Positions 1-52,083 of a DNA stretch of 52,083 bases are shown piece after piece. The DNA is from Rhodospirillaceae bacterium (lineage in GTDB: Bacteria; Pseudomonadota; Alphaproteobacteria; Rhodospirillales; JABHCV01). The position numbers and the translations under genes were made by a program. The DNA lies in NCBI GenBank assembly GCA_013204045.1, contig JABMOQ010000077.1:1-52083 (forward strand), in the 5' to 3' direction. The number at the start of each line of letters is the position of its first letter. Positions within the stretch are counted from its first letter, which is position 1. Under the pieces are notes generated by a model, which searched no databases, had not been told where the DNA came from, and saw nothing but the letters and a program-made list of their open reading frames with translations.

Positions 1-1
1 C

Positions 2-1417
2 AGCCGGGCCGCCAAGGCTGGAAAGATCCGTAAAATTGGCCCGAAGCTCTATACAGCAAACCTAATGGATTCACCGGAGCAGGTTGTCAGACGAAATTTT
101 TGGCACATCGCGGGGACGATTTTCCCCGGCGCCGTCGTCGTCGACCGGACGGCCCTTGAGAATATACCTGCATCCGATGGATCGGTATTTCTCTCTTCTG
201 CCTCAACTCGTGAGGTTGAGTTGCCCGGAATCACACTTCGGTCAAGGAAGGGGCAAGGGCCCCTTGAAGAGGACCGCCCGTTCATTGGCGGGCTGTTCAT
301 TTCAAGCCCGGCCCGCGCATACCTCGAGAACATGGCACCTTCGCGGGCTCGCAAGGGTGTGGCCAGACGCCTGCCTCGCGAAGAAGTGGAGCAACGGCTC
401 GACGCTGACATTCGAATCAAGGGTGAGGACTATATTAAAGCGCTTCGTGACGAGGTTCGACGAATCGCGCCGAAACTCCGTCTGGAAAAAGCGCAGGCTG
501 AGTTGGACAAAATTATTGGCACGTTACTCGGCACCCGTGACGCTAAGATCAAAAGCGACATCGCATCCGCCAGGGCTGCCGGTCAACCATTCGACCCACA
601 CCGCTTAGACCTGTTTACGGCCCTACATGAAGAGCTCATGAGGACCGACGCCCCGATACGGCGGGATCCGAATATCGCCGGGATGAGCATCAACCTCCCC
701 TTTTTTGAAGCGTATTTTTCAAACTTCATCGAAGGCACTGAGTTCGAGGTGTCCGAAGCCGCCGAAATCGTATTCGAGGGACGCATCCCCGAACAGCGCC
801 CGGCTGACGCTCACGATATTCTTGGGACCTGCCGGGTTGTATCCAGCAAAAATGAAATGTCCAAATTGCCAGAGACGCCGGAAGAATTTGTATCTCTTAT
901 GCAAGCTCGTCATGCCCAGATAATGGAAGGTCGCCCTGACAAAGCTCCCGGCCAGTTTAAAACCCGTGCAAACCAAGCTGGGGCAACACTATTTGTGGAG
1001 CCCAGCTTAGTGGAAGGGACACTAAAACGCGGCTTCGAGATTTATCAGGCAATTAACGAGCCATTCAATAGGGCCGCATTCATGATGTTCCTGGTTGCAG
1101 AGGTTCATCCGTTCGCGGATGGCAACGGCAGGCTTGCCCGTATCATGATGAATGCAGAGTTGGTCGCGGCAGACGAGTGCCGGATCATCATCCCGACGAT
1201 CTATCGCAATAACTATCTGGCAGCCCTCAGAGCATTATCTCAAATCCAAGCAGCGGAACCAATGATTCGAATGCTGAATTTTGCTCAGAAATATACGATG
1301 TCCATCGATTTCAGCACCTACGAAACTGCAGAATCAGAGCTACGGCAAACGAATGCATTCATGGACCCGGGCGTTGCGGACGAGGAAGGGGTTCGGCTCA
1401 AACTGGGCGCACGATAG
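2..1417 (+). CDS. Fic-family AMP/UMP-transferase-like protein with AbiEi-like N-terminus (5' end missing)
   Basis: The frame is open to the left edge, and the residues before the first ATG (position 65) match the winged-helix/AbiEi-like leader usual in this Fic subgroup, so the gene is cut by the window rather than starting at 65. The catalytic Fic loop HPFADGNGR begins near residue 369, counted from the first visible codon. An upstream SNFIEG sequence near residues 240-245 fits the Fic inhibitory motif (S/T)xxxE(G/N), which in this family blocks ATP binding until released. Known Fic enzymes transfer AMP or another phosphate-linked group to Ser, Thr or Tyr of a target protein; the target cannot be inferred. 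The gene looks less GC-rich than its neighbours, which may indicate transfer. It could be a stand-alone regulator or a toxin; no antitoxin is visible in the window. Confidence 0.9.
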   Translation, partial: SRAAKAGKIRKIGPKLYTANLMDSPEQVVRRNFWHIAGTIFPGAVVVDRTALENIPASDGSVFLSSASTREVELPGITLRSRKGQGPLEEDRPFIGGLFISSPARAYLENMAPSRARKGVARRLPREEVEQRLDADIRIKGEDYIKALRDEVRRIAPKLRLEKAQAELDKIIGTLLGTRDAKIKSDIASARAAGQPFDPHRLDLFTALHEELMRTDAPIRRDPNIAGMSINLPFFEAYFSNFIEGTEFEVSEAAEIVFEGRIPEQRPADAHDILGTCRVVSSKNEMSKLPETPEEFVSLMQARHAQIMEGRPDKAPGQFKTRANQAGATLFVEPSLVEGTLKRGFEIYQAINEPFNRAAFMMFLVAEVHPFADGNGRLARIMMNAELVAADECRIIIPTIYRNNYLAALRALSQIQAAEPMIRMLNFAQKYTMSIDFSTYETAESELRQTNAFMDPGVADEEGVRLKLGAR

Positions 1418-1569
1418 AAATCTGTACAATGGGTGGCAAAACATCTCCGAGGATACTTTGGGTCTCACTGTCATACTCACTGCTACGAGGAGACGGTTAA
1501 AATCGAGGTTCCTTCCCTCCGCCAGTTTTTTTAATGGGTTCGGCCATTACCTGTCAGGAGTGCACAAAA

Positions 1570-2103
1570 ATGACGGCGACAATGCGCGAACAATTTATCG
1601 CCTGGCAATGCCGGATTCGGCAAATGTCGATTCGTGACCATGAAGGTGAGCCGCTTGAGGGCATGAAGGCCCGCATCGAAGATACGGGCGGCAGGCTGAT
1701 TGGCGAAGCCGTAACCGTCGTCATCGTCCACAAAGACCCGGCCGAAGCGACCGATGCCTTTCGTCATATTGTCAAAAAAACCCACGATCCAAAATCACGG
1801 CGCGATGACGCCCTGAAGCTTCTGAGCTCAACCCATTATCAGTATCCGGATGAATTCTCGGACTGCTTTACGGCCCTTTTTTCAGAGGGCTCAGGAATCG
1901 CCAAGGCGCTGTCGAAAGATGGTCGCTGCCGGCTTTCTTTCAGCCAGTTCGGCCAGTCGTTCACGTTCCTATCCGGTGTTTCCCGGCTGAACAAGGATGA
2001 TGCCGCTTGGGCTGCGACGTTCTGGCACAACCATATGTTCAACCCAGGACTTTCCGAAACGGTGTCGATCCTGCAATTCAGCCCCGACTGGCTGGACTCA
2101 TGA
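1570..2103 (+). CDS. Conserved alphaproteobacterial-type protein of unknown function (177 aa)
   Basis: The start at 1570 is preferred over an upstream in-frame ATG at 1534 because AGGAG lies at 1556-1560 with good spacing. The product is soluble, without signal peptide or membrane segment. Its first part is basic and carries a WQCRIRQ stretch and a GMKAR stretch; the C-terminal part is rich in aromatic residues and His (WHNHMF). I recognise no catalytic motif. It stands alone between the Fic gene and a convergent operon. The function is unknown; the reading frame itself is convincing. Confidence 0.7.
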   Translation: MTATMREQFIAWQCRIRQMSIRDHEGEPLEGMKARIEDTGGRLIGEAVTVVIVHKDPAEATDAFRHIVKKTHDPKSRRDDALKLLSSTHYQYPDEFSDCFTALFSEGSGIAKALSKDGRCRLSFSQFGQSFTFLSGVSRLNKDDAAWAATFWHNHMFNPGLSETVSILQFSPDWLDS

Positions 2104-2131
2104 ATGTCGAGCGGATTCACAAGGTAGGGTC

Positions 2132-2150
2132 AACCCGTTAGCCGGGTTTT
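2132..2150. terminator. Possible short hairpin terminator between convergent genes
   Basis: Six-base arms AACCCG (2132-2137) and CGGGTT (2143-2148) surround a five-base loop, with a short T run on the plus strand. It sits between the stop codons of two convergent genes. The stem is short, so this is a weak call. Confidence 0.35.
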
Positions 2151-2167
2151 CCCTATCCTGATCCGAT

Positions 2168-2557
2168 CTAGAACTTCTTGTAGGCCTTTTTCAACTGAAT
2201 CAGCGGATGACGTTCCGACATCTGGAACTTGAGCAGCAATTCCCGCGCGATCATGTCCCGGTCCTGCTGGTTATCGGGCAGGGCGATGCTGTCTGGAACC
2301 TGAACCCACCCGTTGATGTTGCGATCGAAGACGGCGGCCCTGCCCTCTTCGTAACCAAGGTGGACGTCTTCCAGCCAGTTCAAATCCTGCCAGCCCATCA
2401 CCGTCATGTATTCTTTCAAATACGGGGTCAGGCGATCCAGATCGGGCACCAGATTCACATCATAGCGGTAGCCAATATGTTGGCCGATTTCCTGTTCGCG
2501 AGCGGTATCAAGACCGTCGGAATTAAGAAACTGATCGATGTCGTTTTTATCGCTCAT
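2168..2557 (-). CDS. Small unknown protein ending the cluster A operon (129 aa)
   Basis: This is the last gene of the minus-strand operon, 13 nt after glxD, with a strong AGGAGG ribosome-binding site. The product is acidic at the N-terminus and soluble, with many aromatic residues (GWQDLNWLEDVHLGYEEGR around residues 54-72) and a basic C-terminal tail. There is no signal peptide and there are no Cys clusters. I do not recognise the family. Its position suggests an accessory or extra subunit of the glutamate-synthase-like complex encoded just upstream, but that is inference from operon position only. Confidence 0.65.
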   Translation of the reverse strand: MSDKNDIDQFLNSDGLDTAREQEIGQHIGYRYDVNLVPDLDRLTPYLKEYMTVMGWQDLNWLEDVHLGYEEGRAAVFDRNINGWVQVPDSIALPDNQQDRDMIARELLLKFQMSERHPLIQLKKAYKKF

Positions 2558-2570
2558 TTTCTGTTCCCTC

Positions 2571-3908
2571 CTAGTAACGCGTCATGTCGGGACGCCCGAC
2601 GGTGTGTTGAGAGCCGGCCAGAGGAACCTGGGCCAGGGCCGAGGCTTCCATGGTCAGAGCGGCCAAGTCTTCCGGTTCCAGCGAATGGATGTTGGTCTTG
2701 CCGCAAGCGCGGGCAAACATCTGGGCCTCGATGGTCAGGCAATGCAGGAAGTTATAAACCCTTTCTGCGGCCTCATCCGGGTTCAATCGCTTGCGCAATT
2801 CCGGATCCTGGGTGGCTACCCCGACCGGGCAACGGCCCGTGTGGCAGTGATAGCATTCACCGGCTTCGACGCCGATTTCTTTTTCGTAATCGGCTTCCGG
2901 AATGTCCTTGTTACAGTTCAGCGCCATCATGGCTGAATGGCCGATGGCGATGGCATCGGCGCCGAGGGCAATGGCCTTGGCCACGTCGGCACCGTTACGG
3001 ATGCCGCCGGCATAAACCAGCGAAATCTTGCCCGACATGCCAAGATCGTCCAGCGCCTTGCGGGCCTGACGGATGGCAGCGATCCCGGGCACGCCGGTTT
3101 CTTCCGTCGCCAGGTGCGGCCCGGCCCCGGTGGAGCCTTCCATACCATCGATATAGATGCTGTCCGGGTTGGTCTTGATGGCCATACGCACATCGTCGTA
3201 AACCCGCGCCGCCCCCAGTTTCAACTGAATGGGGATCTGGCCGTCGGTGGCTTCGCGAATTTCGTTGATCTTCAATGACAGATCATCCGGTCCCAGCCAG
3301 TCCGGGTGACGGGCCGGGGATCGCTGATCAATACCGGCCGGAAGCGAGCGCATTTCGGCGACCTGATCGGTGACCTTCTGGCCCATCAGGTGGCCGCCCA
3401 GGCCAACCTTGCAGCCCTGCCCGATGAAGAATTCACAGCCATCGGCCAGTTGCAGATGGTGCGGGTTAAAGCCGTAGCGCGACTGGATGCACTGATAAAA
3501 CCACTTTTCAGAAAACCGCCGTTCATCAGGAATCATGCCGCCTTCGCCGGAGCACGTGGCCGTGCCGGCCATGGTGGCGCCACGGGCCAGGGCGGTCTTC
3601 GCCTCAAACGACAGCGCGCCAAAGCTCATGCCGGTAATGTAGATGGGAATATCGAGGACCAGCGGCCGCTTGGCACGCGGCCCGATCACCGTTTTGGTTT
3701 CGCATTTTTCCCGGTAACCCTCGATAACGAAGCGGGTCAGCGTGCCGGGCATGAATGTCAGGTCGTCCCACGACGGGATTTTCTTGAACAGTGACATGCC
3801 GCGCATGCGGTAACGGCCCAATTCGGCCTTGATGTGAATGTCGTCGATAACTTCCGGTTTGAAAATGAAGCTCTTGCCGAGAAGCGACTTGTTGCGTTTT
3901 TTTGCCAT
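2571..3908 (-). CDS. glxD: FMN/FeS glutamate-synthase-like subunit (GlxD/MgsC type)
   Basis: This 445-residue protein matches the central FMN-binding barrel of glutamate synthase. Visible family landmarks are GMSFGALS near residue 94, SGEGG near 120, a GxLGGH loop, GSTGAG, the GGIRNGADVAKAIALGA barrel strand, and the three-cysteine signature CYHCHTGRC for the iron-sulfur cluster. The enzyme family takes an amide nitrogen channelled from a glutaminase-type subunit and reductively adds it to 2-oxoglutarate; N-methylglutamate synthase uses the same fold with a methylated amide. It is preceded by glxC and glxB in the same operon with a GGGAGG site. A partner reductase (GltD) is not encoded in this operon, so electrons must come from elsewhere. 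Confidence 0.9.
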   Translation of the reverse strand: MAKKRNKSLLGKSFIFKPEVIDDIHIKAELGRYRMRGMSLFKKIPSWDDLTFMPGTLTRFVIEGYREKCETKTVIGPRAKRPLVLDIPIYITGMSFGALSFEAKTALARGATMAGTATCSGEGGMIPDERRFSEKWFYQCIQSRYGFNPHHLQLADGCEFFIGQGCKVGLGGHLMGQKVTDQVAEMRSLPAGIDQRSPARHPDWLGPDDLSLKINEIREATDGQIPIQLKLGAARVYDDVRMAIKTNPDSIYIDGMEGSTGAGPHLATEETGVPGIAAIRQARKALDDLGMSGKISLVYAGGIRNGADVAKAIALGADAIAIGHSAMMALNCNKDIPEADYEKEIGVEAGECYHCHTGRCPVGVATQDPELRKRLNPDEAAERVYNFLHCLTIEAQMFARACGKTNIHSLEPEDLAALTMEASALAQVPLAGSQHTVGRPDMTRY

Positions 3909-3926
3909 GATCTTTTTACGCCTCCC

Positions 3927-4775
3927 TTACAGGACTATTTTCTTTTCGTGGGGTTCAAGATTGTCGTAATTCCAGAGCTGCTTGCCGGCGACAATCTTCT
4001 GCATTTTAGAAACGCCGTTCGGCGCCTTCATGCCATAGAGCGCAAGTTTGCGTTCCATCCATTGGGCCTCGATGTCGGTCATTTCGCCGGGCACCGCATC
4101 GACGCCACAAGATGCGATCTTGCCGCCAATGAAAATGGTGCCGTCATACATGGAATCGCCCAAGTTGATGCCGGCGTCTCCCAACACGATCATGCGGCCA
4201 CGTTGCATCATGAAACCGGAAAACGCCCCGGTATTGCCGCCGACGATAATGGTGCCGCCCTTCTGATCGATACCGGTGCGTGAACCGACATCGCCCTTGC
4301 AGACCAGGTCGCCACCGCGAATGGCGGCGCCAAAAGTGGAGCCCGCATTCTTTTCGACGACCAGTGTTCCAGACATCATGTTTTCGGCGCACGACCAACC
4401 GACCCGGCCCTTGACCGTAATATTGGGCCCGTCAATCAGACCGCAGCCGAAGTAACCGAGGCTGCCTTCAAATTCCAGCTTCAGGCGGTTGAGTATCCCA
4501 ACGCACAGGGAATGTTTGGCCAGCGGATTTTTAATAACGATGTGGCCATAGCCTTCCTTCATCAAGGCGCGGACTTTCAGGTTGATCTCGGTCGCTTCCA
4601 TGTCCTTGACGTCAAGTTCGGTTTTTTTGTCGATATCGACCTGGAAAGCATCCGGATAGGTGAAATTGCTTGATTCTTCATCTACCGAGAAGAACGTCGA
4701 CAGGCTACGGCCCTTCAACTGCTCGGTGTGCATACCCATGCCATAGCTTTTGTGTTTATCGTCTAGAGTTGCCAT
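3927..4775 (-). CDS. glxC: GXGXG-motif glutamate-synthase-like subunit (GlxC/MgsB type)
   Basis: The 282-residue product has the repetitive right-handed beta-helix typical of the glutamate synthase C-terminal domain: regularly spaced Gly-rich strands such as GYFGCGLIDG, GGDLVCKGDVGSR and GGTIIVGGNTGA between residues 90 and 220. In the family this subunit is structural and holds the synthase together. The start at 4775 overlaps glxB by 13 nt and has a GGGGAGG site, so translation is probably coupled. An N-terminal extension of about 60 residues precedes the helix. Confidence 0.88.
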   Translation of the reverse strand: MATLDDKHKSYGMGMHTEQLKGRSLSTFFSVDEESSNFTYPDAFQVDIDKKTELDVKDMEATEINLKVRALMKEGYGHIVIKNPLAKHSLCVGILNRLKLEFEGSLGYFGCGLIDGPNITVKGRVGWSCAENMMSGTLVVEKNAGSTFGAAIRGGDLVCKGDVGSRTGIDQKGGTIIVGGNTGAFSGFMMQRGRMIVLGDAGINLGDSMYDGTIFIGGKIASCGVDAVPGEMTDIEAQWMERKLALYGMKAPNGVSKMQKIVAGKQLWNYDNLEPHEKKIVL

Positions 4776-5698
4776 ACCCGGACCTCCCCTTCATACGGAT
4801 CGAACGTATCAATTTCATGTGGAAAAATGCTGCGGATGGCGGCTTCTTCGGAAGCCAGGACAACCGTCTCATCATCTTCGTAAAGAACCATCGGCTTGGC
4901 GGCCATGGTGTCCTTGGCCATGCCGAGTTTGTCGGCCGTGGTCACCACATAGGTGAAAACCCCGTCAAGTTCGGTAAGTGAATCGGTCATGGCCTGCTTC
5001 AGGTCTATGCCCTGGTCCATTTTATCGGCCAGATATACGGCAATCAGTTCGGAATCGCAGTTTGACATGAAGCGATGGCCGCGATGTTCAAGCGCCCGGC
5101 GACCGTTCCAGTAATTGGTCAACTGGCCGTTATGAACAACCGCCACATCCTTGAACGGGTACGCCCAGTAGGGGTGGGCCGAACGAATATCCACATCGGA
5201 TTCGGTGGCCATGCGGGTATGGCCGATGCCGTGGGTGCCGATAAAACCGCCCAAGTCATACTGCTGCGACACCACATCGGCATCGCCCAGATCCTTGACC
5301 AGTTCCAGGGCCTCGCCGATGGACAGGATTTCCGCCCCTTCCACGTCCTCGATAAAGTCGGCCAAGCGGCGCATGTCGCCATCGTATTTAACGCGATAGC
5401 GAAAGGCGTATTCGGTGACCGCTTCTTCCGCCAGAATATCGACGCCAAGGCCACGCATCCTTTCATCGACGGTGGCCTTGCGGTCCTCGATATCTTTGTG
5501 AATGTGGAATCCCTTGGCCAGGTCTTCCTGTTCGGCGACCTTGAAGCGGATAATGTGCTCCTTTGCCACCGGGGTGCCATACAACGCGAACCCCGTCGAA
5601 TCGGGCCCCCGGTGTTTCAGTGCCTTGAGCATGGAGGTCATCTCCCTGCCCACATCTCCGCTTTTGCCGCGGTGAATGATTCCTGCGATTCCACACAT
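4763..5698 (-). CDS. glxB: Class II glutamine-amidotransferase-like subunit (GlxB/MgsA type)
   Basis: The protein starts Met-Cys-Gly, so removal of Met exposes the N-terminal nucleophile Cys. Other class II amidotransferase landmarks are HRGPDSTGFALYG near residue 30, HTRMATES, HNGQLTNYW and CDSELIAVYL. The subunit hydrolyses a gamma-glutamyl amide and passes the amine to the FMN barrel. At 311 residues it is the stand-alone domain found in glx/mgs operons rather than the fused large GOGAT. An AAGGAG site precedes the ATG. In this operon it probably acts on the amide made by the ligase encoded next upstream. Confidence 0.9.
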   Translation of the reverse strand: MCGIAGIIHRGKSGDVGREMTSMLKALKHRGPDSTGFALYGTPVAKEHIIRFKVAEQEDLAKGFHIHKDIEDRKATVDERMRGLGVDILAEEAVTEYAFRYRVKYDGDMRRLADFIEDVEGAEILSIGEALELVKDLGDADVVSQQYDLGGFIGTHGIGHTRMATESDVDIRSAHPYWAYPFKDVAVVHNGQLTNYWNGRRALEHRGHRFMSNCDSELIAVYLADKMDQGIDLKQAMTDSLTELDGVFTYVVTTADKLGMAKDTMAAKPMVLYEDDETVVLASEEAAIRSIFPHEIDTFDPYEGEVRVWQL

Positions 5699-5732
5699 GT
5701 GCGTGAATTCTCCTTAGTTATTAAAAAGATTA

Positions 5733-7208
5733 CTACGGCAGAGCGTCCCAATAAGTTTCCAGGTCCCAGTCGGTGACCGTGGAATTGAAACTTTCCCACT
5801 CGTTACGTTTGTAGTGTTCGAACACCCTGTACATCTCGTCGGGCATGGCCGACTTGATGACCTTGTCGTTGGCCAGTTCCGTGAGCGCTTCGCCAAGGGA
5901 CATGGGCAATTTTTTAACTTTCTTACCGGCATCGATGGCTTCGTAAATGTTGCGCTCTTCCGCCTCGCCGGGATCAAGGTTATCGCTGATGCCATGATCG
6001 AACGCCTTCAACAGACCGGAAGACATCAAGTATGGGTTAACCATGGAATCGACCGAGCGATATTCGAAGCGACCCGGCGCCGAAATACGCAGCGCGCAGG
6101 TGCGGTTCTGGTAGCCCCAATCGGCAAAGACGGGCGCCCAGAAACCGGTGTCCCATAAACGCCGGTAGGAGTTGACGGTCGACGATCCGATGGACGTCAA
6201 CGCGCCCAGATGCTTGATCACCCCGCCGATGGATTGCAGTCCGACCGGCCCCGGTTTCTTTTTGTCGATCTTGGGATCGGGCATGAACAGGTTTTTGCCG
6301 CCCTTGCGGTAGTGATAAGCACCATCCATTCCCGGCAGGCTGTCCAAATGGGGCGTGTTGACCAGTTCATCCTTGCCGCCTGTCCACAGCGACATGTTGT
6401 GATGACAGCCGGATGCCGAAACACCCATGAACGGCTTGGTCATGAAGCAGGCTATCAGGTTCATCTCGCGCGCGACCTGCGCACAAATCTGACGATAGGT
6501 GGTCAGGCGGTCGGCATTTCGCAGGCAATCATCATACATCCAGTTCAGCTCAAGCTGTCCCGGCGCGTCTTCGTGATCACCCTGGATCATATCAAGGCCC
6601 ATGGCCGCCGAATACTCGATAACCTTCATAAAGGCCGGGCGCAGGCTTTCAAACTGATCGATATGGTAGCAGTTGGGCTTCGAGAAACCGCCGTCCGGCA
6701 TGCCGTTCTCGCCTTTCTTCAACCACATCATTTCCGGCTCGGTGCCAAGGCGCATGTGCATGCCGTGCTTGGCTTCGAATTCATTATGGTGAATGCGCAA
6801 ATTGCCCCGGCAATCGGAGGTCAGGTGGCCGCCCGGATTGACGGCTTCCTCGCGGTTGCGGAAACAGGTGCAATAAACCCGGGCGATGCGTTTGTCCCAG
6901 GGCAGTTGTACGAAAGTTTCCGGATCGGGAATACCGACCAGTTCGGAGGCTTCCGGGCCATAGCCGATGTATTGTCCGTGACGATCCGTATAGAGGTTGG
7001 CGGTGGAGCCATAAACCAGCTGAAAACCCTTGCCGGCAACGGTTTCCCAGTGATCGGCGGGGATGCCCTTGCCGACGACGCGCCCGGTGACCGAGATAAA
7101 CTGGAAATAGATATAAGTGATTCCCAGTTCATTGATTTTTTCGCGCACCTGCTTGACCAGCTTGTCACGGCCATCGGCGTTTACGTGCAGTTCAAGATCA
7201 GTCGACAT
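5733..7208 (-). CDS. Glutamine-synthetase-family ligase, probable gamma-glutamyl-amine ligase (substrate unknown)
   Basis: The 491-residue product carries recognisable GS active-site blocks: GTEPEMMW, GDHEDAPGQLELN, GCHHNMSLW, NSYRRL, NRTCALRI and RFEYRSVDS followed by NPYL. The chosen start (7208) has a perfect GGGGAGG site; an upstream in-frame start is unneeded. GS-family ligases activate glutamate with ATP and join it to ammonia or an amine. The blocks differ from canonical GlnA (His-Glu-Asp rather than the usual ammonia-site sequence), as in amine-using members such as GmaS and PuuA, and the neighbouring glxBCD and FAD oxidase argue for a glutamyl-amide catabolic role. It is distinct from the clear GmaS at 19552, so its amine is probably not simply methylamine; the substrate is not deducible. 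Confidence 0.85.
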   Translation of the reverse strand: MSTDLELHVNADGRDKLVKQVREKINELGITYIYFQFISVTGRVVGKGIPADHWETVAGKGFQLVYGSTANLYTDRHGQYIGYGPEASELVGIPDPETFVQLPWDKRIARVYCTCFRNREEAVNPGGHLTSDCRGNLRIHHNEFEAKHGMHMRLGTEPEMMWLKKGENGMPDGGFSKPNCYHIDQFESLRPAFMKVIEYSAAMGLDMIQGDHEDAPGQLELNWMYDDCLRNADRLTTYRQICAQVAREMNLIACFMTKPFMGVSASGCHHNMSLWTGGKDELVNTPHLDSLPGMDGAYHYRKGGKNLFMPDPKIDKKKPGPVGLQSIGGVIKHLGALTSIGSSTVNSYRRLWDTGFWAPVFADWGYQNRTCALRISAPGRFEYRSVDSMVNPYLMSSGLLKAFDHGISDNLDPGEAEERNIYEAIDAGKKVKKLPMSLGEALTELANDKVIKSAMPDEMYRVFEHYKRNEWESFNSTVTDWDLETYWDALP

Positions 7209-7242
7209 AGTAACCTCCCCTTTAGTTATGTTTAATGTCCGC

Positions 7243-8586
7243 TCAACTCCATGGGAACGGACTATTGCTGACCGGGTGAAGCTCTCCGGCTTCGTACCTG
7301 GCAAAACGGAATGGCTTTAGAAGCGCGCTCTGCTCGCCCAACAATTCTTCCGCAACCAGTTTGCCGACGCCAATCATTTTATAGCCGTGATTGGAATCTG
7401 CGATGACGTACACATTGTCCCGGAAATTATCGAAAACCGGGAACGAGTCGGGCGTGAAACAACCGATGCCGCCCGACGGCTCGTTCTTGTAATGCTTGAT
7501 CTGCCCTTCGAATCGTTTCTGGCAAAACGCCAGCGCCGAACACCACATGTGGGCGAAGTTATCGTCGACGATGAATTCCGGCGACTCGACGCCATAAGGA
7601 TCGACCTGAACCTCGTCGGCATCCTTTTTTACCGGGTACGGCATGGCGCCGCCCTGAATGCCGCCGAAATTAAAGTCGGGCTTGTAATAGATTCCCCAAA
7701 GCTTGTCGGTAATCAACGAGCCGTCTACATCGGAAAGCAGCGGCGCCGAGGAATCAATATGGATAACCGGCGGCATTTTACCGTCATTGGTTTTCTGGAT
7801 TTCCGGATCGATGCCCAGCGTGCCTTCTTCAAGGGCCCAGTAGCGCCACATGGGAACATCTTTATGCATGGCCCCGTCGGCGCCCTTGATATTCACTACT
7901 TTCGGCAGATCCAGCATGTCCCAGATGCTTTTAACCCAGGGCCCCAGGGCGACCACAACATGATCGCAAGCAATGTTGCCGCGGTCAGTCTCGACCGCCT
8001 TGACGGCTTTTGAGCCATCGTCGGTGACAAACCCGGTGACGGTGACGCCGGTTAAGATTCTGACGCCGAGCGCCTCGGCCTTGTCGGCCAATCCATACAT
8101 GGCGGCCGTGTTGTTGGCGTAGCCGCCACGTTTTTCATGCAGTACCGAGGTCACCCCGGTGGCCTGCCAGTCATGGAATATATCTTTCATGTAGCGGTCG
8201 GTTTTGTCGGCACCTTCGACGAAAACCGATTCGTAGCCGATGGCCTTTTGCTGTTCATATATAGTGGTGATGTTTTCGCGCATACTTTCGGCGCTGATCT
8301 GCATATAGCCGACAGCGTGATAGCTGAATGCCTTCGGATCCGATTCCCAGACATCGACGGAATGGGCCATCAGTTCGCGCATGGCGGGTTGAAAATAATT
8401 GTTGCGGATCACGCCGCAGGCGATGCCGCTGGCGCCGGCGGCGATGCCTGTCTTATCGACGATCAAGATATCTTCGCCGCTGCCCTTGCCCGATGCCTTT
8501 AACCCTTCGGCCAGATGCCAAGCGGTGCTCAGGCCATGAATGCCGGCACCGATAATGACGTATTTAGCTTGGCTTGGAAAAGCCAT
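7243..8586 (-). CDS. FAD-dependent oxidoreductase of the DAO family, first gene of cluster A
   Basis: The N-terminus has the FAD-binding GAGIHG motif at residues 14-19 followed by the usual acidic second-strand end (IVDK), and a late NHGYKMIGVGK segment typical of D-amino-acid/sarcosine/dimethylglycine-type oxidases. The start at 8586 has a GGGAG site; the longer version from 8610 lacks support. Family members oxidise secondary or tertiary amines and N-substituted amino acids to an imine, releasing an aldehyde and the free amino acid. Heading an operon with a GS-like ligase and a GOGAT-like synthase, it is a good candidate to cleave the N-substituted glutamate made by them, the job done in cluster B by four subunits. 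Being soluble and single-chain, it could use oxygen or an electron-transfer partner. Confidence 0.82.
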   Translation of the reverse strand: MAFPSQAKYVIIGAGIHGLSTAWHLAEGLKASGKGSGEDILIVDKTGIAAGASGIACGVIRNNYFQPAMRELMAHSVDVWESDPKAFSYHAVGYMQISAESMRENITTIYEQQKAIGYESVFVEGADKTDRYMKDIFHDWQATGVTSVLHEKRGGYANNTAAMYGLADKAEALGVRILTGVTVTGFVTDDGSKAVKAVETDRGNIACDHVVVALGPWVKSIWDMLDLPKVVNIKGADGAMHKDVPMWRYWALEEGTLGIDPEIQKTNDGKMPPVIHIDSSAPLLSDVDGSLITDKLWGIYYKPDFNFGGIQGGAMPYPVKKDADEVQVDPYGVESPEFIVDDNFAHMWCSALAFCQKRFEGQIKHYKNEPSGGIGCFTPDSFPVFDNFRDNVYVIADSNHGYKMIGVGKLVAEELLGEQSALLKPFRFARYEAGELHPVSNSPFPWS

Positions 8587-8674
8587 CGATGTTCTCCCTG
8601 TGAACCCCATCCTTTAAGGACCTTTTTGTTACCACCAACCTTACAGAAATTCCACGCCAATTTTAAACCATTTC

Positions 8675-8703
8675 TTCACATTGGTATTAATTGGTTCTAT
8701 AAT
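8675..8703 (+). promoter_or_regulatory. Sigma70-type promoter of the GntR gene
   Basis: TTCACA (8675-8680) and a consensus TATAAT (8698-8703) are separated by 17 bases. Initiation about seven bases downstream would fall at the ATG of the regulator (8711). A direct repeat TTGGT (8681-8685 and 8691-8695) lies in the spacer and could be part of an autoregulatory operator. Confidence 0.65.
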
Positions 8704-8710
8704 AGTATTT

Positions 8711-9427
8711 ATGGAACGAACAGCACCCGCCATGAAAAAGCCGCGCGCCGGATCGGCAAGCATCACGGAACACCTGCGCCGCGCCATTTTAGAAGGTGAA
8801 TTCACTTATCTGTCAAGACTGCCCGGCGAGCGGGACCTGGCAGAATCCTTTGCCGCATCGCGGGGAACCGTGCGTACCGCCCTGAACCAACTTGAGGAAA
8901 TGGGCCTGGTATCGCGGCGCATCGGCAGCGGCACCTATGTCACCCACGAGGCCAGCACCAACCTTCTCGACAGTTCGGGATTAAGCATTATCGAAGTCAC
9001 CAGTCCCGTCGAGCTGATCGAATGTCGGCTCGCCATCGAGCCGAAAATGGTCAAACTGGCGGTTCTCAATGCATCGAATCGGGATCTGGAGAATCTACGG
9101 CAGATACTGGACCAGATCGAAGCCTGTGGTGATGATCCGGAATGCTTCTCCCGGGCCGACGAGCTGTTTCATCTTGGCCTCGCCACGGCATCTCATAACC
9201 GCTTGATATACTGGCTTTATATGAAGCTGAACGAGGTCCGCACCCACGCCCAGTGGGACCATATGAAGAAGTCTATCCTCAGCCCCCCGACCATCAAAGA
9301 ATATAACCGCCAGCATCGGGCCCTTTACGGGGCGCTGGTCGAGCGCAATATCGACGTGGCAGAAACCATAATGACCGGCCATCTTGAGAAGGCGCGCCAG
9401 GACCTGTTAAGCGCCAGTCCGGGATAA
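8711..9427 (+). CDS. GntR/FadR-type transcriptional regulator (FCD domain)
   Basis: The N-terminal winged helix spans roughly residues 12-80: LPGERDLAESFAASRGTVRTALNQLEEMG is the classic GntR recognition region, followed by the SRRIGSGTYV wing. The C-terminal half is all-helical with the Asp/His pattern of an FCD ligand domain (ELIECRLAIEP, DELFHLGLA, HRALYGAL, GHLEKAR), which binds small carboxylates, often through a metal. It is divergent from cluster A with a 124-nt gap and is its likely local regulator. No ribosome-binding site precedes 8711, and a strong promoter ends eight bases before it, so translation may be leaderless; the alternative ATG at 8732 also lacks a good site. Confidence 0.88.
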   Translation: MERTAPAMKKPRAGSASITEHLRRAILEGEFTYLSRLPGERDLAESFAASRGTVRTALNQLEEMGLVSRRIGSGTYVTHEASTNLLDSSGLSIIEVTSPVELIECRLAIEPKMVKLAVLNASNRDLENLRQILDQIEACGDDPECFSRADELFHLGLATASHNRLIYWLYMKLNEVRTHAQWDHMKKSILSPPTIKEYNRQHRALYGALVERNIDVAETIMTGHLEKARQDLLSASPG

Positions 9428-9509
9428 GCCAGACCTTAAAACACAGTGCGTCAAAACAAAAAAAGGCACGACGACCGCCGCTGAACGGGCGCCGTCGCAC
9501 CTTCTTGAA

Positions 9510-9543
9510 AAAAAGCACAGGGACCTAAAACCACCGTCCCTGG
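9510..9543 (-). terminator. Intrinsic terminator of the 31-aa peptide gene
   Basis: Arms CAGGGAC (9518-9524) and GTCCCTG (9536-9542) form a stem read on the minus strand and followed there by a run of seven T. It lies 24 nt past the stop of the small gene at 9566. Confidence 0.75.
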
Positions 9544-9565
9544 AAATTCTGGTTCTAAAGAACCT

Positions 9566-9661
9566 TTATACTTTGCCGAGGGTCGCCAGAATGCCGACAC
9601 CGAGTGTGCCAATTACCAGCAACATGGCCCAAGCCTCAAAAAATCCACCAATTGCTCCCAT
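9566..9661 (-). CDS. 31-residue single-span membrane peptide
   Basis: The start at 9661 has a GGGGAG site at the right distance, and an intrinsic terminator follows the stop, so this is a self-contained transcription unit. The peptide begins MGAIGGFFEAW and continues with one hydrophobic helix (AMLLVIGTLGVGILATL) and a short basic end. Longer in-frame starts add unlikely sequence. It is divergent from the Amt gene, 387 nt away. Function unknown; tiny membrane proteins often modulate a transporter or sensor, and the Amt protein is the obvious neighbour, but this is a guess. Confidence 0.6.
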   Translation of the reverse strand: MGAIGGFFEAWAMLLVIGTLGVGILATLGKV

Positions 9662-10048
9662 TTGTTCGTCTCCCCTTATGTTTTCAGCCGAAAAATGATT
9701 GCCGGACGGCTTCCATATGCCCCTCCGACACTGGTAAGCGTAGCCCAAAGGCAATAACCGGGCAACTGCCTTCTAAAATAATTTTTTACTAATATGAATA
9801 AAATTATCTTGAGAAGGGGTGCCCGAATCGCCTTTACTGTCTGCATGCGCGTTGTTTGTGATTCGCTGTATTCGCAAACAAGGCAACCGGGATCGGTGAT
9901 TGAGACACCCGATCAATAATAAAATCACCCGGCCCGGCATCAGGGAGAAGCATACGCTTTAAGTTTTTTTTATTGCCGTTGTTCAGGTTTTCGTTTGGCA
10001 CATGCCAACCGGAGCCGGAAAGCGACATCACTAGAGGGAGGGGAATTA
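9662..10048. promoter_or_regulatory. Long divergent intergenic region before amt, with two palindromes
   Basis: This stretch has no convincing gene. It contains an imperfect palindrome at 9854-9879 (arms GTTTGTGA and TCGCAAAC, one mismatch) and a perfect 14-base palindrome TTGGCACATGCCAA at 9995-10008, 40 nt before the Amt start. The region between 9770 and 9830 is AT-rich and may hold promoters for both directions. A strong GAGGGAGGGGA ribosome-binding site precedes 10049. Neither palindrome fits a regulator I can name with confidence. Confidence 0.5.
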
Positions 10049-11461
10049 ATGGACGACCAACTTGGCGCACTGACAGTCATCTTTACCGAATTTTATTATT
10101 GGGTGACGGTGGTTTTCATGTTCCTGATTCACGTCGGCTTCTGCATGTACGAAGTCGGCGCGACCAGACGCAAAAACATGATGCACACACTCATGAAGAA
10201 CACCATGGTGATCCCGCTGGTCACCGTAACGTTCTTCTATTTCGGCTGGTGGATATATTTCGGCTGGACCAACGGCCCATTCATCACCGGTGGCGTCAAC
10301 GATGCCCCGTGGGCAACGCCGTGGTCTGAACTGATGGGCACCCACATGGGCGGTAAACCCATGCAAGGCACCCTGACCGCCGACGACACCATGGGCTGGG
10401 CCCGTATTAACGGCGTCTTCTGGGCAGCCTTCCTGCTGTTCTCGTGGACGGCGGCTTCCATCGTTTCGGGCGCCGTGATCGAACGCATCCGTTCCGGCGC
10501 CTTCTGGCTGCTGGCGGTTTTGATCGGCTCGTTCACCTGGATCATCGATGCCGCCTGGGGCTGGTCCCCCGATGGCTGGATGGTGCAGCTGCTTGGCTAC
10601 CATGATGCCTATGCATCCGGGGTTATCCATGCCATCGCCGGTGGTTTCGCCCTCGGCGTACTGGTTGTCCTGGGGCCACGCATCGGCAAGTTCCGCGCCG
10701 ACGGCACCCCCCGCGACATCGTGCCGCACAATCCGTGGCTGGTGACCATTGGCCTGTTCCTGATCTATACGGGCTTCTGGGGCTTCTACGTGGCGTGTAA
10801 TATTCCCATATTCGATGTTGGCGCAGCCGCCGGCATGGAGGGATCTTTCTTCACGACCACCAACATCTATCTGGCCCCGACAACCACGTCGGCCATCACA
10901 CTTAACTTCCTGATGTCATTATCGGGCGGTTTGATGATGGGTTACGTGATCTCCAAGGGGGATGCGTTCTGGACCTATTCGCTGGGTCTGGCCGGTATCA
11001 TCGCGGCTTCGTCTGGTAACGATTTGTACCACCCGATCCAGGCGATGATTATCGCCGGTGTCGGTGCCGTCGTTGTGTACAAGATGCACTTCTGGGTCGA
11101 GCGCACCTTCAAGATCGATGACGCCGTCGGCGCCGTCGCCGTGCATGGCTATGGCGGATTCTTTGGTGTCGTCATCGCCGGTTTCGTGTTGTGGGGATAT
11201 CCCGCATCCATGAACCCCGATTACGCCCTGATCAATCCGATGGGCCAGTTCCTCGGCGCTATCATCATGTTCTTCGTGTTGGGCTTCGTGCCGGGTTATC
11301 TCGGTGCTTATGTGCTGAACAAAATGGGTGTACTTCGTATTCCGGTGCATGTGGAACTGGCGGGTCTTGACCTTGCTGAATTCCACGGTCGTTATATGGA
11401 TGAAGCCGATGTCTTCGAGGCTGAGCTTGCAGAAGCCAAGTCTCGCGGTCTGATTGATTAA
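10049..11461 (+). CDS. amt: Ammonium/methylammonium transporter of the Amt/MEP/Rh family (divergent)
   Basis: About eleven hydrophobic helices are visible over 470 residues. Family landmarks are the early MYEVGATRRKNMMHTLMKN segment, VSGAVIER, an Asp eight residues before the first pore His (DAYASGVIH, then AIAGG) and the second pore His in VHGYGGFFG. The two His and the Asp are the conserved conduction residues of AmtB. The sequence otherwise departs clearly from standard AmtB (extra loop around residues 85-125, an acidic C-terminal tail), and no GlnK gene follows. Since it sits between two glutamylamide clusters, it may bring in methylammonium or recapture ammonia; this is inference. The start at 10049 is set by the ribosome-binding site. 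Confidence 0.88.
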   Translation: MDDQLGALTVIFTEFYYWVTVVFMFLIHVGFCMYEVGATRRKNMMHTLMKNTMVIPLVTVTFFYFGWWIYFGWTNGPFITGGVNDAPWATPWSELMGTHMGGKPMQGTLTADDTMGWARINGVFWAAFLLFSWTAASIVSGAVIERIRSGAFWLLAVLIGSFTWIIDAAWGWSPDGWMVQLLGYHDAYASGVIHAIAGGFALGVLVVLGPRIGKFRADGTPRDIVPHNPWLVTIGLFLIYTGFWGFYVACNIPIFDVGAAAGMEGSFFTTTNIYLAPTTTSAITLNFLMSLSGGLMMGYVISKGDAFWTYSLGLAGIIAASSGNDLYHPIQAMIIAGVGAVVVYKMHFWVERTFKIDDAVGAVAVHGYGGFFGVVIAGFVLWGYPASMNPDYALINPMGQFLGAIIMFFVLGFVPGYLGAYVLNKMGVLRIPVHVELAGLDLAEFHGRYMDEADVFEAELAEAKSRGLID

Positions 11462-11479
11462 GGAAAGGGAGATAATATA

Positions 11480-11743
11480 ATGAGTACCGGTGTATCAACA
11501 TGGAATATGAATCTGCTTGATATCGGGCCTATGTACCCCTTTCCGGGGACCGAGATGCTGTTGGCTATTATCGGCATCGCAACATGGGTTATCTGGCATA
11601 TCATCCAGATGAAAGCCGAGAACAGGCAACTGATCGAGGAAGAAAATCGTTTCTCGGACAAGGCAGAACTTGCCAGAGCCATGCGGATTTCCAACGCGGA
11701 AACCCTGAATGAAGCCCTGAAAGAGCACAAACAGGGCAGCTAG
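11480..11743 (+). CDS. Small single-span membrane protein following amt (87 aa)
   Basis: It lies 18 nt after amt with a GGGAG site. One membrane helix (MLLAIIGIATWVIWHIIQM, residues 30-48) is followed by a charged, probably helical cytoplasmic tail. The tail (residues 49-87) is rich in Glu, Lys and Arg and looks like a short coiled coil. No known domain is recognised. Tight linkage and a shared terminator suggest that it works with the Amt protein, perhaps as a regulatory subunit in place of GlnK. Confidence 0.75.
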   Translation: MSTGVSTWNMNLLDIGPMYPFPGTEMLLAIIGIATWVIWHIIQMKAENRQLIEEENRFSDKAELARAMRISNAETLNEALKEHKQGS

Positions 11744-11771
11744 GCGCGGCACGAACTGACGAAGCAAACGG

Positions 11772-11808
11772 CGGTCGAAGCATCTCGCTTCGACCGTCGA
11801 AGCTTCGA
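11772..11808 (+). other. Perfect stem-loop plus adjacent palindrome after the amt operon
   Basis: CGGTCGAAGC (11772-11781) pairs perfectly with GCTTCGACCG (11787-11796) around a five-base loop, and TCGAAGCTTCGA at 11797-11808 is a perfect palindrome directly after it. There is no T run, so it is more likely an mRNA 3'-end stabiliser or processing site than a terminator. Confidence 0.55.
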
Positions 11809-11863
11809 TAGCGCAGGGCCAAATGGAATTTTCCTGATCGCCCTCTTGCAAAATGGCGATCAC

Positions 11864-11893
11864 CGGCGGATGGTTTCATCCGCCGTTTTTTTT
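11864..11893 (+). terminator. Strong intrinsic terminator of the amt operon
   Basis: A perfect nine-base stem, CGGCGGATG (11864-11872) with CATCCGCCG (11877-11885), a four-base loop, and eight T follow the small membrane protein gene. It rules out the upstream rhodanese start at 11853. Confidence 0.92.
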
Positions 11894-11909
11894 GAGTGGA
11901 CTGGCTTTG

Positions 11910-12371
11910 ATGAATCCTGAACTGCTGAACCTTGAGCCCTATCTGCTGCTGCCGCTGGCGCTGGTGGTGTTAATGATGGCCCTGCCGATTTTGTCGCGGA
12001 AATTTTATGGTAATGTGCCGGGCATTCTTCCCGGCGAACTGGCGCGCCGGCTCGGCACCGGAGAAGACATCGCCATCCTCGATCTGCGCCCCAAAAAACA
12101 ATTTGATTTTAAACATATAGAAGGCGCCGTGAATGTCAGCGCCCAGGACGTCGAACAAAAATTGGACGGGGACGCGGCGGCACTTGCTGAGTTTAAGGCG
12201 CAGCCCCTGGTGTTCGTTTGCGCCAGCGATCTACACTCGACCCGGATGGCCAGCAAACTGGTGAAAAAAGGTTTTGCCAACGCCATGGTCCTGACCGGCG
12301 GCATCAATAAATGGAAACGCGATCACCTGCCCGTCGTGGCCACAGGCGCGACCCCGGCGGAAGCCCCCTGA
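11910..12371 (+). CDS. Membrane-anchored rhodanese-domain protein
   Basis: An N-terminal helix (LLLPLALVVLMMALPIL, residues 10-26) anchors a single rhodanese domain. The domain shows the strand AILDLRPKKQFDFKHIEGAVN and an active-site loop with Cys (VCASDLHSTR), then TGGINKW. Rhodaneses carry sulfane sulfur on that Cys; the donor or acceptor here is unknown. The start at 11910 was chosen because the longer ORF begins inside the terminator hairpin. It is followed 13 nt later by an EamA gene. Confidence 0.8.
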   Translation: MNPELLNLEPYLLLPLALVVLMMALPILSRKFYGNVPGILPGELARRLGTGEDIAILDLRPKKQFDFKHIEGAVNVSAQDVEQKLDGDAAALAEFKAQPLVFVCASDLHSTRMASKLVKKGFANAMVLTGGINKWKRDHLPVVATGATPAEAP

Positions 12372-12384
12372 AAAGGACGGGCCG

Positions 12385-13242
12385 ATGAATCCTGCTTTAT
12401 TAGGCCTCGCCGTGGCATTGAGTTGGGGCAGCGCCGATTTCATCGCCCGCTTTACCGGGCGCGGAATCGGTCATCATCTGGCGTTGTTCGGCATGCTGGC
12501 GATCAGCACCGCCGCCTTCAGCCTGATCCTGTGGTTCGGCGATGCGCCGCTGATCTGGAACCCGGCGGGGCTGTGGTCCATCGCCGTGATGGGCATCGGC
12601 ATGATGACCGCGACGCTGCTTCTTTACTGGGGGCTGGCCCGCGGCCCGATCAGCATCGTCGCCCCCATTGCCGGCAGCTATCCGGTCATTAACATCGTGT
12701 TTGCCGTTTTCACCGGCACCCTGCCGACCCTGGTGCAATGGGCGGCCATTGCCGTTGTCATGGTCGGGGTCATTGTCGTCGCCAAGTGCGCCGGCAACTT
12801 TGCCGACGGCCAAGAACACACCGCCGAATCGCTCCGCAAAACGGTCATCATTTCCCTTGGCGCGGCGTTTATTTTGGGCTTCACGGTGATCGGCGCACAG
12901 GAAGCGGGAAGCATCTACGGCGAGCTGGCCGCCGTCTGTTTCGCCCGCTGGGTCAGCCTGGTCGCGATCATTGTGGTCATCGCCTGGCGCCGTCAATCGT
13001 GGAAAATTCCGATGCGCTGGTGGCCACTGATCGCCCTGCAGGGCCTTCTCGATGGCGGTGCCTTCATAGGCCTGGCGTCAAGTGGCGGCCCCGGGGCCGA
13101 AATCGCCGCCGTCGTCGCCTCCGCCTTCAGCGCCGTCACCATCGTGCTGGCGCGCCTGTTCCTGAAAGAGACCATATCCCTGCCCCAGGGCGGCGGCATC
13201 GCCATGATCGTTATCGGGGTCGCCACATTGATGGCCCCTTAA
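12385..13242 (+). CDS. EamA/DMT-family inner-membrane transporter
   Basis: The 285-residue product has ten hydrophobic segments arranged as two similar halves, with the typical opening LALSWGSADFIAR and the second-half exporter signature near its end (SAFSAVTIVLARLFLKETIS). Drug/metabolite transporters of this size export amino acids, amines or metabolites. The gene lies before the regulator of cluster B and after the rhodanese. The substrate is unknown. Confidence 0.8.
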   Translation: MNPALLGLAVALSWGSADFIARFTGRGIGHHLALFGMLAISTAAFSLILWFGDAPLIWNPAGLWSIAVMGIGMMTATLLLYWGLARGPISIVAPIAGSYPVINIVFAVFTGTLPTLVQWAAIAVVMVGVIVVAKCAGNFADGQEHTAESLRKTVIISLGAAFILGFTVIGAQEAGSIYGELAAVCFARWVSLVAIIVVIAWRRQSWKIPMRWWPLIALQGLLDGGAFIGLASSGGPGAEIAAVVASAFSAVTIVLARLFLKETISLPQGGGIAMIVIGVATLMAP

Positions 13243-13248
13243 TTTTAA

Positions 13249-13276
13249 TAAAGGCTGAAGGCTCCATTTGCCTTTA
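13249..13276 (+). terminator. Possible terminator hairpin after the EamA gene
   Basis: TAAAGGC (13249-13255) pairs with GCCTTTA (13270-13276), 6 nt after the stop codon. There is no following T run, so termination is uncertain. Confidence 0.35.
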
Positions 13277-13335
13277 TGCCTATTTCCAATACACTTAGGC
13301 AGGTCCATACGGTGCAGAGATAAAGGGTTAAGTCC

Positions 13336-13953
13336 ATGCCACAAAATCCCCATAGCAACGGGGTTTCCCTTGATAACAGTCTGGAAGTCGCCATCGGCCG
13401 GCAGGCCCGCGCCTTTCGAAAAAATCTGGGCATGACGGTCGTCGAGGTCGCCCGCCTGGCCAACCTGTCGCCGGGCATGCTGTCAAAAATTGAACACGGG
13501 CAGACCTCGCCCTCCCTGTCGACCATACAGAACCTGGCCAGGGCCCTGAACATCCCGGTCACGGCGCTGTTTCGGCAGTTCGAGGAGGAGCGCGATGCCA
13601 GCTTCGTCAAGGCCGGAGAAGGCATTGAGATCGAGCGCCGCGGCACCCGCGCCGGCCACCAGTACCGCTTGCTCGGCCACACCGTCGGCGGCAGCGTCAC
13701 CGTCGAGCCGTATCTGATAACCCTGACCGAAAAATCCGATGTTTTCCCTATTTTTCAGCACCACGGCGTTGAATTCATTCATTTACTTGAAGGTGCGCTT
13801 GAATATCGCCACGGCGATCAGGTCTATGCCATGGCCCCGGGAGATTCGCTGTTTTTCGATGCGGACGCCCCGCATGGCCCTGAAACCCTTAAAAAACTGC
13901 CGATTCGGTTCCTGTCGATCATCAGTTACCCAAATGGCGAAGACACCAAGTAA
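13336..13953 (+). CDS. XRE-type regulator with C-terminal cupin domain
   Basis: Residues about 15-70 form a lambda-repressor-like helix-turn-helix (VVEVARLANLSPGMLSKIEHG, then SLSTIQNLARALNIP). Residues about 105-190 form a cupin with a FQHHGVEFIHLLEG strand and APGDSLFFDADAPHG, the pattern of a small-molecule-binding barrel. PuuR-like regulators of this design control amine and amino-acid catabolism. It lies 121 nt upstream of and on the same strand as cluster B and is its probable regulator; the effector may be methylamine, a glutamylamide or N-methylglutamate. Confidence 0.87.
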   Translation: MPQNPHSNGVSLDNSLEVAIGRQARAFRKNLGMTVVEVARLANLSPGMLSKIEHGQTSPSLSTIQNLARALNIPVTALFRQFEEERDASFVKAGEGIEIERRGTRAGHQYRLLGHTVGGSVTVEPYLITLTEKSDVFPIFQHHGVEFIHLLEGALEYRHGDQVYAMAPGDSLFFDADAPHGPETLKKLPIRFLSIISYPNGEDTK

Positions 13954-14074
13954 TCCTCTCGAAAAAAATTTCTAAACGGGGTAGAATTTTCATCTCAAGA
14001 ATATTATTTTCTTCCTATTGCTTTATCTGTGGCGTTTCGGTTAAACAAATGACCCCCTGAACGAGGATGGACAT

Positions 14075-14986
14075 ATGTGCGGTATCGCAGGCATTCTGTA
14101 CAAAAACGACCCGACGGATTCTTCTGTCGGCAAGGCCCTGATCTCCATGCTCGACGGCTGTCAGCACCGGGGGCCGGATTCCACCGGATTCGCCCTCTAC
14201 CACAGCCCCAAGGCAGATCTTCTGCGCCTGCGCTTCTTCGTCGAGAACGGCGCCGAAGGCGAAAAAACCATTACCCGCATCAAGGACAAGCTGGCCGAAT
14301 TTCAGGCCGAAGTGGTCGAGGAAGAACGCATCGGCTCGACGGCCCGCTTCACTGTCCACTTTAAGGGCGACCTGCAAAAGCTGGCCTATGCCTTGGAACA
14401 CGTGGCCAAGGTGGTTTCCATCGGCGAAAGCCTGGATATCATCAAGGATGTCGGCAGCGCCCACGATGTGGATGACGTCTATGCGGTCGATGATTTTCAC
14501 GGCACCCACGGGATCGGCCATGTTCGCCTGGCCACCGAATCAGATGTCGCGCCGGAAGCGTCCCATCCGTTCTGGGCCACCGGTTTTGCCGATATCGCCA
14601 TCGTCCACAACGGCCAGATCACCAATTACTGGAAGATGCGCCGACGGCTTGAAAAACGCGGCTTCGAATTCAACACCGACAACGACAGCGAACTGATCGC
14701 CGTTTATCTGGCCGATAAGCTATCGCTAGGTGAAAAGCTGACCGATGCGCTGAAAACGTCGATCGACGACATGGACGGCACATTCTCGTTCCTGGTATCG
14801 ACCAAGGATGAAATCGGTTTCGCCAAGGATCACCTTGCCGCCAAACCCATGGTCAAGTTCGAAAACGACGAACTGATCGCCATCGCCTCGGAAGAGGTTT
14901 CACTGAACAAACTGTTTCCGGGCGAGGCATTGATCACGTCGGAACCACCCCCAGGGTCCTATGGTACATGGCAACGATCGATTTAG
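14075..14986 (+). CDS. mgsA: N-methylglutamate synthase amidotransferase-like subunit
   Basis: The 303-residue product begins Met-Cys-Gly, exposing the class II amidotransferase nucleophile, and has HRGPDSTGFALYH, GHVRLATESDV, HNGQITNYW and NDSELIAVYL. It is a close relative of the cluster A protein at 4763 but clearly a separate copy. In the methylamine pathway this subunit releases methylamine from gamma-glutamylmethylamide inside the synthase. An ACGAGG site precedes the start, and the 3' end overlaps the next gene by 19 nt, implying coupled translation. Confidence 0.9.
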   Translation: MCGIAGILYKNDPTDSSVGKALISMLDGCQHRGPDSTGFALYHSPKADLLRLRFFVENGAEGEKTITRIKDKLAEFQAEVVEEERIGSTARFTVHFKGDLQKLAYALEHVAKVVSIGESLDIIKDVGSAHDVDDVYAVDDFHGTHGIGHVRLATESDVAPEASHPFWATGFADIAIVHNGQITNYWKMRRRLEKRGFEFNTDNDSELIAVYLADKLSLGEKLTDALKTSIDDMDGTFSFLVSTKDEIGFAKDHLAAKPMVKFENDELIAIASEEVSLNKLFPGEALITSEPPPGSYGTWQRSI

Positions 14987-16926
14987 CGGCGACCTCCGTC
15001 CGCGAAGCTAACGAGCTTATCCGCAATTATGGTGCCAAAGGTGAGGATGTTGACGTCATCAACCCCGACGCGCGCCACCACATCGGCGTCGGGCTTGTCC
15101 ATGACATCAAGGTTCACGTGCAGGGCTCGGCCGGGTATTTCTGTGCCGGACTGACCGACGGCGGCCGTTTTGAAATAGACAACAACGTTGGCTGGGGACT
15201 GGCCGACAACATGCTTGGCGGTTCCGTTATTGTCCGCGGCAATGCCGGCGCCATCGCCGCCGTCGCCATTCGGGGCGCCGATGTTATCGTCCACGGCAAC
15301 ATCGGCTCCAGGGCCGGACAGGTGATGAAGGAAGGCACCTTGCTGGCCGCCGGAAGCGCCAATTTCATGGCCGGGTATATGATGTACGGCGGACGCATTA
15401 TTATTCTGGGTGAGTCCGGCGAAAAGCTGGGCCAGGATATGACCGGCGGCAATATTTATGTGGGCGGCAAGATCAATTCCCTTGGCACCGACGCCCACCA
15501 GATAGATTTGCCCGGCGATGAAGAAACCTCGATCCGTGAATTCCTCGACCGCTACCAGGTGCCCTTCACGGGCAGCTTTCAAAAGGTCGTCAACGCCGGC
15601 AAGAAGTTGCGCTATGACAAGATCGAGCCCCGCGTCCGCAACGTGCCGTTTTTCGTCGCTTCGGGAAATTCCGATTACTGGAACGAAAAAGTCCAGGAAG
15701 ACATTCATGTAAAGTCGGTGATCGGGCGCTACCGTATCCGCGGCTATGGTGCGACCCGGCCATTGCCGCACCTGTCCGATATCGCCTTCAAAAAAGATAT
15801 CTCGACCATTAGTGCCGACACCAATGTGGTCGATAAAATCGGCCTTGCCACCGAAATCGGCGGGCGCAACGGCGGCAAGCCCATATCTTTAAGCATGCCC
15901 GTGATGATCGCCCCCATGAGCTACGGGGCGCTTTCAAAATCTACCAAGATCGCCCTCGCCATGGCGTCCAAGATGTCCGGCATTTCAGAGAACACCGGCG
16001 AAGGCGGCATGATGGACAAGCAGCGCGAAGTGGCCGGTCAGCTGATCTACCAGTGCCTGTCAGGAAGGCTGGGCTGGAATATTCATGACATGCAGCGCGC
16101 CGACGGGCTCGAAATTTATATCTCCCAAGGGGCCAAGCCGGGCCTTGGTGGCCAGTTGATGGCCAAGAAAGTGACCAAGGAAATTGCCCGCATCCGTGGC
16201 ATTCCGGAAGGCATCGACCTGCGCTCGCCATCGCGCCACCCGGACGTTCTGGGCGCCGATGATCTGGTCATCAAGATCGAGGAATTCCGCGAAGCCACCG
16301 GTTACCGGGTGCCCGTCTCGGTCAAGCTGGGGGCCGGACGCATTCGCGACGACATCAAGATCGCCTGGAAAGACGGCTTCGACTTTGTCGAACTGGACGG
16401 CCTGCAAGGCTCCACCGGCGCCGCCGGTAACGAAGTTCTGGAATTTGTCGGCATCCCGACCCTTTCGGCCATTCAGGAATCCATGGATTCCCTGGACGAA
16501 GTCGGCGGCCGGGGCGACATGCCGATCGTGCTGATGGGCGGCATCAAGGATGGCGTCGATGCGGCCAAGGCCATTGCGCTGGGTGCCCATGCGGTGGCGG
16601 TCGGAACGTCGGCGATTATCGCCGGCGGCTGTATCGCCTGCCTGCAATGCCATGTCGGGCAATGCGTGGTCGGCATCGCGACCCAGGACCCGGAGCATGA
16701 AAAACGCTACGACACCCCCGCCGAAGCCCTGCACATTCACAAGTATCTGGAATCCATGCGCTGGCAAATAGCCGCCATCACCGATGCCCTTGGCCACAAG
16801 AATGTTCATGAACTGGGCCGCGATGATCTTGTTGCGTTAACCCCGGAGGCTGCCGAAATCACCCGCCTTCCCTACGCCCCGGAATATCGGCAAAGCGCCC
16901 AGCCGCGCATTAGGGAGGCCGGTTAG
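14968..16926 (+). CDS. Fused MgsB-MgsC: GXGXG domain joined to FMN/FeS synthase barrel
   Basis: One 652-residue frame carries both subunits that are separate genes in cluster A. Residues about 1-220 are the Gly-rich beta-helix (repeats such as GGSVIVRGNAGA and GSRAGQVMKEG). Residues about 250-640 are the glutamate-synthase FMN barrel with APMSYGALS, NTGEGGMM, GLGGQL, GLQGSTGA and a GGIKDGVDAAKAIALGA strand. The FeS signature is present (CLQCHVGQC near residues 556-564). No stop or frameshift interrupts the join. The predicted reaction is transfer of methylamine from the amide to 2-oxoglutarate with reduction, giving N-methylglutamate. The start overlaps mgsA. The domain order beta-helix then FMN barrel is reversed relative to classical GltB, where the FMN barrel comes first. 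Confidence 0.88.
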   Translation: MATIDLAATSVREANELIRNYGAKGEDVDVINPDARHHIGVGLVHDIKVHVQGSAGYFCAGLTDGGRFEIDNNVGWGLADNMLGGSVIVRGNAGAIAAVAIRGADVIVHGNIGSRAGQVMKEGTLLAAGSANFMAGYMMYGGRIIILGESGEKLGQDMTGGNIYVGGKINSLGTDAHQIDLPGDEETSIREFLDRYQVPFTGSFQKVVNAGKKLRYDKIEPRVRNVPFFVASGNSDYWNEKVQEDIHVKSVIGRYRIRGYGATRPLPHLSDIAFKKDISTISADTNVVDKIGLATEIGGRNGGKPISLSMPVMIAPMSYGALSKSTKIALAMASKMSGISENTGEGGMMDKQREVAGQLIYQCLSGRLGWNIHDMQRADGLEIYISQGAKPGLGGQLMAKKVTKEIARIRGIPEGIDLRSPSRHPDVLGADDLVIKIEEFREATGYRVPVSVKLGAGRIRDDIKIAWKDGFDFVELDGLQGSTGAAGNEVLEFVGIPTLSAIQESMDSLDEVGGRGDMPIVLMGGIKDGVDAAKAIALGAHAVAVGTSAIIAGGCIACLQCHVGQCVVGIATQDPEHEKRYDTPAEALHIHKYLESMRWQIAAITDALGHKNVHELGRDDLVALTPEAAEITRLPYAPEYRQSAQPRIREAG

Positions 16927-19473
16927 ATGGACGACGTCTATAACATCGACCGCATCGCCCCGCCTTGTGCGCCGTCCGGCTCTGAAGACGATACCGGCGA
17001 TGCCCACTTCGTAGCGGCGCCGTGCCAGGTCGCGTGCCCGGTCGGCACCGATGCGCCGTCCTATATCGCCCACATCTGGGATGGCGAGCTTGAAAAAGCT
17101 TTCGAGGCCATCACCGCGACAAACCCGTTCAGCTCTATCTGTGGAAGGGTCTGCGATGCGCCGTGCGAGCCGGCTTGTCGCCGCGCCGACAGTGACGGGC
17201 CCATCGCCATCCGCAACCTGAAACGCTATGTCATGGAAAAACTCGGCAAGGATCATTCCTTGCCGCCGGTAAAAGTCAGCCGCAGCGAGACCGTCGCCAT
17301 CGTCGGCGGCGGCCCGGCCGGATTGACGGCGGCCCAGGATCTGGCCGAAGCCGGGTTCGAAGTTCATATTTATGAAATGACCGACCGCCTTGGCGGCATG
17401 ATGGTCTGGGGAATTCCGGCGTTCCGCCTGCCCCCCGGCACCATTGAAGAAGACCTAAGCCGGATGCTCGCCCGGTGCCCAGGCATCAAGGTTCACCTGA
17501 ATACGAGCCTTGGGACAAACGGCATCACCCTGGACGAATTAAAAGACAAACACGATGCGGTGCTGCTGACCATCGGCGCCTGGTGGGGCAAGTCCATGGA
17601 CATTCCCGGCGCCGACGACGACCGGGTCATCGACGGTGTCGAATTCCTGCGCCGCATCAACGGCGGCGACCGTCCGGAATTGCCCGATACGGTGCTGGTG
17701 ATTGGTGGCGGCGATGTCGCCATGGACGCCTGCCGGGCCGCCAAACGCCTGAACGGTGGCAAGACGGTCAAGGTTCTCTACCGCCGTGGCCCGGACGAAA
17801 TCCCGGCCCGCAAGGAAGAGCTTGAAGACGCCATCAAGGAAGATATCCAAATCATCTACAACATGCAGCCGGTCGGCGTCACCGATAGCGATGGCGGGTT
17901 TTCGCTCCGCTGTGTGGAAACCAGCCTTGGTGCGCCCGGCGAAGATGGCCGCCGGCGCCCCGAAAATATTCCCGGCAGCGAGATCGACGTTCCGTGCGGA
18001 CTGGTCGTGCTTGCCGTCGGCCAGGCGGCAGCCAGTGACGAGTTGGAAAGCCACGACCTGATGAACCGCGACCGGGTCAAAACCGACTGGAGCACCATGG
18101 CCACCGATGATGCCAAGGTGTTCGCCGCCGGCGATGGCGCCTTCGGGGGATCGACCATCGTCATGGCCATGCAGCACGGCCACCGGGCCGCTTATTATAT
18201 GTTGGCGGCCCTGAATGGTGTCGACAAGCCGCTGCCCTACCGGACCCCGTTTAAAACCCGGCGCGTGCCAGTCGCCCAGGACGTCAACTGGGAAGTCCTC
18301 CCACGCCAGGAACAGACCTTCCATGGCCTTGGTGATGCGCCGCAATTATTTCCGGAAATCATGACCACCTATACGGATCAACAGGCCAAAGACGAAGCCG
18401 CCAGGTGCTATCGCTGCGACGCCGAAACCGGCTCGGCCGATTACACGGTCAAGACCCGCGAAGATATCTTCGTCATGGCCCGTACCGAGCCCGAAGATGT
18501 GATCACCCAGCGGGCGATACTGGAAAAAAGACTGATTCTCAGGGATGACCCATACGGCGAAGACGTTCGCGCCTCACTCGATGACCTGGTTTTCCTGCCG
18601 GCCAACCTGTCGCGGCTTGTCATTGATCCCTACCGGGATGCCTGCAATGTGGCGACCAGCCTTTGTGACGTCCTCAACCTGGATTCGCCCTTTATGGTTA
18701 CTGGATTTGACAACGCCCCGGACGAGGTTAAAGCCGCCCTGGCCGAAGGAATACGTCAGGGCGGGTCGGCCTATGTGGGGCGCCGTCCGTTAGCCGATAA
18801 TGTGCCGTGGGTACAGTTGATCGAGGTCGGCGACACGCCCGCCAGCGACGCCGCCATCCATGTTCACTGCCCGGCACCGGGATCGCTGATCAGAATCAGC
18901 AAAACCCCCGGTGTTCCGCAAGGATTGGCGGTAACGGCGGCCGATCTGGAAACCGCCATTCCCTATGCGCTTAACAACCAATTCGATTTGCTGGTGCTTC
19001 TCGGCAACGGGCCCATAGGCGCCCCGTGGCCGGAACTCGCCGGTGAGCCGGATCTGACGGCGATCCGCGACGCCATCGCCATCATGCGCCGCATGAACCG
19101 GGAAGAAGACTTGGGCATCGCCTTTTTTGGCGGTATCCGCACCGGAACCGACGGTGCCAAGCTGATCAGTCTCGGCGCCAACGTGATGATCGTCGGCGCC
19201 GCCATGGGCTTCGCCTTAGGGGGCCGCATCGAGGGTTCAGGCCTGGCCTTCCATGCCGATTATTCCGGCGATGACCGGTCCGAGGCGGCGGCGATGTTGC
19301 TCCAGGCGCTTTCCGGCGAAGCCGCGATCATGGCGCGCTGCACCGGCAAGACCAACGTCCACAACCTGGAACCGGAAGATTTGCGGTCGATCACCCTGAA
19401 GACAGCCCGCGCCGCCGGTATCCCGCTGGCCGGGGCCAGGGTGGCTGCAAAGGCAAAGGCGGCGGCCGAATAA
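16927..19473 (+). CDS. GltD-like NAD(P)H reductase fused to a degenerate synthase barrel
   Basis: Residues 1-500 resemble the glutamate synthase small subunit: Cys pairs at 33/37 and 72/76/80/84 for FeS clusters, an FAD-binding GGGPAG motif at residues 127-132, and a second dinucleotide fold IGGGDVAMDA near 260. Residues about 520-840 align in pattern with the FMN barrel of GlxD (DDLVFLPANLSR, FGGIRTGTDGAKLISLGA, TGKTNVHNLEPEDL). This domain lacks the MSFGALS-type motif and the three-Cys FeS motif, so it is probably non-catalytic. The gene starts one base after the stop of the fused synthase, with an AGGGAGG site. The likely role is feeding NAD(P)H electrons to the synthase, the extra domain serving as a docking surface. 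Confidence 0.87.
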   Translation: MDDVYNIDRIAPPCAPSGSEDDTGDAHFVAAPCQVACPVGTDAPSYIAHIWDGELEKAFEAITATNPFSSICGRVCDAPCEPACRRADSDGPIAIRNLKRYVMEKLGKDHSLPPVKVSRSETVAIVGGGPAGLTAAQDLAEAGFEVHIYEMTDRLGGMMVWGIPAFRLPPGTIEEDLSRMLARCPGIKVHLNTSLGTNGITLDELKDKHDAVLLTIGAWWGKSMDIPGADDDRVIDGVEFLRRINGGDRPELPDTVLVIGGGDVAMDACRAAKRLNGGKTVKVLYRRGPDEIPARKEELEDAIKEDIQIIYNMQPVGVTDSDGGFSLRCVETSLGAPGEDGRRRPENIPGSEIDVPCGLVVLAVGQAAASDELESHDLMNRDRVKTDWSTMATDDAKVFAAGDGAFGGSTIVMAMQHGHRAAYYMLAALNGVDKPLPYRTPFKTRRVPVAQDVNWEVLPRQEQTFHGLGDAPQLFPEIMTTYTDQQAKDEAARCYRCDAETGSADYTVKTREDIFVMARTEPEDVITQRAILEKRLILRDDPYGEDVRASLDDLVFLPANLSRLVIDPYRDACNVATSLCDVLNLDSPFMVTGFDNAPDEVKAALAEGIRQGGSAYVGRRPLADNVPWVQLIEVGDTPASDAAIHVHCPAPGSLIRISKTPGVPQGLAVTAADLETAIPYALNNQFDLLVLLGNGPIGAPWPELAGEPDLTAIRDAIAIMRRMNREEDLGIAFFGGIRTGTDGAKLISLGANVMIVGAAMGFALGGRIEGSGLAFHADYSGDDRSEAAAMLLQALSGEAAIMARCTGKTNVHNLEPEDLRSITLKTARAAGIPLAGARVAAKAKAAAE

Positions 19474-19504
19474 TTAAAGACAACATAACTTTCACAAAGG
19501 GAAT

Positions 19505-19526
19505 TTCTGCTATAAAAACGGCAGAA
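19505..19526 (+). promoter_or_regulatory. Inverted repeat over a TATAAA box before gmaS
   Basis: TTCTGC (19505-19510) and GCAGAA (19521-19526) flank a ten-base AT-rich centre beginning TATAAA. The element lies 25 nt before the gmaS start and 31 nt after the preceding stop. It could be an operator over a -10 box or an RNA hairpin in the leader. Confidence 0.45.
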
Positions 19527-19551
19527 TAATTTAAGTCTTAGGGAGGCTAAA

Positions 19552-20859
19552 ATGGCTAAAAATCTGGCAGAAATCGCCAAAAAGCGAAAAATCAAATATT
19601 TTCTGATCAGCTTCGTCGATCTGTTCGGCGTGCTTCGGGCCAAACTGGTGCCGGCCCGTGCCATCGCCGGCATGCAAAAGAATGGCGCCGGTTTCGCCGG
19701 TTTTGCAGCCTGGCTCGATATGACCCCGGCGCACCCTGACCTGTTCGCCATTCCCGATCCGGACAGCCTGATCCAATTGCCCTGGAAGCCCGAGGTCGCG
19801 TGGCTGGCCAGTGATTTATGGATGGACGGCAAGCCGGTCGCGGCATCGCCGCGCGTTATGCTGAAAAACCAGCTGGCCAAGGCCAGCAAGAAAGGCTGGC
19901 GCATGAAGGCCGGTGTGGAATGCGAATATTTCCTGACCAACGCCGACGGCTCGGCCATTGCCGATACCATGGATACCCAGGAAAAACCTTGCTACGACCA
20001 AAGTGCCCTGATGCGCCGCTATGATGTGGTTTCCGAAATTTGCGACTGCATGCTGGAGCTCGGCTGGAACCCCTATCAGAACGATCACGAAGACGGCAAC
20101 GGCCAGTTTGAAATGAACTGGGATTACGATGACGCCCTGCAAACGGCCGACAAGCATACCTTCTTCAAGTACATGACCCGCACCATCGCCGAAAACCACG
20201 GTCTGCGCGCCACCTTCATGCCGAAGCCGTTTACCAACCTGACCGGCAATGGTTGCCACAGCCATGTGTCTGTGTGGGACAAGACGGGCAAGAAGAACCT
20301 GTTCCTCGACACGAAAGACGAAAACGGCCTGTCCAAGCTGTCCTACAACTTCCTCGGCGGCATTATCCACAGCGCCACCGCCCTATGCTCGGTCTTCAAC
20401 CCGACGGTCAACAGCTACAAACGCATCAACGCGCCGCGCACCATGTCGGGGGCCACGTGGGCGCCAAACACGGTGACCTGGACCGGCAACAACCGCACCC
20501 ACATGATCCGGGTGCCGGAAGCCGGCCGGTTTGAGCTGCGCCTTATGGACGGCGCCACCAACCCCTACATGGCGCAGGCCTTCATCCTGGCCGCCGGCCT
20601 TGACGGCATCGCCAACAAGCGTGACCATGGCACCCGTAGCGATCACAACATGTATATCGAGGGCTTCAAGGTCAAAAACGCCGCAAAGCTGCCGTTGAAC
20701 CTGCTTGATGCGTTGCGCCTGACGGAAAAGAACAAGGTCCTGAGGGACGCTTTTGGCGGCGATGTTATCGACAGTTACGTCAAGCTGAAGATGGGAGAAT
20801 GGCTGAATTACTGCAGCTACCTGACGCAATGGGAACGCGAGTACACCCTTGATTGCTAG
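19552..20859 (+). CDS. gmaS: Gamma-glutamylmethylamide synthetase (GmaS)
   Basis: The 435-residue product has GS-fold blocks in their GmaS form: SFVDLFGVLRAKLVP at the N-terminus, FAAWLDMTPAHPD, GVECEYFL, DHEDGNGQFEMNW, GNGCHSHVSVWD, NSYKR and RFELRLMDG. From memory these blocks closely match characterised GmaS of marine methylamine users, and the length is right. The enzyme joins methylamine to glutamate with ATP. It sits between the synthase genes and the mgdABCD-like genes, the expected order of the N-methylglutamate pathway. A GGGAGG site precedes the ATG. Confidence 0.92.
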   Translation: MAKNLAEIAKKRKIKYFLISFVDLFGVLRAKLVPARAIAGMQKNGAGFAGFAAWLDMTPAHPDLFAIPDPDSLIQLPWKPEVAWLASDLWMDGKPVAASPRVMLKNQLAKASKKGWRMKAGVECEYFLTNADGSAIADTMDTQEKPCYDQSALMRRYDVVSEICDCMLELGWNPYQNDHEDGNGQFEMNWDYDDALQTADKHTFFKYMTRTIAENHGLRATFMPKPFTNLTGNGCHSHVSVWDKTGKKNLFLDTKDENGLSKLSYNFLGGIIHSATALCSVFNPTVNSYKRINAPRTMSGATWAPNTVTWTGNNRTHMIRVPEAGRFELRLMDGATNPYMAQAFILAAGLDGIANKRDHGTRSDHNMYIEGFKVKNAAKLPLNLLDALRLTEKNKVLRDAFGGDVIDSYVKLKMGEWLNYCSYLTQWEREYTLDC

Positions 20860-20879
20860 GTTTCTTTCCTGGTAACGGG

Positions 20880-20913
20880 CGGCGGGCGATGACTCCTTTA
20901 ATATTGCCCGCCG
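20880..20913 (+). other. Stem-loop between gmaS and mgdA
   Basis: CGGCGGGC (20880-20887) pairs with GCCCGCCG (20906-20913). There is no T run, so it is more likely a processing or attenuation hairpin that separates gmaS expression from the dehydrogenase genes than a full terminator. Confidence 0.5.
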
Positions 20914-20970
20914 TTCCTGCCGTCTTTATATGTTGCTGAACAACCCCTTTTTTTAAGCGAACTAGCGCCC

Positions 20971-22212
20971 ATGCCCTTTACCCTGATTAAAAACGGCCTG
21001 AAGAACAATGCGTCAGACATTGTTGACTTCCCGCGCCAGCCGGACCTGAAATCATCCTATGACGTCATCATCGTCGGGGCCGGCGGTCATGGCTGTGCGG
21101 CGGCCTATTATCTGGCCCGCGACTGGGGCATCAAGAACGTCTGCGTTATCGACAAAGGCTACCTGGGCGGCGGCAACACGGCCCGTAACACGGCCATCAT
21201 CCGTTCCAACTACCTGACCGCCGAAGGTGTCGCCTTCTATAAGGAGTCCATGGACCTGTTCAAGGAACTGGACCGGGAACTCGACATCAACCTGATGTAT
21301 TCGGAACGCGGCCACCTGACCCTGGCCCATAACGATGCCTCGATCAGAACATCGCGCTGGCGGGCCGAGGTTAACAAACAGCTCGGCGTCGATTCGGAAC
21401 TTCTCTACACCGACGACGTGGCCAGGGTATGCCCGCAACTGAACGTATCCCAGGACGTGCGTTATCCCATCCTGGGGGCGCTTTACCACCCGCCCGGCGC
21501 CATCGCCCGCCATGATGCCGTCGCCTGGGGCTACGCCCGCGACGCCATCCGCATGGGCGCCGAGGTTCACCAGAAAACACCGGTCACCGATGTCATCGTC
21601 GAAGGGGGCCGGGTCAAAGGCATCCAGACAGACAAGGGCCCGGTATACGCAGACAAGGTCCTGCAAGCCGTCGCCGGTTCGTCGAGCCTGCTGGCCGGCA
21701 TGGCCGGGCTGGAATTGCCGATCCGCACGATCCCGTTGCAGGCGTGTGTCTCGCAGCCCTACAAGCCGATCCTCGACACCATCATCGTTTCCGGGTCCCT
21801 GCACATTTATGTGTCGCAAAGTTCCCGCGGCGAATTCGTCATGGGCGGTTCCACCGACCCCTATCCGCTGTATTCGACCCGCTCGACTCTGGATTTTAAA
21901 GAAGGCCTGATGTCCCATATGCTGGAACTGTTCCCGTTTCTGTCGGAAGCCCGGATCATGCGCCAGTGGGCTGGCATGGCCGATATGTCGCCCGACTTCT
22001 CGCCGATCATGGGGCTGACGCCGATTGAAAACTATTACATCGATGCCGGTTGGGGCACCTGGGGCTTCAAGGCAACGCCCGTATCGGGCAAGCGCATGGC
22101 CGAATGTGTGGCCACCAATAAACAACCCGCATTGCTCGAGCCTTTCCGGCTGTCGCGTTTTGACAACTTCACGCTGACCGCCGAAAAAGGCGCGGCTTCG
22201 GTCGGGCATTGA
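20971..22212 (+). CDS. mgdA: N-methylglutamate dehydrogenase / sarcosine-oxidase beta subunit
   Basis: This 413-residue protein is a SoxB-type flavoprotein: FAD motif VGAGGHG near residues 35-41, the LGGGNTARNTAIIRSNY segment, and RHDAVAWG with His181, which by comparison with sarcosine oxidase beta is the likely covalent FMN attachment residue (inference). The family oxidises an N-methyl amino acid. It is the first gene of a beta-delta-alpha-gamma set, the mgdABCD order. With gmaS and mgs genes just upstream, N-methylglutamate is the expected substrate, although sarcosine cannot be excluded from sequence alone. Confidence 0.9.
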   Translation: MPFTLIKNGLKNNASDIVDFPRQPDLKSSYDVIIVGAGGHGCAAAYYLARDWGIKNVCVIDKGYLGGGNTARNTAIIRSNYLTAEGVAFYKESMDLFKELDRELDINLMYSERGHLTLAHNDASIRTSRWRAEVNKQLGVDSELLYTDDVARVCPQLNVSQDVRYPILGALYHPPGAIARHDAVAWGYARDAIRMGAEVHQKTPVTDVIVEGGRVKGIQTDKGPVYADKVLQAVAGSSSLLAGMAGLELPIRTIPLQACVSQPYKPILDTIIVSGSLHIYVSQSSRGEFVMGGSTDPYPLYSTRSTLDFKEGLMSHMLELFPFLSEARIMRQWAGMADMSPDFSPIMGLTPIENYYIDAGWGTWGFKATPVSGKRMAECVATNKQPALLEPFRLSRFDNFTLTAEKGAASVGH

Positions 22213-22225
22213 GGGAAACAGATCA

Positions 22226-22507
22226 ATGAAAATCATGCCCTGCCCCCTGAATGGCCCGCGCAACATTTCGGAATTCGTCTGCGGCGGTGACGTCAAGGAA
22301 ATGCCGAACCCGGAGTCCTGCTCCGATCTGGAATGGGCTAATTATGTGTTCATTCATAAAAACCCGGCCGGTGTTGTCGATGAATGGTGGTGCCATACGC
22401 CAACCGCGTACTGGTTCGTCGCCCGGCGTAACACCGTGACCGAAGAAATTCTGGAAACCTTCACCGCCCAACAATACTTCGGCGCAAGCCAGGGAGAGCC
22501 GGCATGA
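22226..22507 (+). CDS. mgdB: N-methylglutamate dehydrogenase / sarcosine-oxidase delta subunit
   Basis: The 93-residue product matches the small SoxD zinc-binding subunit: CPLNGPRNISEFVCGGD at the N-terminus and WWCHTPTAYWF in the middle supply Cys/His metal ligands. The subunit is structural in the heterotetramer. It ends four bases into the alpha gene (ATGA overlap), indicating coupled translation. Confidence 0.9.
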   Translation: MKIMPCPLNGPRNISEFVCGGDVKEMPNPESCSDLEWANYVFIHKNPAGVVDEWWCHTPTAYWFVARRNTVTEEILETFTAQQYFGASQGEPA

Positions 22508-25404
22508 GCCATCCCGTAACCCCCCGGCTTGGCGACGGCTTCGGCCTGTTCATCGACCGTAACAAGCCGGTCAGCTTCCGCTTCGACGGCAAAACGTTTA
22601 CCGGCCTTGACGGCGACGTTATCACCAGCGCCCTGGCCGGGGTTGGCACCACCATGATTTCCCGGTCGTTCAAATATCACCGGCCCCGTGGCCTGTTGTC
22701 GTTGGCCGGACACGATGCCAATTCCATCGTCAAGGTCGGGAAAGAGCCCAATGTATTCGCCGACCTGACGCCGATCAGCGAAGGGCTCGATGTGCACTCG
22801 GTCAACACCGCCGGGTCCCTGAACAATGACCGCATGGCGATCCTCGACCTGTTCGGGCGTTTTCTTCCCGTCGGTTTTTATTACCGCAGCTTTTTCAAAC
22901 CCGGCAAGGCCTGGAAGTTCTGGGAGCCGCTGATCCGCCGCATGGCCGGGCTTGGCGTCATTGATCCCGATACCCCCCATGGCTATTTCGACAAGGCCTA
23001 CGGTTTTTACGATGTGGTCGTCGTCGGTGGCGGCCATGGCGGAATGAATGCCGCGATCGAGGCCGCCAGGGATGGCGCCTCGGTGCTGATTATCGAAGAA
23101 GCCCCCCTGCTGGGCGGGGCGCTCAACTACATGCGCCTGGATGCCGATGGCACGCAAGGCATGGCGATCTGCCGGGAATTGCTGTCGGAAATTGAAAGCT
23201 CTGCCAACATTGAAATCATGACCAATACAACCGCCACCGGCCTGTTCACCGACGGCTGGGTGGCGGCGGTCAGGGGCAACCGGCTTTACAAGATCCGCGC
23301 TGGTGCCGTCGTCGTCGCCGCCGGTGCCGTCGAACAACCGGCGGTGTTCCGCAACAACGACCGCCCCGGCATCATGCTGGCCTCGGCGGCATCCCGGCTG
23401 ATGCGTCTTTACGGCGTTACGCCCGGAAGCAACGGCATCATCCTGACTGCCAACGATGATGGCTACGGCCTGGCCCTCGATTGCCTGGACGCCGGAGTAG
23501 CCGTCACCGCCATTCTCGACCTCAGGACATCGCCGCCCGACACACCCATGCGCCTGAAAGCCAAGTCGGCGCACATTACCATTCACGATGCCGCCGGTAT
23601 CGCCAAGGCGTTGGGGAAATGTCGTGTCAACGGCGTCGTCATCTCCAACATCGACGAAGATGGGGCGTGGACCACCGTGGGTAAAACCCTGCCGTGTGAT
23701 TTCGTCGCCATGGCCGTCGGGTATACCCCCAATGGGGCACTGATCTGGCAGGGCGGCGGCTGGTTCAACTACGATTCGGACGCCGCCTATCACATGGTTT
23801 CCAGTCTGCCGACGGGCGTTCACGCGGCGGGCATGGTCAACGGCGTGTTCGAACCGGGCCTTTGTGCCGCCGACGGCAGGCGCGCCGGCGCCAGCGCCGG
23901 GGCGGGCAACCCATCGACCGTAGAACGGCTCGACGATTCGTCCCTGGGCCGGGTCAACCATCCATACCCGGTGTTTTCTCATCCGAAGGCCAAGGACTTT
24001 GTCGATTTCGATGAAGACCTGCAAACCAAGGACCTGATCAATGGCCTGAGCCAGGGCTATCGCGATGTCCAGTTGCTGAAACGTTTTTCGACCCTGGGCA
24101 TGGGGCCAAGCCAGGGCCGCCATTCCAACGTCAACGCCATTCGCCTGATCGCCCGCATCGAAGGAAAGGCCGAAGATGAGGTCGGCGCGACGACCACCCG
24201 GCCGCCCTACCGGACCGAGAAAATGGGCGTGCTGGCCGGTCGGTCGTTCGAGCCGATTCGCCGCACCGCCATGCACCACCGCCATATTGAGGCCGGCGCC
24301 CAGATGATGCCGGCCGGGGCCTGGATGCGCCCGGCCTATTACGGCCCGAAAGAAAATGCCAAGGCGCTGATCGCCGAAGAAGTCATGGGCTGCCGGGGCA
24401 ACCTGGGCCTGATCGACGTTTCGACCCTGGGCGGCCTCGATGTGCGCGGACCCGACGCCGCCGAGCTGGTCAACCGCATGTACACCTGGGCCTATGCCAA
24501 TCAGGACGTCGGTCGCGGCCGCTATCTGCTGATGACGGAGGAAGCCGGTGTCGTCATCGATGACGGCGTCGCCTGCCGTTTCGCCGACGACCACTTTTAC
24601 CTGACGGCGACGACCAGCGGCGTCGATGGCGTCTATCGCCAGATGCTGCTGTGGAATGCCCAGTGGCGCCTGAATGTGGACATCACCAACGTCACCGGGG
24701 CCTATGCCGGCGTCAATATCGCCGGACCCAATGCCCGCAAGGCGCTGGCCAAGGTCTGCGACGACGTCGACATCAGCGCCGACGGGTTCCCCTATATGGG
24801 GGTCCGACAGGGTACCGTCGCCGGCATCCCCGCCCGCCTGCTGCGCGTCGGCTTCGTCGGCGAGCTGGGCTATGAAATCCATGTCCCCGCCCATCATGGC
24901 GAGGCCCTGTGGGATGCCCTGATGCAAGCCGGGGCGGAATTTTCGATTCGCCCCTTCGGGGTCGAGGCACAGCGCGTCATGCGCCTTGAAAAGGGCCATA
25001 TCATCATCGGCCAGGACACCGACGGCCTGACCACGCCCTTTGAGGCCGACATGGGCTGGGCGGTGGCCAAGAAAAAGCCCTTCTACATCGGCAAACGATC
25101 GGTCGATATCCAGAACGCCAGCCCAGCCCATCGCCGGTTGATCGGCTTCAGGCTGACCGACAAATCGGCGCCGTGCCCGGAGGAATGCCATCTGGTCATG
25201 GACGGCGAGACCATTACCGGGCGAGTCACATCGGCGGTGCGCTCGCCGAGCCTGGATGAAGTCGTCGGCCTGGCCTACGTTCCCGTTGCCATCGCCGAAG
25301 CGGGCGGCACCTTTACCATCAAGCTTGGCGACGGGCAGAGGGTCGAAGCACAAGTTTCACCGATTCCTTTCTACGATCCCGACAACAAGCGCCAGGAGCT
25401 TTGA
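22504..25404 (+). CDS. mgdC: N-methylglutamate dehydrogenase / sarcosine-oxidase alpha subunit
   Basis: The 966-residue protein has the usual SoxA layout. An N-terminal ferredoxin-like/NAD-binding part has RSFKYHRPRGLLSLAG near residues 57-72. A dinucleotide fold follows (VVVVGGGHGGMNAA near 173), then an internal FAD/NAD domain with VAAGAVEQP. The C-terminal third (about 600-960) is a GcvT-like folate-binding domain (GYEIHVPAHHGEALWDALM, GQDTDGLTTPFEADMGW). The folate domain lets the one-carbon group leave as methylene-tetrahydrofolate rather than free formaldehyde. Length and domain order are complete. Confidence 0.92.
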   Translation: MSHPVTPRLGDGFGLFIDRNKPVSFRFDGKTFTGLDGDVITSALAGVGTTMISRSFKYHRPRGLLSLAGHDANSIVKVGKEPNVFADLTPISEGLDVHSVNTAGSLNNDRMAILDLFGRFLPVGFYYRSFFKPGKAWKFWEPLIRRMAGLGVIDPDTPHGYFDKAYGFYDVVVVGGGHGGMNAAIEAARDGASVLIIEEAPLLGGALNYMRLDADGTQGMAICRELLSEIESSANIEIMTNTTATGLFTDGWVAAVRGNRLYKIRAGAVVVAAGAVEQPAVFRNNDRPGIMLASAASRLMRLYGVTPGSNGIILTANDDGYGLALDCLDAGVAVTAILDLRTSPPDTPMRLKAKSAHITIHDAAGIAKALGKCRVNGVVISNIDEDGAWTTVGKTLPCDFVAMAVGYTPNGALIWQGGGWFNYDSDAAYHMVSSLPTGVHAAGMVNGVFEPGLCAADGRRAGASAGAGNPSTVERLDDSSLGRVNHPYPVFSHPKAKDFVDFDEDLQTKDLINGLSQGYRDVQLLKRFSTLGMGPSQGRHSNVNAIRLIARIEGKAEDEVGATTTRPPYRTEKMGVLAGRSFEPIRRTAMHHRHIEAGAQMMPAGAWMRPAYYGPKENAKALIAEEVMGCRGNLGLIDVSTLGGLDVRGPDAAELVNRMYTWAYANQDVGRGRYLLMTEEAGVVIDDGVACRFADDHFYLTATTSGVDGVYRQMLLWNAQWRLNVDITNVTGAYAGVNIAGPNARKALAKVCDDVDISADGFPYMGVRQGTVAGIPARLLRVGFVGELGYEIHVPAHHGEALWDALMQAGAEFSIRPFGVEAQRVMRLEKGHIIIGQDTDGLTTPFEADMGWAVAKKKPFYIGKRSVDIQNASPAHRRLIGFRLTDKSAPCPEECHLVMDGETITGRVTSAVRSPSLDEVVGLAYVPVAIAEAGGTFTIKLGDGQRVEAQVSPIPFYDPDNKRQEL

Positions 25405-25406
25405 TC

Positions 25407-26102
25407 ATGACCCTAGCCCCCGACAGCCAAACCCGGCGCAGCTTCATCTACAGGAAACTACTGGAGGCCAATGCCAGCTTCGCCGAAGTTAACGGCGGCG
25501 CCGTGGCCATGTCCCTGGCCGGTGAAAGTCCTGACCGCGCCGCCTCCCTGGGGCTGTGCGACATTTCCGTTTTCCCGCGCACCGGATTCAAGGGCGCCGA
25601 TGCGCTGGCCTGGATGGCGGGCCGGGGCGTTACCCTGGAGCCGCGACCGAATACCACATTCCAGCAACCGGGCGGCGGCCTTGCTGCGGTGCTGGCCCCC
25701 GGCGAAGCGGTGCTGCTGGCGCCCCTTTCCGGCGACGGGGCACAAATCGATACCCTGGATGGGGCCTGGAGCCTGGACATTGCCGACCGCGCCTACCGGG
25801 TGCCCCGGGCCAACACCAATTTTGAATTCATCATCAGCGGCAACCATGCGGCAAAAATGTTTGCCAAAATCTGCGGCGTCGATTTAAGGGGGCAATCCTT
25901 CGCCAACCTGGCCATTGCCCAGACATCCATTGCGCGCACCAACAGCATCGTTATTCGCAATGATCTTGGCACCACCCCGGCTTTCAGAATGCTCGGTGAC
26001 AGCGCCTCGGCCGAATACATGTGGGAGTGCCTGCTGGACGCCATGGACGAATTCGGCGGCGCCCCGGTCGGCCTTGATGCGGTCCGCAATCTGGCGGCTT
26101 AA
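25407..26102 (+). CDS. mgdD: N-methylglutamate dehydrogenase / sarcosine-oxidase gamma subunit
   Basis: The start at 25407 is an ATG preceded by GGAG; a TTG at 25401 is less likely. The 231-residue product is a SoxG-type GcvT/YgfZ-like fold with ADRAYRVPRANTNF and FRMLGDSASAEYMWECLLDAM. It completes the heterotetramer and ends cluster B. Sequence conservation is low in this family, so the call rests on length, position and the closing motif. Confidence 0.85.
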   Translation: MTLAPDSQTRRSFIYRKLLEANASFAEVNGGAVAMSLAGESPDRAASLGLCDISVFPRTGFKGADALAWMAGRGVTLEPRPNTTFQQPGGGLAAVLAPGEAVLLAPLSGDGAQIDTLDGAWSLDIADRAYRVPRANTNFEFIISGNHAAKMFAKICGVDLRGQSFANLAIAQTSIARTNSIVIRNDLGTTPAFRMLGDSASAEYMWECLLDAMDEFGGAPVGLDAVRNLAA

Positions 26103-26523
26103 ATCCAAAAAAAAATGAAAAAACAAAGCCATTTTCTTTAATGAAATCAAGGGCCGCATTTTTGTCTTGCCCTGCCCAAACCGGTTTCTCCTTTTCCCTG
26201 ACCAAAATAGAAATATGATAATATTCCTTTTTTAGGTGTATGTCAAGGTAGCAATCCACGTCCTGCCACCTGCACATTAGAATATAAATAAGTTTGACAG
26301 CTTTCCGGTTGTGCGGGATTCTTTGTTTGTCTCGTGGAATCCCCACCGGGCAGGGGATGTAAAATTTTTGTTTTGCCTTTTCAGGGTGGCATTTCAAGCA
26401 ACGTGACCCAACAGGCTGGCAATGCCGTCGGTCTGAAAATTTATGTGTGTGAGTGGACACACGAAAACCTGTTTTGATCGAACAGGATGGGGTTTTTCAG
26501 AAATGTAGGCCGGCAATAGAGTC
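26103..26523. promoter_or_regulatory. 421-nt intergenic region with nested inverted repeats before the kinase
   Basis: No gene is supported here. The left part (26103-26300) is AT-rich and includes an A run just after the mgdD stop. An inverted repeat GGGATTC/GAATCCC spans 26315-26343. At 26378-26439 two nested helices are possible: TTTTCAG (26378-26384) with CTGAAAA (26433-26439), and inside them GGCATT (26388-26393) with AATGCC (26421-26426). This could be a structured leader or a small RNA. I could not match it to a known riboswitch. Confidence 0.45.
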
Positions 26524-28431
26524 ATGAAGCAATTTTCCGTTCAAACCATTGACGACCGGTTCAGGCATTCCGAGCGGATATCCCATATCTGCAACTGGGA
26601 ATCCGATCTGGAATTTAATTTCTGGTATTATGCGTCTTCCAATACGGAGAATCTTCTTGGCATCCCGGTCGACCAGTTGCTTGGGGAATTTCCAATTTAT
26701 CTGAATTATATTCATCCCGATGACCGTGACCGGGTGACCGGGGTCTACGATTCCGTTACCGTCTCGCAGCAAAAATACGAAGTCGAGTACCGGTTCCAGC
26801 GGCCCGATGGCCGGACCATCATTTTGCACGAATATGGCGAGCCGATCCTCAATAGCGCTGGTACGGTCCTTGGTTTTCGGGGCACATCTCAGGATATTAC
26901 CCAGCTTCGCCATGCCCAGGAAGAAGCCCAGCGAAACCTGGAGCGATTCAACTTAGCCGAAAAAATTGCCGCCATGTCCCATTGGGAAACCGACGCCGAT
27001 TTTCTGCAGCAGACATACGTTTCCGACAACACGGAATCCCTTTATGGCGTTTCCACGGAAGACATGTGTGGCCCCTTTTCTACTTTCACCAGTGCCATCC
27101 ACCCGGATGACCAGGGCCGGGTGTTGGCATTGTACGATTCCGTGCGCGCCGAGCCTCGGCCCTACCACCATGAATTTCGCTACTACCCGGCCAATGGGCC
27201 GATGATTTACGTCAGCGAATCGGGGACCCCCATATGGGACGATGATGACGTGGTGATCGGCTACCGGGGAACGACCCAGGATATTTCCGACTTGACGCTG
27301 GCGACCCTTAAGCTGGAAAAAAGTGACGCCTACGCCAAGGTCATCATCGAGACGGCCATCGACGGCATCATCACCATTAACGACAAGGGTTTGGTGGAAA
27401 CGGTCAATTCAGCTGCGGTTAAAATGTTTGGCTACGGCGCCGATGAGATCATTGGCAGCAACATCAATTTGTTGATGCCGCCCCAGGATGCCGAACGCCA
27501 TGACGGCTACATCGCCAATTACCTGCGCACCGGGGAAGCCAAGATCATCGGCCTTGGCAGAGATGTGGTGGGCCAGCGAAAGAACGGCGAAGAATTCCCC
27601 ATGCATTTATCGATCAGCCAAGTACTGTTTGGCGACAAGCGGTTGTTTGCCGGCATTGTCCGCGACATTAGCGAACGCATTACCCGGGAACAGGAATTGA
27701 GTGAGGCTTTGATTCAGGCCACGGAATCCAGCCGCGCCAAGTCCGAATTCCTGTCATCCATGAGCCATGAATTGCGGACGCCGTTAAATGCCATCATCGG
27801 GTTTTCTTCCGCCATTACGGCGGAATTATTCGGCCCCATCGGCAACATCAAGTACACGGAATACACCGCCGACATCAACGCATCGGGCAGCCACCTGCTA
27901 AAATTAATTAACGATATTCTGGATGTTTCAGCCATTGAGTCCGGCCTGCAGAAAACCAACGAAGAAAAGATCGATGTTTACCTGACGACCGAATCCATCC
28001 TGCGCCTGGTCCAGCCCCGTGCCGATGATGGCAGAATCACCCTGTCCAGCAAGATCGATGAAAATTTCCCGTGCCTGTTCGCCGATGAGCGGCGGTTCAA
28101 GCAGATATTGCTGAACCTGCTTTCCAATGCGGTCAAATTCACCCCCGAAGGGGGCGCTGTAGATCTTTCGGGCGAACAGGAAGAGGACGGCGCCATCACG
28201 CTGCGGATCAGCGACACCGGTATCGGCATGGACAGCAAAGAAATCGCCAAGGCCATGCTGATGTTCGGACAGGTCGACAGTGGCCTGAACAGGAAGCACG
28301 AAGGCACCGGCCTGGGCCTGCCCCTGACCAAAGGGCTGATCGAGATGCATGGCGGACACCTGGAAATTGACAGCACACCCGGCAAAGGAACCACTGCCAT
28401 TGTCCGTTTTCCGACCACACGCACCTGTTGA
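26524..28431 (+). CDS. Orphan PAS-PAS-PAS histidine kinase with FixL-like third PAS
   Basis: The 635-residue, membrane-free protein has two PAS_3-type domains (about 15-128 and 145-255, each with an HPDD motif), a third PAS (about 265-385), a dimerisation/phosphoacceptor helix with His415 in SHELRTP, and an ATPase domain (N box around Asn535, DTGIG near 564, GTGLGLP near 594). The third PAS carries ERHDGYI and IIGLGRDVV, placing His326 and Arg346 where FixL has its heme ligand and oxygen-contacting Arg. It therefore probably senses oxygen, NO or CO. No response regulator is adjacent. The ATG at 26524 lies after a long leader with possible structure. Confidence 0.88.
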   Translation: MKQFSVQTIDDRFRHSERISHICNWESDLEFNFWYYASSNTENLLGIPVDQLLGEFPIYLNYIHPDDRDRVTGVYDSVTVSQQKYEVEYRFQRPDGRTIILHEYGEPILNSAGTVLGFRGTSQDITQLRHAQEEAQRNLERFNLAEKIAAMSHWETDADFLQQTYVSDNTESLYGVSTEDMCGPFSTFTSAIHPDDQGRVLALYDSVRAEPRPYHHEFRYYPANGPMIYVSESGTPIWDDDDVVIGYRGTTQDISDLTLATLKLEKSDAYAKVIIETAIDGIITINDKGLVETVNSAAVKMFGYGADEIIGSNINLLMPPQDAERHDGYIANYLRTGEAKIIGLGRDVVGQRKNGEEFPMHLSISQVLFGDKRLFAGIVRDISERITREQELSEALIQATESSRAKSEFLSSMSHELRTPLNAIIGFSSAITAELFGPIGNIKYTEYTADINASGSHLLKLINDILDVSAIESGLQKTNEEKIDVYLTTESILRLVQPRADDGRITLSSKIDENFPCLFADERRFKQILLNLLSNAVKFTPEGGAVDLSGEQEEDGAITLRISDTGIGMDSKEIAKAMLMFGQVDSGLNRKHEGTGLGLPLTKGLIEMHGGHLEIDSTPGKGTTAIVRFPTTRTC

Positions 28432-28514
28432 TCCCTGAAAACAATCGCTCGCCCCGCCTGCCCCTTTCCATCCATTTCCTTGACAGAAAGCCCCCCGCCG
28501 CCTTGACTGTATCC

Positions 28515-29288
28515 ATGGACATTGCCCCGCCCGCCCTTGACGTCGAAGATATTCACAAAAGCTTTGGTTCCGCCGAGGTCCTGAAAGGCGTTTCCATGAC
28601 GGCCCAGAAGGGCGATGTAATTTCCATGCTGGGCTCGTCCGGGTCAGGCAAAAGCACCTTTCTGCGCTGTATCAACCTGCTGGAAATTCCCAACGCCGGA
28701 ACCGTCTCGGTCAATGGCGAAACCATCGCCATGAGCACCGGCAAGGATGGCCTGCCCGTCCCCGCCGACATGAAACAGGTGGCCCGCATCCGCACACGCT
28801 TAGGGATGGTGTTCCAGAATTTTAATCTGTGGTCCCATATGACGGTTCTGGAAAACGTTATCGAGGCGCCGGTGCATGTGCTGGGCGTGCCCAGGCCTGA
28901 GGCCATTGAACGGGCCGATGCCATTTTGCACAAGGTCGGCATGTACCAGCACCGCGACTATTACCCGTCCCATACGTCCGGCGGCCAGCAGCAGCGCACC
29001 GCCATCGCACGGGCCCTGGCCATGGAGCCGGACGTCATGCTGTTCGATGAGCCGACATCATCCCTGGACCCGGAACTGGTCGGCGAGGTGCTGAAGGTTA
29101 TCCAGGGCTTGGCCGAAGAAGGGGCGACCATGATCGTCGTCACCCACGAAGTCGGCTTCGCCCGCGAACTGTCGTCGATGACGGTTTTCCTGCATGAGGG
29201 CCGCATCGAGGAACAGGGGCCGCCGAAAGAAATTTTCAACAACCCCAAATCCGAACGCTTCCGTCAGTTCCTGTCGAGCAACCTTTAA
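28515..29288 (+). CDS. ATPase of a polar amino-acid/opine-type ABC transporter
   Basis: The start at 28515 gives the usual 257-residue length. Walker A GSSGSGKST, Q-loop VFQNFNLWSHMTV, signature SGGQQQR, Walker B MLFDEPTSSLDPE and switch VVTHEV are all present and match the HisP/OccP group. Its partners, a binding protein and two permeases, lie at 30757-33053 after an intervening gene on the other strand, so the transporter genes are split. The ribosome-binding site is weak. Confidence 0.9.
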   Translation: MDIAPPALDVEDIHKSFGSAEVLKGVSMTAQKGDVISMLGSSGSGKSTFLRCINLLEIPNAGTVSVNGETIAMSTGKDGLPVPADMKQVARIRTRLGMVFQNFNLWSHMTVLENVIEAPVHVLGVPRPEAIERADAILHKVGMYQHRDYYPSHTSGGQQQRTAIARALAMEPDVMLFDEPTSSLDPELVGEVLKVIQGLAEEGATMIVVTHEVGFARELSSMTVFLHEGRIEEQGPPKEIFNNPKSERFRQFLSSNL

Positions 29289-29303
29289 TCCAGACGCTTT
29301 ATT

Positions 29304-30662
29304 CTAAACGCCGGTTTCCGGATGCAACCGGCTGCCATCGGTAAACCGCGAAAAACGGAACGGCGTGGGATCGACGCAGGTCGGCGCGCCGCTAACAATT
29401 TCAGCCGCCAGTTTTCCAGCGCCCGGGCCGATGCCGAAACCATGACCGCTGAACCCGGAGGCGATAAACAGGCCGGGAGTCGAATCGATGGGCGAAATGG
29501 CCGGTACCGCGTCCGGGGTGGCGTCGATATACCCGGCCCAGCTTTCAACCACGTTCACATTGGAAAATTCCGGATAGGCCTCGCGCAGGGCGGCCATGGC
29601 TTGGTCAAGGAAACCCTTAGCCGGGGCAGGATCGAGGACCCGCAACCGCTCGAACGGGCTTTGCCGATCCAGGGACCACCTGCCGGGCATCATCAACTCG
29701 TTCCAGAACTGCCGCCCAAACCTGAGCCGTATGGACTCGCCCTCCATTCTCAGGGCCGGCAGGAAGGTCCGGAACAAACGGAAGCTGTCGGGAACGATGT
29801 CGGCAATCGACATGCTGCCGTTGGCCACCGTATAGCCGCCATCATCGCGGCGGCGCAGGGCGAACTCTGGCGTCCATAACCCGCCGTCGGTGATCATCGG
29901 GGCTGGCCCCGTCCGCAACACGGAATTCAGGACCTTGAGTTGCGGGAAGCCGATGTCGGCGTTGCCCAGGAACAGCCGCGACCAGGCTCCGCCGGCCAGT
30001 AAAACCGCGTTGGTGCGGATGGACCCAGCCTCGGTTACCGCCGCCGAGATCCGGCCCGCCTGGGTTTCAAAACCGCGCACCGCACACCCGGTGTGCACCG
30101 TTGCGCCCTTTGCCATGGCTGCCGTGGCAAGGGCCGGGGCGGCCTTTGCCGGTTCGGCCCGCCCGTCGCTCGGCGTCAGCAGGCCGCCGAGCCAGGAATC
30201 CCCATGGGCGGACACCATATTTTTTGCCTCGTCCCGTGTAATAAGGCGCGTATCCAGGCCGTGCTCCTTGGCCAGGGAAAGCCAGGCCTCATATTTGGCC
30301 ATTTCTTCCGGTTTTTTCGTCAGATAGGCTATGCCTGTTGCGCGGAACCCCACATCGGCACCCATTTCGGCTTCCATTCGGCGCCAGATGGCGAGGCTTT
30401 CCTTGATCAGGGGAACTTCCCGGGAATCGCGTCCCTGCTGTCGGCAGAAGCCCCAATTGCGGCTCGACTGCTCGGCCCCGATGCGCCCCTTTTCGCACAG
30501 CGCCACCGATATTCCGGCCTTGGCCAGAAACCAGGCCGCAGCACAGCCGATAATGCCGCCGCCGACGATGACCACATCGGCGCTTTTGGGCAGGGCCGGG
30601 CTGGGAACGACGTTATCCACATGGGGGGACAATGGCAGTATCTCCTTATCTGGGTTAAACAC
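29304..30662 (-). CDS. DadA-like FAD amino-acid/opine oxidase
   Basis: The 452-residue protein has the FAD motif VGGGIIG near residues 33-39, a SRNWGFCRQQGRD segment, and the late GFSGHGFGIGPGAG typical of DAO-family oxidases. It is divergent from the binding-protein gene and nested among transporter genes, so it probably oxidises the imported compound (a D-amino acid, N-substituted amino acid or opine). The C-terminal PFRFSRFTDGSRL resembles the tail of the cluster A oxidase. The substrate is not known. Confidence 0.82.
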   Translation of the reverse strand: MFNPDKEILPLSPHVDNVVPSPALPKSADVVIVGGGIIGCAAAWFLAKAGISVALCEKGRIGAEQSSRNWGFCRQQGRDSREVPLIKESLAIWRRMEAEMGADVGFRATGIAYLTKKPEEMAKYEAWLSLAKEHGLDTRLITRDEAKNMVSAHGDSWLGGLLTPSDGRAEPAKAAPALATAAMAKGATVHTGCAVRGFETQAGRISAAVTEAGSIRTNAVLLAGGAWSRLFLGNADIGFPQLKVLNSVLRTGPAPMITDGGLWTPEFALRRRDDGGYTVANGSMSIADIVPDSFRLFRTFLPALRMEGESIRLRFGRQFWNELMMPGRWSLDRQSPFERLRVLDPAPAKGFLDQAMAALREAYPEFSNVNVVESWAGYIDATPDAVPAISPIDSTPGLFIASGFSGHGFGIGPGAGKLAAEIVSGAPTCVDPTPFRFSRFTDGSRLHPETGV

Positions 30663-30695
30663 CTTTAAAATAGATGCTTAAATGCGTGACTCTTC

Positions 30696-30715
30696 AGTTT
30701 ACGTTGCCGTAAACT
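30696..30715. promoter_or_regulatory. Perfect palindromic operator candidate in the divergent region
   Basis: AGTTTAC (30696-30702) and GTAAACT (30709-30715) are perfect inverted arms with a six-base spacer. The site lies between the divergent oxidase and binding-protein genes, so one regulator could control both. No regulator gene is adjacent. Confidence 0.6.
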
Positions 30716-30756
30716 TTCGCCAACGATAACCAAAAAACCACAGGGAGGATATTAAT

Positions 30757-31533
30757 ATGAATAAGCTTATTTCTGCTGTCGTCGGACTTGCCTTCGCCAG
30801 TGTTGCCTTTGGTAACGCCGAAGCGGGCATGAAGGTGCGTATGGGTACCGAGGGTGCCTACCCGCCATTCAACAGCGTCGATGAATCGGGCAAGCTGGTC
30901 GGCTTCGATGTGGATATCGGCAACGCCATCTGCGACGCCGCCGGCTTCGAATGCACCTGGGTCATTCAGGACTGGGACGGTATTATCCCCGGCCTGCTGG
31001 CCAAGAAGTTCGACACCATCATCGCGTCCATGTCGATCACCGAAGAACGCAAGGAGAAGGTCGATTTTACCGACATGTATTATTCGACCCCGGCCAAGTT
31101 CTTCGCCAAGAAGGGCGCCGGCATCACCATTTCCAAGGCCGGCCTGACCGGCAAGACCATCGGCGTGCAACGAGCCACCATTCATGAAAACTTCGCCCGC
31201 GATAATTATGGTGACGTTGCCACCATCAAATCCTATGCGACCCAGGACGAGGTCTATCTGGATATGGACTCTGGCCGTCTTGACACCGGCATCGCCGATT
31301 CGGTTGCCGTCGACGAAGGCTTCATTCAGACCGATGCCGGCAAGGGCTTCGAGCTAATCGGCCCGGGTTTCAACGATCCCAAGTGGTTCGGCGACGGCGC
31401 TGGCATCGCCGTTCGCAAGGGCGAAGGCGAGCTGCGCAACGCGATTAACGAGGCGCTGAAGAAGATTCTTGCCGACGGCACCTACAAGAAGATCAACGCC
31501 AAATACTTCTCCTTCGACGTTTACGGCAAATAA
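30757..31533 (+). CDS. Periplasmic binding protein, Lys/Arg/Orn/opine type
   Basis: A signal peptide of about 23 residues ends AEA before GMKVRMGTEGAYPPFN, the standard start of a mature HisJ/ArgT/OccT-like protein. Family landmarks include GFDVDIGNAIC, IIASMSITEERKEKVDFTD and IGVQRATIHENF. It captures a polar amino acid or opine for the ABC transporter. A strong hairpin follows the stop, usual for binding-protein genes that are expressed above their permeases. Confidence 0.9.
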   Translation: MNKLISAVVGLAFASVAFGNAEAGMKVRMGTEGAYPPFNSVDESGKLVGFDVDIGNAICDAAGFECTWVIQDWDGIIPGLLAKKFDTIIASMSITEERKEKVDFTDMYYSTPAKFFAKKGAGITISKAGLTGKTIGVQRATIHENFARDNYGDVATIKSYATQDEVYLDMDSGRLDTGIADSVAVDEGFIQTDAGKGFELIGPGFNDPKWFGDGAGIAVRKGEGELRNAINEALKKILADGTYKKINAKYFSFDVYGK

Positions 31534-31565
31534 AAGACAGTCCGTAAAGACATGAACAAAACCGG

Positions 31566-31594
31566 CCACGCCCGCAAAACCTTTGCGGGCGTGG
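31566..31594 (+). other. Stable hairpin between binding-protein and permease genes
   Basis: Thirteen-base perfect arms (31566-31578 and 31582-31594) enclose a three-base loop. Only a mixed T/G tail follows, so partial termination or mRNA stabilisation is likely, favouring excess binding protein. Confidence 0.7.
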
Positions 31595-31624
31595 TTGTGT
31601 TTGGGGATGGGGGTAAAAGCTAGC

Positions 31625-32314
31625 GTGTTCGACCTGAAGGGATATGGCTGGATGCTGTGGGACGGCCTGCAACTGACGCTGACCGTCGGCGTTATGGCGC
31701 TTGGCGTCGCCTTCGTCATGGGTATGCTGGGGGCCTGGGGCAAGTTGTCGAAATCGCCCTTGGCCCGGGGTGCCGCCGCCACCTACACCACGGTTATCCG
31801 CGGCGTTCCGGAATTGCTGCTGATCTTGATCATCTATTACGGCACCCCGACCCTGATCCAGGACACCCTGGAATCATTCGGCTACGACATCATCCTCGAC
31901 ATCAATCCGTTCGTCGCCGGGGTTATCACCATCGGTTTCATCTACGGAGCCTTCACCACCGAAGTTATGCGCGGCGCCATTCTGGCGGTGCCCCACGGCC
32001 AGCTCGAGGCCGCCCATGCCATTGGCATGTCCCGCGCCATGGTCGTACGCCGGGTGCTGCTGCCCCAGGTCTGGCGCTTCGCCCTGCCCGGCCTTGGCAA
32101 CGTGTGGATGGTTTTAATCAAGGCGACGGCCCTGATCTCGGTCATCCAGTTGCCGGAACTGTTGCGTAATACGGACATCGGGGCGCGCGCCACCAAGCTG
32201 CCGTTTACGTTCTTTTTTGCCGCAGCGCTGATTTACCTGGGCATCACCATCGTTTCCATGCTCGCCCAGCAACGGGCCGAAATCTGGGCCAACCGTGGCA
32301 TCCGGAGGACCTGA
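31625..32314 (+). CDS. ABC permease subunit 1 (HisQ/OccQ type)
   Basis: A GTG at 31625 is chosen because a GGGGG run lies upstream and the product begins VFDLKGYGWMLWDG like other family members; an ATG at 31607 is the alternative. The product has about five membrane helices and the cytoplasmic EAA-like loop around GQLEAAHAIGMSRAM. It pairs with the following permease to form the channel. Confidence 0.88.
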   Translation: MFDLKGYGWMLWDGLQLTLTVGVMALGVAFVMGMLGAWGKLSKSPLARGAAATYTTVIRGVPELLLILIIYYGTPTLIQDTLESFGYDIILDINPFVAGVITIGFIYGAFTTEVMRGAILAVPHGQLEAAHAIGMSRAMVVRRVLLPQVWRFALPGLGNVWMVLIKATALISVIQLPELLRNTDIGARATKLPFTFFFAAALIYLGITIVSMLAQQRAEIWANRGIRRT

Positions 32315-32318
32315 GGCG

Positions 32319-33053
32319 ATGGACGTTCAGATCATCATCGACAGCCTGCCGGCTTTGCTAAAAGGAATGGGCCTGACCCTGCAACTCACGGGCCTGAGCC
32401 TGGTCATCGGGCTGGCCTCGGCGATACCGCTGGCGCTCATGCGGGTATCGAAGAACCCACTGCTGTGGATGCCCGCCTATGGCTATATTTTATTCTTTCG
32501 CGGCACCCCGTTGCTGGTGCAGTTGTTCCTGATCTATTACGGATCGGGTCAGTTCCACGACGAACTTGAGGCGGCCGGCCTGTGGGTGTTTTTCCGCGAG
32601 GCCTATTTCTGCGCCGTCCTTAGCCTGGCCCTGAATACGGCCGGGTATACGGCGGAAATTTTGCGCGGCGCCATTCGCGGCGTGCCCCACGGCGAGGTCG
32701 AGGCGGCCCTGGCGTGCGGGATGCGGGGCTCCCTTCTTTACCGGCGCATCATCCTGCCGAAAGCCTTCCGGCTCGCCTTGCAGGCCTATTCCAACGAGGT
32801 GGTGTTCCTGTTCCAGGCGACGTCGCTGGTGTCCATCATCACCCTGATGGACCTGACCGGCATTGCCCGGGTGATCGCGGCGCGCACCTTCGATATTTAT
32901 GAACTCTACATCACCGCCGGGGCCATTTATTTATGCGTGACCTACGGCATTCTTTACGTGTTCAAAATAGTCGAGCACCGCTGGTCAGGCCATCTTCGGG
33001 CCCATGACGATGACGCCGTCAACGAAGCGACGATTATCGCCGGCATGCATTAA
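32319..33053 (+). CDS. ABC permease subunit 2 (HisM/OccM type)
   Basis: The ATG at 32319 has GGAGG upstream and lies 4 nt after the previous stop. The sequence shows the family segments ILFFRGTPLLVQLFLIYYG and the EAA loop EVEAALACGMRGSLLYRRI. The 3' end overlaps the convergent hydrolase gene by 4 nt. Confidence 0.9.
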   Translation: MDVQIIIDSLPALLKGMGLTLQLTGLSLVIGLASAIPLALMRVSKNPLLWMPAYGYILFFRGTPLLVQLFLIYYGSGQFHDELEAAGLWVFFREAYFCAVLSLALNTAGYTAEILRGAIRGVPHGEVEAALACGMRGSLLYRRIILPKAFRLALQAYSNEVVFLFQATSLVSIITLMDLTGIARVIAARTFDIYELYITAGAIYLCVTYGILYVFKIVEHRWSGHLRAHDDDAVNEATIIAGMH

Positions 33054-34195
33054 TTTTCGAGCAGCTTTCCGGCCTTGCGGTGGGCCAGCGGCTCTGCCCC
33101 TGCGACCTTGGCGATGGGGGCTCCCGGACGCACCAGCTTTTCAACCGCCATTGAAAACAGCAAGCCACTGGCGTGGCTGATGACCGGCGTGCGGGCTGCC
33201 CCTGGGTCCTCGGCCATCAGGTCGATCAGCTCGGCGATGGTCTCGCCGGCCTTGATCTGCTCGCCGATGGTCTTTTTGTAAGCCACCAGCCCGGCCGCCG
33301 GTGCATTGATGACATCGGTGCCTTCCAGCGGCGTCGGCTGGCCGAGGGCCGGCGGCAGCGGCCCCGGATCGCCGGCAATGACGCCGCGCCGTTGCAGAAA
33401 CCGAAACAGGGCGGCGGCATCGGCCTGGCCATGATGGTCATAGACATCGGCCCGGCCGCGCAGCTCGACGGTGGTCGCGAAGCAGGCGTCGGGAAACGGG
33501 GCATCCTCGCCTAAGGCTTCGCGCAGCCGCCACCAGGCCCCGGCATTGGTCTCGTCGAAAGGATTGCCGCCCGGCTCGGTCTCGAGCAGGATCACCGGGG
33601 CGCCCAGATCCGCGGCCAGTTCGGCGGCCAGATCCCGGTGCCGGGCCGATGCATAAAGATGCAGCAGGGCCTCGTTATCGCAGTGCAGGTCGAACACCAT
33701 ATCGGCATCGATGGACAGCCCGAGCAGGACTTTGCGCAAGCCATCGAATTCGCAAGTCACCTCAAATTCCGCCACGGCGTCGCGCAAGGCGGCGCGGATC
33801 ATCGCCACGTTGGCGGCGGCGTCCGCCCCCAGTTTGCCTTTCAGCTTTCCGGCGACGGCGTCGGTGAAATCGGGCCAGCCACGGTTGAAATTGCCGCCGC
33901 CGGAAAATTCATAGCGTCCCACATGATAGCCGTTCAGCTGCTGGCCGAGGCCGATCGGGTTGGCGACCGGCACAACGACAATCTCGCCGATAATATGTCC
34001 CGCTTTTTCCGCCTTATCGAGCAACCCAACCAGATGGTTGGCGGCCATCAGGCCGGGGTATTCGTCGGAATGCAGGGCCGCCTGAAAATAGGCCTTGGCC
34101 CCGGCGCCGGCGGTTCCGTAGCGGTGAACTTTCAAAAAGCGGGTCGTGCCGGGGCTCGGCTGGACCAATTCGATGGTTTCTATGGTTTTGCTCAT
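33050..34195 (-). CDS. Succinylglutamate desuccinylase/aspartoacylase-family zinc hydrolase
   Basis: The 381-residue product shows the AstE/AspA zinc-peptidase pattern: ALHSDEYPG with the first His and a carboxylate near residue 40, later a FDLHCDNEALLHLYAS segment with the third His, and a C-terminal beta domain. The family hydrolyses an N-acyl or amide bond of amino acids. Next to a polar amino-acid transporter and an oxidase it may release the imported compound's amino acid. The start at 34195 was preferred over a TTG at 34216; neither has a strong ribosome-binding site. Confidence 0.82.
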   Translation of the reverse strand: MSKTIETIELVQPSPGTTRFLKVHRYGTAGAGAKAYFQAALHSDEYPGLMAANHLVGLLDKAEKAGHIIGEIVVVPVANPIGLGQQLNGYHVGRYEFSGGGNFNRGWPDFTDAVAGKLKGKLGADAAANVAMIRAALRDAVAEFEVTCEFDGLRKVLLGLSIDADMVFDLHCDNEALLHLYASARHRDLAAELAADLGAPVILLETEPGGNPFDETNAGAWWRLREALGEDAPFPDACFATTVELRGRADVYDHHGQADAAALFRFLQRRGVIAGDPGPLPPALGQPTPLEGTDVINAPAAGLVAYKKTIGEQIKAGETIAELIDLMAEDPGAARTPVISHASGLLFSMAVEKLVRPGAPIAKVAGAEPLAHRKAGKLLEN

Positions 34196-34339
34196 GGGGA
34201 CCCAGATTAAGAACAAATGCCGTTTTTGGAAATGGTTAATTCCATGAACCGAACATGAACACCCGATTCAGGATCGTTTCAGGAGGGTTCTGGCATATTC
34301 AGATCAACAATAGGCACGCTGGTCGAAAGGAGCCCTGAA

Positions 34340-34441
34340 ATGTACTCGGTAGATGTTATTTATCTGACTTCATATGCCGTCATACTGACCATGACGGCGC
34401 TGACAATTTATTTCGCCCGCCGGGCCCGTAGCCGCGCCTAG
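34340..34441 (+). CDS. 33-residue single-span membrane peptide upstream of nirK
   Basis: An AAAGGAG site at good spacing precedes the ATG. The peptide has one hydrophobic helix (residues 4-25) followed by an Arg-rich tail RRARSR, so the positive-inside rule puts the C-terminus in the cytoplasm. It lies about 20 nt before the first Fnr-type site of nirK. I do not recognise it; small membrane peptides occur in NO/denitrification loci, but the function is unknown. Confidence 0.55.
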   Translation: MYSVDVIYLTSYAVILTMTALTIYFARRARSRA

Positions 34442-34463
34442 CCCTCTGCGGCCCGCCTGAAAA

Positions 34464-34477
34464 TTGACCCAGGTCAA
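34464..34477. promoter_or_regulatory. Nnr/Fnr-type site 1 before nirK
   Basis: TTGAC-N4-GTCAA is a perfect dyad of the Nnr/Dnr type. Its centre lies about 161 nt before the nirK start and 48 nt before the second site. Confidence 0.75.
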
Positions 34478-34511
34478 TTCTCAGCCAATACCCCTGTGCC
34501 TGTAAGGCTAT

Positions 34512-34525
34512 TTGATCTTAATCAA
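34512..34525. promoter_or_regulatory. Fnr-type site 2 before nirK
   Basis: TTGAT-N4-ATCAA is the exact Fnr consensus. Its centre is about 113 nt before the chosen nirK ATG, consistent with a class II promoter initiating near 34560. Confidence 0.82.
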
Positions 34526-34631
34526 TACGGCTTTCTCCTCCTTGTGCGATGGTTCCGTCTGTACAGGAGGGAACGGTCATGAAATGGCCCAAGCGCTCCT
34601 TTTCCCAACGTTTTTTTATGAGGTACTGGAG

Positions 34632-35744
34632 ATGCAAAATCTAACAAGACGGCAAGTATTGAAAAGTAGCGGTGCCGTGGTGGCTGCCCCGATCATGGCC
34701 CAGACAGGCATTCAACTGGCCGATGCCGCAACCCCCGACATCAGCAAACTGAAACGCGTCAAGCAGACAATGGTTGTGCCGCCAGCCGCGCCCAAACACG
34801 ACCGGGTAGCCAAAGGCGACCCGGTCATCGTCGAAGTCCGCCTGGTCGTCGAGGAAAAAGAGATCACCATCGACGGTGACGGCACCAAGATGCACGCCAT
34901 GACCTTTAACGGCTCGGTTCCAGGCCCGATGATTATTTGTCATCAGGACGACTATGTGGAGCTGACCCTGGTCAACCCGGAAAGCAACACCCTGGAGCAC
35001 AATATTGACCTTCACGCCTCGACAGGATCATTGGGCGGTGGCGGATTGACCCATGTTCTGCCGGGTGAAGAGGCGGTGCTACGCTTCAAGGCGACGAAAG
35101 CCGGTGTGTTCTGTTACCATTGCGCCCCCGGCGGCGCCATGATCCCGCTGCACGTTGTTTCGGGCATGGCCGGCACCATCATGGTGCTGCCGCGCAAGGG
35201 CCTGAGCGACAAGAACGGCAAACAGATCAAGTACGATAAAGTCTGGCATATCGGCGAGTTTGACTACTACATCCCGAAAGACAAGGACGGCAAATTCAAG
35301 AACTTTGAAAGCCTCGCCGATTCCATGTCCGAAACCCTTGAGGTCATGCGGGGCTTTGTTCCCAGCCATGTGGTCATCGGCGGCGCCGCCTTCGCCTATA
35401 CCGGCGATAACGCGCTGAAAGCAAAAGTCGGGGAAACGGTCCTGATCGTCCATATGCAGCCCAACAACCCGAGCCAGCCCCACCTGATCGGTGGTCATGG
35501 CGATTATGTCTGGGCCGATGGTTCTTTCCAGGATGATCCGAAAACTGGGCTTGAAACCTATTGGGTCGCCGGTGGTTCGGCCGGTGCCATGGTCTATACC
35601 TTCATGCAGCCGGGACTTTACGTCTATCTCAACCACAACCTGATCAAGGCCATTCTGGGGGGCGCTGCCGCCCACGTTAAGGTCGAAGGGACGTGGGACG
35701 ACAACCTGATGAAACAGGTCAAGAAGCCTGGTCCTATTTCTTAA
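34632..35744 (+). CDS. nirK: Copper-containing nitrite reductase
   Basis: The start at 34632 places a twin-arginine-type leader at the N-terminus (TRRQVLK), expected for periplasmic NirK. Two cupredoxin domains are visible. The type 1/type 2 copper region includes FNGSVPGPMI, EHNIDLHA, FCYHCAPGG and MIPLHVVSGM, and the second domain has VGETVLIVH and QPHLIGGHGD. The enzyme reduces nitrite to NO. Two Fnr-type sites lie upstream and a strong terminator downstream, so it forms its own transcript. The 370-residue length is normal. Confidence 0.96.
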   Translation: MQNLTRRQVLKSSGAVVAAPIMAQTGIQLADAATPDISKLKRVKQTMVVPPAAPKHDRVAKGDPVIVEVRLVVEEKEITIDGDGTKMHAMTFNGSVPGPMIICHQDDYVELTLVNPESNTLEHNIDLHASTGSLGGGGLTHVLPGEEAVLRFKATKAGVFCYHCAPGGAMIPLHVVSGMAGTIMVLPRKGLSDKNGKQIKYDKVWHIGEFDYYIPKDKDGKFKNFESLADSMSETLEVMRGFVPSHVVIGGAAFAYTGDNALKAKVGETVLIVHMQPNNPSQPHLIGGHGDYVWADGSFQDDPKTGLETYWVAGGSAGAMVYTFMQPGLYVYLNHNLIKAILGGAAAHVKVEGTWDDNLMKQVKKPGPIS

Positions 35745-35776
35745 GGGTCAAAGACTGCTAAAGCATATCGAGCCAT

Positions 35777-35820
35777 CACCCCCCGGCCGCGGCTTAAAAG
35801 CCCTGACCGGGGGGTGTTTC
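35777..35820 (+). terminator. Intrinsic terminator after nirK
   Basis: Perfect ten-base arms CACCCCCCGG (35777-35786) and CCGGGGGGTG (35807-35816) enclose a smaller inner hairpin and are followed by TTTC. Some read-through to the SCO gene 15 nt later is possible because the T run is short. Confidence 0.8.
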
Positions 35821-35834
35821 GAGGAGACACCCCC

Positions 35835-36467
35835 ATGGCAATGAAAGTGAAATTACACCGCCTTATATTGGCGGCGCTTGTCAGCTTGGCCCTGAGCGCG
35901 CCGGCGGCAGCGGAACTGGCCGAGTCCGGCGTCGGCTCGGGCGGCACCATTGGTGGGCCCATAGAGGGGGAAATCGGTGGCCCCTTCACCCTTGTCGATC
36001 ACCACGGAAACACCGTTACCGACGCCGATTTCCGGGGTCATTTCATGTTTATTTATTTCGGCTACACCTACTGCCCCGACGTTTGCCCGACGTCGGCGGT
36101 CATGATGGCGCAAACCATGGATCAGCTGGATAAGGAAGGGGAAAATGTAATCCCCATTATCATCACCATCGACCCGGAGCGCGATACCCCCGAGATCATG
36201 AAGGGATACGTTGCCCATTTCCATCCCCGCATTGTCGGGCTGTCAGGCACCCTGGCCCAGGTCGAAGTGGCGGCGAAAGCCTACAAAGTCTATGCCGAGA
36301 AGGTGTTTGAACAAGGATGGGGCGTTGATGACTATTTCATCTATCATTCAGATGTTATTTACTTCATGGGGCCCGACGGAAAGTATCTTGACCACTTCCG
36401 CAGCGGCTCGACGCCCAAGGTCATGGCCGCGCGTATGCGGGTGCATATGACGGCAGCCCACCAATAG
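35835..36467 (+). CDS. SCO1/SenC-type copper chaperone (copy 1)
   Basis: The 210-residue product has an N-terminal signal (LILAALVSLALSAPAAA), then a thioredoxin-like fold with the copper-binding YCPDVCP motif and the distant His in YHSDVIYF. SCO proteins deliver copper, usually to CuA sites, or reduce their cysteines. It follows nirK and precedes hemerythrin; the CuA protein it may serve is encoded at 41867. A GAGGAG site precedes the ATG at 35835. Confidence 0.92.
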   Translation: MAMKVKLHRLILAALVSLALSAPAAAELAESGVGSGGTIGGPIEGEIGGPFTLVDHHGNTVTDADFRGHFMFIYFGYTYCPDVCPTSAVMMAQTMDQLDKEGENVIPIIITIDPERDTPEIMKGYVAHFHPRIVGLSGTLAQVEVAAKAYKVYAEKVFEQGWGVDDYFIYHSDVIYFMGPDGKYLDHFRSGSTPKVMAARMRVHMTAAHQ

Positions 36468-36482
36468 GTTTGGAGCCCCACC

Positions 36483-36869
36483 ATGGCACTGCTTGAATGG
36501 AAAGACAGCTACAGGACCGGGATCGGGTCTATCGACTACGAACACGAAAATCTGATTTCCGCCATCAACGCCCTGTATGGCGAGGCCGAAGGCAGTGCCG
36601 ATGACCAGAAATTATCCCGCGCCATCGGCGAAATCCATGCCCTGATCGAGGCCCATTTTGCGCTGGAGGAAAAAATCATGCGGGACCAAAAATACCCCGC
36701 CTATACAGAGCACAAGCGCGACCACGACCGATTGCTCGATGAAATTCTGGATATCATGGATGTCGTCGAGACCGATAAGGGCGCGGCCGCCAGCCTCGGC
36801 GACAACCTGCACACCTGGTTCGGGACTCACTTCTCGACCCTTGACCGGGATTTGCACAAGCTTATGTAA
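36483..36869 (+). CDS. Bacteriohemerythrin
   Basis: The 128-residue protein has the full set of di-iron ligands: His21, His58, Glu62, His77, His81, His116 and Asp121, in the pattern HFALEE, HKRDHD and HFSTLD. Such proteins bind oxygen or NO reversibly. The gene lies 15 nt after SCO and ends 1 nt from a convergent gene. In a denitrification block it may buffer NO or supply oxygen to the neighbouring reductase. Confidence 0.94.
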   Translation: MALLEWKDSYRTGIGSIDYEHENLISAINALYGEAEGSADDQKLSRAIGEIHALIEAHFALEEKIMRDQKYPAYTEHKRDHDRLLDEILDIMDVVETDKGAAASLGDNLHTWFGTHFSTLDRDLHKLM

Positions 36870-36870
36870 G

Positions 36871-37632
36871 CTACTCGGCGCCCCCGGTGAAGGTGATCCG
36901 GGCACTGGCATTGCTGAAGCCGATAACCAGAATTTCTGCCGCCTTCAAATCGACGCTTCTTTCCTCGGTATAGTCGTACTCGGCCCGGGTTTCACCGCCC
37001 CGGTCCCTTAACCGGACGACAACCCGGTGACGGCCGGCGGATACCTGGAACTTTTCGTAGAAGCTGGAATGGCCATCCCTGGCCTGTCCTGCGGGCACGG
37101 AGGCCCCGTGAAATACTTGGACTCCATCGATGCTCAGGTCGACCACCAGCGGCCAGCGTTCGCGGGAACAGTCCATGGGCGCCCGCATGTTGGGCGCCAG
37201 TTTTTGCAGTTCTGCCCAGGTCCGCTTGTGGCATTCCTCCTTGCGCTGGGGCGGGTGGGTGAAGCTCAGCCTGACGGCCGCCATATCAGAGGGGTGCGCC
37301 TGATAGGCAGGAGAATTTGAGAAGTAGGCGATGCCGACGGCAAAGACGACATAGGTTGCCGCCTGACCCAGCCACTGCAAGGGCGCATGGCGGTAACCCG
37401 ATTTGTCGAGCCCGGCCTTCGACATCTTGTTCTGGTGATCTTCGGCCTGGCGCTTTTCTTCCTCCTTTCGGAGTTCAATATTGGCCCGGGTTTCCGGCGA
37501 CGGATTGATGATTTCCTTGAGCCCCAGATGATATAGGACGAGCAAAAATATCGGCCCGAACACGGCCAGCGGAATTATGTACAAAATCGGAAAATTGGGG
37601 CTAAGGCCAAGAAACGCGTTCATTGCGGTCAT
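36871..37632 (-). CDS. Membrane protein of unknown function ending the NOR-like operon
   Basis: The 253-residue product has two membrane helices (about 10-37 and 85-107) and a C-terminal periplasmic beta-rich domain (about 120-253) with two Cys (EECHK and MDCSR) that could form a disulfide. The ATG overlaps the preceding stop (ATGA), so it is translated with the cytochrome b fusion. It is reminiscent of FixH-like accessory proteins in layout, but I see no clear family match. A role in assembly or electron input to the reductase is inferred from position. Confidence 0.72.
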   Translation of the reverse strand: MTAMNAFLGLSPNFPILYIIPLAVFGPIFLLVLYHLGLKEIINPSPETRANIELRKEEEKRQAEDHQNKMSKAGLDKSGYRHAPLQWLGQAATYVVFAVGIAYFSNSPAYQAHPSDMAAVRLSFTHPPQRKEECHKRTWAELQKLAPNMRAPMDCSRERWPLVVDLSIDGVQVFHGASVPAGQARDGHSSFYEKFQVSAGRHRVVVRLRDRGGETRAEYDYTEERSVDLKAAEILVIGFSNASARITFTGGAE

Positions 37633-39197
37633 GTCCCTGCCTCCGACCCCGGAAGGGCTTTTATCTGGTCCCTGAAACGCTCGATTTCAGCCTTCAAGGC
37701 CCTCTGTTCGACACGCGAAGCCCAGAACACGCCAAGACGGCGGCGGTCGACCCGGGCACGTAAATATGGGTCACGGACGCCGGCGATGCGCTCTTCGATC
37801 CAGCGGTTACCAAGGCGGGCGAAACAGTCGCATTCCTGGCAGCCGGTGATCAGCACCCCGGCAACGCCGCCGCGGCTCATGGCAAAGTCGATAAACGACG
37901 GCGGCAACATACCGATACACGGCAAGCTGAGTCCGGCAACGCCGGTGCCGGTGATCGACTTGATGTCGACCCCGTGATCGCAGCCGACCACCAGAACGCC
38001 ATCCGGCCCAACCTTCTCGGCCAGCTTGATGGCTTTTCCGCGCATCGCCTTGAACCCGAAATCCGGCATATCGATGCCGGTAACCAGTTCCTCGTCATTA
38101 CGGAACGGCGTCGATACCGGGCACGAGCCGACACAGATTCCGCAGCTTGTACAATGGGAGGCATCGACCACGGCCTCGCGCTCGAAGGGCAGGCCATCGC
38201 TGCGCGGCTCCATGCTGATCGCCCCGAACGGACAATCGGCATAACATCTGGAACAGCCGTTGCATTTTTCAAGATGGACCTCGGCCGGTTTGGGCCGCTT
38301 TAGCGGTGGCAGCCACGGCATGGCAGCGACGATGATCGAAAGGCCGACGCCCAGTATCCACAATGGCCCCGCCCCCCATACGTCGAACACCGGATAGAGC
38401 ATCATGTAGAACCAGTCGAGATTAAGCTCCGTCGGCATGACCGCCAGATCGGCCGGCGCGTGGCTGGTCGCCGGCCAGGCAATCGCCAGCACCACAAACA
38501 TGGCCAGCGAGCCCAGCGCCAGTCCGCGCGGCGGATTGAGTTTTGGCTGACTGACCCGCATCACATGGATCCACATGACGAACAGCAAAAACAGCGGCCC
38601 GAAGATGTGCATGAACACCAGCAACGTGAAGAAGCGGTCGGTCAGACTTTCCGGGGTCACGAAGTTGCTGGCCACCGGCTCGCCGAAAATACCCAGCCAG
38701 TCGATCCATTCCATGGAACCGATGGCCACGTATTGGGCCAACATGTCCCACACCAGCCAGTAACCGCTGATGCCGGAAATAAACAGCAGCCAGATGATCG
38801 GAACCCCGGTAAACCAGGTGAACCAGCGCACATCCCGGTAACGGTCCATGATGAACTCGCGGCTTAAATGCAGGGCCATGGTGACGACCATGGCATCGGA
38901 TGCATAACGGTGCAGGCTGCGGATGATGCCGTTCAGGTGCCATGGGCTGTGGGTCATGGCCTCAACCGATTGATAGGCACTGCCGACGGTGGTGTCGAAC
39001 AGGATATAGACGTAGATCCCCGTGGCGGCGACGATCCAGAAATAAAAGAACGACAGCGTTCCCATCTGCCTGAGCGGATTCCAGGCGGACCCGAACGGTC
39101 GGTCGAATGCCGATTCTATATGCAAAAGCCCATTCTGAAGTTTATGCCGCACGGAGAGTTGCAAGTGGATGCTCCCAAGAAAAACCGATGATGACAC
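37629..39197 (-). CDS. Cytochrome b6-like / two-[4Fe-4S] ferredoxin / MvhD-like fusion
   Basis: Three modules lie in one 522-residue frame. Residues about 30-230 are a cytochrome b N-terminal domain with two His pairs (His97 in HRYAS with a second His 14 residues on, and FMHIFG with WIHVMRV). After further helices comes a soluble part with two ferredoxin motifs, CNGCSRCYADCP and CTSCGICVGSCP. The end (about 385-460) resembles the MvhD hydrogenase/heterodisulfide delta subunit with VVGCDHG, LPCIGM and GCQECDC. The protein probably passes electrons between a soluble donor and quinone or the reductase. The start is a GTG and less certain than the rest. Confidence 0.85.
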   Translation of the reverse strand: MSSSVFLGSIHLQLSVRHKLQNGLLHIESAFDRPFGSAWNPLRQMGTLSFFYFWIVAATGIYVYILFDTTVGSAYQSVEAMTHSPWHLNGIIRSLHRYASDAMVVTMALHLSREFIMDRYRDVRWFTWFTGVPIIWLLFISGISGYWLVWDMLAQYVAIGSMEWIDWLGIFGEPVASNFVTPESLTDRFFTLLVFMHIFGPLFLLFVMWIHVMRVSQPKLNPPRGLALGSLAMFVVLAIAWPATSHAPADLAVMPTELNLDWFYMMLYPVFDVWGAGPLWILGVGLSIIVAAMPWLPPLKRPKPAEVHLEKCNGCSRCYADCPFGAISMEPRSDGLPFEREAVVDASHCTSCGICVGSCPVSTPFRNDEELVTGIDMPDFGFKAMRGKAIKLAEKVGPDGVLVVGCDHGVDIKSITGTGVAGLSLPCIGMLPPSFIDFAMSRGGVAGVLITGCQECDCFARLGNRWIEERIAGVRDPYLRARVDRRRLGVFWASRVEQRALKAEIERFRDQIKALPGSEAGT

Positions 39198-39246
39198 CTT
39201 AATGGCGGCACCTGCGCCGGTCCACCTTGACGGGGATTAAGGGTTG

Positions 39247-40095
39247 TTAAGTCGTCGGATGACGGGTCTGCTGTTTAACGACCCGGCGCCGTCGGCGGAA
39301 GATGCGCCACCACTCGCGAACAACGAAAACCCCCATACTGCCGACGACTAGGGTGCCGACAATCAGCTGGATGAAGATCGAATAGTCGAACCGGTAACGG
39401 TCGGCGGCAGGATCATAGATGGTGCAGAACAGACGCACTTTCTTGATCAGGTCGCCGATGCTGGCGAACGGCGCCGAGGTGCCGAATACCAGTTCCTTCA
39501 ACGGCTCGACCAGCAGCGGGGTTTCGAAGGTCTGCCCGTAAATCTGCCGGTACACGGTGCCCTTGGCGTCGACAACCGTAACCTGGGACAGGTGGTCAAA
39601 ACCCTTGGGCGAACGATAAAAAATGAACCCCAGGTTGTCGGAAAAGGCCAGCGTCGTCGCCAAATCGCCGCTCAGGAATTTCCATCCGGAAACGTCGATG
39701 TCGTTCTGGCTGGCGAAATAGCGCAAGCGATCGGGGTTATCGGAACCGGCATCGAAGCCCATGGAAATGACGTTGAAGCTGTCGGCCCCCAGGGCATCAC
39801 GGGCGACCGAGACCGCATCGGCCAGGGTCTGGGTGATTACCGGGCAACTGTCCTGGCAACTGGTATATATGTAACTGATGACCAGCGGCTTACCCAGAAA
39901 GTCCGTCATGTGGACCGTTTCGCCCTGGCTGTCGGTGAAGGTAAAATCGCCGACATGTCGCCCGACCGCTGCCTGGCTGAATTCCAGTGCCTGTTCGGGG
40001 GTGTAGTCGGATTTCTCGGTTTTGGCCGCCACATCCGTAACAGACGCCAGCGCCACAACCCAAACGGCGATAAAAATGGAAAGACGGTTAATCAT
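39247..40095 (-). CDS. SCO-type copper chaperone with C-terminal membrane anchor (copy 2)
   Basis: A signal peptide (to about residue 24) is followed by a SCO fold with SCQDSCP and the later His in FDHLSQV, then an added C-terminal helix (FIQLIVGTLVVGSMGVFVV) and a very basic tail. The extra anchor distinguishes it from the copy at 35835. It follows the reductase genes and probably matures the CuA centre of subunit II. A terminator hairpin separates it from subunit I. Confidence 0.9.
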   Translation of the reverse strand: MINRLSIFIAVWVVALASVTDVAAKTEKSDYTPEQALEFSQAAVGRHVGDFTFTDSQGETVHMTDFLGKPLVISYIYTSCQDSCPVITQTLADAVSVARDALGADSFNVISMGFDAGSDNPDRLRYFASQNDIDVSGWKFLSGDLATTLAFSDNLGFIFYRSPKGFDHLSQVTVVDAKGTVYRQIYGQTFETPLLVEPLKELVFGTSAPFASIGDLIKKVRLFCTIYDPAADRYRFDYSIFIQLIVGTLVVGSMGVFVVREWWRIFRRRRRVVKQQTRHPTT

Positions 40096-40117
40096 TTAAA
40101 AAATATATCAGCCTGAG

Positions 40118-40153
40118 AAAAAAATGGGCGGGCGGCCCGAAAGCCACCCGCCC
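40118..40153 (-). terminator. Intrinsic terminator inside the NOR-like operon
   Basis: On the minus strand the 11-base arms at 40143-40153 and 40126-40136 (one G-T pair) form a GC-rich stem followed by seven T. It follows subunit I and precedes SCO, so expression of the downstream genes should be lower unless they have their own promoter. Confidence 0.82.
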
Positions 40154-40165
40154 TTGGTTTTACCG

Positions 40166-41857
40166 TTAGCTGAGTCCCCACACGCCAGACAGATACTTCC
40201 AGTTCACGAAGTAATACAGAATGAACGCGGTCAGGAAGATCAACGCCAGCACGAAGGTTCCGGGAACCTCCATGGTACCGGCACTGCCGTAAGAAGTGGC
40301 GGCACCCGTAACCGAGGGAGCAGCCGGAGCTTCGGCGGCAGCTGCCGGTGCAGGCACCTTGGCCTTACCCCACAGAATCGTGCCGACCATGTTGAGGATG
40401 AAGATCGCAGCACCAATGCTGCCGATCACCGCAGCGACACCGTTCAACCCCATCATCAGGTTGGCGGCGGCCGGGAAGTCATAGCCCAGCGTCGCGTCGG
40501 CAAAGGTCATGTCCCAATGACGACGCGGCACGCCGAGGGTTCCGGCCCCCATCATGAACGTCGAAACCAGCCCCATGCCGAGGCCGAACAGATACGGCTG
40601 CCATTTGGCCAGGCCCGGGAACACCAGTTCCTTTTGCCACAACGTCGGCACCAGCCAGTAGGACATGGCCATGAAGGCGAGTGTCGTTCCGACCACCACC
40701 GTGCCATGGAAATGACCCGGCACGTACAGGGTGTTGTGGATGATGATGTTGAGCTGTTCGGTGCCCATCATGACGCCGGTAATGCCGCCCAGGAACCCGA
40801 ACAGGATCAACGACAGGAACATCCCCGAAAATACCGGGTTGCCCCATGGCGCTTTCCTGAGCCACTCGAACAGGCCCTTGTTGAAGCCCTTCTTGCGTTG
40901 CGCCGCTTCGATGGCACCCGGAACCGTCAGGCCATGGATCATGGAAGCCAACACCGCCAGATACAGCGCATAGGAGGTGTTGAAGATTTTCCATTCCGAG
41001 CTAATGCCCGGATCGACCAGAAGGTGGTGGGCACTGGCCAGTTGCAGGAACAGGATATACAGCAGGAATGCCCCGCGACTGACCTTTTCACTGAGCGGTT
41101 TGGCCCCGAACAGGATAGCGGCGATGGCGTACCAGATGGATATCTGGGCAACCACATTGATCTGCTGCGATGAGTGACCAAAGCCCCACCAGATGACCCT
41201 GTACATCAGGGTGTCAATATTGGCCAGAAGGTCAAGCGACCACAGCCATGTGGGCACCAGAATCACGGCCCCCGAAAGGATCGTGAACACGGCGATAATG
41301 GTCGCCGTCATGGCCCCGAAAACGACCAAAGGAAGCGAGCCTTCGTAAGTTCTTTCCTTTTTGGCGGTGATAATGGTGGCAAAGAACACCAGGCACGCCA
41401 GCAACGCGCCGACGGCAAACAGGATGATGCCCAGATAGAATTCCTGGGCCGCCATCATCGGCGGATAGGATGTGAACATCACCGATGATTCGCCGCTTAA
41501 TACGGCAACATTGGTAATGGCTGCACCGCCCAGCATCAGTATGTAGCCCAGCCAGGCCACCTTGGGCAGTACCATGCGGGCGTTAAGAAGCACGCACGCA
41601 CAGAAATAGATCAACGCCACTTCGAAGAAGACAATCCACACGATCAGCACGTCCAGTCCGTGCGCGGTTAGCGCCAGATAGAACAGATCGGCGGGAAGCA
41701 GGTGAACGGCGGGCCAGCGGGTCAATGCGACCATAAGGCCAAACAGGCCGCCAACCAGCAAGAAGACAACGGCGGTCACCGCGTTCCACTTGATCAGTTT
41801 GTCGGCGGCAAGATCGATTTTAAAGCCCGTATCCGGGCATGTTCTGAACTCTGCCAT
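40166..41857 (-). CDS. Heme-copper reductase subunit I lacking the active-site Tyr (NO-reductase-like)
   Basis: The 563-residue, roughly 13-helix protein keeps all six metal-binding His of the heme-copper superfamily: His66 (low-spin heme), His228, His277 and His278 (CuB), and His382 and His384 in GHFHG. Where oxygen reductases have HPEVY, this protein has His-Ser-Ser-Gln-Gln, so residue 232 is Gln instead of the cross-linked Tyr. Missing Tyr is typical of NO reductases. With nirK, an Fnr-type operator and nnrS nearby, NO reduction is the best guess; an E-type NOR (eNOR) assignment is possible but from memory. An AGGAGG site precedes the ATG. An Ala-rich linker near residue 500 precedes the last helix. 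Confidence 0.85.
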   Translation of the reverse strand: MAEFRTCPDTGFKIDLAADKLIKWNAVTAVVFLLVGGLFGLMVALTRWPAVHLLPADLFYLALTAHGLDVLIVWIVFFEVALIYFCACVLLNARMVLPKVAWLGYILMLGGAAITNVAVLSGESSVMFTSYPPMMAAQEFYLGIILFAVGALLACLVFFATIITAKKERTYEGSLPLVVFGAMTATIIAVFTILSGAVILVPTWLWSLDLLANIDTLMYRVIWWGFGHSSQQINVVAQISIWYAIAAILFGAKPLSEKVSRGAFLLYILFLQLASAHHLLVDPGISSEWKIFNTSYALYLAVLASMIHGLTVPGAIEAAQRKKGFNKGLFEWLRKAPWGNPVFSGMFLSLILFGFLGGITGVMMGTEQLNIIIHNTLYVPGHFHGTVVVGTTLAFMAMSYWLVPTLWQKELVFPGLAKWQPYLFGLGMGLVSTFMMGAGTLGVPRRHWDMTFADATLGYDFPAAANLMMGLNGVAAVIGSIGAAIFILNMVGTILWGKAKVPAPAAAAEAPAAPSVTGAATSYGSAGTMEVPGTFVLALIFLTAFILYYFVNWKYLSGVWGLS

Positions 41858-41866
41858 GATCGCCTC

Positions 41867-42409
41867 CTATTTATCCGTTACGTAGATCTTGCCAACCATG
41901 GTGTGGTGGCCGATCCCGCAGAATTCATTACAAATCACGCCGAACTCGCCGGAGCTTGTTGGCTTGACGGTGAAAATCATCTCATAGTTCGGATGAACCT
42001 GGATGTTTATGTTTTCCGGCAATAAGGACCAACCGTGCATCCAGTCCATAGACGACAGATGGAAGCGGTAGGACTGGCCTTTTTGCAGTTCGACGATCGG
42101 CCACCATTCCCAGGTCCGGCCCAGCATGTAGACATCGCCGCCAGCGGGTGGGCGGACAACCGGAATGCCGGTGTCACCTTCCTCGCGGATGGTGTACTTC
42201 TCGGCCCAGGCTTCGACTTTTTCGCCATAGACTTCCGGATTGACCTTGTAGGCTTCGTTCGACAGGTTCTGTTCGCCGGAGATGTGCCAGTAAGGCATCA
42301 TAAAAAACATCACCAAGGCCCAGACAAAGGCGATGGTGACCCACATAACTTCGGTTTTTTCGATGGGCTGGTTCCACCAGACCCGCTCAGTGGGCGGAAA
42401 AATAGACAT
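41867..42409 (-). CDS. CuA-containing subunit II of the NOR-like reductase
   Basis: A single N-terminal helix (about 20-40) anchors a cupredoxin domain with a full CuA ligand set: His125, Cys160, Glu162, Cys164, His168 and Met171 (motif CNEFCGIGHH). CuA normally accepts electrons from cytochrome c. The 180-residue length is short for oxidase subunit II. A GAGGGG site precedes the start, and the gene lies 9 nt upstream of subunit I. CuA plus a Tyr-less subunit I is the unusual combination. Confidence 0.92.
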   Translation of the reverse strand: MSIFPPTERVWWNQPIEKTEVMWVTIAFVWALVMFFMMPYWHISGEQNLSNEAYKVNPEVYGEKVEAWAEKYTIREEGDTGIPVVRPPAGGDVYMLGRTWEWWPIVELQKGQSYRFHLSSMDWMHGWSLLPENINIQVHPNYEMIFTVKPTSSGEFGVICNEFCGIGHHTMVGKIYVTDK

Positions 42410-42439
42410 AATTCAGGTCCCCTCTTTTATTTTGTGGTT

Positions 42440-42595
42440 CTAAGGAGCCAGCGGGATGGAGATAATTTCCATCACCCCCCAAAGCGTGTAAAAAATTGCC
42501 GGGCTCGCGACCCCGATAATGAGCAGTAAAATCGGACTATCGAGTAATTGCTGCATTAACGGAATGGATCCGTCCCCTCTTGATTCGTCTGACAT
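42440..42595 (-). CDS. 51-residue single-span protein heading the NOR-like operon
   Basis: The start at 42595 is fixed by an AGGAGGAGG site; a longer ORF reaches over the operator. The peptide has an acidic N-terminus and one helix (SPILLLIIGVASPAIFYTLWGVMEI). Small subunits of this size occur in heme-copper enzymes. It is probably an assembly or structural subunit. Confidence 0.72.
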   Translation of the reverse strand: MSDESRGDGSIPLMQQLLDSPILLLIIGVASPAIFYTLWGVMEIISIPLAP

Positions 42596-42689
42596 AGCGC
42601 GCCTCCTCCTAAAGCCAGTCATGCCGCCAGCAAGGCGGCTTTCCGGAATTTGACTGGTCGTATTCGGCCATATCGGCGAACGGTGCGCC

Positions 42690-42703
42690 TTGACATCAAT
42701 CAA
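42690..42703. promoter_or_regulatory. Fnr/Nnr-type site between the NOR-like operon and mobA
   Basis: TTGAC-N4-ATCAA matches the Fnr/Nnr consensus. Its centre lies about 101 nt before the small first gene of the minus-strand operon and 58 nt before mobA, so it could serve either or both. Confidence 0.78.
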
Positions 42704-42754
42704 GTGAGCCCACTTCTCAGCCCTGCCCACTTCCCAGCCCTTCAATTGTGCGCT

Positions 42755-43423
42755 ATGACGGCGGGGATGAATGATAAACCCCAGAATTCAGGCGATTTGG
42801 CGCTGGCCCTCATGTCCCCCGTGGGAGTTATCCTGGCCGGTGGACAGGCCCGGCGCATGGGCGGCGGCGATAAATGCCTGATGGAATTGGATCATCGGCC
42901 CTTGCTGGCCCATGTAATCGACCGTATATCGCCCCAGGTTTCGACCCTGATAATCAATGCCAACGGCGATTCGGCGCGATTCGGTGATTTTGGCTGCCCC
43001 GTGGCGGCCGACGTCATCGACGGCTTTGCCGGCCCCCTGGCCGGGGTGCTGACCGGCCTTGAGTGGATGGCCGTCCACCGGCCTGATAGCCCCTGGTTGC
43101 TGTCGGTTCCCGGCGATACGCCGTTTCTGCCCGCCGATCTGGTGACAAAAATGGCCGATGCCTTGAAAAGCGCCGGCGCCGACCTTGCCTGCGCGCGCTC
43201 GGGCGGCCGGGCCCATCCGGTCGTCGGCCTGTGGCCGGTCAGCCTGAAAGAAGACCTGCGCCACGCCATGACCAGCGAAGACATACGCAAGATTGATCGC
43301 TGGACGGCACGCCACAAGATTGTCGAAGTTGATTTCGACATCGGCGCCGGCGATCCGTTCTTCAACGTCAACAAACCGGAAGATTTCGGGGCCGCCGAGG
43401 CAATTTTAAAAGCCCACGAGTGA
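42755..43423 (+). CDS. mobA: Molybdenum cofactor guanylyltransferase
   Basis: The product shows the nucleotidyltransferase signature LAGGQARRMGGGDK near residues 26-39, VPGDTPFLP with the metal-binding Asp, and VNKPEDF at the end. MobA attaches GMP to molybdopterin, giving the MGD form needed by enzymes such as nitrate reductase. The chosen ATG (42755) has no good ribosome-binding site; 42767 is the alternative. It shares an Fnr-type site with the divergent NOR-like operon, suggesting a link to anaerobic respiration. Confidence 0.9.
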   Translation: MTAGMNDKPQNSGDLALALMSPVGVILAGGQARRMGGGDKCLMELDHRPLLAHVIDRISPQVSTLIINANGDSARFGDFGCPVAADVIDGFAGPLAGVLTGLEWMAVHRPDSPWLLSVPGDTPFLPADLVTKMADALKSAGADLACARSGGRAHPVVGLWPVSLKEDLRHAMTSEDIRKIDRWTARHKIVEVDFDIGAGDPFFNVNKPEDFGAAEAILKAHE

Positions 43424-43447
43424 TCAGTCGTTGCCGCCGCCGGGGGG

Positions 43448-44215
43448 TCAGGCGGGAAAGGCGGAATGGAAAACGGTGAACAGGCCGATGCCGACCGAAA
43501 ATGCCCCCAGAATGCCGGTCAGGGTGCCATAGGCCCAGGTCATGGAGGTGGCGGCAAACTTCAGCGGCACGACGATGACGGCGGTCAGCATCCCCATGCC
43601 GATGATCGAGCCGGCCCCGAACAATCCGATATAGGCGAGCCCGCCGGTCACGGAATCGACCGTGTGGGCGGTCAGCAGGACCAGCGCCGAAGAACCGGCC
43701 ATGCCGTGCATCATGCCGACCAGCAGGGCGCGCCGGGGCAACCGGGCCGGGTGTTGGTGTTGGTGCTTTGAGACTTCATGCGCCCCGTCGCCGCTATGGG
43801 AATGGGCATGCAGGTGGACGGCGTTATTATCATGACGGTGGGTGTGAAAATGGATGCGCTGGCGGATCAGGCGGACAATAACATCGCCGCCGAGGCCGAT
43901 CAGCATGACGCCGACGGCGGCTTCCAGGAACCGGGCGAGGCCGTCCGACAGGGCCGCATTCAGGAACAAAACCGCCGAGCCAAAGGCGAACAGGGTCAGG
44001 GTATGGCCAACCCCCCACATCATGCCCATGGGCAATGCCTGACGCAGTGTTTTGGCCCGTGTGGTCAGCACCGCGACGGCGGCCACGTGGTCCGTTTCCA
44101 GCGCGTGGCGCATACCAATCAGGAAGCCGAGGAACAGGATGCCAGTCACGAAGGGGTTCCCTTGGAGAGGATGAAAGAAGACGCTGTCGATAGCATGGAT
44201 GAAACCCTTCTCCAA
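43448..44215 (-). CDS. NicO/UreH-type nickel or cobalt transporter
   Basis: The 255-residue membrane protein has the metal-transport signature RHALETDHVAAV (HX4DH), a second GMMHGMAGSSAL segment, and a cytoplasmic His-rich loop (about 120-155, with runs such as HFHTHRHD and HLHAHSHSG). The family imports or exports Ni or Co. No urease or hydrogenase gene is visible, so the metal's user is unknown. The best start is a TTG; no good ATG is available upstream. Confidence 0.82.
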   Translation of the reverse strand: MEKGFIHAIDSVFFHPLQGNPFVTGILFLGFLIGMRHALETDHVAAVAVLTTRAKTLRQALPMGMMWGVGHTLTLFAFGSAVLFLNAALSDGLARFLEAAVGVMLIGLGGDVIVRLIRQRIHFHTHRHDNNAVHLHAHSHSGDGAHEVSKHQHQHPARLPRRALLVGMMHGMAGSSALVLLTAHTVDSVTGGLAYIGLFGAGSIIGMGMLTAVIVVPLKFAATSMTWAYGTLTGILGAFSVGIGLFTVFHSAFPA

Positions 44216-44301
44216 GCGGCCAAACCCGGAACATTTGTCCTTTGCCGTAGTTTTCGCTAGGTTGCCCGCCGTCCTTCAACTTTATGACCGGAATGACCCC
44301 C

Positions 44302-45342
44302 ATGAGGGTTGATGATTTCGACTTTGACCTGCCGACCGGGCTGATTGCCCAGCGCCCCGCCGTGCCCCGGGATTCGGCCCGGTTGCTGTCGGTCAGCCAT
44401 ATGGGCGATCATACCGCCGCCGATCTTCCCGGCCTGTTGCAACCGGGCGATATTCTGGTTTTCAACGACAGCCGCGTCATTCCGGCGCGTCTGGCCGGAA
44501 CAAAAGAAGGCACGGAAACAAAAATCCAGGTCACCCTGCACAAGCGCATCGCCAACGACACCTGGGCGGTGTTCGCCAAGCCCGCGAAAAAGCTGCAGGT
44601 CGATGACCGGGTTTATTTTGCCCGTGGCTTTACCGCCACCGCCCTGGCCAAGGGGCTGGGCGGCGAGGTCACCCTGAAATTCAGTGTGGCCGGGCCGGAT
44701 CTTCTGGCCGCCCTGGAAATGCACGGGGCCATGCCGCTGCCGCCCTATATCAAGCGCGACACGCTAGCCGACGCCCGCGACAAATCCGATTACCAGACCC
44801 TGTTTGCTGCCTGTGATGGCGCCGTCGCCGCGCCCACCGCCGGGCTTCATTTCACGCCGGACCTGTTAAAGGCCCTGGATGCCCATGGCGTCAAGCACAC
44901 CAAGGTAACCCTGCATGTGGGCGCCGGAACGTTCCTGCCGGTCAAGGCCGATGACACCGACGATCATGTCATGCACGCCGAATGGGGCGAGATCACCGAT
45001 GACGCCGCCGACGCCATCAACGCCGCCCACGATCTTGGCCACCGGGTTGTTGCCGTCGGTACCACCTCATTGCGGTTGCTGGAATCGGCGGCCGATGAAG
45101 GCGGACGCGTGCGGCCATTTGCCGCCGAGACCGCCATTTTTATTACCCCCGGTTATCGCTTTAAAATCGTCGATTTATTGTTGACCAATTTTCATCTGCC
45201 GCGCTCGACCCTGTTCATGCTGGTTGCCGCCTTCGCCGGGCTGGAAAAAATGAAAAAGGCCTATCAAACGGCCATCGCCCGGGGCTACCGTTTCTATTCC
45301 TATGGGGATGCCTGCCTGCTGGAAAAGGATGACGGAAGTTGA
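44302..45342 (+). CDS. queA: tRNA preQ1(34) S-adenosylmethionine ribosyltransferase-isomerase
   Basis: The sequence [19 protein letters not shown] opens as in other QueA proteins, followed by [31 protein letters not shown] and [10 protein letters not shown]. The enzyme transfers the ribosyl group of SAM to preQ1 in tRNA, giving epoxyqueuosine. Upstream ATGs at 44284 and 44293 are possible, but 44302 fits the family. It overlaps tgt by 4 nt. Confidence 0.95.
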
Positions 45343-46466
45343 GCAAATTCGGTTTCACCCTATCGGCAACGGACGGCAAGGCGCGGCGGGGCGTGGTGAC
45401 CACGGCCCACGGGGATTTTGATACCCCGGCCTTCATGCCGGTGGGCACGGCGGCGACGGTCAAGGCCATGCTGCCCGGCTCGGTCGCAGGCACCGGGGCG
45501 CAAATTATTTTGGGCAACACCTATCACCTGATGCTCAGGCCCGGGGCGGAACGCATCGAAAAACTGGGCGGGCTTCATAAATTCATGAACTGGCCGGGGC
45601 CGATCCTGACCGATTCAGGCGGCTTCCAGGTAATGAGCCTGTCCGAGCTGCGAAAAATGAATGAAAACGGCGTCACCTTCCGCTCTCACCTGGACGGGAC
45701 CATGGTCGAGCTGACGCCGGAACGTTCCATGGAAATCCAGAATATGCTGGACGCCGACATCACCATGGCCTTCGACGAATGCACCCCGTTCCCGGCGACC
45801 GAGGACGAGGCGGCGACGTCCATGCGCCTGTCCATGCGCTGGGCCGAGCGTTCCCGCCAGGCCTTCAAGGAGCGCCCCGGCTATGGCCTGTTCGGCATTG
45901 TCCAGGGCGGCGTTTTTGAATCCTTGCGCGAAGAATCAGCCAAGGCGCTAACCAACACCGGATTTGACGGCTATGCCATCGGTGGCCTGGCCGTCGGCGA
46001 AGGACAGGACGAGATGTTCCGGGTTCTGGGACTGACCACGCCGATGCTGCCCGACGATCGGCCGCGCTACCTGATGGGGGTCGGCAAGCCCGACGACATC
46101 GTCGGTGCGGTGCTCCGGGGCGTCGATATGTTTGACTGCGTGCTGCCGACCCGGTCGGGACGGACGGGGCAGGCATTCACCCGGCGCGGACCCCTGAACC
46201 TTCGCAACGCCCGCCATGCGGACGACCCCCGGCCGCTGGATGAAGACTGTGCGTGCCCGGCCTGCGGCGGCCATAGCCGGGCCTATCTGCATCATCTGGT
46301 CAAATCCGGGGAAATTCTCGCCGCCATGCTGTTGACATGGCACAACCTGCACTATTATCAGGACCTGATGCGGGGCTTAAGGGCGGCCATCGGCGAAGGG
46401 CGGCTGGAGGCTTTCACCACCGGCTTCGCCGCCGCGCAAGATGCGGGCGATATAGAGGAACTGTAG
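45339..46466 (+). CDS. tgt: tRNA-guanine transglycosylase
   Basis: The gene begins with a TTG that overlaps the queA stop (TTGA). The 375-residue protein has the active-site [32 protein letters not shown] with the nucleophile Asp just before it, and a zinc site with CACPACGGH. It exchanges guanine-34 for preQ1 in the tRNA wobble position. Length and motifs are complete. Confidence 0.95.
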
Positions 46467-46469
46467 GCC

Positions 46470-46934
46470 ATGACCGACAATATATATGAAAACCTGAGCC
46501 AACTGGGCGGCGACGGCGTGGCCCCGGCCAACCCCGACGCGGCGGTGCTGGAAACCGTCCCCAACCCGCAGGCCGGCAAGGATTATCTGGTGCGCTTCAC
46601 CTGTCCGGAATTTACCTCGTTGTGTCCGGTTACCGGCCAACCGGATTTTGCGCATTTTGTCATCGACTATGTGCCCGGCGGCAAGCTGGTCGAAAGCAAG
46701 TCGCTGAAGCTTTACCTGACGTCGTTTCGCAACCACGGTGCCTTCCACGAAGATTGCACCGTCGCCATCGCCACTAAAATATGTGAGGCGGCACAACCAA
46801 CGTGGCTTCGCATCGGCGGCTACTGGTTCCCCCGGGGCGGCATCCCCATCGACGTTTTCTATTCAACCGGCGTTGCGCCAAAAGACATGTGGATACCCGA
46901 TCAGGGCGTCGAGCCCTATCGCGGCAGAGGATAA
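46470..46934 (+). CDS. queF: NADPH-dependent 7-cyano-7-deazaguanine reductase
   Basis: The 154-residue monomer-type QueF has the catalytic Cys in [12 protein letters not shown] and the [20 protein letters not shown] block that defines the family. It reduces preQ0 to preQ1 for Tgt. It lies 3 nt after tgt in the same transcript. Confidence 0.95.
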
Positions 46935-46940
46935 AAATAC

Positions 46941-47597
46941 ATGACCGACTACACCCTGATTATCGGCAACAAGAATTATTCGTCCTGGTCATTGCGTCCA
47001 TGGCTGGCCATGAAGGTTGGCGGCATTGCCTTCACGGAACAACTGATCCCGTTGTTCGACGATAACTGGGGCGATGACATTGCCAAGGTGTCGCCGTCTT
47101 TACGCGTGCCGGTGTTGCAGCACGGCGACCTTACAATCTGGGAAACCTTGGCGATTATGGAATACATCGCCGAGCGCCACCCGGATGCCGGGCTGTGGCC
47201 GAAAGATCAGGCGGCCCGCGCCATCGCCCACGCCGTGTCATGTGAAATGCATTCGGGCTTTACGGCCTTGCGCGGCAACATGCCCATGAATATCCGCAAA
47301 TCCCTGCCCGGCAAGGGCATGGGCGACGGCGTCGCCGCCGACATCGCCCGGGTTTGCGCGATCTGGCGCGACTGCCGGGAACGTTTCGGCAATGGCGGGC
47401 CATTCCTGTTCGGAACCTTCACCAACGCCGATGCCATGTTCGCCCCCGTGGTCAGCCGCCTGACCACCTTTTGCGTCGAACTGGATGAGCCATCGCAAGC
47501 CTACGTGGACGCCGTGCAGGCGCTGCCGGCCATGGTCGAATGGTCGGAAGCGTCCCGGGCCGAAAAATGGGTGGTCGAGGAAGACGAGGTCGACTAG
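46941..47597 (+). CDS. Glutathione S-transferase-like protein
   Basis: The N-terminal thioredoxin-like domain reads YTLIIGNKNYSSWSLRPWLAM (Ser at the usual glutathione-activating position) and ends with VPVLQHGDLTIWETLAIMEYIAERHP, the GST motif with the cis-Pro and glutathione-contacting Glu. A helical C-terminal domain follows. It overlaps the convergent VUT gene by 4 nt and is co-transcribed with the queuosine genes. The role is unknown. Confidence 0.88.
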   Translation: MTDYTLIIGNKNYSSWSLRPWLAMKVGGIAFTEQLIPLFDDNWGDDIAKVSPSLRVPVLQHGDLTIWETLAIMEYIAERHPDAGLWPKDQAARAIAHAVSCEMHSGFTALRGNMPMNIRKSLPGKGMGDGVAADIARVCAIWRDCRERFGNGGPFLFGTFTNADAMFAPVVSRLTTFCVELDEPSQAYVDAVQALPAMVEWSEASRAEKWVVEEDEVD

Positions 47598-48082
47598 GAA
47601 GCGGTGGCGGTCTCGCGGCTGCGCAGCATCCACCAGACAATCAGCGCCCCGACCAGCTTGGAGGCGGTCATGGCGATGACACCGACCGGGCTTAACAATC
47701 CGATGCCGCCCAGGAATACCGCGCTGTCGATGGGGGCGCCGGCGATGCTGGAGTAGAGCACCCGCTCGGACAGCGTTTTGCCGGTGAAGCTGTAAACCGC
47801 CCAGTCAACCAGTTCGCTGATCAGGAACGCCGCCGCCGATGCCATGGCGATGAACGGGTCGGCCATCACATAGCTGATGGCGACACCGACCAGCATGGCC
47901 AGCAGGACCCGGTGGCCGATCTCGCGCTGGGCGAAATCGCGGACCACGAAAACGAAGCCGACCAGCAAGGACACCGGCGGCCACATGGTGCCGTCGGGCA
48001 GCTTGACCAGGGGCACCACCGAGAAGGCGTAGTTGACGGCAACGATCAGGGCGATATAGAGGCCGGTGTACTTAAATTTCAT
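47594..48082 (-). CDS. VUT-family (YhhQ-like) queuosine-precursor transporter
   Basis: The 162-residue protein has five or six hydrophobic segments with [12 protein letters not shown] and [15 protein letters not shown], the conserved VUT family blocks. YhhQ imports preQ0/preQ1 in E. coli. Its place among queA, tgt, queF and queG supports the same role, and a salvage step would explain why queC, queD and queE are not in view. Confidence 0.87.
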
Positions 48083-48133
48083 AAACGTGGTTTTCCGTGT
48101 GACGTTCGGGTTTCGGGCCGCTATCTATCATAT

Positions 48134-49090
48134 ATGGACGCCCCTATGGAACTGAAAAAGGCAATCCGGGAGAAAGCGCTGGCCGAGGGCTTTTCCGCCG
48201 TCGGCTTCACCGACGCCGGCATGGATCATGGGGCCAAGGCCGGCCTGGATGCCTATCTGGCCGCCGGGTTGCACGGGGATATGGGCTGGATGGCCGAAAA
48301 GGTCGACCGCCGGGGCGATCCGCAGGTTTTGTGGCCGGGGGCGCGCTCGATCATCGTGCTGGCCATGAATTACGGGCCGCCCGATGACCCATTGGCCGTC
48401 CATGACCACAAGGGGCGGGGCGCCATCAGCGTATACGCCCGTGGCCGCGATTATCACGATGTGGTCAAGAAACGGCTGAAAAAAATCGCCCGCTGGCTGG
48501 TTGAAACGCAAAGCTGTGAGGTCAAGGTTTTCGTCGACACCGCCCCGGTCATGGAAAAGCCGCTGGCCCAGCGTGCAGGCCTTGGCTGGCAAGGGAAACA
48601 CACCAATATTGTTTCACGTGAAACAGGCTCGTGGCTTTTCCTCGGTGAAATATTCACCTCCCTGGAACTGCCCCCCGACCCACCGGAAACCGACCATTGC
48701 GGCGACTGTACCCGGTGCATGGACGCCTGCCCGACCGGCGCCATTACCGCGCCTTACCGGATCGACCCCCGGCGCTGCATTTCGTACCTGACCATCGAGC
48801 ACCGGGGCGACATCGCCAAGGAACTCGCCGATCAAATGGGCAACCGCATTTATGGCTGCGATGACTGTCTGGCCGCTTGCCCGTTCAACAAGTTTGCGAC
48901 GCCGACCCTTGAGGCCGCCCTGTTGCCGAAGCCTGAGTTGATGGCGCCGCGCCTGAAGGATTTGCAAGCCTTGAGCGAGGCGGAGTTCCGGCTGTTTTTC
49001 TCGGGCTCGCCGGTCAAACGCACGGGACACGCGCGGTTCGGGCGCAATGTCCGCATAGCGATCGCCAATAGCGGCAAAAAATCGGGCTGA
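48134..49090 (+). CDS. queG: Epoxyqueuosine reductase
   Basis: The roughly 318-residue product has the QueG cobalamin-binding N-terminal half ([37 protein letters not shown]) and two [4Fe-4S] motifs ([16 protein letters not shown] and [13 protein letters not shown]). It completes queuosine by removing the epoxide oxygen. The ATGs at 48134 and 48146 are both possible; neither has a clear ribosome-binding site. A perfect parS site lies within the coding sequence. Confidence 0.93.
48610..48625. promoter_or_regulatory. Perfect parS (ParB-binding) site within queG
   Basis: TGTTTCACGTGAAACA is a perfect 16-base palindrome equal to the bacterial parS consensus. It lies inside queG without breaking the reading frame. 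ParB spreads from such sites and loads SMC; they cluster near the chromosomal origin in alphaproteobacteria. Confidence 0.88.
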
Positions 49091-49160
49091 ATACCTCGCT
49101 AAATCAACGGCGACACGATATGCTGACGAATGGGGAAATAATGGGGAAGAACTTAGCGTC

Positions 49161-49886
49161 ATGACTGCTCTTCTGCCCAAGGACACGGACCTGATCCAGC
49201 GTGCGCCGCTGTTGATGGACCTGCCGGAAAAGGAACTCGGGAAACTTCTCGACGACTCTCATGTGGTCAAGCATCCGCGCGGCAAGCTTTTGTTCCTGCG
49301 CGGTGAGCCGTCCGATCACATTTATCTGTTGCTTGAAGGCTGGGTAAAGGTATTCCGCGACACCCATGACGGCGAACAGACCGTCATCGGCATTTTAAAG
49401 CCCGGCGAAACCATCGCCGAAGCCGCCATATTCCTGGGCCGGGATTATCCGGCCAGTGCCGAGGCCGTCAGCGATTGCCGGCTGCTGGAAATTCCGTCTG
49501 ATTCCCTGCTGTCGCTGCTGCGCGATGACAGCGAATTGGCAATCCGCATGCTCGGTACCCTGTCGCAACGTATGCGCGGGCTGGTTTTACACATTGAACA
49601 GATTCAGGCGCGCTCGACGCCGCAGCGCCTCGGGGAATTTCTGCTCGGCCTTTGCGATACCGGCGATGCCGGCGACACATCGGCAATCATCGAGCTGCCT
49701 TACGACAAGTCCCTGGTCGCCGCCCGCCTGGGCATGAAGCCGGAAAGCCTGTCACGGGCGCTGGTCAAGCTGCGCGATTTCGGCGTCACCACCAGCGGCC
49801 ATCAGGTCACCCTGGACGACATCCCCCAGCTACGGAAATTCTGCATCGCCGATCATCAGAAAGATTCCGGCTCATCTCCCTGCTAG
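49161..49886 (+). CDS. Crp/Fnr-family regulator of Dnr/Nnr type
   Basis: The N-terminal cyclic-nucleotide-type beta barrel (about 15-115) is followed by a dimer helix and a C-terminal helix-turn-helix with MKPESLSRALVKL; Glu195, Ser198 and Arg199 match the Fnr/Dnr recognition residues that read TTGAT/ATCAA. There is no N-terminal Cys cluster of classical Fnr, so it is not an FeS oxygen sensor; the Dnr/Nnr class responds to NO, often through heme. It abuts the convergent nnrS gene and is the likely activator of the Fnr-type sites in this window. It lies 70 nt after queG. Confidence 0.9.
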   Translation: MTALLPKDTDLIQRAPLLMDLPEKELGKLLDDSHVVKHPRGKLLFLRGEPSDHIYLLLEGWVKVFRDTHDGEQTVIGILKPGETIAEAAIFLGRDYPASAEAVSDCRLLEIPSDSLLSLLRDDSELAIRMLGTLSQRMRGLVLHIEQIQARSTPQRLGEFLLGLCDTGDAGDTSAIIELPYDKSLVAARLGMKPESLSRALVKLRDFGVTTSGHQVTLDDIPQLRKFCIADHQKDSGSSPC

Positions 49887-51086
49887 CTATTGTCTGGGCC
49901 CGGTCAGGATCGGCCAGAACACAATTGTAAAAATGGCGAACGCCAGCATCCACAGGATGCCACCGGCGGCGATCATCAGCCCCGGGCCTGACGGCCCGAT
50001 CAAGGCTTCACCAACGGTTGCCAGTACCCGCAGAATGGCCCCCAGCGAGGCCATGGCGTAGGACACGACGATGGGCGCGGACGCGATGACCTGGCGCCCC
50101 GTATGGCCGAGGGCGGCGCGGGTCATCATGGCCAGTATCATGGTGCCCATGGCGCCTGCCGTCAGGGCATGAATGGCGGCACTTTCACCCACCGGCCCGC
50201 CGAGCGCCGCCAGACCCATCAGCGCGAAACCGATGACCAGCCATATATGGCCCAGATGCAGCACCCACAGGATCGGCTGGTGTCTTGTGTGAAGCGTCTG
50301 CCAGTGGCGCATTCGAAAGGCCAGCAGGGCGGCGGCGGTAAGCGCCGTGGCCCCGATTATAAAATTCGGGGACTCTAAGGTAATCCCGGCGATGGTCGCC
50401 GTCAGCACCCCGATAACAACCAGTTTTTCGACCGTCGGGTGGCTCGCCACCGGAGCCGTGTTGCCGGCCGCCTTCAGGGCGTTGGCGGTGAAATTGGGAA
50501 TCACCCGTCCGCCAATCAGGGTGATCAGCAGGGCAAAGCCATAAACGCCTATGCGCAGTCCCGTCGCCGCCGTATTTTCAGCAAGGCCCGCCGCTTCCAG
50601 ATGCATCAACAGGTTGCCGGCGAACAGGATTGCCAGCAGACCTAAAAAAACATAGTTGCGCCCGGCGCCGGTACTGGCGATGCGTCGTCCGGCGACAATG
50701 GCGACGGCCGGAATCAGGGCGAGATCCAGGGCCGCGACAAAAAACCCACCGAGCGGCCACCCGACCCACATGACGGCGCGCCCGGCCAGCCACAAGGCCG
50801 CAAGTCCGGCCAGCACCGGCCCCTGCACCGGCGGTGTGCCCGTCCAGTTGGGAACCGCCGTCAGCAGGAACCCGGTGGCCGCGGCGACGCCGAAACCGAA
50901 AATCATTTCGTGGCCGTGCCAGAGCATCGGGGCCAACGGGCCGGGAAGGTCCATGACGCCGCCATATGTCAGCAGCCAAACGATAACCGGGATGACCCCG
51001 TAAATCCCGGCGAACAGGAAGAATGGCCTGAAGCCGATGCTCAGGAACGCCGCTGGATGAGTGTCTGATTTTTCCGCCGCCAACAT
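49887..51086 (-). CDS. nnrS: NnrS-family heme-copper membrane protein
   Basis: The 399-residue, twelve-helix protein has MLWHGHEMIFGFG, GGRVIPNFTANAL and the HALTAGAMGTMILAMMTRAALGHTGR block that define NnrS. The family binds heme and protects against NO stress in denitrifiers. Its start has a GGAGG site, and a perfect Fnr/Nnr-type site lies 76 nt upstream. The 3' end touches the Crp/Fnr gene. Confidence 0.94.
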   Translation of the reverse strand: MLAAEKSDTHPAAFLSIGFRPFFLFAGIYGVIPVIVWLLTYGGVMDLPGPLAPMLWHGHEMIFGFGVAAATGFLLTAVPNWTGTPPVQGPVLAGLAALWLAGRAVMWVGWPLGGFFVAALDLALIPAVAIVAGRRIASTGAGRNYVFLGLLAILFAGNLLMHLEAAGLAENTAATGLRIGVYGFALLITLIGGRVIPNFTANALKAAGNTAPVASHPTVEKLVVIGVLTATIAGITLESPNFIIGATALTAAALLAFRMRHWQTLHTRHQPILWVLHLGHIWLVIGFALMGLAALGGPVGESAAIHALTAGAMGTMILAMMTRAALGHTGRQVIASAPIVVSYAMASLGAILRVLATVGEALIGPSGPGLMIAAGGILWMLAFAIFTIVFWPILTGPRQ

Positions 51087-51154
51087 CTGGTTGCTACGCC
51101 TCCGGAATACTTTTTATTGCATCCAAGGCTTAAGGGGTGGCGCCCGAACCGGCC

Positions 51155-51168
51155 TTGATGATGGTCAA
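51155..51168. promoter_or_regulatory. Fnr/Nnr-type site before nnrS
   Basis: TTGAT-N4-GTCAA matches the consensus. Its centre is about 75 nt before the nnrS start and 80 nt before the divergent gene at 51242. Confidence 0.78.
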
Positions 51169-51241
51169 TCAGGTGCTTTCCTTGACGCAGGCGGGTGTCC
51201 TGTGTTGACTCCTTCTGTGGCTGTATTTTGAAGGATGCAAT

Positions 51242-52057
51242 ATGAAATTTCGGCGATTGCTTTTTATCTTTTCAATCATCCTTTTCGGCTGCGCTTCCCT
51301 TGCGGCCAGCGCCGAGGAGACCCCCCAACTTGTGCCCGGCCAGGTGTTTCGCGATTGCGAAACCTGCCCGGAGCTGGCCGTCATTCCGGCCGGGACTTTC
51401 ATCATGGGCAGCACCTGGCGCCATAAAAATGAAAAGCCCGCCCACCAAGTCACCATCGCCAAGCCCTTCGCCATGGGCGTCTATGAAGTGACCTTCGACG
51501 AATGGCAGACCTGTTTCGACGGCGGCGGCTGCGAGATCATGCCTGACGATCACAAATGGGGCAAAGGCCGCAGGCCGGTTATGAACATTACGTGGTTTGA
51601 GACCAAGCAGTTCCTGAAATGGCTGAGCGAAATAACCGGGCACACGTACCGCCTGCCGACGGACGCCGAGTGGGAATATGCGGCCCGTGGCGGGACCACC
51701 ACCAATTACTGGTGGGGTGACGAGATTGGCGAGAACCTGGGCAACTGCCGTGATTGCAAAAGCCAGTGGAGCAAGAAAGGCTCGGCCCCCGTCGGCTCCT
51801 TCGCCCCTAACCCATACGGCCTGTACGATGTGCATGGCAACGAATGGGAATGGATCGAAGATTGCTGGAACCCGACCCACGTTGGCGCACCGGGCGATGG
51901 CTCTGCCCGCCTTGACGGCGATTGCAAGAGCCGCGTTATGCGTTCCGGATCGTGGTATTATTTTTCCAAGAACCTGCGCTCGGCGTGGCGTTGGAAAAAC
52001 GACGCCCGGGTTAAAAGCTACGGCATCGGTTTTCGGGTGCTGCGCGAAATTCCCTGA
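51242..52057 (+). CDS. Exported SUMF1/formylglycine-generating-like protein (NirV-type candidate)
   Basis: A signal peptide of about 24 residues is followed by a full SUMF1/FGE-sulfatase fold: VIPAGTFIMGS, VYEVTFDEWQTC, RLPTDAEWEYAARGG, GLYDVHGNEWEW, and SYGIGFRVLRE at the end. NirV, a protein linked to nirK in many denitrifiers, belongs to this superfamily. No sulfatase gene is visible, and the gene is divergent from nnrS across an Fnr-type site, so a denitrification role is plausible. The catalytic Cys pair of true FGE is not evident at the usual place, so enzymatic activity is uncertain. Confidence 0.88.
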   Translation: MKFRRLLFIFSIILFGCASLAASAEETPQLVPGQVFRDCETCPELAVIPAGTFIMGSTWRHKNEKPAHQVTIAKPFAMGVYEVTFDEWQTCFDGGGCEIMPDDHKWGKGRRPVMNITWFETKQFLKWLSEITGHTYRLPTDAEWEYAARGGTTTNYWWGDEIGENLGNCRDCKSQWSKKGSAPVGSFAPNPYGLYDVHGNEWEWIEDCWNPTHVGAPGDGSARLDGDCKSRVMRSGSWYYFSKNLRSAWRWKNDARVKSYGIGFRVLREIP

Positions 52058-52083
52058 CCGCTAGAGCTAGGCCTCAATATTTA

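Follow-up and report, generated by a model that had tools for sequence, protein, structure and literature searches.

Why should an operon for methylamine use by the N-methylglutamate (NMG) pathway carry a gene for a GltD-type reductase whose product ends in a glutamate synthase-like barrel stripped of catalytic motifs? The gene in question, gltDx (16927..19473, forward strand), encodes an 848-aa protein composed of a GltD-type reductase and a C-terminal pseudo-barrel, and lies in the window, by which we mean the whole 52,083-nucleotide stretch of Rhodospirillaceae DNA that was analysed. The answer we regard as probable is that gltDx encodes the subunit through which electrons enter a variant N-methylglutamate synthase, mgsA-mgsBC-gltDx, a replacement for canonical mgsABC. 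The parts of this unit are already known and their combination is new; a literature search, with subscription journals largely outside its reach, found no paper linking mgsABC or gmaS with gltD.

The operon and its predicted catalytic subunit

In the window, a regulator gene is followed on the forward strand by mgsA-mgsBC-gltDx and then by gmaS-mgdABCD (19552-26102). The regulator (13336..13953; tblastn synteny, 60-86% identity) is an XRE-cupin protein, homologues of which head canonical and variant NMG operons alike. The mgsA-like gene (14075..14986) encodes a class II glutamine amidotransferase subunit (Pfam GATase_6/7) with the N-terminus MCGIAG, Cys2 being present, and mgsBC (14968..16926) fuses a GXGXG domain (PF01493, 53 bits) to a Glu_synthase barrel (PF01645, 308 bits). 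Downstream of gltDx, gmaS (19552..20859) encodes a gamma-glutamylmethylamide synthetase (TIGR03105, 666.6 bits against a cut-off of 469.6). Of the N-methylglutamate dehydrogenase subunit genes, soxB-like mgdA (20971..22212) was placed by tblastn synteny with other NMG operons, soxD-like mgdB (22226..22507, 93 aa) by its translation and by lying, as in Aminobacter, between mgdA and mgdC, and soxA-like mgdC (22504..25404) and soxG-like mgdD (25401..26102) by open reading frame and synteny, all on the forward strand.

The preliminary description placed an active-looking MgsBC next to the reductase in an N-methylglutamate operon, and the homologues bear this out: the [3Fe-4S] cysteine motif is found in 21/21 of them and the remaining barrel motifs are likewise intact. 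Their barrels form a clade of their own (SH-aLRT 100), with 41-47% identity to canonical MgsC. From these motifs MgsBC is predicted to be the catalytic subunit, with an intact, active-looking FMN/[3Fe-4S] barrel.

The window holds a second cluster on the reverse strand (2571-8610), which encodes a DAO-type oxidoreductase, a 523-aa glutamine-synthetase-like protein and GlxB/GlxC/GlxD-like proteins. The GlxD of this cluster shares 52% identity with canonical MgsC; the same gene set also adjoins the canonical mgs operon of locus L122.

A GltD-type reductase with two predicted iron-sulphur clusters

A Pfam search places two domains of gltDx above their cut-offs, Fer4_20 (17017..17244, residues 31-106; PF14691, 84.5 bits) and the FAD/NAD(P)H-binding Pyr_redox_2 (17290..18180, residues 122-418; PF07992, 93.8 bits). 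Eight cysteines are each kept in 22/22 homologues, six of them within Fer4_20 (C33, C37, C72, C76, C80 and C84) and two in a CxxC (C494 and C497; 18406..18417) that closes the reductase about 50 residues ahead of the extra C-terminal domain and occupies the same place in the GltD-like modules of 9bov and 8oh5. Eight invariant cysteines are enough for two [4Fe-4S] clusters, C494 and C497 being the presumed remaining ligands of one of them, and the sequence marks gltDx as a GltD-type NAD(P)H/FAD/[4Fe-4S] reductase with two clusters. It falls below the curated NCBIfam cut-offs for GltD and GltD-like proteins (best PRK12771, 395 bits against 516). A YRR segment past the second dinucleotide fold, by comparison with GltD, hints at NADPH.

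The nearest solved structures are the GltD-type modules of Hyl-type formate dehydrogenase, NfnA and GltD. Among these, the GltD-like modules of Hyl-type formate dehydrogenase/NfnA (9bov, 8oh5, 9n5u) are the best solved relatives over residues 30-500, with 9bov and 8oh5 also covering the trailing CxxC; they are joined to other electron carriers, whereas gltDx is joined to its pseudo-barrel. A match on an Acetoanaerobium plasmid (92% coverage) was rejected as a gltDx homologue, being by its sequence a GltD-like/formate-dehydrogenase-type fusion without the barrel.

A degenerate barrel maintained by selection

The C-terminal domain (18559..19440, approximately residues 545-838, some 295 residues) gives only sub-threshold Pfam matches to Glu_synthase (PF01645, cut-off 20.4), 17.1 bits at residues 703-766 in the full protein and 19.7 bits when the C-terminus is searched alone. 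Profile methods are far more sensitive here. An hhalign comparison of 22 such domains with eight MgsC/GlxD barrels returns a probability of 99.9% (E 2.9e-35) over 293 columns, in agreement with the preliminary description of a GltD-like reductase carrying a degenerate GlxD-type barrel, and an MgsC/GlxD profile gives 88-116 bits on every one of the 22 members, so that a relation to the GOGAT-type barrel is seen throughout. An AlphaFold2 model of the domain, built with five sequences, has a mean pLDDT of 68 (85-92 in the core), its first 73 and last ~40 residues being unreliable. It matches FMN-dependent TIM barrels, namely hydroxyacid oxidases and flavocytochrome b2 (VIA Z 17.6, 212 residues, 3.2 Å), over model residues 58-311, GltB being absent among the matches listed. 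Judged by its sequence, the C-terminal domain of gltDx is a degenerate FMN barrel of the Glu_synthase kind.

The degeneration is family-wide. The MSFGALS-type motif of the flavin face, the GEGG motif, the QGxKxGxGG substrate loop and the [3Fe-4S] cysteine motif are each found in 0/22 pseudo-barrels, so the earlier claim that flavin motif and iron-sulphur cysteines had been lost stands for these elements; it does not extend to the FMN-phosphate loop. That phosphate-gripping loop, GGIRTGTDGAK in the window (19129..19161), is kept in 22/22 as GGxxxGxDxAK (also written GGxRxGTDxAK), as is the tail DDL.F.P..L.R.VI..YR. Its retention indicates that the pseudo-barrel has been stripped at the flavin face and the cluster, not everywhere. 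The domain is found in every full-length homologue recovered and is under purifying selection, with dN/dS of 0.13-0.19 versus 0.07-0.12 for the reductase part, synonymous sites being near saturation in the pair formed by the window and locus L044.

Where did the pseudo-barrel come from? Mean profile scores on the 22 domains are 111 bits for GlxD2-type proteins, 90 bits for canonical MgsC and 47 bits for MgsBC. Its best kept segments are two tails with counterparts in MgsC/GlxD: DDLVFLPANLSRLVIDPYRDAC at the N-terminal end (18580..18645), found in 22/22 pseudo-barrels and 0/21 MgsBC, and MARCTGKTNVHNLEPEDL at the C-terminal end (19330..19383), whose strict motif is found in 17/22 pseudo-barrels and again 0/21 MgsBC. 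Since both the scores and the tails point to MgsC/GlxD and not to MgsBC, the pseudo-barrel is read as the relic of a separate MgsC/GlxD subunit, and a tree agrees, with modest support (83) and a long branch. Its origin as a duplicate of the MgsBC barrel was rejected on the scores (47 versus 90-111 bits). The closest relatives of the pseudo-barrel, both tails included, are therefore the GlxD/MgsC barrel proteins, one of which is encoded at 2571-3908 of the window; unlike the pseudo-barrel, these are free-standing and keep their catalytic motifs. Two cysteines, C573 and C805, one in each conserved tail, are invariant in 22/22 pseudo-barrels and are matched by cysteines in MgsC/GlxD, so that pairing or metal binding may be their function.

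Its origin on the MgsC/GlxD side makes the pseudo-barrel a replaced partner subunit and not a copy of the active barrel. Most probably it plays a structural part, keeping the reductase in place on MgsBC, and this putative docking role, raised in the preliminary description, is plausible. The invariant phosphate loop suggests that the pseudo-barrel may do more than dock, the binding of FMN or of another phosphate ligand being conceivable. Specifically, the domain could gate electron transfer, either by sensing a ligand or as a weak second site for flavin, a role compatible with the synthase assignment. The conservation of GGxRxGTDxAK in every member exceeds the needs of a passive dock; all other flavin and substrate motifs searched for are nevertheless absent, and the tails common to MgsC and GlxD rank among the best kept parts of the domain, for which reasons we consider a gating role rather unlikely.

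The unit in the operon slot of canonical mgsABC

The unit was recovered from 22 loci, in Alphaproteobacteria and two gammaproteobacterial MAGs. In 22/22 mgsBC lies directly upstream of gltDx, and mgsA lies upstream of mgsBC in all 20 loci whose contig reaches that far; mgsA-mgsBC-gltDx is thus conserved as a block in Alphaproteobacteria. Among 385 sampled genomes of the class, 14 carry it, that of the window included. GmaS above its curated cut-off was found in 21/21 unit carriers searched, compared with 67/385 sampled genomes (17%), a linkage with a Fisher p of ~7e-12 in a test that ignores shared ancestry. The GmaS-bearing genomes comprise 11 with the unit only, 43 with canonical MgsC only, 3 with both and 10 with neither: most unit carriers lack canonical MgsC, and the two avoid each other.

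Gene order tells the same story. The canonical arrangement mgdABCD-XRE-mgsA-mgsB-mgsC-gmaS is seen in loci L119, L130 and L131, and locus L040 reads mgdCD-XRE-mgsA-mgsBC-gltDx...gmaS, with the unit in the slot of canonical mgsABC. In genomes G392 and G433, mgdABCD-XRE-gmaS-purU is present and MgsBC is the sole MgsC-type barrel, so that the unit is the only visible synthase candidate there. It is the GmaS linkage, the slot replacement, the conserved block, these two genomes and the avoidance of canonical MgsC that together lead us to read the unit as a variant N-methylglutamate synthase.

Could the unit instead be a second GOGAT, a glutamine-dependent glutamate synthase of general function, whose place near gmaS is due to chance or serves nitrogen scavenging? 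Its domains are GOGAT domains, gmaS is non-adjacent to the unit in about half of the loci, and several loci without an adjacent gmaS have unrelated genes as neighbours. Against this stand the occurrence of GmaS in all carriers searched and in only 17% of the background, the position of the unit in the mgsABC slot, which the same XRE regulator heads, and the GltB-like open frame of ~1500 residues that many carriers also possess. We judge a second GOGAT improbable.

Several further observations concern the genomes around this unit. For some carriers the surroundings of gmaS, where mgd genes were looked for, showed none. Many carriers possess a GlxD2-type paralogue, 52-56% identical to MgsC, that could contribute to synthase function. 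Immediately after the unit, loci L048 and L050 carry a complete canonical mgsABC set of the cluster-bearing kind together with mgd genes, so that a single gene cluster holds both kinds of synthase. A protein encoded beside the unit in L037 (6196-7485) and L043 (6450-7730) resembles, by eye, the LarA family of nickel-dependent lactate racemases. Finally, GmaS occurs in ten genomes (G016, G185, G207, G224, G229, G279, G292, G346, G357 and G370) in which, at the thresholds applied, canonical MgsC and the unit are both absent; this implies an alternative that went unseen, possibly a synthase of a third type or a different role for GmaS.

Relation to known synthases and a proposed electron route

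The variant unit shares with the canonical mgsABC of Methyloversatilis, Methylobacterium and Aminobacter the amidotransferase, GXGXG and FMN barrel domains and a common slot with the XRE regulator, gmaS and mgdABCD. It differs in that canonical mgsABC consists of three separate genes with no reductase gene, whereas the unit joins mgsB and mgsC in one gene and adds a reductase, and in that the MgsBC barrel falls outside the canonical MgsC clade. NADPH-dependent glutamate synthase, GltBD, resembles the unit in pairing an FMN/[3Fe-4S] barrel subunit with a GltD-type FAD/[4Fe-4S] reductase; its GltD, however, carries no barrel, and GltB is one 1500-residue chain in which the order of the FMN and GXGXG domains is reversed.

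By this likeness to GltBD, a route for electrons from NAD(P)H to an imine can be proposed within the unit. GmaS would form gamma-glutamylmethylamide, from which MgsA would free methylamine; at the FMN barrel of MgsBC, methylamine and 2-oxoglutarate would be condensed and the imine reduced to N-methylglutamate. The electrons would pass from NAD(P)H to FAD, through the two [4Fe-4S] clusters of GltDx to the [3Fe-4S] cluster and then to the FMN of MgsBC.

The canonical enzymes bear on this proposal. No reductase gene is present in the canonical mgsABC and gmaS operons of Methylobacterium sp. DM1, Paracoccus aminophilus, Rhizobium etli, Aquabacterium, Acinetobacter and Aminobacter aminovorans, and these six, together with published gene lists, match the statement in the preliminary description that published operons comprise mgsABC without a dedicated reductase. 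Nor was a GltDx-like reductase found beside cluster-bearing canonical MgsC in 20 loci, whose flanks vary and some of whose contigs are short. In the 56 canonical MgsC proteins scored, the [3Fe-4S] cysteines are kept in 24 and lost in 32, YDDWHEGRDPAG replacing CHHCHTGRCPVG in the latter; among sampled members the losses form one clade in the tree. Loci with a cluster-less canonical MgsC are L052, L053, L054, L056, L089-L115, L117 and L143. Methylobacterium, Paracoccus aminophilus, Rhizobium etli and Aminobacter aminovorans all fall in the cluster-less set; the last of these we take to be today's name for Pseudomonas MA, the source of the classical N-methylglutamate synthase (NMGS).

The redox cofactor of NMGS has been stated to be unknown (PMC6237917). 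For the classical enzyme, the work of Pollock and Hersh (1971, 1973), as it is cited there, reports an FMN-based formation of N-methylglutamate out of glutamate and methylamine. This account favors a redox-neutral synthase in the window as well, in which glutamate and methylamine are exchanged on FMN and the reductase merely primes or repairs the flavin, and heterologous mgsABC does function in P. putida without a partner reductase of its own. Yet the reductase is invariant in the unit with every cofactor cysteine kept, and the [3Fe-4S] cysteines lost from the MgsC of several classical operons are retained in all 21 MgsBC proteins, which makes such an exchange, to our mind, a poor prospect for mgsA-mgsBC-gltDx. 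Loss of the cluster fits a redox-neutral enzyme, whereas a cluster with a dedicated reductase fits a reductive one, and the cluster-less MgsC clade may thus mark redox-neutral N-methylglutamate synthases. Tentatively, and with slightly more doubt than conviction, we suggest two redox regimes for NMGS: a redox-neutral one in the cluster-less classical clade, and an NADPH-driven one in mgsA-mgsBC-gltDx, where a stripped MgsC-type subunit would seat the reductase.

A lineage with a built-in NAD(P)H reductase names an electron donor and a route for N-methylglutamate synthase, both open to assay. The difference from canonical MgsC without a cluster supplies a sequence marker for the enzymes expected to need reductant. 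If the proposal is true, the pseudo-barrel of gltDx would clearly exemplify a dead enzyme barrel put to new use, as a subunit joining an electron donor to a living relative.
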